NCBI GenBank assembly: GCA_008360955.1
Contig: LUCM01002333.1
Span: forward strand, 214,227 to 278,226
Reading direction: 5' to 3'
Length of the DNA stretch: 64,000 nucleotides
Origin: Fasciolopsis buskii
Lineage: Eukaryota; Platyhelminthes; Trematoda; Plagiorchiida; Fasciolidae
Shown here in pieces: positions 1-64,000 of this stretch. Within the stretch, counting starts at the first letter, position 1, and each line of letters starts with the position of its first letter. Below the pieces are notes generated by a model, which was not told where the DNA came from, did no database searches, and worked only from the letters and a program-made list of their open reading frames with translations. Position numbers and translations under genes: made by a program.

Positions 1-1000
1 TGACCTTTTTTGGGCTAATAGATACCTAATATATCGGAACACCGCTGAAAAAATGAAGTTCGAATAAAATTAAAATGAGACGTGCTCTCGATGTGTGACA
101 AATTACAGCTTACACTTGAAAGGCCAAACGAGTACATGGAAGAAGATTTTGTCACGAATAAATGACGTGAAATGCAGTGCTATTCCACTGCACTCAAACA
201 AACTCAAACACATCAGGTGACTCGTGGGAGGTGATCAAAATACGTTTTGAAAATGCTGATGATCGGTCCTTCCTAATATCTCTTTTTCTGAAAGGCGAAA
301 CAACGTGCCGTTTGCAGGACTTGAGATTGTTTTTCCCGATAACCGTTCAGTTTGATGGTGACAAATATGAAAAATCACAAAAACCAGTCCAAAGTTCCGA
401 CAAATTCTCGTATTAACTATCATAATGGACATTGATCATCCTGACAAATTTGTGGAAATTGCATTTTTGTCCTGGTAAGGTAGATTGGGCCAACAAGAGG
501 CCTATATTTCAGACAGTTTGTCGGAGACGGATGGTGTCAACTGCGTAAACCGTTCTGGCCAGAGGTGTAAGCGAGTTAAAAGAAAAATAAAAATAAAAAC
601 AAACCAATCGAATCTGGAAAGTGACTTTTTTAACCCCTATTCCACAGTGATCGAGACACCAACACCAGACAAGATACAGAGAAGTTTTCGCGTAGGTTAA
701 CGATGTAAGTACGGTGTTGTAATGAGCATCAAGTAAACGAAGGTTGAGACAGAAACGGATAATTCCGTATGTATATAAAAGATCGGTATTCGTATTTTCT
801 AAACGAATTGCACAAAACCAAACTGAATATAGTGAATGCAAAGTTCCGTGTAGGAAACATCATCGGAAGAGAACACGAAATAGCAAGTAATTATTGATCC
901 CTCCAGAGCACAGCAAAACCAGAAGACTGCATATGAATAACTGACCTTGTAATTGATCGTCCGAGTGCTAAAGACGTTTTTGACAAAAAAGAAACAATTT
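1..1000. other. No gene recognised
   Basis: Short open frames only (longest about 110 codons on the minus strand), with no recognisable domain, splice-bounded exon or repeat. The base composition is like the rest of the non-coding part of the window. Probably intergenic or intronic. Confidence 0.5.
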
Positions 1001-1335
1001 TAGTAGTAGGAGATTGAATGTTTTCATGAAATAATTCACCATGTGATATCATCGCTCAACTCGCCATAAAGAAACCATGGAAGCGCTAGCACTGTACAGC
1101 TGTTTCGTTCTTGTTAGGAATCATCAGCAGTGCACATTCACCGCGCCCGAACTGGGACGCGAACCCGAACAAGGACGAACGATTCTGAGTCGAACGCCTT
1201 AGCCATTACGCTACCGGGCAGGCTCTGAACGGTTTGTTCAACTTTACCATATGATGATGCACCTATCCGTAACTGATTTGCACGGTTACTGTCCGCTAGC
1301 TCTCAGCGATCGACCCCTACTGATAGCCTAAGTAC
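1001..1335 (-). mobile_element. tRNA-derived SINE with hammerhead (family 1), copy 1
   Basis: Read on the minus strand, the order is a 5' extension (1335 to about 1226), a tRNA-like head (about 1225 to 1140), a hammerhead (1133 to 1089), and a tail ending near 1001 in CTCCTACTAC. The head has a GCCCG/CGGGC acceptor-like pairing, an A-box-like segment TAGCGTAATGGCTAAGGCG and a B-box-like GGGTTCGCGTCCC. A seven-base loop CTCAGAA would give anticodon CAG, which suggests descent from tRNA-Leu. The same order recurs at 28212-28556 (+) and, without the 5' extension, at 56281-56492 (-), so this is a dispersed family. The combination of pol III boxes and a hammerhead matches the known SM-alpha repeats of schistosomes. 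The family assignment is inferred; the repetition and motifs are seen directly. Confidence 0.8.
1089..1133 (-). ncRNA. Hammerhead ribozyme, type I, mildly degraded
   Basis: On the minus strand the parts are: GCACTG (1133-1128), core box CTGATGA (1127-1121), a stem II segment (1120-1107), core box GAAA (1106-1103), CAGCTGTA (1102-1095) and CAGTGC (1094-1089). GCACTG and CAGTGC are perfectly complementary and form stem I. ACAGCTGT is an eight-base palindrome forming a loopless stem III, and GUA is an allowed cleavage triplet. Weak points are in stem II: the pair next to the core (10.1-11.1) would be U and C, and one inner pair is C and A. Activity of this copy is therefore doubtful, although the core boxes are intact. 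Confidence 0.7.
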
Positions 1336-1447
1336 GACGAAGGCACTGCTGATGATTCCTAACAAAGATGAAACAGCTGCACAGTGTTCCCATGGTTTCT
1401 TTAGGATGAGTTGAGCGATGATATCACATGGTGAATTATTTCATGAA
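1336..1447 (+). mobile_element. Family 1 SINE body, inverted partial copy
   Basis: This stretch repeats the hammerhead and tail of the preceding element in the opposite orientation, so 1001-1139 and 1336-1447 form a large inverted repeat around the tRNA-like head. The hammerhead parts are GCACTG (1343-1348), CTGATGA (1349-1355), GAAA (1370-1373) and CAGCTGCA (1374-1381). The triplet next to the cut has changed from GUA to GCA, which removes the essential U, and stem II has a mismatch, so this copy should be inactive. It could be a separate insertion or an inverted dimer formed during retrotransposition. Confidence 0.7.
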
Positions 1448-2054
1448 AAAAGAAACAAACCAACCATTGCCAGTTGCCGAAATCATTGGGTCTGAGATGT
1501 ATATCTTGGCAGCAAAATTCATTGTAACACAACAATAACTGGTAGGAGTAATTTTGGATGAAATGATTTTTTTATTTGGTGTGCCAGAATAAAGTAGGGA
1601 AGTGTCAGAAATTTGAATGATTCATTTAGAAGACACCACTTGGAGATTCATTCAGGCTAAAAAAAACAAAACTACTCAGTGACATCCTATTCAAATGGGC
1701 TAGTTCAAAATAGGGAGTTATGACAAAAAACAGCACCATCGATTAACCGTTAATAATGAGCTGTTGTTTTGATCACAAAACATCATATATGCCAGAAGCC
1801 AATTTGATCGATCTAAAATTGTCGCCCGATTTTTTTCTACGATTGAAAAGTACCTTGTGTAATTTTTCCTCAAATACGAATTAAGGGTCGGACAGGATGT
1901 CAGGAAGTCGTTCTAGATGCGGCAAAGTGAGCGCAATTAGGGACGAGATTAACTCGGGATTCGGCGTCCGTTTCCTTGGTTCCTCATTGCCCCGGGCATT
2001 TGCAACAAGAATTTGTCACGTTGTTTCAAATTTGTCAATGACTACTATTCCTGA
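1448..2054. other. No gene recognised
   Basis: AT-rich, with no long frame and no recognised repeat. Confidence 0.5.
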
Positions 2055-2094
2055 GCCCTGTTCTCACGCCACACTATTTCATTCTTTGATTTAG

Positions 2095-2591
2095 TTTCTA
2101 ATCAACGAATGACCATAATCGCAAACGAAAGATCTCCTACCGAACAAGCTCTTTTGTTTAAAGTCTTAGACTGTTTCCAATTATCCGGAGGCGCTTCCGG
2201 CGAGTTTGACGTGAATCAGTTCTCAAACTCCTCAAAAAGCATATCAGTTTTAGATATGATGTTAGATGATCCTGGAAGATCAAGATATTACTTTTCTAAA
2301 GTTGGACGAAATCAGTTCCCGGCATCTATATCCCGCGAAACGAATGCACTGACGAGAATGAACACCATCCGATTGAACTCGGAAAACAAACCACCTCACC
2401 CATCGAAGTATTCGTCTAGGAATGATAACAACAGGAGCATTTCCAGATACGCGACTGCATCTGGCGACGTAAGCCTTATAAATCCTGCGATCAGGTGGAT
2501 TTCTGCTTTTGGCAACACAATGTCACCCGAAAATTACGTAACCATTCGCAAAAAGAAAAACTTTCCAGGTCGTCCGATCGGGAGGGGCCAG
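2095..2591 (+). CDS. Possible internal exon, unknown protein
   Basis: The frame is open from 2055 to the stop at 2613-2615, about 187 codons, one of the longest non-repeat frames in the window. A pyrimidine-rich tract ending in TTTAG at 2094 is a plausible splice acceptor. CAG/GT at 2591 (or at 2568) is a plausible donor. The product would be hydrophilic and rich in Ser, Asn and Arg, with a basic run RKKKN near the end, and has no membrane segment or signal peptide. An ATG lies at 2109. I recognise no domain. A frame of this length can arise by chance in 64 kb, so the coding call is tentative. Confidence 0.35.
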
Positions 2592-5500
2592 GTTACATGT
2601 GCTCTTAGACGGTGAATCCTTAATTGCTGATGAAACTTATAATAGTTAGATCTGAGTTTTGGGGTATAGCCGGAAACAAGTCCAATGTTTGAACTTACTT
2701 TAGTACCAATCGCAATTGATGAAAATCTTAAAAGTGAACGTCTTGTGCTTTCAAACGCGCAACCTAGTCACGTGATTAGAAGTCACGTCTTATCGAAACA
2801 TATTGAGCAAACAGATTAGAACAGATTACTCGTATATGTGATTTTTATTTTACAGCAAATTTGAGAATTCTTTAGCGGTGGTAGTTCAAACCAAATGACT
2901 CATACTAAATTGGTAGGTTTGACGAAGACACCCTGGAACTTCGATGTTAATACCTACGTTCTTACGCATCTTCAAGTTTCACTCTAGCTGTGAACAATCG
3001 CCGACTGATCCAGTAACCGTTTATCTTCAAAGCGTGTGCGCAGCTGGTGTTCCAACCGGCTTTTTTCTACGTCCCAAAGTTTTGTCAATCCCAGTTTCCC
3101 TTAAGAATGACAACTTTTCAACATAAAACAGACGTGTATACAAGACCTGAAAAAGGTACAGCTAAACGGGGAAATTCCCGTTTTGTTTCATCTCTCTGGA
3201 CAATCGTGCGGATTTTTCGTACCAATAGGAAAATTGCACGTAAGAGATTTATTTATATCCAGAATGCAAAGGATATGGTAAACTTTGGTAATCTTTTTCA
3301 CTAGTAATCATTAGGAAAAAGTAGGACTGGAAAACTATTTCGGAACGTTGTGAAACCGCAGTCAGGACGATGGACGAGCAAATCGAATCCGCATCGATGT
3401 GAAACGTATTTGAAACAGAAAAACAAACAAACAGGCAGATAGAATTTACACCACGTTGTACTAGTCTTCAGGTTATTTTCCACCTGAGTAGACTGCAATG
3501 GTTTGTCCGATAAAGGTGTGACAACATACATCTTATCTCATTTATTCTAAATGATTGCACGAAACAATCAAATTTTTGTTTGTTTAGTCTAATTTACATT
3601 TGACAACATTTTCTTCTACCTGGAGAGTCGCATCACAGAACGTGGTATTATTTACATCTCCGCGTTAATTGGTTGGTTAGTCTGTAATGGGTTTGGTTTT
3701 CTGTAGTCAATTGTCGGTCACCTGAGGATCCCTGAGTGACATGGATCAACGTGTTGCTTAACCAACATGCTCGTTGTCCGGGATTCTGACAACAGATAGC
3801 TCAAATAAACACACACACGCACACACACACACACACGGATGCACAATTCTGAACAAAGAAAAAGAAAGGATAAAGAAGCGAATTGGAAGACATGGATTTA
3901 GAATTTAGGGGAGTATTATAACTCCGGTAGCGTAAAACAAATTGCTGGTCGTTCGAGTACGTGACAGTCCGATGCATAGTACCTAGATGACCGGATATTG
4001 TGGCTAGCCCACGATGTTAAGTTGTAATCTGCTCTCGTTTGGTTCAAACAGTCACATTTTATGCAACATGAAAATTTCATTGAGGTTACGAGCTGTATGC
4101 ATCATCGATTTCATTGTAAACGCGTTCTGGATCAGAGCAGGGTAAAACCGTATATTGAAAGCAAAATGTACCGTCCATGGGGTCCAGTTGAAATAAACAG
4201 CGATTCCGAACATTAAGTGGTGCGTTTTGCGTAACCATTTAGCCTATTGAATAAACAAATGCCTTTTTTGTCTCGATCCAATTCGAAGTTGGGAACTTAC
4301 AGTTGAAATTTTGAATACACGAAGATCGTTCGAGCAGATACCATCCCTCGAGCCACTGTCCAGTTCCTCACACGATACTGTAAATAAATCCGTTTCTATT
4401 ATTAATTCAGTCGTCCAAAATTTAAATGATTTCGCGTCCAAACTGTGAGAACTTAATCGTGAAATCTTGCTTTGTGCTCGTAGTTCTATACTAGAAACAA
4501 TTTTCAAATTAGATTTCATTTAAAACAAGCGAAATCATCTTCTTTGAGAAACAATGTGGATGAAAATAACGGCTAAGTCAATTTACGCGGGTTAATCAAA
4601 CTAAAATGCAAGAACGAATCCGAGACGAACTGAACATTGTCAAACCTAAACGCGATTTGCCCTGGGCGGATTTAATTCCTGTATATCCGATTTCTTCGAT
4701 TTCCCGTGGTAAAGAGGTGGCAGTCAGCAACAGACGAAAGTAACTGGGATGCGAAAACGTAGGCTACGTTTGCACGACCGGGACAAATCGATTTGCACGT
4801 TTCTCAGGGGCCAGTTTAAAAACTAGAATTTAAAAAACTAATCGAATGGATACAGTTATTCACTTTCCATGAAATTTATTCGTGAGTTTTGCATTACTCT
4901 TATCCTAGAGCAAATGAAAAACTTCAAGTCAACTAAACATTTTTCCCCTTATTTCTTGGGAGTGGTCTGTCCGGATTTGATTGGCGCACATTTCCCTCCC
5001 AGTTATTTCTTACCGTGTGTAACAAGGGCCCGGATCGATTGCCAGGTGACAGTTAACGTTTATTTGAAGCGTCAAGAATTGGAGATTTTTACATTTCCCG
5101 TTCAAGATTAACATATCATGACATTTCATTTCCATGTAGATAGTTTTTACAAAACCGGTCACGTCTATGGCCATATTTCTTGGTTCTATAAAAACGGAAA
5201 AACTTACGGATGTAGCAGGTATACGGTGCGTGGGGTTTGTCGACGGCACAAATGCATGGAACTGGTAGAACACGGTCTTATTTCCAATCTAGCAACGATA
5301 GAAATGCAGCAGACCACGTTGTCCTACCTACTCCAAATTTGAATGTACCCCGTCGGTTTAGGGAGTGATGTTTGGACCTAAGAATCACATGCCTGACTCC
5401 TCGCTCCGGGCAGATTCTTGTCTGACTGTTTTATTTCTGGTCGCCATTCCTGGACTAGTATCCTTCAAATGTTTTCGGTATTAAGTAAAAAGTAGCCAAA

Positions 5501-8500
5501 GAAAATTACTTTTTGCTGCAACTTTGTGGAGAATTTTAGACTCGAAAAAATCCTGAATTCAAACAATAACTTGACGTGTTCTCACGGCATTTTGCTCTCG
5601 GTGCGCAAAATCAAGGCATCATTGTTTGTCGTTTTCTATTCGTTTGTTCCAAACCAACCTTAAAATGTCAAACTTATCGAGAAAAACATGAGAAATATAT
5701 TGATGCAAATTGTTCTGAGGAACATAAATGTAAAGACACACCAGTGAACGCGGCTTCAGTCCCCGTACTGTTTCTTTCTAAATATGTCCATTTGGCTGGG
5801 TTCTAAACAATCACGTGAGACCGAACTAGAAATGAATATTGAGTAACCGTAGCCAAAAATTCACTAATTTTAGCCGACAACAAGTTCACTACAATTTCCA
5901 ACGAATTCCAGGTCAAAAGTGGACAGAAAAATGACTGAATTATGACGAAGGGGCACGGTATGAGACCGTGAAGCTACAAATCCAATTGAATAGTACTGGT
6001 GGAATGCGTTATCCCGTGCCTTAGTCTAATGTCAATGAACACATTTCATATGCACTTTGGAAAATACCACAAACAAGTCTATCGATTCTCTTCAAATCCA
6101 TACAAGGTTTGCTCACGTCCTGTTCGATTTTTAGGAAACATTCTTCCACAACACATGAGTCCATCAAAAAATGCAGGGGTTGACAGTTTGCGTCCATGCA
6201 AAAACTAACGGGAAATAGAAAACCAAGCATTGCGGTAAAATTCTGTTTGTAAAGCTCATTTGCGAGCAAAGTCGATTGTTTCCCTCCAAAAAAAGCAAAA
6301 CCGGATGCATTTCATGACCATTAGGTTCGTGCTTTCAAATGATCCGGTACTTGACAGGTTTGGTCTGCTAGCCTGGTCGAGAACATATCTAAAGAACAAA
6401 ATAATGCGATATTTCGCTTTGCTCTCGGCAACAAAATGTGTGTTTTGTCTTGATCTGACAAATTGCTGGAATTATCCGTTTTCTTTTGGTGGTTTCGTCT
6501 AAAAATCTGGGAAATTTCAACTATTTGACTGTTCTGTCCCCTGAATCAAACGGACCCATTTCAGGATCACCACCCCCCTAGTTAATCGACATCCCCCAAT
6601 CACTATTATCAAAATTAGCAACCTTGGTAGTTCAAGGTTGAAACCATAGCAACCCTCGTGGTTGATCTTCTTTGAGGCGAAGGTGAAATGTAGAACAAAA
6701 CTAATATACATGTAACTGAATGGAAAGGTTATTGGCAAAACCTTGGTGTCAACTCTTTTTGTGATAGAACGTCCAGGACCTAAATGTCCTAGAGAGTTGT
6801 GATAGAATGTCATATTTCTAGAAGCCCTTTTAGACGGAGGAGAATTCTTCATCTTTCTTGAATTTCTTAGGTTTTATCATGGTAATCTCATATTATGTGA
6901 CTTTTTTTATCACTGTAAAATTCCTGCTTCGAAATACCTCCACGCGCACTCTCTGTCCTCGTTTGATCAGGGAGAGTGAAAATGAAACATACATCAGCCA
7001 TAACCTTCGTGTTAACTGAAAGCTATACGATTTGTTGTTCCGCAGGTCAGATATTCTCATCACACGAAATTCCATAGGTTGTCGTCTGCCCGATGCCCGC
7101 TTTCTTCTCGTCATTCACGTGCCATTTATCGTGCCTCGAAGCCGTTCACTCCATATGTGGGGTGTAATCGATTGCGCTCAGATTCCACCGTTCGTTGTTA
7201 CGTAGTCCTTAATCCATTTGCGAAGATATGACGTAAACAAACGACCAAAAGCAAACGATCCTTGAATGTGTGATGAATAACTGAATGAACTGTTTACGTA
7301 CGACTAAAAATGCATCGAGCTTCAGCGCTTCGGCAGACCACACATCGCGAGCCGACACGAGCTAGTATCAGCAAATGTTAAGTTTAAAGCATCATTCTTA
7401 GCTTGTATGCCTGCAAACAAAATGGAAATGGTATTCATTCACACAGTCGAGTGTTAGCTACAAGTTTGTTCAGCTTTAGTTTGATTGGTGGACGGAACTT
7501 CTCCATCGCTCCAATTATTTTACTGCGTTCCTCAAGATAACTGCCCAGTATTCGGTTAAGAGTCGTTTAAGATTCACTTGTGGAACGTATTGTATGCTGC
7601 ACAAATTGCATATACGATAGCATTGCCTTGAAATTTCGAGAGCAGTGATCACAAACACGTGAACGACAAACGGCACCTCGCTCTAGACTCGGTTAAACGG
7701 TCAAACTCTTCGAACGTTTTATCCCACACTGTTGTAAATCGGCCGAATGAGGGAAGTCCCATTTCTAGCAACACTTTGTCATTGTCATGATTATGGATCA
7801 AACGCGTCGATCTGCAAATTTACGCCAACTCTCGGTGCCCAAAGTGGATTATTTACCCAATGCCGAAATATTTCCATACTTTCTTGACAAAATATCAAAC
7901 CAAAATGATTCCAGGGTATACGGTGATCCAGAACACGGAGCATGGTAACACGGTAGCTACTTTTTTCATATCTAGAGAACTTGGGTAGAGGACAATGGAC
8001 GTTCAATTGTCTACTACAGTCGACGGCAAAATTTAGGTGAGTTAATGAGATTCGAATGAACAACAAATTCCAAGATCATAATACTAATTACATGACAGAT
8101 AGTTTAGGCAAAACTAATTAAATTGAACTGATAAAAATCAGGGAATTTGGTGCCCTGGATTGGAAGTTTTCTGGTTTGACCTTGAGCTTACCATCAGCGA
8201 AACAAACAAGCATCACGGATGCTACTTAGAAAATTGGTTAGTTGAATAAAAATGTCAAATATTGTTCGAACCCAACCCCAAACATCATCCACACACTGGT
8301 ATGTTGTGTTACATAATGAGATCGATGTGACATTTAAAAAAGTTCCGACGGACGGCGACCAAAATTATCGATCAGGCATCGTGATCTTTTCAGCATAACT
8401 GGCTCCATGTCAAAAAAAAAACAGTGCGCTTGAATCAATTTGTTGCTGTGACTTTGATTCCGTGATTGGTGCAGACCTTAACGGCATACGGGAAACCGAT

Positions 8501-9065
8501 TTTTATTGTGAATGATATAATATTAATAACACAGCGATTTCATTACACTTTCGATTCCAACTTTGTTCGGTGAGTTACAAATCTCGTCATATTGGGACAT
8601 CCAGCTATAATGTTCCGAGACCGGGAATCGAGGATTTTTCGCTTCACATCTACGCATCTTTACAAAGTCTGATTCGATTTGATTCGCTTAGTTCCTTTCG
8701 TAAAAACCAATTTTTCCGAACCGTGTTAAAATAAGGACAGAATTGTTTCTCCAAAGATTCCATGACATGGAGTGCGCTCACTTTAAAGATCTCGAACAAT
8801 TTAAGAATGTGAACCAAAAGTAATGACGACGTCTTGTTTGTTTTGCGGCATCTATGAAACAGGCCAACTGAACAACTAAGTAGATTCAGTGTTTCGTTTC
8901 CAATGAACAAAACGCGGACGGGTAGGGGGTGATTAAAAAAAATATCCGGAATAATCCATATTTTGTTCATTTTTCTGGATCGTCCCTGTAAAATGTGCAT
9001 TTTGGATAAGTTGCACGAACGGAATTAATACAGAGAAAAGCATTGAAAATTACCCTATAAATACA
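2592..9065. other. Long stretch without a recognised gene
   Basis: Contains only short frames. The longest are a 116-codon minus-strand frame at 8650-9000 and a 111-codon minus-strand frame at 6517-6852, neither with a recognisable domain. A minus-strand frame at 6021-6269 is Cys-rich but unrecognised. The only clear repeat is a CA microsatellite at about 3809-3836. Likely intron or intergenic. Confidence 0.5.
3809..3836. repeat. (AC)n microsatellite
   Basis: About 14 dinucleotide units with one interruption (GC for AC). Confidence 0.9.
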
Positions 9066-9148
9066 TAGAAACATAGATAGAAAGATAGATTGATTGAGTG
9101 ATAAATAGATAGATAGATAGATAAATAGATAGGTAGATAGATTGATAA

Positions 9149-9190
<42 letters not shown>

Positions 9191-9211
9191 TGATTGATTG
9201 ATTGATTGATA

Positions 9212-9242
<31 letters not shown>

Positions 9243-9244
9243 AA

Positions 9245-9313
<69 letters not shown>

Positions 9314-9385
9314 NNNNNNNNNNNNNNNNNNNNNNNNNNNNNNNNNNNNNNNNNNNNNNNNNNNNNNNNNNNNNNNNNNNAGATG

Positions 9386-9428
<43 letters not shown>

Positions 9429-9444
9429 GGATAGATAGATAGAT
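9066..9444. repeat. GATA/GATT tetranucleotide microsatellite
   Basis: Long runs of GATA interrupted by GATT and AAAT/GGAT variants, with an assembly gap inside. The apparent open frames through it, reading Tyr-Leu-Ser-Ile repeats, are only translations of the tetranucleotide and not genes. Confidence 0.97.
9314..9380. other. Assembly gap (67 N)
   Basis: A run of 67 N inside the GATA array. The true repeat length is unknown. Confidence 1.
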
Positions 9445-9696
9445 CGCCACAATCTCCTCTGTAGCGTCAGCAGTGTGCTTCGAAGCTGTTCGTCGAAGAG
9501 TCCACAGAGGAATCACAGTCGTGATTCGTTGATACTTTTTCATCATTTGGGCTGATTCAACCTTAGGAACGAGGGGAGAATGCCCCGGACTATATATATG
9601 CGAATATAGAAATTGTAAGTAGTATCTGGATGAGTGAACAAAAATTGCCCGGGAGTACACGACCAGTATCGCGGTTATTGTATAAATATATATATA
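9445..9696 (-). mobile_element. TA-flanked hammerhead element (family 2), truncated copy
   Basis: Homologous to 32979-33322 in the same orientation. It has the hairpin half (GAATCAC at 9510-9516 pairing with GTGATTC at 9521-9527), then a GAACGAGG-containing segment, a short TA run near 9590, the segment AGTAGTATCTGGAT, and the 3' half of the hammerhead on the minus strand at about 9645-9680. The CTGACGA half of the ribozyme is missing and a TA microsatellite begins exactly there. GAAACCGGTC has become GATACTGGTC. The copy is therefore inactive. Confidence 0.75.
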
Positions 9697-10688
9697 TACA
9701 CATGCAGAAAATGAGAGGGTACACGCTGTTCCGCCCAATGCAACAGTTCAAAGATCTGACCAGATGATGTTGCGCGCAGGCACAAACGGGGCTTTCAAAT
9801 TTAACTAGCGTGGATCCGATAAAATTTATCAGGTTTCCGTTTCGAAAGACTGATTCATGTCAACAGTCATCTCAAAGCCTGATCTAGTACAATGTTTGAC
9901 GCCGGTTTGCATGCAGCAATCCTTTTGCATTGGGAAATGCTAATTTTCTTTTGTGCAGTGTTTCACGGCCATTTTTGTTAAATATAACTGATCACTGAGT
10001 GCAATTTGTTACCGAAATTGTGTCTGCATGGAGTTAGGAACATTAGGAAAGCAAGCTCATTGTCTGATTGCAGTCTTATGTTGTGCAGTTTTATTTATTT
10101 TGTGAAGAACCGTGTATAAAAAATTGTCCCAGTCGAGCAATCGGCAAGGAGTAACAATAGGCAACATCCGACTTTTGTTACTTTCCAGTGGATATCGTGT
10201 TTCTATTGCATGCAACCAGGAATTACTGTTTTGAATTGCTTCCATTTTGTATTTCAGGCAGTTCTCAAGTTTAATCTGATTGAGATAAGCCCCGAAGAAT
10301 GAAAGACGTTTCAAACGAAACTTCATTAAAGTGCAGCTTCTATGAGTTCTTCTATCCTCTTCGTGAGACTGGATACTGTGACTGATTTTTCATAAATTTG
10401 CATCGTTAAAAACGTTTGTGCTCAAGAAATTCAGTACTGAGCCTAACTAGACATTGCTGTGGCCTAACTCTGCTCCAAATGGAGATGACAAATTTTTTTA
10501 TCGAATAAAAGTGCACGGATTTTAGTTGCTGAATTCTCTTTAGGGCACCGTGTTTAGCTAACTGGCTATTTGCAATGATTCAACTGTCGCCGGAGTCTTT
10601 TCTACTGTTCCAAGTGAATAGCACACTTAGTCCTGTAATGTCCCCGAGACAAATTTGCTAAGATCTCACAATCACCGACTGAAAATTA
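9697..10688. other. No gene recognised
   Basis: Only short frames, the longest being 89 codons on the minus strand at 10057-10326, with no recognised domain or repeat. Confidence 0.45.
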
Positions 10689-10908
10689 TTGATTAACCAA
10701 AGGGATATTGACCTGATTACTAACAACATGGAGAGAGTCACTGCACTTCCCTTTCTAGTCGTTAGATGCGAAATACACAATTTACATGAAGCTAACGACC
10801 ATCGTGGAATGACTGCCTTGTCGACGATGGGGACGATTCCGTCCGTGAACTTCCGTAGCAATCCAAGCTTCGTAGTCATGATTGACGGTTCTCACTACTG
10901 GGATGCAG
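10689..10908 (+). CDS. Possible exon, unknown
   Basis: An open frame starting at an ATG and followed by a CAG/GTAAT donor-like site at 10908. The opposite strand is also open here, so frame alone is weak evidence. No domain recognised. Confidence 0.15.
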
Positions 10909-11160
10909 GTAATTGATGACCGCGTGCTAACATTTTGTTCATTACACTCATGCTTCCCGAATTCAACGAAGTCCTGATTTGACCTCACCGATCTAGTATA
11001 CGAAAACCAGAATTTCTGTAAATAAGTTCAACACTGCTCCCTATTCACAAGTAGTGTTGACTATTTCATATAGGTCGATTGATACCCAGTTTAGAGTTGT
11101 GTAGCATTTCAGTGTTCATGATTCGGTCAAAGTGATATTAGACATTCGCTATATAATAGA

Positions 11161-11257
11161 TAGACAAGTAATGTAAAGTAATGGAAAGGCAGATAAAAGT
11201 TAGGTAGAGAGCAACGTAAGTAGATAGAAAGAGAGACGCGAATGCAAAAAGAGACAG
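11161..11257 (+). repeat. 97-base segment, first of two identical copies
   Basis: Identical over 97 bases to 11324-11420. This is probably the genuine copy, with the second created by misassembly (see next entry). Confidence 0.85.
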
Positions 11258-11420
11258 NTGCGAAAATTCGTTTGGATATCTTTTTTTCAGAATTGTGTTC
11301 CCACAGATGTGTATAAGAGACAGTAGACAAGTAATGTAAAGTAATGGAAAGGCAGATAAAAGTTAGGTAGAGAGCAACGTAAGTAGATAGAAAGAGAGAC
11401 GCGAATGCAAAAAGAGACAG
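11258..11420. other. Assembly artefact: Tn5/Nextera mate-pair junction
   Basis: The order is one N (11258), 46 bases identical to 15109-15154 (11259-11304), then AGATGTGTATAAGAGACAG (11305-11323), which is exactly the 19-base Tn5 mosaic end used in Nextera libraries, and then an exact second copy of 11161-11257 (11324-11420). This is what a circularised fragment running from 11324 to 15154 (about 3.8 kb) gives at its joint: its end, the adapter, then its start. The most likely true sequence joins 11257 directly to 11421. Confidence 0.95.
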
Positions 11421-11426
11421 CTAGGT

Positions 11427-11482
11427 AGATAGCTAGATCGATAGATAGATAGATAGATTGATTGATTGATTGATTGATTGAC

Positions 11483-11541
<59 letters not shown>
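11427..11541. repeat. GATA/GATT microsatellite
   Basis: A few GATA units followed by about 22 GATT units, with one GACT variant. It directly follows the misassembled segment. Confidence 0.95.
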
Positions 11542-11543
<2 letters not shown>

Positions 11544-11557
11544 CAGGACTGTGGATG

Positions 11558-11710
11558 TTTCCCATTACCAGTATGACATGCGTACGATTGGAAGGAGAAA
11601 TATTTTCCGAATACACGGAGTGGGAAGCAGCCGGTGAATCAAAGGGAGAACGTCAAATGAACTTATCATTCATACACGGCTTCAGTGATCTGAATGAGAT
11701 TCCGATGTCT
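11558..11710 (+). repeat. Dispersed repeat R1, copy 1
   Basis: Aligns along its length to 16268-16418 in the same orientation, sharing TTTCCCATTACCAGTATGA at the start and TCAAATGAACT and GAATGAGATTC-like words further on, with many substitutions. It encodes nothing recognisable. Class unknown; it could be part of a larger transposon. Confidence 0.6.
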
Positions 11711-13137
11711 CCTAGTAACTCCCACAGACCGTTCGCAATCGATTTCAAACTTGTTTTCAAAAGGTTACTCATGACAATTAGCACGTGTTTTTCTATCTGT
11801 GAACCTTTGAAAATTCAAGGTTGACTTCATTTTCACTTAAGCGTTCAAAGTACGGCCGAAAAATAAGAATATGGATTGATATGGTTCAACTTATCCAGAC
11901 TGGGAGTTAACAAAGCTTCCAAGTCACGTGAACGTGACTGTCCCACCATTGTGAAACACAGTTAATAGTCCCATGTCAGAAATGCCCTGTCCCAATCTTT
12001 GCAATCTGGATGCAGTCTGATATGATTTCCAACGGGTGACCGTTATTCTGAATATTTGTCAAAGTGAAGGCTTTTGTGTAAATGCCACAACGGTTGTTGC
12101 TGTCGGTCATTTATGTCAAAATGTCAAACTCGTTCAATCGACTATTCACCCTAGACTGATTCAAGCAGCTGTACTGAACTCGGAATCATTCGATTTGCCC
12201 CAGTTCAGTTTGATTATTTATTCGGTCTATTAGAAAGTTTAAGTTTGTGTCAACGGTTAATAGGGAAGTTTCTATCGTAACCCAGTTTAATGCAGACTTT
12301 GTTGCTATGGCAAATAATGGGATTATGGAAACGGTGTTAGCCAGTTATTGTTTGGTATTGTTCTCACACGTATCGAGAATTGTAGAGCAAATGTACGTCG
12401 TCGATCTGACATTTTCTTAGTACAATTCGAGCCCACCTATCGGAAACGATATGCTAGTAGTTCACCAAGCAAATTAGGAGGGAAATAATTTCCCGGTATA
12501 TTCAACCTCCGAAATTTCAATCATTCATACAAGAAATGTTTTCACTTGTTGCAAATTCTGCCGCGATATCCGGTTGTGTCAGTTTGTTCCGGGGAAAGAA
12601 ACAAAAAGAAACTGGGTAGGGAATCTCATTTTCATTTCTATAGATCATTCCTTGTAACTTGTACTAACTTTGGCCGTCAATTTTTAGAGCATTTTTGAAA
12701 TTTGTTCACAAATTGCATGTGTATGGCTCTTCCGAGTTTTCATCCGGCTTTTTCATTGATTTCTTAGCCTAATTGTACGCAGGTTGAGGTAAGAAAATCA
12801 AATAGTCACCTACTCTGACACTTTCGAAGCAGACAAGAGTGACCGTTCATCAGAAGTCAACTTACAGGTCTATGGTCCTCTCTGACCGGATACTGAGCAA
12901 TGGACGCAAAATGAAATAGGGTTACGATTGGAAAGTGCAAAGCACATGAACCAACGAGGAATTCATAAATTCTACTAAAGAGCTAAAAGAATAAAAGCGA
13001 CCCGAGTTCATTGAGACAATTTGTTGAGGTTACATATTGCAAACTGAACCCAACATATAAATTTAGAGGCTGAATAATGATCATGAATCGTTCCGTGTCC
13101 GGATGCGCGTCAGCATGAAATTCAAGCACTGCGATCT
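11711..13137. other. No gene recognised
   Basis: Short frames only; no recognisable domain or repeat. Confidence 0.45.
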
Positions 13138-13640
13138 TTGTGGACTGCATCATGTAAATCACTGAGAATTCGATTGCGTATGGCGAACACTCGTCTACCA
13201 TGCCGTGCTCTATTTTGTGTTCCTCCTAAAGAATGGAAGAAGCCATGTGGAGGCCAACAGATGACGTGGCAACGTGGAATGAGAAAATGGACAGCGAAGT
13301 TAGGTAAAGTAGGTGTCTCACGCCTTCGTGGTTGGGGTCCGAAAGACTGGTCGACTTGTTGGCTGGAGACACTGAAGGATATGGCAGTGAACCGTGAACA
13401 GTTGCGATCGTGCTGTCATTTTCTATGGAATCGGAATGATTGAAAGAGTGCATTTGTGCTGTTAGACTATGTTTCTTGTGTTGGCTGCATCAGCATCTTA
13501 TCTTTTCCCAACTGTGTAGGTTCACTCCCTGTTCGCCTTGGATATTCACTCTTTTTCTAGAAACGTGTAACTCTAGGGAAAGGCAGCGGTCAGTGAGGCC
13601 TGCTTTGCTGTTTAACGCTGAACGATGATGATGAATTCAG
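13138..13640 (+). pseudogene. RTE-type LINE, C-terminal fragment and 3' tail
   Basis: An open frame from about 13150 to 13443 matches the C-terminal part of flatworm RTE-like reverse transcriptases, downstream of the catalytic domain: LRMANTRLP, then CGGQQMTWQRGM, then GWGPKD, WLETLKDMA, NREQ and RSCCHFL. The first residues (WLGHVL-type) are already damaged. After the stop, 13560-13640 matches the usual 3' end of these elements (GGCCTGC followed by GATGATGATG). No reverse transcriptase catalytic region is present, so this is a dead 5'-truncated insertion, the usual outcome of target-primed integration. Confidence 0.8.
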
Positions 13641-15580
13641 GTGGCTCGCAATTAAATCAATAATAGCCTTAAATCCCAACCAATAGGGTTATGGTATTTG
13701 CTTGGAAATTTGCCTGATTTTGACATATCAGGTACAGTCGTAGAAAGAAAAAAAAAGAATCACGAAATAGTTAGGAGTCAAAAAGTAACAATTAAAATCT
13801 GACAATAAAGACCTTGCTTTAAGGTGCGTTTTAAAAAGCTATCTCACACAGATACGACTTGGTCCGATCGGTAAAGATTGCAGCCCGCGGTAGTTCCTAG
13901 TTACCAGGTAAACGATAATCGCCTTATGTCAATGATTTCTCGAATCATATTCGGAAAAGATTCAAAAACATTTAGGCAATTCACGATTCTTTGGTTGAAA
14001 AAAAACGTGGGCAGTAGGCTGTTGGTTGCTGATCGGATAACAAGATAATAAATATCGAACTGAAAGACAAATTTAGCACTGGAAGCTGAAAAAGCCACGC
14101 TGTAAGCATAGTCGTCAGTTAACGTCATCTTCAAAAAGCGGTCGCTAGCCGGAGACGAACACACGAATACGTGAACTATGAAAAAAATCAGTTGCCCTCT
14201 GTAGAACATCGTGACTGTAGACAGAAGAAAATGGTGAATTTTCGCCTTTTAAAGACAGTTGTCGAACTCAAATTAAATCTCGCGAAAGATCTGACTGGCC
14301 GAAGATCGAATATCATGGGTTAGAAATGATACATGCTGTTTGTCTCTCAGTACTGTTGATCGTTTTACTGTACTCAAGAATGTAGACAAAGAAACGCTTC
14401 CATTTCATGTTCGACGAAGACGAAACGTTCTGAATGCGAAGTATGACAGCATCCAAGAAGTAAACGAGCTCTATTAGGTGAAATGAGAATAGTCATCAAG
14501 CGTAGAATTACCGCGGTTCAATAACCTCCAAAGTAAAATAACGACGGACCAAACGGGATGGAACTTTGCAATCGTGGTCAGTGATCGAGTTGTATGCGCA
14601 AACTTTCAGATTTAACGATCTTCCGAACAAATTCCCCGAAGAAATGTTTGTTCATGCAATGGCCAAAAAATATCGAAAATCGATAATGTGTGAGTGTGAT
14701 TGAAAATCAAATGAAGTCAGAATATAATACATTGACGTTTCTCTTCGGAAATGAACTTTCGAGCGAATCCCACTTAACTTTTTTTTCGGGGGTCTGGTCA
14801 AAGTTCTCACCAGTTGTCTTTGCTTGCAAACATCCAATTGCGGATAGAAAAAATAGGCCTGGTTTTTTTTAAAGTTCGACGAAAACGCAAGCAGCCTACA
14901 CGACTCTACATTCTTTGCCCTTTATGAGCTCTTATTATTTTGCTGGGCTAATTGTTTAGTTACGGCAGAAATTATGTCATGGTGATCGGGAAGATTCGTT
15001 GTTTCTGATCAAAAGCACAGCATGGTGGAAAGATCAAACTTTTTTTTAAATGTACTTGAAGCACTCTGAGTTTAGGGTGGTCCACTAAGTGTGCTATGTG
15101 GTTAGCCATGCGAAAATTCGTTTGGATATCTTTTTTTCAGAATTGTGTTCCCACTTTTCCGGTTTCCAGCGCCATACCGGCTGACGGTTGTCTGACTTTG
15201 TGACAGATGGCTAGGCAACACAATTTTCCGTGGTTTATAAATCAAACATCGATCATGGCAATAGGTCAAGTGGGAAACCTGGTCAATATGTTTTCATGGT
15301 CTCACCGAGTGAGGAATTCATTTTGAGTAGTAAGAGATTTCACGTTCAACTCCCAGATGAGTCGTACAGATGAGTGGCAAACTTGTTCCATCCAATAGTA
15401 AAATCCGTCTCACCGGGGCCGCACATTGTCAACCAAAGTTAGTAGTTGCCGAGACCGGCCATGGATGGCTGCAAACGTTTAACGGGTTGCTAAGACCCAA
15501 TAAAAATAACGTCGAAGCTAACACGTGTTCAGCCTAAGATCACTCATCCACCGTTCGTCTTTTATCGTTTACATCCTGTA
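13641..15580. other. Mostly no gene recognised
   Basis: One frame of interest (13901-14209, listed separately). The remainder holds short frames only. 15109-15154 is the true source of the 46 bases misplaced at 11259. Confidence 0.45.
13901..14209 (-). CDS. Possible small secreted protein or first exon
   Basis: A 102-codon minus-strand frame starting at an ATG. Residues 1-20 look like a signal peptide: a short start with one Arg, then a hydrophobic run LIFFIVHVFV and CSSPAS as a possible cleavage region. The rest is unrecognised and Phe-rich. No splice or promoter evidence supports it, so it may be chance. Confidence 0.2.
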   Translation of the reverse strand: MFYRGQLIFFIVHVFVCSSPASDRFLKMTLTDDYAYSVAFSASSAKFVFQFDIYYLVIRSATNSLLPTFFFNQRIVNCLNVFESFPNMIREIIDIRRLSFTW

Positions 15581-15735
15581 TTAATGAAATAACAATGCAT
15601 ATCGTTTTTCAGGAAGGGTGCGGCAGCCAACAGAGGGCTACCAAGTGGGGAAGTTGACCGGCGGTTGCGGGGATTCGAGCCGGTGATTTTCACGTGCAAA
15701 TCCCACGAGCTTATCCGTTCGGCCACTGCCGGCCA
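15581..15735 (-). mobile_element. SINE family 3 (Ser/Leu tRNA-like head), copy a
   Basis: On the minus strand: A-box-like TGGCCGAACGGATAAG, B-box-like GGCTCGAATCC, a conserved body (GGTCAACTTCCCCACTTGG and a segment ending in CTTCCTGAAAA), and a tail ATTGTTATTTCATTAA. Five copies in the window share this layout. It carries no hammerhead core boxes. Confidence 0.85.
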
Positions 15736-16020
15736 AGTTGCAACCAACCGAATATGTATTGTACATATATTAAGAATCAAATTGGGTAAACTCTTCACGT
15801 CGAGAATAGAAACCCATTGGAGTAGGACGAAAACGACACAATGATCACAACACAAGAGATTTTCTGTACTCCAATCGCGTTTGAGGGACGAAAAAAGTGT
15901 TCCCGATAAATGATAAAGCATAGACGTTTACAAATGTGAACATCGATACTGAGTTTCATTTGAGCACTAGTATGTTTTTTCTTGATTGTCGACAGCATGT
16001 GTGTAGATGAGAGTGATCAA

Positions 16021-16110
16021 ATTTCCCCCGGAAACACATTACCGATTTCGCGGTCATTGCCGTTCTTCAGGTAAAATGATCCGGTACTCTACCGTCCAGT
16101 CACTTCTCTG
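16021..16110 (-). mobile_element. Divergent family 2 hammerhead fragment
   Basis: Aligns on the minus strand with the hammerhead of 24541-24602. It has CTGAAGA (16070-16064), which still fits CUGANGA; a stem II CGG/CCG inside 16063-16050; GAAA (16049-16046); ATCGGTA, giving a three-pair loopless stem III and a GUA cleavage triplet; then GTTTCCGGGGG. The pair next to the core is A with C, and stem I is poorly matched, so activity is unlikely. No TA microsatellite flanks it. It probably represents an older subfamily. Confidence 0.6.
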
Positions 16111-16267
16111 ACTGCGCCCTCTTCTGTCAGGTAGGTACTTGAAAGGTGTTTGAATAATTGAGAGGATGTATGGACGACCAGTGCATGCAAGAATCATGCG
16201 GTATTTCACTCGGAGCTTTTCATTGATTAAATCCAGACAAACTTCCGATTGAAAACACAACTGGGAT

Positions 16268-16418
16268 TTTTCCCATTACCAGTATGATTTGTGTATGATT
16301 GGAGGGACAAATATGTTCCGGACACATATGGTGGTAAGTGGTCGACGAATCCAAGGGTAAACATCAAATGAACTCATTATTCATGCACGGTCCCAGTGAT
16401 TTAAATGAGATTCAAATG
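16268..16418 (+). repeat. Dispersed repeat R1, copy 2
   Basis: Second copy of the repeat at 11558-11710. It lies about 160 bases from the divergent hammerhead fragment, so the two may belong to one larger element. That link is inference. Confidence 0.55.
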
Positions 16419-17424
16419 TATACTGACTACTATCATCGATTTCTATCAAATTTCCTGAAGTAGATTGTCAGCTACCTACCTCGTTTCTTTCCGAGATAGA
16501 AGACAGTCTCAGTGGGAACAAATAAAACCGCCGAACATATTGGTTTCACCCCGAGTTTCACCGTGATGTCAGGATTCTTGAATTAATGAGCTTGCGGAGT
16601 AACGCATAATTCTTCAAACTTTTCAAATTTTGTTTAAGTTGTGCTTAGATAAGCCAGTAATCACGTGTCGCTTTTTCTGCCAACAAAGATCGATTTCCCT
16701 GTCATGTGAGGCGCTTGCTTTACTTTTCGTATTGTTTTGCATAAATCTTCTCAATCGTTATCGTTTAGCAATTTTCTCGACAGATATCCTAGGTGAGGTG
16801 ACGTTTCGTGATGCATTTCATACAATGGCTTGAGCTCTTTGAGTTTATTCAACAGAACAAAAATCGTGTTAGTAACCAAGGCTGGGAAACAAAAGCGTCT
16901 ACTTTTTATCATGTCACCACTGGGGTGTAAATTCCCGGAATTTTGATTCACAGATCCTGCGGCTAGTACCAAAGCTGCACCTCAGTGAATAAGCCACTCT
17001 GATCCTTGGGGTCTTGTGACCTAAATCGTGGCATGTCTGCACAAAATTCGCGTGTTCTAATCTTCCCACTGAAAAGGGCTGCCCTAGATTCCTATGAATG
17101 TCACTCACTCCTGTAGTAAACACTGTGTGCAATTTTAGATTACCGATATGAAAATGATGCAGGAAAAGGTTGAAGAGATGAATTAGGGTTTTGAATCGTC
17201 CATAAAAATTAAAAGAAAACTGCTTTCCACGGGCGTAGTTGGCTGGTCCACGTGACCTTTGGTTTGCCAAGTATGTCGGGAACCACGAGTACTGTATTGT
17301 CTCACGGAATAAACCTCGAGTTCTAGGCCTTGGTAACACAGCAAGTTCTACCCCAGGTATTGGTTGCAGAGCATTACATCAAAGCCGTTTAAGGGCATCT
17401 AGATTCATCCTTCACATAGTAATT
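16419..17424. other. No gene recognised
   Basis: A 141-codon minus-strand frame at 16914-17339 is open but shows no domain and lies antisense to the start of a LINE relic. Probably not coding. Confidence 0.45.
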
Positions 17425-18577
17425 ACGAAATGTGCATGCGTGCGAATCAAGCTGAGTTTCTTCCCGGTCGCGGTTGTATTGATCAATTTTGTTCTCTGTT
17501 CCATCTAGAAGAGATGTTTAGTTTAATCAATCGTATAGTCCACTGGGGTAACAACTCTTGGCAAAATGTCCTGGTGGAGTGTATTTCACCTACCCAATCT
17601 CTACTTGCGAACAACCAAGAACGAGTACATCCTTTCGTCCGAGTTCATCAAGAAAAGCTATTGGTCAACAGGATTTCTTCTTTTCACATTTGCGGTTCAT
17701 TTTTTTGATGGATATTTATGAAAATAGCTCGTTGCTTGTGTGCTATTGGTGGGATTGATATTTGCTCGGACAGGAAGCTGTCTGACATAGAATATGCGAA
17801 CGATTTCACGCTTCTGAATGAAGATCCAAGTACATTTCAGATTGTCCTCGAGCATCTGAAAGAAAATATGCGCGTGCTAAGGGTGCATGTTCCACTCTCG
17901 AATTGCAAAACGCTGTTACCAGACTGGACTGGTTAAAAGTAGAACCTTAATTCCGCAGGAAAGCACACTTAGTTACGTAGACACTTGGATCTCATCTGGT
18001 CACATGTCGGATGAAGTGTGTTCGCGATTACAGAAGGCGCGCTTAGCATTCATCATTTTGAGGCATCTGTGGCGTCGACGTGAAATCCGATTATCGAGCA
18101 AGTTTCTAGTATACCCACTAGTTGTTAGGACGATATTACTCTGCAGTTCCAAAGCATGGCAGTCAACGGCAGTGGAAACGCGAAGGTTTTTCATGTTTGA
18201 ACACTATTGTCTTCTAAATATTAGTAGAATTTGGTAGGAGAAATCATCGAGCAACTCAGGGGCTAGATGTAAGATACCGGGCCCAGCGTTTCCGTCTTTA
18301 GAGCAGACATTGAATTAAAATAGGTTAAGATGGTCGGTCTCTAGTTTTATGCATGTCTGCACGAAGAGTGCTTCACACTACACCGTTCTGGGATACAGAT
18401 AATGGTTGGAAGGTGGTTCGAAGTGGCCAGCTGATGAAATGGGGAAAATGTACAGAAAGTTCAACTTGTGGACTGGCTGGTGCAGGTGTAATTCGACTAC
18501 CCCGCTGGATTCAAAAGACTGCCGAAACGATGAACAGAGACAACAGAATTGATACGGCTCACACTTGCAATACGTGA
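17425..18577 (+). pseudogene. RTE-type LINE reverse transcriptase relic
   Basis: Order of recognisable blocks, in shifting + frames: NQAEFLPGRGCIDQF (17440-17490; family form is a NQAGFRPGRG block); a damaged QGCPLSPF-like block and FLMDI near 17650-17720; the catalytic region EYANDFTLLNEDPS at about 17787-17830, where the YADD motif is YAND; then CKTLLPDW, LWRRREIRLS and SKAWQSTAVETRR (about 18060-18190). The C-terminal block (ARRVL, GWKKV-like and GQLMKW) is at 18355-18480. Several frameshifts and stops break it, and one catalytic Asp is Asn, so it is inactive. Confidence 0.85.
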
Positions 18578-19685
18578 TTTTCGTGAATCTGAATTCTCTT
18601 TCTTTTGGACGGTTATTCGGCTAATTATCTCCCGGTCAAACATTTGTCATTGGTCCTTTGTTGGTCGTTTGACGTTGCGATCAAAAACTAGAGTCTGATG
18701 ATGTAAATTAAATTAAATTGCATCATCAGATCTATCTGCATATTAACCACTTTTCTGACAAATTTTCCCAGTCTGTTCTGAAAGGCATTTGACGGGAATT
18801 TCCATCCTATTTTTCGTGCTCCACTCACGAATTACTTGATTTACTTTATCATAGTTTCAACATACTCGAGCTAATCCAAAGATATATATACACGTATTCA
18901 CTGATTCTCCTCACAACACATTTATGAACACTTGGTGAAACCGAATTTGGAATCTATCACAATCGCCAGTTACGAGGGATGTGGGACCGACGCAGGATCC
19001 TGTGTTTGTCATGTGTTTACTTACTTAGTAAGAAGTTTAAATAATAAACGATTACAAAACTGGATTTAGCGCCATCTACCAATTCATACAGTTGTACGAA
19101 GTTTGTTCATCTTGAAAATCTAATTCAATTAGGGGGAAGCTAAATATTCACCAAAACTGATGAACAAAGCATTCATTCGACTGATTACACTTGACCGATA
19201 GTCCTAACTCGGGTGATGTTTACTGTCAGGATTGGCACAAATTGGCGATCTAGAAGATCCGTATGTGTGTGTACGTGTGTCTTCAGTTAAAAACGTCTAA
19301 ATATCGTCCAGTGTGGTCTCGCAGCTCCGGTGAAAGAGCATACGCCGGGACAAAAGTGTGGATGATGTCCTTAAGTCGATTTGTACCTTTTTGCGATTGG
19401 AGGTTTTTACGTTTACATTCGTCCTACATTTGTCAAATGTGTCAAAAAGAGAACTTTGTCCCCTTCTGGGTGTCGTTTTGCTAAATTCTTGCAAATAATA
19501 GTCGAATAAACGGAAAAAAATTGAATCACAAGAGGAAATCGATGTCCATGAGTTTCGAGAAGCTGGCTGGCTATTCAACTAAGCAAAAGAACAAAAACCA
19601 GTGGCAAGCGAAGAGCAGCTTTCTTGTTTCCTGGTCGCAAAAAGCAAAATTAGTCCGACAGCTAACTTTGCTCTACATCGAACCG
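18578..19685. other. No gene recognised
   Basis: Holds an inverted repeat at 18694-18730 (listed) and short frames only. Confidence 0.45.
18694..18730. repeat. Perfect 10-bp inverted repeat with AT-rich loop
   Basis: TCTGATGATG (18694-18703) and CATCATCAGA (18721-18730) are exact reverse complements around a 17-base loop of TAAAT/TAAAT-type units. It lies about 115 bases after the LINE fragment. Function unknown. Confidence 0.7.
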
Positions 19686-19838
19686 TTAGTGGCCAAGTGG
19701 ATGAGGTCGAGGCGTTTGGATGTGAAGGTTGCGGACTGGAATCCTCCCACTGCCGGTCAACTTCCCCACTTGGCAGCCCTCTGCTGGCCGCGACCCGCTT
19801 CTTGAAAATTAATGTACATTGTTGTTTTATTAACAAAG
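19686..19838 (+). mobile_element. SINE family 3, copy b
   Basis: Plus-strand copy with A-box-like GTGGCCAAGTGGATGAGG and B-box-like GGACTGGAATCC. The shared body is GGTCAACTTCCCCACTTGG and CCTCTGCTGGC, and the tail is ACATTGTTGTTTTATTAAC. Confidence 0.85.
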
Positions 19839-20745
19839 AAATTAATAGACAAAAGATAAAATCTTTTGTAGCCCAAAAGACGTGATAATTAAAAATTTTC
19901 ACCGAGTTGCAAACTAAGTGCGTTCTGTCTTCATCCATCATAGGCACAAATATTGCCCAGATAATAGTCACCAATTCGCAAACGAATTGCCAAGCGACAG
20001 TTGCCCGTTTTTCTTTCCAGTTCTCGGGCTAAATGACGAAGCAAAATAGAAAAACAGACAAGTTCGCGGAAACCGGAATTGAACGAAAATTTACATTCAC
20101 GACAAACTATAATTTGCAGTCGAAATTGAGTCAAAAGATATTTTTTTATACCATTATAATAATGGGTGGAATCAAATTTTGTTACGCTTTGCACTTTCTG
20201 TAGGAATATATATATATATACATTACAAACACCATCTCAATAACGGTCGATGAAGGTTGTGTTTCATAATATTTGTGCATGACAAATCAAACATCGAATG
20301 TCAATCTTTTTTTCAAATCAGAATATATGGAAAAGGAATGAATCAATTTGGTTGTTCCTCATTTTGCTTGAGTGTCCCGTGTACACATTCGGATACATTT
20401 CCAACCGATCGTCAGATCGAGAGGGAGAGAGTTTTATTCATACAGCTTAGAAGCGATTAAATTTCTGTATGGTTTGGGCAAATTTTCCCAAAATTTTTTC
20501 GCTGATTAACTGATTAATTGATGAACTCGGATAAATTTATTATGCCGGACAATTGCTGCAAATGAAGGCTAACTGTCTAGGATGCCGGTTGATGGTAGCT
20601 AAAAAAAAGCTTTTCATTTAAAAGGTATTATTCATCCAATTGTACTATTTGGTTCACAAAAAGGGCACTTGCCATTTCGGGAGGAATGTCCCCAACTTAT
20701 TGTCTCGCTGGGATTATAGGTCCTATTGCTTTGTGCTTGTACGGA

Positions 20746-20772
20746 TGCGTGTGTGTGTGTGTGTGTGCGTGT
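20746..20772. repeat. (GT)n microsatellite
   Basis: About 13 GT units with one GC interruption. The Cys-Val run in the overlapping frame is a translation of this repeat. Confidence 0.9.
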
Positions 20773-22312
20773 GTGGATATGAAACTGCAGATGTTGTCCC
20801 CATTGATCCAAGACATCTGGTGAACACAGAAAATAAGGTGTACTCAACAACCGAACAAAATCTGTCGAACCCTGTCGGCACAGTTCTTGGGAGTCACGCT
20901 TTGTCAACTTTAGTCTCGCGCGCAGTCCTTTCGGCTTGTTGTGTCGTTTCATTAGGTGTAGGGTAAATCATATTGTTTTTGGTATTACAATCACACGTTT
21001 TGTTAGCGAGGACTAAAATCACGTTAGCAAACTTTCGTGTGCATGGCAACCAAAAAAAACGGTTGATAATCTCCAAATAAAAAAACTCCGTTAAGTCCAA
21101 CACATTTAATGGCCTGCTTCACAAGAGAACCACATACGGATTCCAGAGAAGTCATTCTAACGAGTAGGACGTTGTAAATGCCGTTGAGCTTCGAAGTAGG
21201 CAAATCTTTTGAAACTAACCAAACTGGCATGCACCAGAAAATGAAGAATGTCACATTTCGTGATTACTTCTTTCGCATGAGCCACCTATCAAACAGATCG
21301 TCTGGGTGACCGATCATAGTTCTCCATGATTAGTTTTCATGTCTCGATTGTTTTATCTGAATATCTTGCGGCAATTTATTCACTTTGATTTTGAAGGCAT
21401 GGAGTAGTCACTCATCCGTTAGACATGAGTAGGTGTCAGCAATAGGTTATGATCATGCAAACGTCCTTGAAATAAGAGTTGACCTTGAACAATTCGCTGA
21501 TGTCCTCTTCAGATGATCCAGAGGGGAGTTGTAATTGATGTGCATTACTTCATCCCATATTTGAGCTCCAGTTTAATAACGCCGAATAATTAGAGGCTTT
21601 CCAAAGGGGCTAAAACAAGTTTAGAATGAGATTCGATTAATTTCAGTGGTATCTTCAATTTCGATTATCTGAATAACGATTTCACCGACCACTCCGGTGT
21701 TTACTGCGAGCCAAAATGCTCAGATACTACGTGAAATGCTGCTAACCACACGCACACACACACCCCACCCACCTGGAGTTACTCTGCCATTTCAGAAAAT
21801 CTATGTTATGCGCAGGACTGAAATTGCAGATGCCGATTAGTCAGCTTATTTTTGTTCTATGGAATTCATTAACTCGAACGATGACAAATACAAAACGAGT
21901 AATCTTTGAAAATATGTTTGAATGGACTATACTGCTAACGACCAAACTCCGGATGAACCATTGAAATGGCGACCCGGTTAAGAATCCCAATGGCCTATTT
22001 TAATAATGATTGTAGAGAATAATCCTAATGATATGACGAATGGTTTTAGCATCACAGAACTGCACGTATTCACTGCTTAGAAAATCAATTACTCCTGGTG
22101 TGCGTATCCGGATAATGGAGCTCGGCCATTTGAGTTGTATCCATGTTTGAACTGAGTTCATCGTTTCCATACGTCGGTATTGCGGTCACGTTCTCGTACA
22201 CTTTTAGAAAAATCAGTGACCAATTTTTGTGCGACCAACATCCAGATCGAAGATAAAAGCAAGTGACAATTTGAAGAATGTAATCGTAACAAATCGGACG
22301 AAATCAACTAAG

Positions 22313-22445
22313 ATGGTACTTTCAAAACAAGAGCTTTTCTACTTGGACCGTGCAGAAGCACGAAACCATGGCTACAAATTTCATAAACCATCGGATGACG
22401 ACTATCAGATCTTGCCTAAAAAAGGCAAAATTTCGAATTTCAGAC
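22313..22445 (+). CDS. Possible short first exon, unknown
   Basis: ATG at 22313 in a good translation context (AAGATGG). It is followed by a hydrophilic 44-codon frame and then a donor-like GAC/GTAAGG at 22445. No domain recognised and no partner exon identified. Speculative. Confidence 0.18.
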
Positions 22446-24190
22446 GTAAGGTGCATTATCAGTTCCTTGTAATTTCTCAATTTCGGTGTCCGATCGCTTC
22501 CCCGTAAACGCAACCTTCGCGATTCATCGGTGACTGGAATTTTAGGATCACTCAGGTTTAAATGTTATTTATTGTTAATAGGTTAAAAGTATTGTATCCA
22601 TATTCGGCAAACACGTAGTGTCCAAGCTTGAAAAGTTCATTCATGTGACCAAACCGTCACAAACAAGCATTTTACTTAACAGGACTTGTTGCCGGACTAT
22701 GATTTGCCCGGTAACAGGAGAAGTTTGACAGCAACCAGCCATCCCGGTTTACAAGGTGTCACATGAATTGGAATTACTGAGTTCAATCTTTCTTTTTCCC
22801 GATTACCTGACTGAAAAACTTCGATTTTGGCCTAATTGTTTGGTCATATCTCTACCATTCAATTTTACTCAGCTCAGTGCATGTACAAGCAAGGAATTCG
22901 CGTGGTTGTTTTATCAATTTTACTATCTCCGTCTGTGCTACTCACTATGGTTTTAGGTTTACTTACCCTCTAATAAACTAATGCTAATGCTACACTTTAC
23001 GATTGTAATGTACCCAACGATCTCGCTCAATTCAGCTAACTACGAGGGGTTAGTTTCACTGCATTTCAAAATGTTCTGGAACTTTTATTGATCGGCAAAC
23101 ATTTCATTCAGTACGCTCGGACAGCTCTGATCCCCAATTTTTTACGAACTGTCGAGAATCTGAGCCTCCCCAATCGCAGCAGTCCCGGTTTTTCTAAGCA
23201 ACTACAATGTCCATGGTCCAAAAGCCAAATTCATTCTCAATTCACATTAGAAATTCGACTTCGGTGACTCGATTTTTCGTGTAATTCATCACTAACCATT
23301 GGAGCTATATTTCCGTACCAGTGCTCATTTAATTTTGCTTATATTTAATTGGAAATACGTCCGGAATGATCCGTGACCAGTCAAACATTTCCCGATGGAA
23401 AGATGACAAATCTCGACCAGAATCCAAATAAGGTGCCTACGACAAAGAACACATTAGTCTAGGCTTTCGTTCCAAACATTTTAGTCACAAATAGTGACGA
23501 ATTTCGTTATCTGGGCATGTTGAATGAATCAACGTATCTTCACATGGGGCCATACGAGTCGTGCAAAAACCCTCCTGTTTTGGCTTTTGTCTTACATGAA
23601 CGTTCATCGCAGTGCATGATCCAACAACCGAACAAGATAGAGAATAAAATAGGTTCATTATATCATAACACAATGTATTTCAAATTGTGCAGCAAAAAAG
23701 ATATGCCAGATGATACGTTATTTGAAGACTTTAAATTATAGAAGGTACAGCTTGATGGGGAGTGTCCGCAAAGACTTTACGTCCCAATTACCTCCGGTGA
23801 CCCTAATAAAGACATGTTTACAATCTATTATAAATTTAAAATTACACTGGTGTGCGAGACCAGAAATCGGATTTCGAAATCGGTAAGTTAAACTTCAGAA
23901 GCCCGCAATCCAAGTGATTTGACATACTGGTTTGACATACGGTAATATCATCGCTAATTGGCCGAGATTCGCGTGTTTGTTTGGATCAATCCTGGATAGG
24001 TTTCACTTCAGACAAGACTAATCAGACATGACCGCCCCCATTTGTCCGGTTCAGCATGCTCTGTGGGGGATTCAACGAGTTGTGGCTGAATGAAAGAAAT
24101 ACAAATGCAAATATTTACCTCTCTATTCTGCTGCCCACTTGGGAGAAAATTGCTCAGATGACATTTGTTACGTGAGTTTCCGCAATACCT

Positions 24191-24211
24191 ATATATATAT
24201 ATATATATATA
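24191..24211. repeat. (TA)n microsatellite
   Basis: About ten TA units. It precedes a segment (24212-24290) that matches, reversed, the last 30 bases of the window beyond the family 2 copy there (TTTGAC and GGTTTGGATC), so it may mark the outer part of the same element. Confidence 0.85.
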
Positions 24212-24289
24212 TTTAGAGTTGAGAAGGCGTACACTGAGTTGATACGTTTATCGTGATGTTTAGATCCAAACTAGGAGTCGTTGTCAAAC

Positions 24290-24665
24290 GTGAATATATA
24301 TATATATATATATATGTACATATATCGATTTCGTGGCATCAGGAGTGTGCATGGAAGCTGTTCGTCGAAGACTCCACAGAAGAACCACAAATGTGGTTCG
24401 TTGATGATTCTTTGTCAGTTGGACTGTTCTGTGGACTCTTAGACGAAGAGCTTCCATGCATAATCTTGTCACCACAAATTCGATTCTGGTTAGACATACC
24501 AATTTGGAGTGTACAAGCATGTGGATGTTTGGAAAAGAGAGCACCGAGTATGCATACCTGACGAGCGACAATAATTGCGAAACCGGTCGTGTGCTCCCGG
24601 GCAAATTTTGTTCAATCATCCAGATACTACTTACTGCATATATATATATATGTATATATATAAAT
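24290..24665 (+). mobile_element. TA-flanked hammerhead element (family 2), intact-ribozyme copy
   Basis: Bounded by TA runs at 24293-24325 and 24640-24662. The left half (24340-24460) is palindromic: 24349-24381 and 24427-24459 are near-perfect reverse complements, around an inner hairpin GAACCACA/TGTGGTTC (24382-24399). A linker containing GTGGATGTTTGGA (shared with 33322-33265 on the minus strand) leads to a complete hammerhead (24541-24602). The segment CAATCATCCAGATACTACTT and the second TA run follow. No protein is encoded. Size and layout fit a non-autonomous retrozyme-like or Penelope-terminal-repeat-like element; which one is undecided. Confidence 0.8.
24541..24602 (+). ncRNA. Hammerhead ribozyme, type I, intact core
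   Basis: GCATAC (24552-24557), core CTGACGA (24558-24564), stem II GCGA/TTGC with a six-base loop (24565-24578), core GAAA (24579-24582), CCGGTC (24583-24588), GTGTGC (24589-24594). Stem I pairs GCATAC with GTGTGC over six positions, including one U-G. Stem III is the loopless palindrome ACCGGU. The cleavage triplet is GUC, so the predicted cut is after 24588. The essential G10.1-C11.1 pair is present. CCGAG upstream and CCCGG downstream could extend stem I. All conserved core bases are present, so cleavage is predicted, probably as a dimer or co-transcriptionally given the short stem III. Confidence 0.88.
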
Positions 24666-25100
24666 TAATTGTTCCACTCATAGGGCAGCAGGACAATCCG
24701 TGAGGAGGTCAACTAACCCACTGGAGATCGGTGACTGAGTACTCAAACAATAATTCTTCCGGATAGAGTTAGACATCCCAGGTACTCAGTAGAATTCTCC
24801 ACTAGAGACGCAGATTAGCATACAGTCGCATGCTTGGTGACCCAACCGCGGTTGGTTTGAAATCAGGGTACAAGCATCTCTCTAGGCTGAGTACAAGTGA
24901 CTAATCAACCCAATTAGGAATGCGTTGGGCATTTCCATTTGTTGACACCCTTTACTGTGAGCACCGCCACGAGGCGATACATGTATAACTCAGTCAGCAG
25001 AGGCTACTTCAGACCCCAGTCAACTGCGAGCATTTAGAGAAGTGTCCAGGATCAGTGGTCGACTAGGAGTTTGGACAATTCCGAGTAGTTTCGAAGAAAA
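24666..25100. other. Unclassified non-coding block next to family 2 copy
   Basis: Directly follows the TA run. GC content is higher than in the neighbours, no long frame exists, and words such as CGCCACGAGGCG are locally palindromic. It could be the remainder of a larger transposon, but no second copy was found in the window. Confidence 0.35.
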
Positions 25101-25439
25101 ATCTTGAGGCAGACAGTAATGTTCTCACTCAGGTCCGAATGACTTTTGACGTAATCGTGAAATACTACGAAAACTGGCATCGTAACACGCGTCAATATTT
25201 CAGTTTTTCTACTGACATTTACGTGTTGTTTTGTGTATTACGCTCCGTCATCCGTTGCAAATTTGATTTCAACGATTCACGCGGACAATAATCACTGGAA
25301 TGCCGAGTTTACGAATCGTTTTCTTATAGGACATTTATTGTGAATATTCTAATTTTAAAAACATACAGTTTTTGATAAAAGTTTCAATTTGCCAACATTT
25401 CGACTGTCGTGAGTAGTCTTTCTCATGGCACCTTTTTCA

Positions 25440-25565
25440 ATCAAATCAAATTACATCTACCAACAAGGTTGTGCTATTAACATTATATCATCCGCATTAA
25501 AAACCAATATATGGCTTATCGATTTTTCGATGCACTGGTTACGTCGTTCATCTGGCATAGTTTAT
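25440..25565 (+). repeat. Dispersed repeat R2, copy 1
   Basis: Aligns with 48592-48715 (same strand): ATTACATCTA, CAACAA, then ATTAACATTATATCAT, ATGGC and ATCGATTTTTCGAT. Unclassified. Confidence 0.65.
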
Positions 25566-28140
25566 GACAGCGAACTGAACTCAACTTTAAGTTTATCATA
25601 TCTCTTGTATACTTGGATAGAAATATTGAAAATGCGCAGTCCGTGACAGGCATGTTGTCAAATGCATGTGAAACGTGAAGAGGAGCATCAGACTAGACGA
25701 AATTTACTTACCCCGGGGATAAAATTTTGTTGGCTTCACGTCAAACCTCAGTAATCGGAATGATATGTGCCAGCTCATCAAAATTAGGAGAAAGCCATTT
25801 CGCAAACAGGATAATAATAGGATCAGACTTCTTTAATTCTGCTGCATCTGCATTTGCTTCCAGAAGAGGGCGTGGCTCAGCTTCCGACCGAATTACTCCA
25901 GTTCTCTCGGAAGGCCTATTCATAAGTCTTCTTATCTCCCTTCTGAATGCTGAAGAACGAACGTACAAATGAAATTCTCCGTCAATTTAGTACACATTAT
26001 CGTTGGACAACCAAGGAGATGATTATTCAGTTTTGCCGACCAGATAGGATTATGGCTAACCATCATGCAGGACGGATTCGTTCTCCGCCTTTTCGTTCCC
26101 AAACCCGAGTACTCGGGCTACGATGAATGAAATTCCGTTCACTAACATAGTCCATTTGGACGTGTGTTGACGCGAATAAGTAACAGAACTGCATACCTAA
26201 AGAGTAACGGCTGGTTAGCAAATCAACTGTACACTAGTCTCAGTCAAGTCCAATTGTTCCCAGGTTATTCTACATGGTATCCTGTCGTTTAATTGCCTCA
26301 TTTCTACAAAGCAGTTGCCTTGTTGACGGAAAACGTGACCAGAGAATGTGCAACTTGAACAAGAAGTTACAAAGATTCGATGGTTTTTTTTCGCAGAGGA
26401 TATATCCAATGAAACGACCAACTGCAATTCCCGTTTTTCCGTATTCTGGTTAGGAATTTCTTGTCCATAAGAAATAGCAAATTTTCATGCTGGATGTTGT
26501 ATCCTTTCAAATGTTTGATGGGGTTTCCCGCCCTCCTATCTCTTATGATCTACACAGCCCACTATTGAAAATGCATCACTTCCGGACAGATACATCACGT
26601 TTCTTAGGAATAGTTGTTAGATCAAAAGGCAACGTGATAGTACACTATATGATGCCATCTACTATTATTCTATTTGAGTGCTGTTCCATTCACGGTCGAC
26701 GGTTTGCACATCCAAGTCTCGTTTGTCATTTTTCCTTCCATTGCTGTTGTTGAAACAACTCCGGTAGGTGATTTATTTACCCAATCCGATTGCACCTCCT
26801 CTGTTCGGTATAACCGAGTCATAAACTCGGTATCTATTGCTCTGACCCGAGAAGAATGCAAGGGGTAGTAATTATCGTCCATGGTGTTGTTAGAGTTTCA
26901 CTTGAACTTAATGCGTGTTAGCCAAGCAAACTACACACCATGCGTGTATTCACCCGTGGTCGGTTAACTAAGTACGCACGATCAAGTCGGCCGGATCCTT
27001 TACTTAGTGAAGACCATTTGTGGTTCGAGTAGATGGAAATATACATGTCCGAATATGACCTAGCACCTTTATGCATTTGTTTGCATGTCACTATATGCGT
27101 GCGTGCGTGCGTGCGTGTGTGTGTGCTCGTGCGCAGACTATTGCATGCATCAGTTTGTTGCAGCTTTGAACAAGTAGTCTCAGGTTATTAATCTTGAACT
27201 AACACCCCCATGCACACACGCACACATACACACACACTGTCATACAGTCGAATAATTGCTACCTGTTTGGGCAACAAACATCAAACCCTGTTCAGAACAT
27301 GTTTGTCCGAGATTCAGAATCAAGTTCTTTATTTTTTATTGGTTGTAATATAAGCAAAAACTTTCCATCCCATCTACCGACATCACGTCCCCCCCCGGGG
27401 CATATCCATGACAACAGCTAGGAGTAGTTTTTTCTTATTTGGCCAAACAACAATATGCGTTGTATCTTGGAGTATTCCGCACATTGTATTCGTTCATTGA
27501 ATGCACAGGAACAACCGTTCGTGTGCAAACGTAATAGTGCATCCTAATTAAACAGACAGCTTCTATGGTTAGTATTCTTCATACAATTCCTTTTTTTAAC
27601 AAAATTGATATTCATATTGTTTTGTTCATTAGACACAAATGCCTGCAGACATTGGTCACCAAATGAACCGGAGTTCGATTGGTTGTTTATGAAACCCGTT
27701 TTCGTGTACGTTGATTTGTCCATTTCCTGACAATACGCATTCCATACCCTGTCCACGGGTGTGAATTTCACGCGCCAAACTTTTTCGCATTCTCCCTCAA
27801 ACCGATTATGTCAAATCTTGTCAAACCAATCTGACTTTTGACGAGTCGAGGACAGGTTTGGCTTTTAGTGATGCGCAACTAATTTCTTTCGCACATGTCA
27901 CATTTCCGACACACCCTAAATATGCGCATGGGATATCATGAGGTTTCTGTGCATTCGTGCAGTCAGTGAGATGATAAACCGATGATATTATTCCCCAAAA
28001 TCTGGATTTCTCACCTCAGCTCTCTCTTCCCCTTTCCCAACTACTGTCCAGTTAGTTGGCTGTCGAATTGTCTCAGTGCATAGTTCGTAAGGGCAAATTT
28101 TTTTGAAGTGTGAACGAGGAAAATTTAAGGTAGATAATTA
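25566..28140. other. No gene recognised
   Basis: A pair of antisense frames at 25727-25972 overlaps, and the minus one is followed by a good donor-like G/GTAAGT near 25708 but with an in-frame stop before it, so no exon is called. A GT microsatellite lies at about 27101-27125 and CA-rich DNA at 27214-27236. Confidence 0.4.
27101..27125. repeat. (GTGC)n/(GT)n microsatellite
   Basis: Four GTGC units followed by GT units. Confidence 0.85.
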
Positions 28141-28175
28141 TTCCATGAAAACATTCAATCTCCTACTACTAACAT
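28141..28175 (+). mobile_element. Family 1 SINE, 3' tail fragment
   Basis: TCCATGAAAACATTCAATCT followed by CCTACTAC matches the tail of family 1 (reverse complement of 1001-1030) and lies just upstream of a longer copy. Confidence 0.6.
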
Positions 28176-28211
28176 GTACCAAGTAATCAAGCTCTGTAGG
28201 TCATATCCAAA

Positions 28212-28556
28212 GCATTCGTCGTACTTAGGCTACCTGCAGAGAAGTCATCTATCAGTTGGGGTCGATTGGTGTGCGCTAGCAGCCCGTGGCCTTGCAAATC
28301 ACTGACGGATAGGTGCAAAATCATGTGGTGAAGTTCAACAAACCGTTTAGAGCCTGCCCGGTAACGTGATGGTTAAGGCGTTTGACTCAGAATCGTTCGT
28401 CCTTGTTTGAGTTCGCGTCCCAGTTCGGGCGCGGTGGATATGCACTGCTCATGATGATTCCTAACAAGGATGAAACAGCTGTACAGTGCTAGTGCTTCCA
28501 TGGTTTCAGCGTGGCGAGTTGAGCGATGATATCACATGGTGAATTATTTCATGAAA
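28212..28556 (+). mobile_element. tRNA-derived SINE with hammerhead (family 1), copy 2
   Basis: 5' extension at 28212-28350 (matches 1226-1335 reversed); tRNA-like head from 28351 with GCCCGGTAACGTGATGG, loop CTCAGAA and B-box-like GAGTTCGCGTCCC; hammerhead body 28442-28489; tail to CATGAAAT at 28556. This is the longest colinear copy and shows that the tRNA head and ribozyme belong to one unit. Confidence 0.85.
28442..28489 (+). ncRNA. Hammerhead ribozyme, broken in box I
   Basis: GCACTG (28442-28447), then CTCATGATGA where copy 1 has CTGATGA, i.e. three extra bases CAT at 28450-28452. Stem II TCCT/AGGA follows (within 28458-28471), then GAAA (28472-28475), CAGCTGTA (28476-28483) and CAGTGC (28484-28489). 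Stem I, stem III palindrome and GUA triplet are perfect, but the split core box should abolish cleavage. The 10.1-11.1 pair is U with U. Confidence 0.7.
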
Positions 28557-30462
28557 TTATTAAACGTTAATGAATATGTAGTGGGTTGCTTTTCATCGCA
28601 TTCATCGAACATGAGTGCAGTGGAAGCGATGGACTTCGTAAGCGCAAGCACCTACTAAACGGGGTGAAACTACTAAATTTGTCCACAGAACTTGGAAATA
28701 CGTCGGATCACATAGGGGCTCAGCAGATCTACCGAGTTATGGGAATGAGCGATTCCAACACGATTGTATAGAACCAACAACAATAGGCCGGGTAATTGTA
28801 AATGACCTAATCATTTCTGTATAAGGCATTCATCAACCAGTCCTACACCTTTTTCTGGGAACAATTAGAGCCGTGGATATTTTTAATTGTCGGTCAACCT
28901 AGACATGTTGTATGAGGCCAAAGATTCTCGAGTGTCAACTCCGTCTGTCCATATTCGGATTTTCGTTGACTACAGCAAATTGGCTGATACAGTTTGCATC
29001 AATCACCTAGGATATTCTGCATATCATGTTCACCCGAACATATGGTGAAAAATTCCTGCACAAGTTACAATCGCACGTCTGACTTCGTGTAAAACACTGT
29101 CAACGGTTTCTCTCCTTGACTACACCATCAGGGAATTTCGCTTTTATCAAACTGTTCGTGGAAGGAGACGGGTGAGGAACTCAGCGCAGTTCCACGTTCA
29201 ATGCAGTAAAATTGTATTTTGCATTCAATGGTTCAGTTTTGAAATTCCTTAGGGAAGTAGACACATTGTCCTCGGTAATCTATTCATTCTGATACATCTG
29301 TGACACATTCGACGACCATCTGACGGCTCGGCAGTTATCCTTCCGAACTATTAAGAACCATCAAAATTGGCTTAGTTACAACCTAATTCACACCACTGGT
29401 CGTGCAGACATTTAATATTGCTTATCTAGTGTCTTCAAATAGATCCATATGTATCCGAAAACGACTTTCTCTAGGCATTTTGCCTCTGACATCAGAGCGC
29501 AAAAACGGTTAGTCCGCTTACTTCACCTCGCATGACCTAGCACACCAGAAAAGAAAACACACGTCATCGTAGCCGCCAGAAGCAAGGGACCTCCATCGGG
29601 TTTGTCATAATCATAATCGTCCAGTTGCGCTGTACATGCATACGCATACATAAGCATACCAATCATCTCTAACCCTAGGCTTTCATTCTCGTAGATTGCT
29701 TTGATAGGTTTGAAAATCTCGAAATTACGCCCAATCTTTGTGACGAAACACTTCGCAAAACTGGTGCTAGTGAGTTACATGAGATAGTTTGCTAGGTTCA
29801 GGCTTTCGAAAGACAAAGATGAAACTGAAATGGAGTCGAATTTTGATCACTGTTCATCCATTCCAAGCATGATGAAAACTCGTCATAATTCTTAATGCTG
29901 TCCAAGAATTCGGGGAGCTGTGTTCACAGTTGAGACTTGGTAATTGAGTCAGATGCTTTCCTGAACCATAGATGAAACAAATTATTGCAGTTTCTGTTGC
30001 TCATCCTAGGAAAATTATGAGTAAACTTGCTTTTAACTAAAACTATCTTCAGACCTTCATTAAAGCACAGAATATTTTGACATTCCAGCGATCATCCTGA
30101 CAGTGTCAAACGTTTTACTATGCTTTTAACCCATCTCGTTAATCCGAATAGTAGCCGAGTAACAATCTCATTACCGGTCTTTGTAACGATTCGATGAGAG
30201 ATTCGAATCTACGATTAACGTGCGAGAACCTGCCACATTCTGAATCGTTCCGTCTTTCCAGAACGAATGTGGACTTGAACCATTTTGCACACACTGGCCA
30301 TAGTCACTACCGAGCTGTGAATTTTACTATCGAATCTACATCCGTCTTCTCTGCTCGTAAACGGTTTTCATGCCACTTATGTGTAAGCATACAAACCGAT
30401 ATCTGTTTTGGTGAAATGTGATTGAAATATTACACAAATATTTGGATGAATTTATAGTTAAA
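28557..30462. other. No gene recognised
   Basis: Short frames only; no repeat identified. Confidence 0.45.
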
Positions 30463-30520
30463 TGTCGGCCAAGCGGCTAGACGTCTAACACCCAAAATGT
30501 CCTAGGTTCGAATGCCAGAT
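30463..30520 (+). repeat. tRNA-like SINE head, single copy
   Basis: A-box-like CGGCCAAGCGGCTAGACG (about 30466-30483) and B-box-like GGTTCGAATGCC (30505-30516), spaced as in a Ser-type tRNA. The acceptor stem cannot be closed convincingly, so it is more likely a SINE head or tRNA relic than a tRNA gene. Different body from families 1 and 3. Confidence 0.5.
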
Positions 30521-32718
30521 CCGACTGTCACTAATGGGATTGAAACGACCGAGTGTCGTCAGACTCTTTACCATAACTAACCTAATGAGATCTTATCTGG
30601 TTTTATATCATTCTAAGTTTCCGCGTCTTCGTTGCTGGTCTCCTCTTCGAGTAGTGGACTCAAATGACTACGAGGGATGCCTCATTCCACTAAACTCGTT
30701 CATAGACCACGCCATAAGAAAACCATTCGTGATCATTCTGAACAGTTGGTACATTATTATGGATTTTTCGTTGTTCTAATTCGTTTGATTGATGATAACA
30801 GATCAAACATTTGTGGGGATTTTGATTTTATCACCCACTAATCGATTTCTTTTTCGCGCAGACCAGGAGTGGTTTACGCGTAGGAATTTTCCCCGTAAAT
30901 GAAGTCCCTCTCAAATAAATCGCAATATTTCATCATTCATGTAAGACACAGGCAAATTGTACATTCGTCTGAATGGAATGTTGCTATGGTTTTAGTCGCG
31001 TTGTAATCCGTCCCACTGCGCAACGATGTGGAACAGGAAATTTTCCTATTAGTAGCTTCAATCAATTGCATATTGGTAATGTGCAACGTGACTAGTCTTC
31101 AAAATCCCTTGCGATTTATTCTCGGCTCATCTGCCGCCAAAATTAATTTACAGTGATGGAAATTCCCGACCGTGACAAATACGTCAGGTATGGATTCATT
31201 TTTAATGAGTTTTTTCTTTTTTTTGCAGTCGTGCTCCGGAAAATTGTCGCATTCCCTTGATTGAATTGATCTCGTGTACAAATGATAATTATTGATTTAC
31301 TCCTTTTTAACGAGGATATTAGATGGGAGAATACAACTTGAAGACTACGTTTTGAAGTGCAGTTCAACTTGCTCTACACTTAGGTCGACTAGTTGCATTT
31401 GTTCACGCAGTGGTACATTTAGCTTTGTTAGTATATTATATGTACATATATACAACGACAAGTAGACCTAATTTGGAACGAAACGTCACAACATACATTA
31501 TAACTCAGTGTATACCTTCTAACCTCTAATATATGCATATATGTAAGTATATATATATACATATATAATACAAGGGCTTGAAAACAACCATGGTATCAGT
31601 GCAAAAACATGCAAGTGGAACTTCAAAATAGGAGGAAAAACAAAGGAGGGGGTGAGAATTAATAAATGATAAAAAATCGACTGTTTGTTTTGCCTTTTTA
31701 CCCCATACACTTTGTGCGTTTGTGGTGATTTTTGGATTATTTTTCAAGTGGCTGAGCTCTACAGACAGACCACAAAGCATTCGGACAGTTGCGTTCGGTT
31801 GGGAGCCCTATCTCTCGGTGTTTCCAACTAACGGGAACAATCCACGCCTCTTGGGCCCCAACCATGTTAAGTTTTCACTTATCTCTAACACCTCACAATT
31901 GAACTGACCAGTGATCGAAATGGATATTAGTTACTTGGTGCATTGTTCACACGATGGGTTACCATTTCGATGAAATCCTGTACAAAATCTGTTCAAAATG
32001 CAAGCAATTTTATCATTTTAAACCCGTCACATCCGGATATGGAAGACTAAGTTGGCTGAAAACTGTACACCAGTTTCTAACGTTCGTGTCCATCTGACTA
32101 GCCATCAAGTGGACGTATGAGACCTTTGGAAATATCAACCAGCAACCAGGGAGAGCTATCAAATACGAAAATTTGGAAACCGGTCGGGATATCCTATGGC
32201 AAATTGCAACTTAATGTCACGTTAACGATTATACACACACGTGAACAACAACAGAAGCGTACCAACGTTTTCGTATTTCCTATGGAATTATCGTTTTTTT
32301 TTCTAAGCCTTTGTGTGATGCACCTTCATGGTAATGTGAACATAAAAAACGCACTCCTGACCGGGCTTAATTGTGAGTTAAGTTCCTGACATTAATTTTA
32401 GCCCACGAGGTGTCTCGTTTCTCTTAATGCAATCGAATGTAGAATATTGAGGTCACAGTCTATCAGAACATCACTTTCTGTGATGAAAAACTAATAACTG
32501 CACAAACGAATCATTTTAAATACCTATTTCGTTTCCATGGTTTCGTCATTGATTATCAGTTTGCAAATAAAAGATTTTGAACGAATTAGAGGAGTCCTGC
32601 AGTTTGGAACAAAATATCACCTTTAAAAATTCCGCCTTTGAATTATTCATCATGCTGAGAGAGCTGTTGTTTATATGCTGACCTAAACCTGGCATTATGT
32701 TTCGTCTTTCACTTCTTT
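30521..32718. other. No gene recognised
   Basis: TA-rich tracts near 31435-31450 and 31535-31568; short frames only. Confidence 0.45.
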
Positions 32719-32879
32719 TATTAATGAAATAAAAATGTACATCGTAATTCAAGAAGGGGGCAGCAGCCAACAGATGGCTGCCAAGTGGAGAAGTTGACTG
32801 GCGGTGGAAGTATTCGAATCCGCGACCTTCAAGTCCGAATCCCGCGACGACCTTAACCGTCTGGTCACCGCCGGCCAGA
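32719..32879 (-). mobile_element. SINE family 3, copy c
   Basis: Minus-strand copy: head with GGTGACCAGACGGTTAAGG and GGATTCGAATACTTCC-type B box, body CACTTGGCAGCC, tail TTTATTTCATTAATAAAAG. Confidence 0.85.
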
Positions 32880-32978
32880 CGAGTTCCGTAAACTATTGGG
32901 AAATTCTCTAACAACATAAGGAAACGGCTACGAAAATTTTGTTGTTCTCGGTAGACCAATGAATTTTGCTCCTTTCCA

Positions 32979-33322
32979 ATATATATATATGTATTGTTCT
33001 CATCAGAATCGAATCTGTAGCATCCGGAGTGTGCATGGAAGCTCTTCATCAAAGAGTCGATAGAAGAACTAGAACTGTGTTTCGTTGATAATTCTTTGAC
33101 AGTTGGGCTGAGCCAACCTTAGGAACGAGGGCAGAATGTCCCAGAATATTTATATGTATATGTAGAAGCAGCAAGTAGTATCTGGATGCGTGAATAACAT
33201 GTGCTAGGGAGCACACGACCGGTTTCGCGGTTATTGTCGCTCGTCAGGTATGCGTACCCGGTGCTCTCTTGTCCAAACATCCACATACGTGTACACGTAT
33301 ATATATATATGTATATATATAA
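32979..33322 (-). mobile_element. TA-flanked hammerhead element (family 2), complete simple copy
   Basis: The clearest unit, about 340 bases between TA runs at 32979-32991 and 33297-33322. On the minus strand the order is TA run, GTATGTGGATGTTTGGAC, hammerhead (33265-33205), CAGATACTACTTGCTGC, a short TA-rich stretch near 33150, TGGGACATTCTGCCC, GGTTGGCTCAGCCC, the degraded hairpin half, GCTTCCATGCACACTCC and the second TA run. No open frame. It is a non-autonomous RNA element; the copying machinery is not in the window. Confidence 0.82.
33205..33265 (-). ncRNA. Hammerhead ribozyme, type I, intact core
   Basis: Minus strand: GCATAC (33253-33248), CTGACGA (33247-33241), stem II GCG/CGC with inner loop (33240-33227), GAAA (33226-33223), CCGGTC (33222-33217), GTGTGC (33216-33211). 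The predicted cut is after the base complementary to 33217. Compared with the copy at 24541, the third stem II pair is G-C instead of G-U, a change that keeps the pairing. All core bases and the GUC triplet are present. Confidence 0.88.
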
Positions 33323-36300
33323 TCGTGGTATCAGACACCAATGACCGAGTATTGTGCAGTTCCCTTACGTTGCATTTGTACAACCCTTATCCTCGCATGC
33401 TCTGATTTCTGCTGCTATCAAACGAAACCTAACAACATTGTTGTAGACGAGCGAAAATATTTCAAACACAAGAAAAACACAAACTGTAGCATTTAACCGT
33501 ATTGTCTAAAGACTTTATCCACCGCGTTGAGACCGTGTGCGCTCCAAATTGGGAAGCGACCTTATAGATTCAGTCTATCGATTAGGCTTTCGTAAGTTTA
33601 TTGTACACTTCGGGGCGCCAAACTTTATTCATCTTCTCACCTATATCCTACTCAGAGAACAACGTACGACGAGGACGTCTAGCTGCAGGCATACATGATA
33701 CACTTTCTAATCACCGTCTAATTTATACTAATTTAATGCCAGATAGAATTCCGTATCATGGAGATAAGCCCGCCTAAGCTAAATGTCAATACTCATTATG
33801 AATGTTTCCACTACACGCTACTAAGGTACAGTAGCCAATAAGCACTTGAAACGTATTTCCAAAAACTGTTTATATCGTGGCCAATCACAAAATGTTCGGT
33901 AGATTAGGAAAGATTCCTGAAAAAACACAAAACTTTGATCGAATCAATAGAAGATGCAAGGATTTTGGAGAGCAGGCAAATGCATTAGAAAGCATTGCCA
34001 ATTAAAATCACGATCGTTTCAAGTGATGTAAAATGTGTTGAAACAACCGAGACACAAGAAAGAAGTCTGTCAGCGACACATCTGTGATAATGCCTAACAA
34101 CGACTTTGTATTGCATGTTTCCCTCCAGGGTGGGTCGGTTGACGAAACGTTTCAATATCTGCCTTTAGAAATGTAATAATGCTATTCAGCTAACGAAGAC
34201 CAATACTGCAAATAGTTCACGGTCGATTCATTGATAGATGACCGGTATACAGTTTGGTATACACCAGTGATATTTTTTTCATCAGATAGCCCAGTCTTAG
34301 GTGCTGCGCAGTCTCATGACAAGCCAAATAATTTTATCGACAAAGTAATTCGACCTCGAGAAAAAACAACACTTCAGCGGTGGTTTACACAAATACTTCA
34401 TGGTCTTTTTTTGCTTTCAACTCAGGTGATTTGATACCTGTCTAAAATGAACAATACCTGCTTCGCTTCGATCTCAATAGGTAACGGGTTCACAATTCAC
34501 TTTCTCCTACCTACGGTAGGTGGTGTTCTTCCACGAGGTTCAGTAGCGGTGCCATTTTTATGAGTTACTTCATATTCAGAAGATGGTTAGATTGATTTTT
34601 TGTCCAAAGCCACCGATCAAATCCCCGGAAGGTTAAGACAAATGATACCAGAGAGAAGTTTAATGATAATTAGTTGTAGCGGCTCAGTTCAATGGAAAAA
34701 TGATTTAGTGAGACGAACAATTACACCGTTAGATAATTTGCAAATATTCTGTTGTGTGCCGTTAAACACGGCTTGCAATACATGAGTTTGAATAAAGAGT
34801 TGCGATTCTGTTCGTCATGCACCTGTCCCCAGGTAGAAGTTTCATTCGCGGAAAATTAGTTTACACATGTGACTTGAATTTGTAAAAGAGACGGCTAATT
34901 GCCCGGGAACGTTTTCTTGATTGTCAGAACTAATTTGAGGCTGTCCGGTCCTTTCAGATGCGTATACTCATGATTCCGGACTTCGTCGGTCTCGATAATT
35001 CACTTTGAACTGTGTAAACGGATTAGAATGCTTCAGTAACACTCGGTTTTTGACTGAAGTCAACGAATTAAGAAACCTTGACTCCAGTAAAAGATTCGAA
35101 TAAGCAGGGTTAAATTTTGCACGGTCGGATGACAAAAACATGAGAAAACCGGAAAAGTAAAGCTACCTTTCGAAATTTCTGGTCACCGGAAAATATATCT
35201 TGGCTTGGTTAAAAAATTGTATCAATTCTGGTTAACTAACAAAGAATATTTTGCAAATATGTTATCGGGTAACTTTACAAAAACGAAAGCGGATGTCATG
35301 AATCTTCAGTTCTGAAACTTTACTAAACAACTGTAGAAAGCGATAAAAACAAAATATGTACAACACATACACCTTGTACGATTTGCCTGGTACTAGTTCA
35401 GCACATTTGGAGATCTGATTTAGTCGTGTCCGGTCAAAACAGAACCGGCAAATCACGACAGAACATGCCGGATTGCTAGATCAAAAATGTGGGCCAGTCA
35501 ATGACATATCGCAACTTTTGATCGAAATCATTTCGAAATCTATTCGGACTGCATTCTGATCATGCCACATTTCTACTAAATCTTGGCAAGAACCAAAAGA
35601 ATTTGGTGCAGCACAGCCGAAATCAAGCCCCCATTTTTTTCCAGTTCGTATGCCTTGAATGTGACCGTGGATATTTGTCCGCAATCACGATTCTTCATTT
35701 TACTCCCCAATTGTTTTTATTACAAATTAATGTTGCTTCATACGGCTTTTTTTGACTGAATCCGCCCGAAATTGGCAGATATCACGGTGATCCACGACAA
35801 GATAAAAGCACAATTTCAAGTCCAATTCTTCGTAGGACCAACTGTGAACATAATACACAAATTAACTGAAAAACTGATTAAAGTGTTACCAGCACTAACG
35901 AATGCTTAAGTACTGTACAAACACTTAAGCAAAGCACCTTGTAGACTATATTCTATCTCATAAAATGATCAACAATGAGCCAGGCTTTTGTAGGACATAC
36001 TAAACCTAAAATAACTAACCTGCCGACTTCTCAAACGTCACGTGAATTGGGATCAACCGGAAATCACAGAGGAACGAATTATTAAATTCGATTTATTAAA
36101 TTGATCCTGAAAACGAATGACCTGACCATTTTGTGCTAGGGGTCTTTAAATAACACGCACAAAATGAATAAATTCTGGTAGGACCCTGGGTTCTTCGAAG
36201 TTATTTATTTTAGTACTAATGTCACGTGACTGCGTGCCTTTGTCAGAGCATCGATTGATGTGAATGTTAGATGCAAATAATTGAGCTCCCCAGGGATTTG

Positions 36301-37572
36301 GTTCATTCGAGAGTCTCCATCGATTTAATGTTTTCATTGTACGCCAGCAGCGGCACAAATCAGAACCGACCTCAGATCGAAGCCGTGGTAGAATTTATGC
36401 CTTTCAGCTTGTAAATACCCTGAGGTTCAGCTGCCGTAAATTACCTGTACAGAACGAAGATCTAGGTCCTCGATACTTAAAGTGTATATTTTGTTTCGGC
36501 GGATCGCAAATCCTTTCTCGTTTTATCGACTCGGGCAAACGTCCAACCGATTTGTTTGACAGACCAGTGTAATGTTTGCCTCGAATTTCGAAACTGGTTT
36601 TTATTCTCTCCTCTCTAATCAGCAAAGCAATCAGTGTCATCCCGTTTTTGATGTCCCAATGTCGGGGTTTAGAAGTCAGAATTTAATCATCACCGTAATT
36701 TGGAATGTTCCAATGAATTTAACTTGTTGGATTATCGTTTGCGGCGCATAATTTTTTTTCACAAAACAAAGAAATCCAGGAGGAACATTTTTCATTATGT
36801 GCTGAATAAAAGTATTTTCAAAAATTCTTTCCTTCGGTACTTAAATACCACAGATCAAGTAATTTGTTTGTTTGTTTGTTTTTTGCCTAACTGTAGAAAA
36901 AACCGTTTAAATAAACAGAAGTTTAGCATCAGCACACGTGGAACATATATTGAATTTGTAACAATGAAACGTTTGTTTCTTTCATCAGCACAGTTGCATT
37001 TTCTAAGTTTTATTTTGGTGGCTAGTCCGCTTTGCTGACGGCTACACAGTGTGTTAAGGCTGAGGAAAACTCGAATTTCCGGGAAAGAAGTATTTTATTA
37101 GAGCTCCCTATAAGAAGCAAAACTGCAGCTAATGTGAAATGGTTTAGAATAGTTAGTGTTATCACATTGATTTTTCAACGCAGCTTATCTTATGCACATA
37201 AGATCACTTTTTTGAATATCGGAAAATGCAATTGCCGATAACTCGACAGATAACGGTTTCGCACTTCAAGTTTGACTTCAGTGGTGCCATAAAGTCGTTC
37301 TTTTGAATTGCTTTTTAACCGACTGCAATCTCAGTTCGAAATTTCTGATCATCACTGGCCTATCAAGATAAAATCATGACAGGGACCAAAATATGTCATC
37401 ATTATGAATATCATGATACGTGGTTTGTAAGGCCACATTTATTACCTTTTAGCAATCTTTATAAAGGTCAAATAAACATGAAACTTGCGAGAATTCCAGA
37501 ACCAAGTGCAAAGATGGAATCACATGTTCAAGTTCTTGTGCATTTTAAAGCACACGAGAGCAAGACCGCGCT
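33323..37572. other. Long stretch without a recognised gene
   Basis: Short frames only (longest 112 codons at 36700-37038, +, with no domain). No repeat identified. Confidence 0.45.
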
Positions 37573-37728
37573 GCCTGGCGGTAGCCAAGCGGATAACATC
37601 CTGGCGTTTGGACATGAAGATCGCCGTTCCGAATCCTCCCATCGCCAATCAACGTCTCCAGTCAGGATCCCGTTTTGGCCGGAGCTCTCTTCCTGAAAAA
37701 TGGTTTGCAATGTTATTTCATTAATAAA
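37573..37728 (+). mobile_element. SINE family 3, copy d
   Basis: Head GGTAGCCAAGCGGATAAC, B-box-like CCGAATCC, a shortened body with CGTCTCCAGTC, and tail GCAATGTTATTTCATTAAT. The middle of the body diverges most of the five copies. Confidence 0.8.
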
Positions 37729-40638
37729 ATGAATTAAATGATAAAAAGGAAGAAAGAGATCCACCACGGGGAAGCAGATCACGTTAGCAAAAGAAAAATT
37801 CCTATTTATCCAGCAATGAGGCGGTTATGAACCAGAAATCCATTTTCCATGCATAAAAAGGCATAGCAGTTTTCCAGTTTGCTGGGTTAGTTTCCTTCGT
37901 CTGTGTTGGGACAGATATTTGTTCCGTTCTGTTTCCAAGTGTTAACCCTTAGCTACCAGTGAATACGTTTTCAGAGTTTTCACAACTTATGATTCCCGAT
38001 ACCTACGTTTCAGTCGTTCTCTCCATGGTTAACAACGCAACATTGGTTCAAGGCAACGTTGTGTTTTGCGAAAATTGTACGCAAATATTCCGGTGGCATG
38101 GAATTTTCATTTTAATTGAACGAAAAACAGAGGATTCAGTTGGATTGCCCAATTACTAGGCGGAATGAGAACGCGTTCTTCAAGCAGCAACCATCCCGAA
38201 CTAATCAATGAAACTAGTGGAGGTACCCACCACTGCAAAACTGGTTTATCTCTCCTAGGAATCCCCAACCGTGTGCAAACACATTCATTTCAATGAGAAA
38301 TAAACACGAGTTGAATGGATTTGAGTCGAACACAAGAAGAAGCAAGGGCAATGTTAAATGCTTTCAAGTAAGACTGAGGTAGCTATGCAATTCGTGATCC
38401 TCCCGTGATTCATGCCGATGAGTTAGTCATTGATAAAACATGGCAATAAAATTTCCCACTTCCATCACATACTCCAATGGCGACGACCTTGTGTAGCTAT
38501 CTTTCGCTTTGATTATTTCCAGTAATTTCAAAGGCATAAATGTCTGCGTCGGAGCGTCGTCCATCGGTGGACCGAGTGTGAACCTAATGAACATCATCGG
38601 CCATTTAGATTGAACAAAATGGATACATTTTGGACTAATATCAAACTGCACAATGGTAGAAGTCTATGCTTCCATCGGGAGATATATGCAATTAAAAGTA
38701 CTGTCGACTATGTTAGCCAAAAGGCTTGAAGTATCTGGTGTCAAATGAATTAGTTCACTGAAATGTTTTGCTATAAAGGGTATCCGGATCTCCTCATGTG
38801 TAATAAATTTTCCGATCACATTCCAAAAAACAAAAGCAAATGTGCGAGATCCGTCTGTTCATCTTGGTTGTTTTTTAAATGTCTTAAAAATGTTCATTTT
38901 AAACGCAAGTAGCTTTTCGTATTAGTGGATCCATAGCAGTGGTAACACGTTGTCCTATGATAGATGATTTCAATCAAACCATACCCATTTCTTATCCTAT
39001 TAGGTCTTTTTTGACCGTTTCATTAGTGTGATCAAAGTGCATTTTATTCTCAGGAGAACGGATAGATTGTTAATTTCGGAGACAGAAAGCTAACTTGAAA
39101 TACAAAAACAACCAGAATGATCGCGTGGCCAAGTGTTCGCCAGATCCGCTGTTGTCAGGCTGAAACAGCAACATATTCGTAAATGTTAAGAAATGAACGG
39201 AATCCGGTTATGTCTTCCTAGAAGAACTGACATTTGTATCTACACACAATCGTATTCTGTTGTGTGAATTCGGACTGGATGGAATCCTTGGTTTTCGAGC
39301 GTTGATCTATGTCTTTGGAAGAGGATGTAAGTCGTTTGTCACCGAATGAAACAAACAAGACAACTAGCATAAAGTGACGGATTATTCGACCTGACACTGG
39401 CATGTAAGATTTGTTTTCCACATTTCGTGACAGGTGACTGTGCACGCATGATCCTGACTATTCACAGCCAATCTCTCGTCAAGATTGCACAAACACAGAC
39501 TAATACAAATTGTTTTCGGGCTTGATTGAACGAATTCTGACTATGACTGTCGCAATTAGGTTGATGCGTCGAACAATTTTGCCCATTTTTACTTGTTTAA
39601 TTTGTTCTAACGGGTCACTATTGATCGATAACGGCAATTGATTTGCCGAGTAGAACTCAATAGATTCAATAGGTCTTCAAAAATATTTGACACGTATCAA
39701 TGTGTATTTAATTTTTGTATTTTATGTTACTCACTTTCCATTCAGCCACGTGTTCAGTTAGGAGTAGTCATGTTGTGCTCAACATGTCACGTGACGATTG
39801 CAGTGCGTTTAGAAACTGACTGTCTTATCTCACTGTCATACGTCGGCTCGGCACAGGTACATGACCCTTATGAACAGTGTTCACATGTATAGTCTATCGC
39901 AAACACAGAGCAAACGATTCATTCGGCCACATTTTACACTCTTTGCAAAACGAGTTATGACGAACCAGTGAACGGAGCATCTGAGGATGAAAACTGACCG
40001 TGATTTCTGACACCTCATAGATGATTCAGGGAAATTAACTAAATCCCCTCTTGTTGTGCGTATCAGTTAATTCTAACCTTAGTTTCTTTGCAATTCGTAA
40101 CGAATTTCCAAAACAATCCTAAAGTTATGATACCACGAATGGAGTCATCCATACTCCCGGAGAGAAAACACGTTACCAAATAAAGTGCAACTGCCCAAAT
40201 TCTTTGAACATGACCGTTTCGGACACAACGTACAGATTCCACAAAAACTAACTCGGCTATTATTCGACCAGTCGAGCCGAGATGCTTCATCGAAATGTGT
40301 TTGGCAATTTGCTATCTACTCACAATACATACCCCCTCAAGTTCGGTGATCGAATGGTATTGGCCACAGTAAGTTCTTGTGATATAACTTGCTGGCGTAG
40401 AAAGTAAAACAGAGTGCATTTGCTTTTATAGTGTTTGGCTTTTGGTAGGAGTCACCCAATGGAACAAAGGCTTTAGTGCCTCATTAACTAGAGAGCGATC
40501 CACTGGTTGGTTGATCGATAGGAAAATTCTGCTCTGACAGACAAAGTCCCAAAAGTTCACCGGGGCGAATGCCATGTGATTGGGCAATTTGAATGTGTAA
40601 TCAATAACCCTTAAATAAAATGTCCGAATACCATTCGG
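37729..40638. other. No gene recognised
   Basis: Short frames only; no repeat identified. Confidence 0.45.
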
Positions 40639-40720
40639 CATGGCCGCCAGCTCAGCTGGTAGAACGCGGGCAGTTTGAATGCATACGTTCTGACACTGCA
40701 TGCATTCGATTCCCGGCGAG
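40639..40720 (+). repeat. tRNA-like sequence (SINE head or tRNA relic)
   Basis: A-box-like CAGCTCAGCTGGTAGAACG (40649-40667) and B-box-like ATTCGATTCCCGG (40703-40715) at near-tRNA spacing. The T-stem 5' strand and the acceptor stem do not pair properly, so an active tRNA is unlikely. Different from the other SINE heads in the window. Confidence 0.5.
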
Positions 40721-43700
40721 GTCACAGGATTTTCACAGATAGATTAGTTCCATATTTGTCGAAATTTGCCAACCAAACTTCGAAATCAACTCTTAACAAA
40801 ACAGTTCACATATCCCCAAAAGTTGTAGTAGACAAATCCCAGTCACGCTCAGTGTGATATAGCCACGTTTGAGAAAGACATTCTCATTTGATTCATATCG
40901 GTTTCCGTTACTATATGCAGTCTTAGAAAGCCTAAAATCTGAGACGATGGGGTCTGGCAACGTTTTTATGCGTCAACAGTCGAATGTTGAAAATTTGTGA
41001 TGTCAGCGTCTAGGCTATGACCCGACCAACTCGCTGAATCGGCTTGTTGTAAACTCCGACTGACTTATCCAGCAATATCGCACATGACAAACTAAAATGA
41101 AATTCCTATCTGTTGTCGCTTTCATGCGCATAGCCTATGGAAAACTAACGTATCACAGTTCTCCAATTTGGTCATGTGTATCGTCATTATTCGTGGACAT
41201 AAACCACGTGACAAAAGATCACCGTTGCTACATAAATGAGTTGGTTAGTAACCTCGCAATGTTGTATTCAACACTGGAACTGCAGTCAATTGAGTTGTTT
41301 CGCCTTCGTGAGCAACGATAGAAGTGATCACCGAGATGTTTATAACCGTGAATCGAATACAACTATTCGTTCACGTATCCTCATCTTCAGAGGTTTGCGT
41401 TCGGCTAAGTCGCTTCAATTGAAAACCAAATCTCGTGATACGTAGCGAAAATGGGGGATAGTTTAACAAAAGTTTCTCCACATTTAAATGATAAGACTGG
41501 CCCGTTTAAGGTAAAACAGAGTGATTTGATCGATTGAAACGAACTAGTCTAATCCCGCTTGAAGTTATTTTCTCATTGTAGTAGTCATCCCTTTGGGGAG
41601 AGACAGTATGGCCGAAAACGTCCCATGAATCATGTAGTTCTGCTAACTTGAACCTGACAATATTTTCCCAGCTACGATAACGAATAATGCCAACTGGACT
41701 TGCTCTATCATCCGTGCAATTTTTGTTTTCATCGTTTCAACAAATTTAAGCTTAAATTTCCACTTCATTTAGCTCGCCACCGGGAAATCCAACGGAGTAC
41801 GAGAAAATGTGAAATTAGCGGTTGAGAAACAGATCAGATTGAGCCTAATCGTGTTCAGATCGAAACAGACACTAAACCACAAACGAAGTCTTTCTGGACC
41901 TAAGGTTAAAGGACATACAATGTTGGCAGAAGATAGCAGTTGTTCGGTTATGTACTGGTGTTTGTGCATGTGCGTGTGTGTGTGTGTGTGTGTTCACGAA
42001 CAAGGAACTCGGTGTTTGCTTACAACCAACCGGTTACCAGAATTTTTTATCTTCGAAAAATCCACCATTTGGTACCAAAGAAATCGGGCATGTGATGACC
42101 AGACGATTTCTGTCGATTTATAAACAAACAGATTTTGTAGGAATGCTTGTATTAAAATGCACATAAGACGATCTATACGAGAAACAACCGTTTGCTTATC
42201 CTCGCCAATTTCCCAGCAGTTTTGACTGTCTTCTTTTTTTTACCCTAGAATCCATCCAAGTGATCATGCACCGTTTGTTTTGATAATATCATGTTTGCGG
42301 GGTAGAATTTGAAATACAAAACCATACAGGGTGTAGGCTTATTCAAGTCCTTCTCGAGGACAAAAATCAAATATTGAAACAGAACAGTATCAGTCAGAAT
42401 GAGAGGAAATGGTGTGAATTTCATGTCAAAAGTTATTTTGATTTTAAGGGTTTAATGAGCTATGAACAAGATTTATTTCTGCTTTCACTTGAAAGCTAGT
42501 AAATTTTGCTCGTTAATGATGGGATGCATGAAACTGCATGATAATCCGTTTTCCAACACAGTTTTCGAGGTGACCATCTCGGATTTCACTTTAGCTAGAG
42601 CGTCCCAATTGGAAACAATTGACTGTGTTTACTGGACACAATTACAAATTACATCATCAAGCAATATGAGAGCTATGTTTCTGCTGCCGAAATAAAAGAC
42701 TAAAGGGAAAAGTTCCCCAAGTAAAACACATTTGTGAGCCACAAACTGTGTTGCCCTCGTCAGCAAAACCCACTGGCCACCAAAGTAGAATCCACGGGAA
42801 ATCGAATCTGTGGATATGATCAACTTCTTCTCATCTTCAATGGGTACCTCACCTCAGCTAATCAAGGATTATAGATAGGGTACATTTTTTGTCCAATATT
42901 CCGCACCCAAACGATATTTTAATCAAGACGTGTTTTCTTTGGGACTTTTCCTGTCTTTCAGTAAAAATGAGTAATAAATAATGTTTAGCGCGGAATTTTC
43001 CAAAACAAAAACCTCTGAACGGTTCGCTGAGGCATAATTTACCTGACTCACTGAATGAAAGAGTCAATTCCGTTGAATAACTGACTTCATCAAACTCTAT
43101 GATCTTGGGATAGAAAGAATTAGCAATTCATTCCCTGTAAGTACCTGCAGATTCCGTTAGGTTACTGGTTTTTATGTTCAGATTCAATTTATTTAGATAT
43201 CAAGTTCGGGATCAATCTGCTGCTGCTATATAAGCATACAGATTTAAAGTGCATAAATCCATCCGTACATCACGTGATATCAGCAAGAACGGTGAAAGAG
43301 TAAGCCGCTGTAAAATAAATAGGTGACCAGTAAAAAGCACTTTGTAAAGTTCAGGTTCTTCCAACTCTTCCGTATTCCTGCTTCATGTCATCGATTGCTC
43401 GTGGCAATTTATGTTTCGTCAGTCAGAGGTTGCATTTACTCGGCCGTCCGATCTGAAAGTTGGAATCTCTTGAGGTTCTTCATTCCGAATTTTTTCCGTC
43501 GAAAAACCACTTGCTCAAGGCAGCAATACTAGACCCGAAGGTCAAGCCGGTCACTAGGAGCCGGCGACCGATATATTAAACTCTTTGACAATATGAATAC
43601 GATCATATTTATGATGAGTATAGTATTCTTTTACTCACTACTAACGACCGATTTGAGATTCGTTGGCTTATCCGTAATCTGCAAATACGCCAAACATAAT

Positions 43701-46700
43701 ACGACTTTGTTCCCATGATGAAATCTATTCAGTCTAGTATTTTGCCCTAAAGTAAGAGGCACCCACGAGGTTGAAAATGAGGAGTCACATACGAAACTTT
43801 GTCGTCCAGAAACAGGTATTCTTGATAACAAACTTCGTTCCAAAGATTCGGGCATTTTTCTTGTTCACGAAATGACTATTTATCTTCACACAAGCTCGAA
43901 TTCTGATAAGTTGTTAGATTTCATGGGTCAACAATTGTAATTTTCACCATCTGATGAATTTGAAGCACGACAAACTGTTTGAGTCGGTAAGAACGCGAAT
44001 CACAAATTTGTTTCTCATGTTCCATTGATCGACAAATGTTTCCGGGACGTGACGAATTGAAGGGATGCAGTTCACAACCCTCCTTTCGCTTCGCGCCCTA
44101 AGGTTTAGTAAAAACCATACCATATGCGTTTACAACGAACAGTACAGAAATACAGTTGCACAGTTCGTTCGCCATGGACGTACTGTGAACCTTCCCGGCT
44201 TGTTTTGCACAGCTCAAAAGCCATCTTTGTCATCGGAAGTTGCACTATTAACTTTTTTTGTTACAAAATCATAAGCCTAACCGTTTTTTTTCTTGGTGTT
44301 GTTTCTTACAAGAATTAGACAATTATGTATGGAAAAGTCTAGGCAATACGAATCAATAATACACATCGTCACTGGCGCAATGTAAATCCCAAGATTTGAG
44401 CATCGCGAGTCGCACCATGTATTGTACAAAAATCTGACCTACCTTGGGAATGCTAACTTGATGCCCTTCTTTGCCTGACAAGTTGGGTTACATAACCCGA
44501 ATTTTAAAACTGTCCCTTTATCCGAAAATGGGAATTCCACTTCGATGCAGTTCATCCCAAATTCAATGATGCAAGCTGCAATCGAACCGATAATCTGCCG
44601 CTTGTCGGGTTCTACTCCAGCTCTTGGCGTTGAGTTGCGGACTTGTGGTGCCCAAATAGGTGGGCCCATTCTCTACACATTTCGGTTCCCCATGTGGCCT
44701 CAAAACAAATGAACGTTTTCTCCTAGCATTAAACGACTGCGATACGCTTTGCTTGCATCTAATTGCAGAAGAGGAAAGGAGCGTGAAAGAAACATATAGA
44801 CCATTTTGGTTCCTTGTATGCCTAGAAAGTCGTAAGGTGTTACTATATACACGAACCAAAGTACAGATCAACAACCGATGAACTACGACAGTTTTATTTC
44901 TATACGATGAACAACTTTATTGGATATGGGCATTAAGGGAATTGATTTTTCATCCATACAATAATTCGTGCAGTATCTAGATATCGTTTGTAATCAAGAA
45001 ATCGCGGAATCGTTACAAGAATGTCAAATAGGTCCCAGGATTTGTCAGCGGTGCATGTGGATCCGGCCGGAACGGACAGGCAAATCCGTGAGAAACGACT
45101 GTGGGTCAAGAGTGAAGCTTTGCTAAAAATAGACGTTTACCATTCCTCGTTTTCCAACTAACGGTTAACATGGAAAATAACTCTACAACTGGCAATCTAG
45201 TGACATTAAATCCGTGCGGAGAAATAGGAGATAAGCTCTCCTGTTCATTGGGCACCGATCGGAATGTGTAAGTCAGCATGTAGTTCCATGTGATCACGTT
45301 AGATCGGTTGCATGAAAAGACCGAGATGAACCGTGTCCTTTTATGGTCTTATAAGCCAGTGCGTTCAGTCACCATTTCGGCATAGAGACCGAATAGCCAT
45401 GAGTGAGCTGATTCAGCATTGGTTTTTCGAATAGATATTATCAGGTATCATCTAAATCCCATGGAAAGAGAATTAAATGTCAAGAAATCAGCTCATCTGC
45501 TCCCTCGTATCTCATACCGAATTGCAAAAATGTCGGATTATCCCCGAAAAGCGTGGTACAGTTTGTTGGATATCTAAACCTCACCCAATTGAGCATCGAA
45601 ATGGGCTGATCAAAAGAAGAGAACCAGGCCGATCGAAGCTGATGGAATTTGGACAAAAAAATTCCGGACAAATTTGCAAGAAAAATGAGACCAAATTTTT
45701 TTTAAATTGAGTGAACATGATAACAATAATGGCGAAAAATCGATAACACAACCGATTATGTTCATTTGTGCATATTTTCTTATTTAAACTCTTGCCAATC
45801 ACCAACTTAAACCGGATCCTGGAAATTCTTGTAGTACTTAAAATTGATGAATGAATGATAAATCTCAAATGTCATCCACGGAACGGGGCTTAGAAGATCA
45901 GTTCTATTCACTCTTCTTCTGTTTACGTCATTTACTCCAACTGATGTTTTCAAGATGCTCACGTTTGATCCTGTGTAGTAACGTACGTCGATTGCATACA
46001 CTCATCTACTGAACTTACCAAATATGGCATTCAAACATACTATTTGTTGACCCCTGGTAATGTGTTCCCACGGAGGCATTGGTTACCACGGTTACCAAGT
46101 ACACGTAACTCATAAGTTTCCGTGGCTGGGTGAAAATGACAAATAGTGTAAAAGCAAGTTCAGGGAAAAATCAATCAACTGACGGCTTAAAATGATCAAA
46201 ATTGTCGAAACTTCGGTCAGTATCAAAGTTTACGTATTGGGTATTCATTTATTAATCATGTCGCCCAATGTAGTTCAAATGTGGTACAAAAGAACTAAAC
46301 TGTTAGATCGGCGAATTCGATCCATCACCGCTTATTCAGCTCCTTACCCGACTCTCAGACCGGGCAGTGGAACGTATGTCCAGCCAGATTGCATGAGTGA
46401 CGTCACATGAAGGCATGAAGACCGAGAAAGAATCGATTCCATCATTTTTAGCCCAAGCAAATTTAAAAATTATTAATTAGATCAATGAAGACGAGATAAA
46501 AGACAGTACTTTTAGTCGAAATTCATCTAGGTTTTGGCAACAAAAAGCCCTCAAGCATAGTTATTAAGAATACATATATGGCTGTGATTTTTTTATGGAC
46601 TCTTCAGATGTGAAAGTCTATGCACAGCGCCGATGACAAGAAGGAGATCCCGGTGACGAATGCCCATCCGAAGTGTACAAGTATAAGTATGTTTGGATGA

Positions 46701-47338
46701 GGAATATCCGGCATTGGTGCACGGCATTCGGCAAACTTTATAAACCACCAAACCGGTCATCTGATCTTGGGAAGGACTTTACTACTCATCCAGATACCAG
46801 TAATATTCAGTGTACGGGTATCATGTGTATACCTGCATTGTCAGCCAGAAATCACAACCGAATATCAGCTTGGCTAAAGATATGACGACCATTTTGGAGA
46901 TTTGTTCAATCAAATGTACTCGTCTTCCTACATCTTTTGAATTTTGAAAATAGACAGAAAGTTCGATCGTAACATATACCAGAGATTTCCTCGATACGTA
47001 CCACCAATATCGACGGAATACATCTCACCAAGGGCAAGCATTATGAAAGCAACTGTGAATTTCCTGTTTCACAGCCGTTTATGAATTGCTTTCTATTCAA
47101 CGCAAACCGTGAGATTGGCAGTCTAATATACACAATTGGATGTTCAAAAAGAAGAATGGTTACCGAATGTATAACTTCAAAGATTGTGTATTTTTCTATT
47201 TGTTAACCATCTACGCCTTAGGTTGCGAAAACATAATCTGTTCCGCCATTAGTCGTAACGGCTTAATCCAATAAAAACCTGCATCACTAATACTTTCGAC
47301 GTTGTGTTCAACAGGCCAAACGGCTTCAAACCTGGCCG
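40721..47338. other. Long stretch without a recognised gene
   Basis: Short frames only; a GT microsatellite at 41969-41993. No domain or dispersed repeat was recognised. Confidence 0.45.
41969..41993. repeat. (GT)n microsatellite
   Basis: About 12 GT units with one GC interruption. Confidence 0.9.
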
Positions 47339-47953
47339 GTGTCATTTCGTTGTCAAAATGACCCAAACATATCCCAAACAATGTGGACAGACTCATTGGA
47401 TAGTCGTATGCATACGCATTGTGCTGCACTTATTCCGCTGTGTCGGCCGCCGTCTTCTCTTCCCGTGAACTGGGAATCAGCTCCGGCTGCGAGTGACTGG
47501 TTGCGGATAAAAAAATGTCCGAAGATTTCAAGCAAAGAACACAACTTGTCGTTTCAAATTGGTTCTATTTTCTGCAAAGACCGAACTCTTCGGTAGTTCG
47601 TGGGACTCGAGATGTGTTAGCAGATGCATCCGAACTCAGTTTTGCCAATATCAGTACATTTATTGACCCGTTATTATTTGATCCGGACACCAACAGCTTG
47701 TCACATCTTCCGCACTCGATCAGTATTTCAACGTAGAAAATTGTCGAACCCTTCGGTTTGCGGTCATCCAAATGGGATGCTAGCAGTCTGTTCGGAAACA
47801 CCGCCTAACAGATGGTGTACAAATACAGCCAAACAACGAAGAGAGAGAGAGAGATGGGTAACCAAGAACGAAGGAAAAAGTGCCCGGTCTATGGAACCGA
47901 CATCTACTAGTCGTATTCGGGTCAACTCCGAAAATCCTCGTTTCCCTAATTAA
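47339..47953. other. Frame-rich, GC-richer segment, possible exon
   Basis: Several overlapping frames of 63-109 codons are open on both strands and the composition is more balanced than around it. TTTTCTGCAAAG near 47578 could be an acceptor for the + frame that ends at the stop near 47734. A GA run lies at 47840-47856. No domain recognised, so no CDS is called. Confidence 0.25.
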
Positions 47954-48591
47954 GTCGACGGCGGAACTCAGTCGCTGATAACCATAAAATTAGTAGAAGT
48001 TAAAAGATATTTGCCATTAGCGATTGAAACAAATTATCGATCAACTGAGACTAGAAACTACTTTTGTTGGTATCACGTAAAGACAGCTTTCAGAATTTTT
48101 ACTCAGAAAAACTATGAAATAATTTTCAAAAGCAAAGTGCATTTAAATAAACGTCGCGTGAAAAATATTCAGTAATGGTAAATTGATCCTAACAATAGAT
48201 AACTATTTTTTCATCGACCGGTTAGAACCGTGTTGTTTTCTGCCGTAGTTCGCGTGGGGACTCAGTTCGAACTCCAAATTCGCAATTGAGACGTTGCTCC
48301 TCGTGCGCTTAAAATACTCCCGGTTTTACGAAGATGCGGTACAAGTTATGTGACATCTCTATGTCTTGTCACAGTTGAACCAATTGTTGAATAGTCCGAG
48401 TTTACCTTTTGCCGGCAATGCTAGGAAACTTTGTTGATTTCCAACGAGCCGTATGGAGTAATCATTTTCGGATAAGCATGTATGAATCAAATGTTCGAGC
48501 GTGTCATATCCGTATTGTAAGGTACATTCCACTACGATTTGATTGTAAAACTTGCCTTGAGAAAGACTACCCACGGTAGTTGAAACGTTGG

Positions 48592-48715
48592 CACATTACA
48601 TCTATCAACAACGCTGTGTTATTAACATTATATCATTCACAATTAAGACCAATACATGGCGCATCGATTTTTCGATACATCGCTTACGTCATTTGGTCCT
48701 GCTGTTCTACCACGT
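48592..48715 (+). repeat. Dispersed repeat R2, copy 2
   Basis: Second copy of the repeat at 25440-25565, sharing ATTAACATTATATCATTC and ATCGATTTTTCGATACATC-like words. Unclassified. Confidence 0.65.
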
Positions 48716-49504
48716 TTGTTTCTTTATTTTTTTGTTCGTTTTCGTTTGTTTGTTTGAAGCTAATTTGGGAAATATTCGATTAACTCGCGTCTTTTCACAT
48801 AGTCTGATTCACTGTATCATGGGACTTCTCAGAACATAAGGAGACTCGCTTCATTGTACCATCTAGAAAAAAGGGGCACTTTGTAAATTACTTTTTACCA
48901 TTTACTCTTTTCATGTCCGTATTAGCTAGCCGAAAAACGATTAGAACATTTCTACTGCCGATTTGTTGCGCAAACAAACTGCTCGGATTGGTTGGTTGGC
49001 AAATAAAAGAACAGACATTCCTACTCATCCCACTTTCTCATTAATAAAGACACCAGCGGAGAGTAAACATTTACTGTCTGTGATTCTTTCTAGGTAGAAA
49101 AGTTGTGTATTAGAGCGATTCTTTACTGGTCTTAAGGTACATTCCTACTTTGAGTTATCTGGCGTGAAACAGGCTTCATTAATTAAACCTCGGGAGGGGT
49201 TGATTCTTCCTCTGGTGGTCGGTTACTGGGACACATTTGTTTGAGCCGCAAATTTTGCGCAACCATATTATTGTCTTTCGATTACATCGTCCAATAAACG
49301 GTTGAATATCTACAATTTGTCTGTCAGTTACGGCCGCTATTGTCCAGAAAACAAGGAGCGAACGGGTTGGGTGGGAAACTCAACCGGGCAAACGAAATGA
49401 GTTTGGATTCGGTCAAAAAGTTTCCAATCCATGATTGACGAAGTTCTTCCCGTCACTTGATTACTTGTTAACACAGCAGTAGGTTCCGGTTTCTAAGAAT
49501 ATTC
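48716..49504. other. No gene recognised
   Basis: Short frames only. Confidence 0.45.
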
Positions 49505-49787
49505 TATCAGATTGTATGAAACGTCGTAGGCTTTGTTGGCTGGGTCAAACGTCACCAATTGGTGGCACTTGCCTGTCACACAGCACATGATTTCCGGTTT
49601 CTTCCACGAAGTACAAGAAGCCACGTAAAGGTCAACAAACGAAATGTCACCGTGAAATGAGAAAGGGCACAACGAATGTGGGTAAAATAAGTGTCTTAAG
49701 TCTTTGCGAATGGAGCCTCAAAGTGTTCCTCAAACAACTATCTGAAGATCTCGTAGCTAATCGTGAACAGTCATTATTTCTATGACC
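49505..49787 (+). pseudogene. RTE-type LINE, degraded C-terminal fragment
   Basis: A + frame resembles the C-terminal tail seen at 13138-13443: RRLCWLGQT, then a KPRKGQQTK block in place of CGGQQMTW, then GKISVL and ANREQS. Substitutions and a frameshift have spoiled it. A GATAAT/GATGAT microsatellite follows at once, which fits the GATGATG-type 3' end of this LINE group. Confidence 0.65.
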
Positions 49788-49836
49788 AGCGTAATAATGT
49801 GAAAAGCTGCAATTAATGAGGCTTGCCCATGGGTAT

Positions 49837-49841
49837 TGATG

Positions 49842-49878
<37 letters not shown>

Positions 49879-49906
49879 TGATGATGATGATGATGATGAT
49901 AATGAT
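49837..49906. repeat. (ATA)n/(ATG)n microsatellite
   Basis: About ten AAT units then about nine ATG units. Likely grown from the 3' end of the adjacent LINE fragment. The poly-Asn/Asp and poly-His/Tyr frames across it are artefacts. Confidence 0.93.
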
Positions 49907-50685
49907 GACGGTGATGGTGACGGTTCTGATGATTCGGATAATAATGACTGTAACAGTATAAAAAAACAACGGACATGCTCTATTCGAGTGAGATTCCGGT
50001 CCAATCGGTTTGAGTATTCTTACCTAGGCTGATGGATATGGGTGATTTCTGATTAACAAAAGAAGCGCTGAACGGAATGGATAAATAGAAGATAGCCGAC
50101 AAGTTGTATTTGCACTTCATCACAATTTGCATGGAATTATAGTTTTCCCAGATCTTCAAAAAGGCTGATTAGCTTACAAACAAATGTAAACAATACTCGG
50201 ATAGCTCTGAAATCCAGTGGGAATTTGATGCAGTGATCCTATTGTGATTTCTTTCGTAACAGAATAACCGAAAATAGATGTTCATTGTAGGCTTTCGTTA
50301 CCAAACCATCAAACGCTCAAAAGCTAGATCAAATCACGTGTACTGTTCCCGTCAAATCCGTCAGTGGTATCGGAAGCATTTTTGTTTCTCCTAGACAAGA
50401 AAAGAATGAAGCTTACAACTTACTCGCAGTTAGCGGAGTTGAAAACTCGTCAGATCGTGGAAAACAAAGCTAAAGAACCTCGGTGAGAAGTGACAAACAT
50501 GTTCACAATTTATTTTGGCTTATCTTTGGACAAAACGTTACCGGAAGCACAAACATTGGGCCCGAAATTTTGTATTCCGAATAAATGTGTTAAACAAATA
50601 GATTTTATGACTCAGTTTGAAATGTTTAATGGACAGCCTGAGCCATTTTGCTTCGGAAAACTAAACAGCCGTTTCATTAATTCTA
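49907..50685. other. No gene recognised
   Basis: A + frame from 50490 runs into the next microsatellite; its unique first part (about 65 codons) has no recognised domain. Confidence 0.4.
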
Positions 50686-50837
50686 TCTATCAATCAATCA
50701 GTCAATCTATCTATCTATCTACCTATCTACCTGTCTCTCTATCTATCTATCTATCCATCTATCTATCTATCTATCTACCTATCTACCTAACTACCTGTCT
50801 ATCTATCTACCTATCTACCTGTCTATCTATCTACCTG

Positions 50838-50881
<44 letters not shown>

Positions 50882-50933
50882 CGTATCTACCTATCTATCT
50901 ATCCACCTATCTATCCATCTATCTATCTATCTA
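50686..50933. repeat. (TATC)n microsatellite
   Basis: About 60 units of TATC with TACC, TGTC and CATC variants. Same motif as the array at 9066-9444, on the other strand. Confidence 0.95.
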
Positions 50934-52825
50934 AACAGCAACTTGAAAAGATAAAGGAACTATAAAAGAATAAAGATATCTTTCACCAAGGACCAGACAC
51001 AGACACCGCAATAATCATTTCTTAGAAGACAGGATTCCATCAACAAAATGACCGTACTACACTCAACGACAGTTCCAAGTTAACTAAGAATAAAAAAGGG
51101 GATTGCAACGCATCGTCCAATGAAAAGTTGGTGTGCTAGACAACCGAATCCAATCGGATCCACCGCTTTCGAAGAAATCCGGCCGATTGGTTCCACAATA
51201 CCATGAATTTGCGGTCTACTTGCAAAATAAAAACCCGTTTTCATTGCTTAGTTGTTGCACGTAAATAATGCTAAGTATATTCATTTTATTAAACGCAGGA
51301 AATATTAGCGTAAAAATGCTTTGCGAATTGGGGCCGAAACAGATTCTTGTTACTTTCCTGCTTGAATGCCTGTCATCTTGTTGAAATTGGTTGCAGGAAA
51401 TGACATGAAATTCCAGGAAAAATGTCACGTTCATAAGATTTGTCCTTTTTGCGTCTCCTGACATTGAATCGGATTACGTCCCACGCTTACGTCTACCTCA
51501 GGGGAAGCGAATACCAATAGTAATGGCATGATTCCTAAACCCCGTAGGGAATGAGGTAGTTCCTTCGAAACATTTTCAATGCAATACGTTGTGTACTCAA
51601 ATTGGCTAGCAATGCCAGCTTAAAACAATGCTCAGTCTATTTCGAACTTTTATCAAATCTATTTGGAACGATTATCGGACTGATTTACTATGTTCCCTTT
51701 TCATAGTTCTGCACTGTAAATCATTTACTAAGGAAACAGTTACGCCTATATCCTAAGCTGTGCTGATTGACTGTACATCACCTTATTTCCCGGCAGACTT
51801 AAGATTACTAGATCTTGGGGATTAAAGACCTACCATACACACTTCGAAAACATTGGTAAGAATCATACAAGGCTATCAGTTACAAATCAGAATGATAATA
51901 GATAACGTAGAGATTTTCCTATGACTGAATTAAGCATTTGGATTGTTTGTTGTCCTTTCATCGTTGTCCAATATCTGCTAAACACAGACTGATGGGCTTT
52001 GTGCAGATGTTTGCACGAGAGGATATAACAAAAACCAGTTTTTAGTCTACACTAGGAGTGGCAAAAGTGCGAATCAGAACCCCACAGACGTCTAGTGCCC
52101 AAAGTGGTCTGGGGGCTAAACGTTGCGCCACATCCCGTTTGTTTACAGACGGTGATAACGAAAACCTCCTGAGTAGAACTTAAGGAACCACAATTGACCC
52201 AACCAAACTGCTTCGACAAGTTCCGATCGGGAAAGCCAAAGCGCGTGTTACAAACAGAAAGCCTCGAATTTCGTAAGCGTATCTACCGTATCCTCAAGTT
52301 TTATTTGACAATCGAGTTTCATCACAGCGCGATTGGTCTGAACAAGAGGAGATGTAGAATTCAAAAATCACCTAGCCGCTGATTGGAATCTCTGACTGGC
52401 TTGCTTGAACACGACTGTCAAAGGTGCGGATGGATCACGTGCTCTTCTGTGGCCTTGATGTTTCCATTCTGCCATTCGGGTCATCTCACGCTGCGTTATG
52501 GCATCTAGTTACCGTACTCAAAAGCCAGTATTACAAATTTTTTTTCGCCGTGAGTAATGTTTCGTTGAAGCAAAATCAACAACAGCATTCACAGGTTTGC
52601 CCGGGGCCGGAGTAGAAAGCGAAATATACTACTGCGAACAAAAACGAATACACTCGAGCCTAGTGTGTCCCTATGATTCCTATATAGACTCACCATCCAT
52701 TCACGCAATCAGCAATTCAAATAAGATTCTATTGAGTAATTTAATATTCACAGATGTAGTAGATAAGCTAAACGTTACTACACTCTTGTTTGCTTTCATC
52801 TGCCGTCGTTCCTCTTGCATTGCAG
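50934..52825. other. Upstream intron or intergenic DNA of the K2P gene
   Basis: Should contain, or be part of, the intron before the last K2P exon. I found no convincing exon for M1 and the first pore helix here. The splice acceptor at 52825 is strong (CCTCTTGCATTGCAG). Confidence 0.5.
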
Positions 52826-53697
52826 GATACGGTCACATTGTTCCCAAAACGGATTTGGGCCGTGCAACCACAGTGATCTATGCACTGTTCGGGATTCCCC
52901 TGGTCTTGTTGTGCGTGGCAAATCTGGGCGGATGTTTGGCCACGTGTGTACGTCTGATCTATCGTCAGTCATGCTTACGAATCTATCAAAGACAGCGTCG
53001 TAAACGTATGCTTGAACGAATGACCACGGAAAACAATCGACAGAACAATGGAGACAGTGAGATAACCAATCAGTCCAAACAAAAATTGACATCCGACGTT
53101 GAAACTGGAACCTCATCGACAGCTTATCGATCGAACAAAGTGGCTCATTGTAAACTGGCTGCAATTGATGAAGTGGACAACGCGTGGAATACGGGCGGTG
53201 TGCACGCGAAAAGTCAACTCAGCGGTCCCCAATCGCGGACACCGACGAGCCATATTCGACTCACAAGACCGTCAGCCACATTTGATAAAACTGCACAGCA
53301 AATTTTGCACACAATTACCACTTCGCAATCGATCCTATCACGAAATGTTCTTCGTTCTTCGCGAAAAAATGAAATTCGAGTCCCAATATGGTTGACTATG
53401 CTCATTTTTTGCATTTACATCACAGTTGGAGCTATTATATTTGCCAACTGGGAAATGTGGAGTATTCTCCAATCGGCCTATTTCATTTTCATCACTCTAT
53501 CCACAATCGGGTTTGGTGATTTCGTGCCGGGCATACAAAACGATCAGTGGTACGAAGATTCAGTGAAACCGGTATTTTGTTGTTTCTATTTGCTTATCGG
53601 AATATCAATGGTGGCTATGTGTTTTACGTTGATGCAAGAAGAAGTACGAACAAAATTTCGAAAATTCGCTGAAAAAATTGGTCTATTAGACAATTGA
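52826..53697 (+). CDS. Two-pore-domain (K2P) potassium channel, last exon
   Basis: Subunit of a background potassium channel in the plasma membrane; K2P subunits pair to form one pore and set resting potential. The exon begins inside the first Gly codon of GYG in pore loop 1 (phase 1, after TTGCATTGCAG). It then encodes [14 protein letters not shown]2 with YALFGIPL, a basic and Ser/Thr-rich cytoplasmic loop of roughly 150 residues, M3 (about 53388-53450), pore loop 2 with TIGFGD (GFG at 53509-53517), M4 (about 53563-53634) and a C-terminal tail of only about 20 residues. The stop is at 53695-53697. A long M2-M3 loop with a tiny C-tail is the layout of vertebrate TRESK (KCNK18); many invertebrate TWK channels vary here too, so orthology is not claimed. 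M1 and most of P1 must lie in upstream exons that I could not find. Frame 52597-52825 upstream of the acceptor is intronic. Confidence 0.93.
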
Positions 53698-53728
53698 ATA
53701 ATTTCGATGTCGGAACTTTATTGATATC

Positions 53729-53734
53729 AATAAA
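53729..53734 (+). promoter_or_regulatory. Polyadenylation signal of the K2P gene
   Basis: AATAAA 32 bases after the stop codon. It implies a very short 3' UTR if used. Confidence 0.6.
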
Positions 53735-56280
53735 AAAGAATACTAACTCATCGTTCAATCCGCGTTTAGAGATGAATCATTTGTGCAACATCGCGAATGA
53801 TCAAGAAGATGACTTATGGACACGTGCTAACAAGTTTCACAGTTGTATCGCATATACTATCACAAACCATCCGATACTTCCATTCCGATGTTGTTTTTGG
53901 TCGTTGTTACTACTGTTGTATTGCATTACATGTCCGTAGTTTCGTCATTGTTTAATGCGATCTCGTGAAACCATTCGATTCGGCAAAAAATGAGAATTGA
54001 TTCACACTTTTCGTGATGGTGAGCTCCTCAATACTCAAGCAGTACAAATTTTCAAACTCTTAATTGTCTTATCGTGTTGTTCACCTGTCTGCTCGTTGTT
54101 GCCATGCATAAGATCACGCATAAACAAAACACATCGTCGACAAGATACGCCTGGCCACAACTGCCCACCTGATCCGTATTCATCTCGTTATTCTTTTCTA
54201 TATGGTTTGATGATTATCGTTAGTTCAACAAGGGAGTCAGAATTGGTTTAGATTTCTTTCATCATGCTCTTCGGGATCCCGTTCTCATAAAACCGTGATT
54301 TCTTCCTTTCCTCGTTCGTGTCCTTTTTACACTGTTTTGGTCAAAATTGACCTCACTGATGTCTGTATCACTTTGATTTACACAAATCCGCTTGACTCTC
54401 TAATGGGGCATCAGACAGTATTAAATTACTGAAGATTTTAGAAATCAGTTTTCGTTCTCACTTTGTTCCCGTTGGCCAATGTGAATTTAATCACCGTCGC
54501 ATTGAATCCACGTCCGAGATTTGATCTGCAACGATCATTTTTACCAGTAAATAACACGAAAACATGTTGGCAAGAAACCAGATATATTAGGAGACACAAT
54601 TTGTCCGATATGTTAGACAGAATTCTAGATTTGAACACAGAGAACAGAAATGATCATTCCACCCTAGATGACTAGTTTTTTTCTAACCTCGATTGTGATC
54701 TAACAATACGATGAAACAGTTGTTTGACAATGCTTAACCGAAAGAAGACGGAATTATGGAGTGAATCCAACCACGAATAATGTGCTTCACTACCGAATTC
54801 TCTTATTTCACCGAATGGGGCACGTGCAACAGAACCTTTATTAACAGACTTCTAGTCGACAACTTTATCCTCTAGATAGTATAGGTATGGGATACAGCAA
54901 GAAGGGAAAAACCGTTCCATCTGGCCGACTAAACTGGTCGAAAATGATCAAGCGAAGTCAATTAGCACCAATCGAAGTGAGAGTAATTAGGTTCAGAATT
55001 CCTCACTGGTTGGCTTCGAAAAGCCATTTGTGAATTCAGTTCAATTAACGTGGCATGTTTTCGTCCTTCGAATGTAGACAGAATGCTAATTCTTGTGTGC
55101 ATAGAAGCGATGCAATTCATTTGCAAGAAATGACGCGACCAAACACTGCACATTAATCGATTTTCCTACTTCCAGTCGGTAGTAAAATATTGGCTGGCAG
55201 CGAACATTTCCAAGCAGGTACAATCTCATGCACGAACACTGGTCAGAATTACGTATTGCACTCTGGTTAAGGAGATAGATTCAGGTTCGTCCAGATGATC
55301 TAGTTCTTATTCAAGCCAAATGGCCTGATTATGTAACAAAGTTTCCAGGTAGTCCTATCGTCATACAGTAATCAAGAATCGTTTGCATTCGGGAACGGGA
55401 ATTGGTGTGCTCAAATTGGTATCTGTTGCGCTCGAAGTGGTAGCCTCAGGAGGTGGATGCCAACAATCACACCAGTTGCCAGCATAATGTTCATTTAAAT
55501 GTCAACCATATGACCTTCGTTGTCAAAGTCGCAACAAAGAAACCGACGTCGAATATGTAATTGCATGCTCCTTGGTACAACCTACGTACTTAGCACCACA
55601 GATGCTTTGGAATGACATCTCGATTATAATATTGAATTGCTACTGCTGCCACGAACATGCATTTGATTCTAGCCGCGTTGAACTTGGTCTTCATTGCGGC
55701 ACTATGGATTCCAATAATTTCTTCTTTAGTGGCATCCCCTTTTGAATGGGAATCTGATTATTGGGTTCATTTACCCTCTGGTTTTATCAGCTCACTGCAG
55801 TCCCGCTCTGTAATCCTTCCAGGTCTTGGTTGTTTATCAACTCTTTTCTAATATGCAATATCTTTTCCTCGTGATTATACTCGATGAATTAACGTTCTCA
55901 TTCTGTACCGAAGGTAACATGACAAATTTCACTTGTCACCAAGCCATGTATAGCAATGAAAGCGTGCCTACCAAAATATTATCCACTATGAATTTCCCTG
56001 ATAATGTGCCTCTTGGAAAAGTAGAGTTAATTAAAACTCAAGCAAAAGGCATATTACCCTCCTTACAAAGACGTGATTAATCACAAGGTATGGTAAACTG
56101 AGCCAAATTCGTTTGGAATGACTCCAGAGTTGAGTACCCCTTGGCATACAGGAAAAGACATATCAGGGATTTGTCATCATGTCTTGGAACCACTTGAAGT
56201 TTAACTCAGACCGTGGTTAAGCAAGAGAACCGTGTTTCCGCAAGCGCTGACTACTTAGTAATCGTTATTTAGTGTGTTGG
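53735..56280. other. No gene recognised downstream of K2P
   Basis: Short frames only apart from a weak candidate at 55853-56080. Confidence 0.45.
55853..56080 (+). CDS. Possible secreted or membrane protein fragment
   Basis: From an ATG at 55853 the frame reads a hydrophobic, signal-like start (MQYLFLVIIL), then a stretch with three potential N-glycosylation sites (NMTN, NFTC, NESV), to a stop at 56078-56080. No family recognised and no splice evidence, so it may be chance. Confidence 0.2.
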   Translation: MQYLFLVIILDELTFSFCTEGNMTNFTCHQAMYSNESVPTKILSTMNFPDNVPLGKVELIKTQAKGILPSLQRRD

Positions 56281-56492
56281 TGGTAGGAGATTGAATGCTT
56301 CCATGACATAATTCGCCATGTGATATCATCGCTCAGCTGACCATGAAGAAACCATGGAAGCACTAGCATTTTGTAGCTGCTTCATCCTCGTTAGGAATCA
56401 TCAGCAGTGCATATCCACCGCGCCCGAACTGGGACGTGAACTCGGGACGAACGATTTTGAGTTGAACGCAATTACGCCACCGAACAGGCTCT
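56281..56492 (-). mobile_element. tRNA-derived SINE with hammerhead (family 1), copy 3
   Basis: Minus strand: head from about 56492 (GAGCCTGTTCGGTGGCGTAA, loop with CAAAATCG) through CCCAGTTCGGGCGCGGTGG, then hammerhead 56410-56366 and tail to about 56281. Hammerhead boxes are CTGATGA (56404-56398), GAAG in place of GAAA, and a mutated stem III and cleavage site, so it is dead. It lacks the 5' extension present in copies 1 and 2. Confidence 0.8.
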
Positions 56493-57359
56493 AAATTGGA
56501 AAAACGTAAACCTTCCATTGACTACTACCGAGTAATTAAGTAGGCAAAATGGTTTTCGGATTCAGCCTGCTTATTTTTGATAGACTGATTGCGGTTAAAC
56601 AAGATTAATTTCCAGGAGTGTAAAAGATAACCAAGTGAACCTGCTCTGAATGATTCTCCTGATATCCCGGTTCGATTCCACCAGCGTGGTTCGATCCATC
56701 GACCCTGTTTACACGTGTGTAGTCGGAATTGAAAGCGAAGATTGTCTACGGGCACTGTCCAGTCCCACGTGTGATAATCAAGCTTACAAATCACTTCGAT
56801 TAGTGTTTATCATCCAACAACTAATGAACAGAATGTAGGTCAATTATCCATGTATACCCATTTCACTTGGGGAGCATTTAAACCCGAAATTTGGTCACCA
56901 CCAGAAATTCACAACAATAAGAGGAAAAAACGATGGCTTGAAAAACTAACACACAGTTATACATATATAGAATAACAAGCGCTGGTTCCGCTTTGATTAT
57001 TTGATACTTCTTCTACTCACTGGGTTTAACAAAATCGATTATATTACCTTATATTTCATAGGCAGCGTCATTCTGAAACCCAATGCTAGTTGCTTGACGA
57101 TCGGGTACTCCGTTGAAATCGAGCATTCGAACATTCAGCATATTTCGACAACGTGAAGTTATAGTCTATTGTTACAATCACTTGCTTCGCATCTCAAGTG
57201 TAAGCACCATTCCACGTGAACGAAAGGGTTCTGTACACATTGTGTGTGTGCACCATCGATCGTCGCGTGATAAAATTTTCACCAAACTGTGATGAAACAC
57301 GAAATGGAGCACTAGAAGACACCCCTGTTCCAATAGAAACGATCATTGAAGAGGTGCAT
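56493..57359. other. No gene recognised
   Basis: Short frames only. Confidence 0.45.
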
Positions 57360-57455
57360 TCTTCTTCCAGCCGCTAAGCAGAAGAACGATTAGGGTTCTT
57401 GGGGTCAGTCAGGCTTGCCTTCCTGCATAATGCTGAACGTTGATGATAAGATTTT
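57360..57455 (+). pseudogene. LINE 3'-end fragment
   Basis: GGGTTCTTGGGGTCAGTCAG, then CTTGCCTTCCTGC and GCTGAACGTTGATGAT, resemble the 3' untranslated end seen after the LINE fragment at 13560-13640. It may be a very short 5'-truncated insertion. Confidence 0.5.
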
Positions 57456-57639
57456 TCTAAAAGGCATGAGGTTGGTGGATCAGACGGGCTGTTTCCGTCT
57501 TTATATGACGATGAATTGTTACCTTCGGAGATAACAAAACTCCCAGAGTCAATTAGTGCAAAGGGATAGAACACTAGACGGCCGTGTAAACAGGTGGCCG
57601 TTCCGATTCACAAAATGATGATGGATCTTCACGTAAGAT

Positions 57640-58840
57640 TCACGTGGAAATTAGTTTGGTAAGCATTGTATCCAAACTGCTCACAAGCATTATTCTCCGC
57701 GGATTAACGAGTACTCGCAAAAGTTGCGTGCATGAGAATGGAGCCAGCTCTCGATCTGACCTGAGCTGTAGTGACCAAATCTTCACATTGCGGCAAATCT
57801 TAGGACAAAGACACATCTATCAGAGACCCATGATCTGCCTTCCTTGGCCTGAAACTGGCGTCTGACTCACTCGATCGAGCAGTTCTCTGGCACTGCCTCT
57901 TTTGGAAGGGTATCAGAGAAATTCATCTCACTCATTCAGTCTTCGTACGCGAACAGCCGAAACTGAGTTAATGCTTGCGGCGATCTCGCACTGGAGATCA
58001 CCACGAAAAACGGTGTTTGTCGGGGCTACCTCTTTCACATTTACTTTTTAAATTTGTTATTGAGATGACTACGGAAATCGTCCTGTTCTCATGTTGACGC
58101 AGTAGCATTGATATCTGCCAAGACAGGAAGCTCCCAAACTTAAAGTATGCGTACAATATTGTGCTTCTGAGTGAAGATTGAAGTAAGTTACGAGTTATTC
58201 CTCATCATCTGAACGATAGTACAGATAGGTTATGGATGCGTTTGACATGTTCAGAGTGTGAAATGCTGTTGCAGAACTGGAATGGCTCAGAGCCGAATCC
58301 TGTTCTTGCGGGAAGCAACCAGATAAAGTGGATAGACTTAGTTAGATAGTTAAATCTCCCTCGGTGGTTGCATATCAGATGAAGTGTCTTAGCACATAAA
58401 GAACGCTTGGTTGGGACTCGCCAATTTGAGGCTCTTGTGAAGCCGGCGTGACATCGACTGTTGATCACAGGTGGAGTATATACAGCAGCGGTTAGGTCGA
58501 TATTGCTCCATAGTTCAAAAACATGGTCGTCTAGGGCAGAAGAAATGCGAAGACCTCCGGTGTTTGAATACTATTGTCTTCGTGTTACTGGTAAAACATA
58601 GCGAGAGAATTTCGTGAGTAACCCAGAGGTTGGGCGTACGTTACTGGGTCCCAGGGTCCAGTCGTTAGAACAGCACTGAATCGGAATAGCTTATTGTCGT
58701 TGGGGCATATTTCACACAAGTTCATAGAATTTCTGCCTTGTTGTGCGCAATGGTTAGATGAATCGAGGTAGCCTGTTGGTGGCAAAAACGCATGGAAATC
58801 TTAACCAGCGGACTGGCTCGTCCAGATCCCATTGGATTCC
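57640..58840 (+). pseudogene. RTE-type LINE reverse transcriptase relic
   Basis: Blocks in order: ISLVSIVSKLLTSIILRGL (57647-57703), DQIFTLRQILGQRHIYQRP (about 57776-57833), a damaged LWHCLF-like block, the catalytic region at about 58138-58180 where YADD reads YAYN, then MFRV-type and QVDRLS-like blocks near 58245-58345. The domain C-terminal to the catalytic region, with a LLGPRVQSLEQ block at about 58638-58672, and CGLAGS-like tail DNA run to about 58840. Many stops and frameshifts; dead. Confidence 0.8.
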
Positions 58841-59059
58841 CGGGTTGCAGTTCACGAGGTACTCCCCTCTAAACAATTTTTGGAGCTCATTGGTTATACG
58901 GTTCAATGTGGCATTCAGTAGCCTTCTTGTATTCAATTCCTTTCATTTTCTGTATAGTTGTCCACGCTATTACCTCATAGTTGATCTTTCATCATTTCTT
59001 TTTGTCCTCCGGTCATTTGAATAGACGATGTCATTATGTAACAACCGAACCCAGATCAG

Positions 59060-60110
59060 GTCAGCGTGAAGTTAATGGTTATGGAAACCGAGCCGGACAA
59101 ATCTTCTCTCTCTGACAGATGCTGGAGCACCGTTTTGCCTTTCAAAGGCCAAAAATCATTATTCTTTACACATATATAGGCGCGGCTTTTAACTCCATCC
59201 GTTGGTTCGTACTATGGCAATGGTCGTTGAGGAACGGAGCACCTGAGAATTACTTTGGGTCTCAAAGAGTTATAAAGTCACACTTCAGATCAGATTAGGG
59301 CCCGGGGCCAGTTTCCGATCCTATTTGCCATCTTCAGTATAGTGCGATAAACCTGTTCCAGATTACACTTCTCAAATTCGCAAGGGATGATATTCTTGAG
59401 GGCATCTGGTCTACCAGGCAGTGGGATCGAACTCCCTCCAAAGTTTTCGACTTAGAATGCGTCATTAACACCACTTTGCTCAGCAATAATACACAGTAAG
59501 CTTAACACGCGCCCTACACTTTGGCAGCTGAGACGTCCAAAAATGGTACGTAACTGGAACCTTCGAAGTGGCTGAAACTTCTTAAAGACTGACCTCCTTG
59601 TGGCTAACAATTGGAGATGGTTAAAAGCCCTGAATACCTCTGGAGCTTCACTGCACCTGATGGAGGTGTTGAGGAAATACCGTTAGGAAAAGCATGTCAA
59701 AACAAATTTTTGAACCATCGACACCCGTGACACTACAGTGACATCCGGATTTCCCTCAACGGAAGAACGTACAATTCACGGCTCACTGTCTTCTTCGCGC
59801 TTGCAAGACTTGTCATCTCCATATTAAGGATGCTCGGTGCGAATATCGGATGATAAATGATGAAGCGAACCATTGGAGGTTGATTCCAGACTGTCGTTCT
59901 CTGGCCGAGGCAAATGCTCTATACCGTTTCGATTGGCTAGGATACCTATTGTGTATGCCCGCCAATCGCCTACCTTTTCGTGCTCTTTTGCACGTGCTGG
60001 GCAGAGCTGAAAGAAGTTATGCAAAGATCAGACTGGCTGAACTTGGACTTGGAGATACCGCGTTGAGTCTGGACTGAGCATCAGATGATACTTCTCAGCT
60101 CCTTGACTGA
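59060..60110 (+). pseudogene. RTE-type LINE relic, second in the cluster
   Basis: MLEHRFAFQRPKIIIL and AAFNSIRWFVLWQWSLRNGAP (59119-59250) are the palm block around the first catalytic Asp (here Gly/Ala-rich, the Asp lost). DDILEGI and FDLECV (about 59390-59465) correspond to the YADD region, which is destroyed. A long damaged stretch follows, then FDWLGYLLCMPANRLPFRAL (59928-59987) of the C-terminal tail, ending near 60110 with GATGATGATGG at about 60120. Dead. Confidence 0.78.
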
Positions 60111-60389
60111 GGCCTAGGAGATGATGATGGTCGTCAGTTATGGACGCTGGGAGTCATGGTTCAACATCGAAGCTAGTCGCGAATGCTGTGAGGGGTGTAA
60201 ACTCCTGTAATCAGCAAACAACACAATAACGGACAAAAAGCCGAAATATGTACACGGAAAACAACGAACCCTGTGACACTTTTACCGACCAACTTTTTAT
60301 CGTTTCGTTTGCAACATCTTTAGTTCCACTCCAATGAAACAAACAAGTCTTGTCGAAACTTGAGCAGCTACGCTATAGACTGAACTATG

Positions 60390-61240
60390 CGTTGTACTCT
60401 AAATAATTCTCGATGAGTACAACTCGGCCGTGATTTTTTGGCCATTGACCTCGAGTTCGCCGACGACACTGTTATTTCTTGAAAAGAGTCTGCAACCGTA
60501 CATCCGGTTCTAGGTCGGATCGTATGTGAAGCCATGACTGTTGGTCTGGAGATAAACACGTAAGAAACGAAGTTCTTGACAACCTCGCAAGACCCGTCAC
60601 ATTGTGTTCACATCAATGACGACAACTTGGAATAGGTGCTTTACTTCAATCAACTGGGTTCCACTGTCTAACCGAACAGCTACATCACAAACGAGGTTGA
60701 GTTTCGTGTAGACTGCACCAGGAGAGCTTTTCTATTACTTTGTAAAATGCTGTAGTCCTGTAATGAAATAAGCCTTTATACAAAACTGCACAGTTGCCGT
60801 GCCACCGTCCGACCTGCCCTTACGTATGCATACAATACCTGGAAATTAAGATTACACAATACAACACGACTGGAGAGTTTCAACTACCGGTAATTCCGCT
60901 ATATGGCAAAAATCAGGCGGTATGACTGCTCCTAAAATAGCGCTGTGTGTAACCAATGTATGAAATTCTAGCGGTTTTCGTCTTCTAGATTTGTTCGATC
61001 ACGTTCTCCGCCAGCCGGAAACGGAATTGACGAAAAGGGGCCCATTATCGTCGCCCAGTCGTCTTGGTAGTCAACTGAAGAGGTGAATTAGCACCATTAA
61101 GGCGGACATCATTTGCTTAGGTCTTCAATCGGTTTTCGGAGTATGCAACTGGCGCAACAATTGGATTTTGCGATGTGCACGCCTGGCGGCAGATCGCAAC
61201 GTATGGACAGCCACATTCAGAGACATCGAAGAAATTAACT
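60390..61240 (+). pseudogene. LINE relic of a second lineage
   Basis: LAIDLEFADDTVIS (60440-60480) keeps an FADD-type catalytic motif. It is followed by ESATVHPVLGRIVCEAM, GLEINT, LGSTV, RRAFLLL, RATVRPALTYAYNTWKLR (about 60790-60850), and a C-terminal NWRNNWILRCARLAADRNVW-type block at about 61145-61210. The wording differs from the other relics in the window (ESATK/GLxINT type rather than SEDPSK/SKCK type), so it is a different LINE group. Interrupted by stops; dead. Confidence 0.7.
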
Positions 61241-62762
61241 TATCCTCTCGCAAAAGCTGATCGCATAAAAGTAAAATAAAAGTAAGCAACAAGGATCACA
61301 TGAACAATTTTCATTCTGGTGTGATAGTATAAAAAAATTAATGCTCGGATTGGCATTCCTGTTATTCAGTGGGAAGTGACGATGCTTTGCAGCAATAAAC
61401 CGCAAGATTTAGCGTCGCTGAGCGAGTGGATGTGCGAGAAATTCAGCCGATGTAACATTTTAGCCAACATCTATAATTCCAACCCCGGCTGTGTATAAAT
61501 CACAGTAGGATCTATTCAAATGTACGTATTGCCAAGAATCCAACGTCAAATAAACACCAGTTGTTTATGGGCCCCATACTGTCATTTAGAATTTTTCGGT
61601 TACCTTTGTGTGGCGTCCAGCAACGGTTGCATTAAATTAGTTTTACTTCAATTGTTAACAAATCTTAGAATTCCGGCACTAATTTCTAACGTGCAGGTAA
61701 TTTATTGAATTGACACATTAAGACATCAAGCAAACTTTAGGTAATATCGAGGTTTAAGATGTTATACCATGTTTTCTTAATTTTTGTGAATTCCAAAATG
61801 GAGATTCTATCGGAAACGTTTCATTTTCTTACATTACGCGTGCTTGCAACTCAAATCGTACTCCCGTCACCAGAACGACAAAATTTTCCTTATCTACAGT
61901 AACAATCCTCCCTGGTTCCACTCGCATCACAATGAACCACGCAAATGGATAAGTGAGAACATGAAAGAATTCTTTGGAAAATCGATAAAGCAAATGTCTT
62001 TTTTTACAAACCTATCACGGATCATCATTTGTCGTGCATCGATCGACAAAATGAAGGTGTCTCGAATTAAATTTCCCGGCATTTCATCCCAGTGTGCGCG
62101 ATAATTATTAATCCGCCCGTTTTGTTGCACGATGAAATCTTTACTCCACATCCGCTGACCCTGTGACTTGTAAATATTCTACTTCTTGTCGAAACAGTAG
62201 TACACAAAATATTTGTGATACTTCATCTCTGACCTCCGGAGAAGTTCTGTTGCGCAAATTTTGCATGAAAATGAATAACTTGGTGTTCACGTTTGGATGT
62301 GATCGGTCTTTAAAAAAAGGCGCAATATTATCTAAAGAAATGGCTATTTTCAGTTTCAAACACTGAATAGGCTTTCAAACAAAAAACGTGATTTCAACAA
62401 CATTTTTAATCACATCATCAGCCTTCGTATTTTGTCACCGAAAGACTTCAGCCGTCTGTGTCGATTAAGCGATCAACGTAGTACATTTGAACGGCCTTGG
62501 TCCGAGGCAAATTAAGCTTTGTTCTAAAAAATAAAATCTCCCAGTTCATGATCGACAATGATAATAAAAAACTGGGTTAAAGTAAAAACATTTCCTGATT
62601 TTTGTCGATGTCAAGTCATTAAGATCAATCGGAATCGATGAAGATATACGTGTGATTTTATTGTGGTAGATTGCTACACGGAGTCCAATGCAATACTAAC
62701 CAGATTTCACATAGCCCAATCGTTACTCTCGTTCTTCAATTTTTCTTTATCTTTTACCTCGT
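61241..62762. other. No gene recognised
   Basis: Short frames only. Confidence 0.45.
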
Positions 62763-62910
62763 TTATTAGTGAAATAACAATGTACATCATTGTTCAGGAA
62801 GGAGCCACGGCCAACAAAGGGCTGCCAACTGGGGATGTTGACCGGTAGTGGGAGGATTCTAACCTGTGACACACAAGTCCAAAGGCCAGGACCTTATCCG
62901 TTTGGTCACC
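62763..62910 (-). mobile_element. SINE family 3, copy e
   Basis: Minus-strand copy: head GGTGACCAAACGGATAAGG, degraded B box, body with TCAACATCCCCAGTTGG, tail ACATTGTTATTTCACTAAT. Confidence 0.82.
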
Positions 62911-63680
62911 TTCTCGTAACCTTAGTCACAAGACCAATCTTATTCCCTACCATTTCCGTCTACGCCTAAATAGCGAACTGGTAATAAGCGATCTTAGAGT
63001 TCACCTCCAGTTGTAGTGTCTAAGCATGTTTATTCTGCTTTTATGTTGTATGATTATTTCAATATGAGTAGTGGTATGTGGTTGTATTCATTCCAACTAT
63101 TACTCGTGCATTTCACATCTCCCAAATGAAAATTCACACTCGACTGCATAAAATACCCAGTTAGCTTGATTTGAACTAACTCCAGCTTGGATTTGCTATC
63201 ATAAACGTGGCTGAAATTTTCCATAAAACAAGTGCTTCTTTCGAGCAAGCGACCAGGTTAGTATACTTAAACAAGCTAGGATGAATTCAAAAATCCATTC
63301 AAACAAATTTATAACATTTTCATATTTCCTTAAGGTTCCACTGTTCCATCGTTCTTGAAAACCAACGTCGTAAGTCTTAATATGCACTGCGAGACCTTGA
63401 GCCAGTATTTAGCAAGTATCCCAAATTAACATTTTCCCTTACCGTGTGCATCGCTCCACGAGGTTTGCTTTTCCCCATTTTGTAGATCTACTCACTTGCA
63501 TCGTCCCCTCCATGGAGAAGCACTTTTCCGATATATGACAAGTACAACCTACACATATCTTATAAGAAAAATCCGCGAATAGATTCGTAATATTTGCTGA
63601 TTGTACTTTATGTCACGCAAGTGTCAGGAGCATCAGAATTTTGGCAAATTACACGCAGCGATGCACCGCAATCGGCGATA
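62911..63680. other. No gene recognised
   Basis: Short frames only. Confidence 0.45.
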
Positions 63681-64000
63681 TATACATACATACGCATATC
63701 TGACGAGCGACAGTAATCGTAAAACCGGTCGTGTGATCCCGGACGAATTTTTTTCACCCATCCATATACTAATTTCTACTTCTATATACACATATGTATA
63801 CTCTGGTGGCATTCGGCTCTCGCTCCTGAGGTTGGCTCAGCCCAACTGACAAAGAATCATCAACGAATCACAGTTATGATTCTTCTGTGGATTCTTCGAC
63901 GAAAAGCTTCCATGCACACCCCTAACTGTACAATATATATACACATTCATATATATATATATATATATTCACATTTGACGAGTTCTGGTTTGGATCAAAA
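63681..64000 (+). mobile_element. TA-flanked hammerhead element (family 2), copy at window end
   Basis: Hammerhead half (63694-63736), then CATCCATATACTAATTTCT, a TA/CA run, the second half with GAGGTTGGCTCAGCCCAAC, the hairpin GAATCA (63865-63870)/TGATTC (63877-63882) and GCTTCCATGCACAC, then a TA run at 63950-63968 and a segment resembling the reverse of 24250-24290. It shows both halves in the same order as 33322 to 32979. The window ends shortly after. Confidence 0.78.
63694..63736 (+). ncRNA. Hammerhead ribozyme, degraded
   Basis: GCATAT (63694-63699), CTGACGA (63700-63706), stem II GCGA/TCGT region (63707-63720), AAAA in place of GAAA (63721-63724), CCGGTC (63725-63730), GTGTGA (63731-63736). 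Loss of the G of GAAA and of the closing stem II C should abolish cleavage. Stem III palindrome and GUC remain. Confidence 0.75.

Follow-up and report, generated by a model that had tools for sequence, protein, structure and literature searches.

A dispersed repeat of about 313 nt with a type I hammerhead motif, probably a retrozyme-like element, in the fluke Fasciolopsis buskii

A complete type I hammerhead motif lies at 24552-24594, on the forward strand of the 64-kb stretch of Fasciolopsis buskii DNA analysed here (the window). It belongs to a locus at 24.3-24.7 kb, labelled copy A, which is a rearranged and truncated member of a repeat family and in which a second module of the family, the tail, is present twice in opposite orientations. 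Stem I is formed by 24552-24557 and 24589-24594 (6 bp, GCAUAC/GUGUGC) and is followed by the core CUGACGA (24558-24564), by a 4-bp stem II (24565-24568 with 24575-24578, GCGA/UUGC, loop CAAUAA, the G10.1-C11.1 pair present) and by GAAA (24579-24582). Stem III consists of two pairs, A24582-U24587 and C24583-G24586, closed by a 2-nt loop inside ACCGGU. C17 is position 24588, and self-cleavage after it (24588/24589) is predicted. The CUGANGA ... GAAA ... NUH core, the three helices and the open ends in stem I are the features of type I, and core bases and helices lie where the earlier note had put them.

As a sequence motif, the hammerhead in copy A is real. A strict descriptor combining helices and core matched once in the window, in copy A, and in none of 400 windows simulated under a first-order Markov model; a second copy, B, failed it by one stem II mismatch. 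A looser core pattern matched twice against an expectation of 0.04, and none of 100 shuffles reached two matches. The covariance search proposed in the earlier note bore the motif out in part. Scanning 24100-24900 (801 bases) with cmscan gave a match to RF02275 Hammerhead_HH9 that covered all 77 positions of the model (30.9 bits, E 1.1e-5, or E 8.9e-4 when the whole 64-kb window was scanned). However, this score falls below the gathering score of 52, which is a database threshold and not a biochemical feature, and HH9 was listed instead of the type I model. At the default (gathering) thresholds of Rfam there were no hits across the whole window. HH9, which we take to represent amniote intronic ribozymes, also differs from the fluke motif in that the stem III region of the latter is five positions shorter and the motif sits in a repeat. 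Matches to MIR6027 and similar miRNA models in 24100-24900 scored far under their thresholds and were rejected; they are due to an inverted duplication and to TA runs at the locus.

Viral contigs contained neither a 20-base ribozyme pattern nor the core pattern. In bacterial and archaeal genomes the core pattern was found in 31 stretches, none with both stems complete. Two of these (L001 and L023) represent a single stretch, present on two contigs of one MAG. In the best of them stem I had 5 of its 6 pairs and stem II 2 of its 4, or each stem had 3, and Rfam found no hammerhead in the five that were searched. We treated all 31 as chance matches and not as relatives. By their description these collections do not include animal genomes, so they have no bearing on the distribution of the element.

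BLAST, together with a profile derived from B, C and D, recovered four clear family members (A, B, C and D) and two old, weak ones (E and k46) in the 64 kb. The small repeated element of the earlier note is therefore confirmed as a repeat by BLAST, by the profile and by alignment to a doubled copy B. Copy B (32990-33296, reverse strand) is a near-complete monomer of 307 nt with TA tracts at both ends. It carries a second complete hammerhead core (33211-33253, reverse, C17 at 33217), in which the outermost stem II pair is A/C; the looser core pattern spans 33247-33217 there. Copy C (63691-63935, forward) starts within stem I, runs from ribozyme to tail and has G12 changed. Copy D (9451-9682, reverse) is 5′-truncated within stem II, has GAAA changed and is likewise followed by the tail. 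It abuts a long tetranucleotide repeat (ATAG/AGAT, 9057-9444) that includes a run of N. Copy E (16000-16073, reverse, profile E 7e-8) is a decayed ribozyme module which kept CUGANGA and GAAA and lost the G10.1-C11.1 pair and half of stem I, with an A at the cut position. Copy k46 (46578-46801, forward) has the tail followed by a ribozyme remnant, in which no 5′ half is recognisable and G12 is changed; the profile matched it in two pieces (E 0.003 and 0.0004). Neither E nor k46 has a TA run nearby.

The core is complete in two of the six copies, A and B, which share an identical 6-bp stem I. Between them 2 of 43 ribozyme positions differ, against 19 of 108 elsewhere (p 0.04) or 14 of 88 when the TA-rich end is left out (p 0.09); on this comparison the ribozyme is only slightly less diverged than its surroundings. 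In copies A, B, C and E, 87.5 % of the cells pair, compared with 12.5 to 47.9 % after sliding the partner strand. Among these four copies 393 of 500 shuffles reached the observed covariation score, so covariation gives the helices no support.

Ribozyme and tail occur in both orders. The ribozyme precedes the tail in B, C and D, and the tail precedes the ribozyme in A and k46. In both A and k46, 53 nt separate the tail motif ATGCA from the GTGTACA that precedes the ribozyme; in copy B, counted the other way round, the two are 260 nt apart. The two orders thus close into a unit of 313 nt. A single BLAST piece of copy A (24427-24659, forward; 233 nt, 80.7 %, E 8e-56) spans the joint of a doubled copy B, as does k46 (about 62 %, E 5e-9, with permissive scoring and a chosen 451-nt stretch). 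The simplest reading of this phase is that the unit had circles, or multimers joined head to tail, as its ancestors. We rejected a tandem satellite array as a description of the window: none was found there, and no locus had two full units. The earlier note had equated the element with 24541-24602; the actual unit is far larger, and the copy A locus is rearranged.

The 5′ ends vary, being full in B, in stem I in C and in stem II in D, while the 3′ ends of these three copies lie within about 30 nt of each other in the tail. Ragged 5′ and clustered 3′ ends fit target-primed insertion with 5′ truncation. The clustered 3′ ends suit linear target-primed insertion and circles equally. Copy A is probably unable to release a unit alone, because only one ribozyme is present there, and the locus is more likely a relic with an intact ribozyme motif than a working element.

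The window holds 11 alternating TA runs of at least 10 nt, which merge into nine tracts. Ten of the runs (eight of the tracts) are inside spans of the element or of a further module, M3, the spans having been drawn by hand after the copies were seen. Of the 12 copy edges scored, six have a TA run no more than 30 nt away, compared with 1.1 % of random positions. The exceptions are the left edge of C (a mixed TA/CA stretch), the right edge of D (an ATCT repeat) and all four edges of E and k46. The TA may represent the insertion target, a product of insertion or a part of the unit, which also carries an internal TA-rich stretch. Copy A is indeed TA-flanked, as had been noted, by a run at its left edge (24294-24315) and by a tract at its right edge (24638-24662) made of two runs of at least 10 nt that lie one base apart. 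Such a boundary is thus typical of the younger copies. M3, identified by BLAST and profile, is a TA-bounded module adjoining the tail module (24216-24293, reverse strand). It adjoins the tail in copies A and C, the match after copy C (63966-64000) being partial at the right end of the window, and an M3-like stretch stands alone at 31457-31524.

The second conserved hairpin of the earlier note has to be divided in two. A long hairpin with 58-nt arms (24324-24381 / 24427-24484) exists, but only in copy A, where it results from the inverted duplication of the tail: the inverted tail module (24332-24427, reverse) pairs with 24427-24484, and the tail is present once in B, C and D. Of the four aligned tails, those of A, C and D contain an intact small 6-bp hairpin, in which one change is compensated; in B two of its pairs are broken.

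Folding predictions depended on the length of the piece. Isolated pieces of copies A (62 nt), B (69 nt) and C (61 nt) were not predicted to fold as hammerheads, and their stability was not unusual (z -0.51, -1.34 and +1.25, respectively). The ribozyme module of copy A (24509-24640, forward) is predicted to form a long imperfect stem I rod round the hammerhead, with a distal arm near its far end pairing 24522-24527 (TGGATG) with 24617-24622 (CATCCA). The stability of this 132-nt context relative to shuffles is modest (z -1.82 for A and -1.21 for B; -0.95 and -0.05 for the opposite strands). Forcing the hammerhead in the same context costs 3.6 kcal/mol (A) and 4.3 kcal/mol (B) relative to the free minimum; stem III is left uncounted there because its loop has just two bases.

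Within a monomer, the self-complementary helix III sequence ACCGGU has two closable pairs. In the free minimum of an AxB duplex, stem III has 6 bp, and both stem II helices and one of the two stem I helices are formed. The BxB minimum has stems II and III without stem I, and the AxA minimum is a different fold. The bare double-hammerhead pairs (-25.7, -28.1 and -26.9 kcal/mol for AxA, BxB and AxB) lie 11.5 to 20.2 kcal/mol above the free minima (-37.2, -48.3 and -42.4 kcal/mol), which include flanking pairs. Cleavage of this hammerhead as a dimer is predicted from the palindromic ACCGGU and from the precedent of weak helix III in newt and axolotl, and the folding supports it only in part. A circular fold of copy B was not unusual (z -0.73; 54 % paired, 57 % in shuffles).

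Coding in the unit is unlikely. Copy B has stops in all six frames, with a longest open stretch of 64 aa. Copies A and D each have one frame open throughout, and the frame of D had no match in a large protein set. The earlier observation that the element has no evident gene stands with this qualification. Neither a reverse transcriptase nor a GIY-YIG endonuclease was found with Pfam in the 10 window frames tested. A diverged repeat pair (17754-18327 / 58107-58693, 65 % alike by BLAST) has broken frames that by eye resemble the end of a LINE reverse transcriptase; checked as a possible partner enzyme, it gave no match above the Pfam cut-off in six open frames. The F. buski repeat survey lists annotated Penelope elements, 50 from the draft genome and 129 from the transcriptome (PMC6191129). 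Elsewhere in the window, the open frame 52558-53697 (forward) is an exon of a TWiK-type potassium channel with ion-channel domains. It is 100 % identical to a Fasciolopsis buskii protein over 76 % of its length, and the next match is a Fasciola gigantica protein (76 % identity). On this one gene, the window very probably comes from F. buskii, the giant intestinal fluke.

A second family of repeats in the window also carries hammerhead remnants. Its copies lie at 1133-995 (reverse), 1343-1449 (forward), 28230-28580 (forward) and 56510-56270 (reverse). They have a tRNA-like part, with A and B boxes recognised by eye, directly followed by a hammerhead remnant; no tRNA model matched the family. 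The stretches related to 1133-1089 span 28249-28564, 56277-56495 and 1343-1449. The first copy has a decayed type I hammerhead (1133-1089, reverse) which scored 25.1 bits with Hammerhead_1 (E 7.5e-4 in 491 bases, threshold 34), and the copy near 28.4 kb scored 15.6 bits with HH9. GUA replaces GUC in two copies, and U/U or U/C stands at the base of stem II. Two hammerhead families, this one and the 313-nt unit, therefore occur within the same 64 kb. A second SINE-like family, with a head that by eye resembles a serine tRNA, has five copies in the window by BLAST (15565-15735, 32705-32877 and 62746-62909, and inverted at 19689-19859 and 37577-37746). SINE counts in the F. buski survey are 0 for the genome and 2 for the transcriptome (PMC6191129).

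In our view the family is probably a retrozyme-like retroelement that is dispersed and non-autonomous, with a unit of about 313 nt and a type I hammerhead. What the sequence shows directly is the core of the ribozyme, the family of repeats, the phase of 313 nt, the pattern of ends and the TA association; the steps of the life cycle we infer. Each unit of a multimeric transcript would be cleaved once by its hammerhead, chiefly in ribozyme dimers held together by the palindromic ACCGGU of helix III, and ligation would turn the monomers into circles. An autonomous retroelement, most likely Penelope-like, would supply the enzyme that then copies the circles into AT-rich sites. Copy A would be a truncated, rearranged insertion that has kept an intact ribozyme motif.

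The strongest competing explanation is that the unit is the detached pseudo-LTR of a Penelope-like element and that no separate retrozyme exists, which we regard as possible but rather unlikely. Members of the Penelope-like class normally have a hammerhead, copies in partial tandem and AT-rich targets, and this reading would accommodate the partial-tandem and inverted arrangement of copy A, the TA association, and 5′ ends that are ragged while the 3′ ends fall within about 30 nt. The very short helix III recalls the minimal Penelope-like hammerheads described in PMC7761336, and the element studied in PMC11167929 is organised in tandem and cuts AT-rich DNA. However, unit and joint close at 313 nt with no coding insert at the two joint loci (A and k46). 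Helix III also keeps two pairs and stem I is predicted to be long, whereas PMC7761336 describes Penelope hammerheads without helix III or loop contacts.

It is quite unlikely that the family is an ordinary SINE-like or satellite-like repeat whose hammerhead is an inherited passenger without present function. The core is changed or missing in C, D and k46 and the helices are damaged in E, as expected of a passenger, and the ribozyme of A and B is only slightly less diverged than its surroundings. In these two copies, nevertheless, no core base is lost and the 6-bp stem I is identical, and ARAGORN detected no tRNA in the window, a weak test since the tRNA-like family of the window escapes both ARAGORN and Rfam. 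A chance resemblance to a hammerhead would agree with an HH9 score below the curated threshold and with monomer folds that do not favour the hammerhead, but it is extremely improbable given no strict match in 400 simulated windows, two diverged copies that keep the core, and no prokaryotic core-pattern stretch with both stems complete.

The retrozyme-like reading can be extended to a bolder scheme, which is speculative and in our view doubtful as a whole. A Penelope-type enzyme would take small circles of ribozyme-cut RNA as template and, beginning in a fixed region close to the tail, write them into TA tracts. The insertion step that the retrozyme cycle still lacks would then be recorded in the TA runs and the ragged 5′ ends. 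With a weak, palindromic helix III, monomer circles would remain uncut and dimers alone would cleave. TA-linked, 5′-truncated copies in different phases offer a place to test how the RNA returns to the genome. With this family, small repeats that carry a hammerhead are known from a fasciolid fluke as well as from blood flukes. Among the matches listed from the open-access literature, we saw no description of a hammerhead from Fasciolopsis or Fasciola. In their main texts, neither the F. buski genome paper nor one Fasciola hepatica transposon paper uses the word “ribozyme”. PMC8490949 mentions Fasciola a single time, for its lack of the W1 repeat on Southern blots.

Among known systems, Penelope-like elements and Terminons resemble the fluke unit in their partial-tandem copies, AT-rich targets and a hammerhead that is likely dimeric (PMC7761336, PMC11167929). 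Penelope-like elements carry minimal hammerheads and have been proposed as movers of retrozymes (PMC7761336). One studied Penelope-like element inserts in vitro without a need for hammerhead cleavage (PMC11167929). Unlike the fluke unit, at which no coding element was seen, the hammerheads described in these two sources accompany coding elements.

Sm-alpha and Sj-alpha share with the 313-nt unit a trematode host, small size, dispersed copies and a type I hammerhead. Two sources describe Sm-alpha-like schistosome repeats as related to tRNA-Gln (PMC2770079) and Sm-alpha as carrying the hammerhead (PMC8490949). No tRNA-like head was recognised in the 313-nt unit by ARAGORN, or by Rfam in 24100-24900, tests that the tRNA-like family of the window also escapes, and the unit does not look like Sm-alpha itself. 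The tRNA-like hammerhead family of the window is likely the counterpart of Sm-alpha, and a likelier one than the 313-nt unit.

The closest resemblance is to the metazoan non-LTR retrozymes, which PMC7229834 describes as repeats of 150-450 bp with type I hammerheads, whose multimeric transcripts are cut and then circularised. Platyhelminths are listed there among the phyla with analogous repeats, and newt and axolotl hammerheads with a weak helix III are reported to cleave best as dimers. The fluke unit falls within the size range at 313 nt, has a type I hammerhead, lacks evident coding, is in head-to-tail phase in two of its six copies and has a weak helix III from which dimer cleavage would be expected, as in axolotl (PMC7229834). 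The earlier note had held that the element matches none of Sm-alpha, Penelope-like elements and retrozymes; this is not upheld, since its size, hammerhead type, head-to-tail joint and lack of evident coding fit animal non-LTR retrozymes. The fluke copies differ from these in being dispersed, mostly truncated and associated with TA runs, with no full tandem seen in the window, and in the helix III sequence ACCGGU. Published retrozyme circles are described as highly self-paired, whereas the predicted circle of copy B, the one copy tested, is not (z -0.73). Since this feature is lacking in the copy tested, and full tandems, absence of coding and RNA circles are putative features of the unit, we use the term retrozyme-like and do not file the unit as a member of the class. 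In its workings the unit appears, from its sequence, to be most like a retrozyme.
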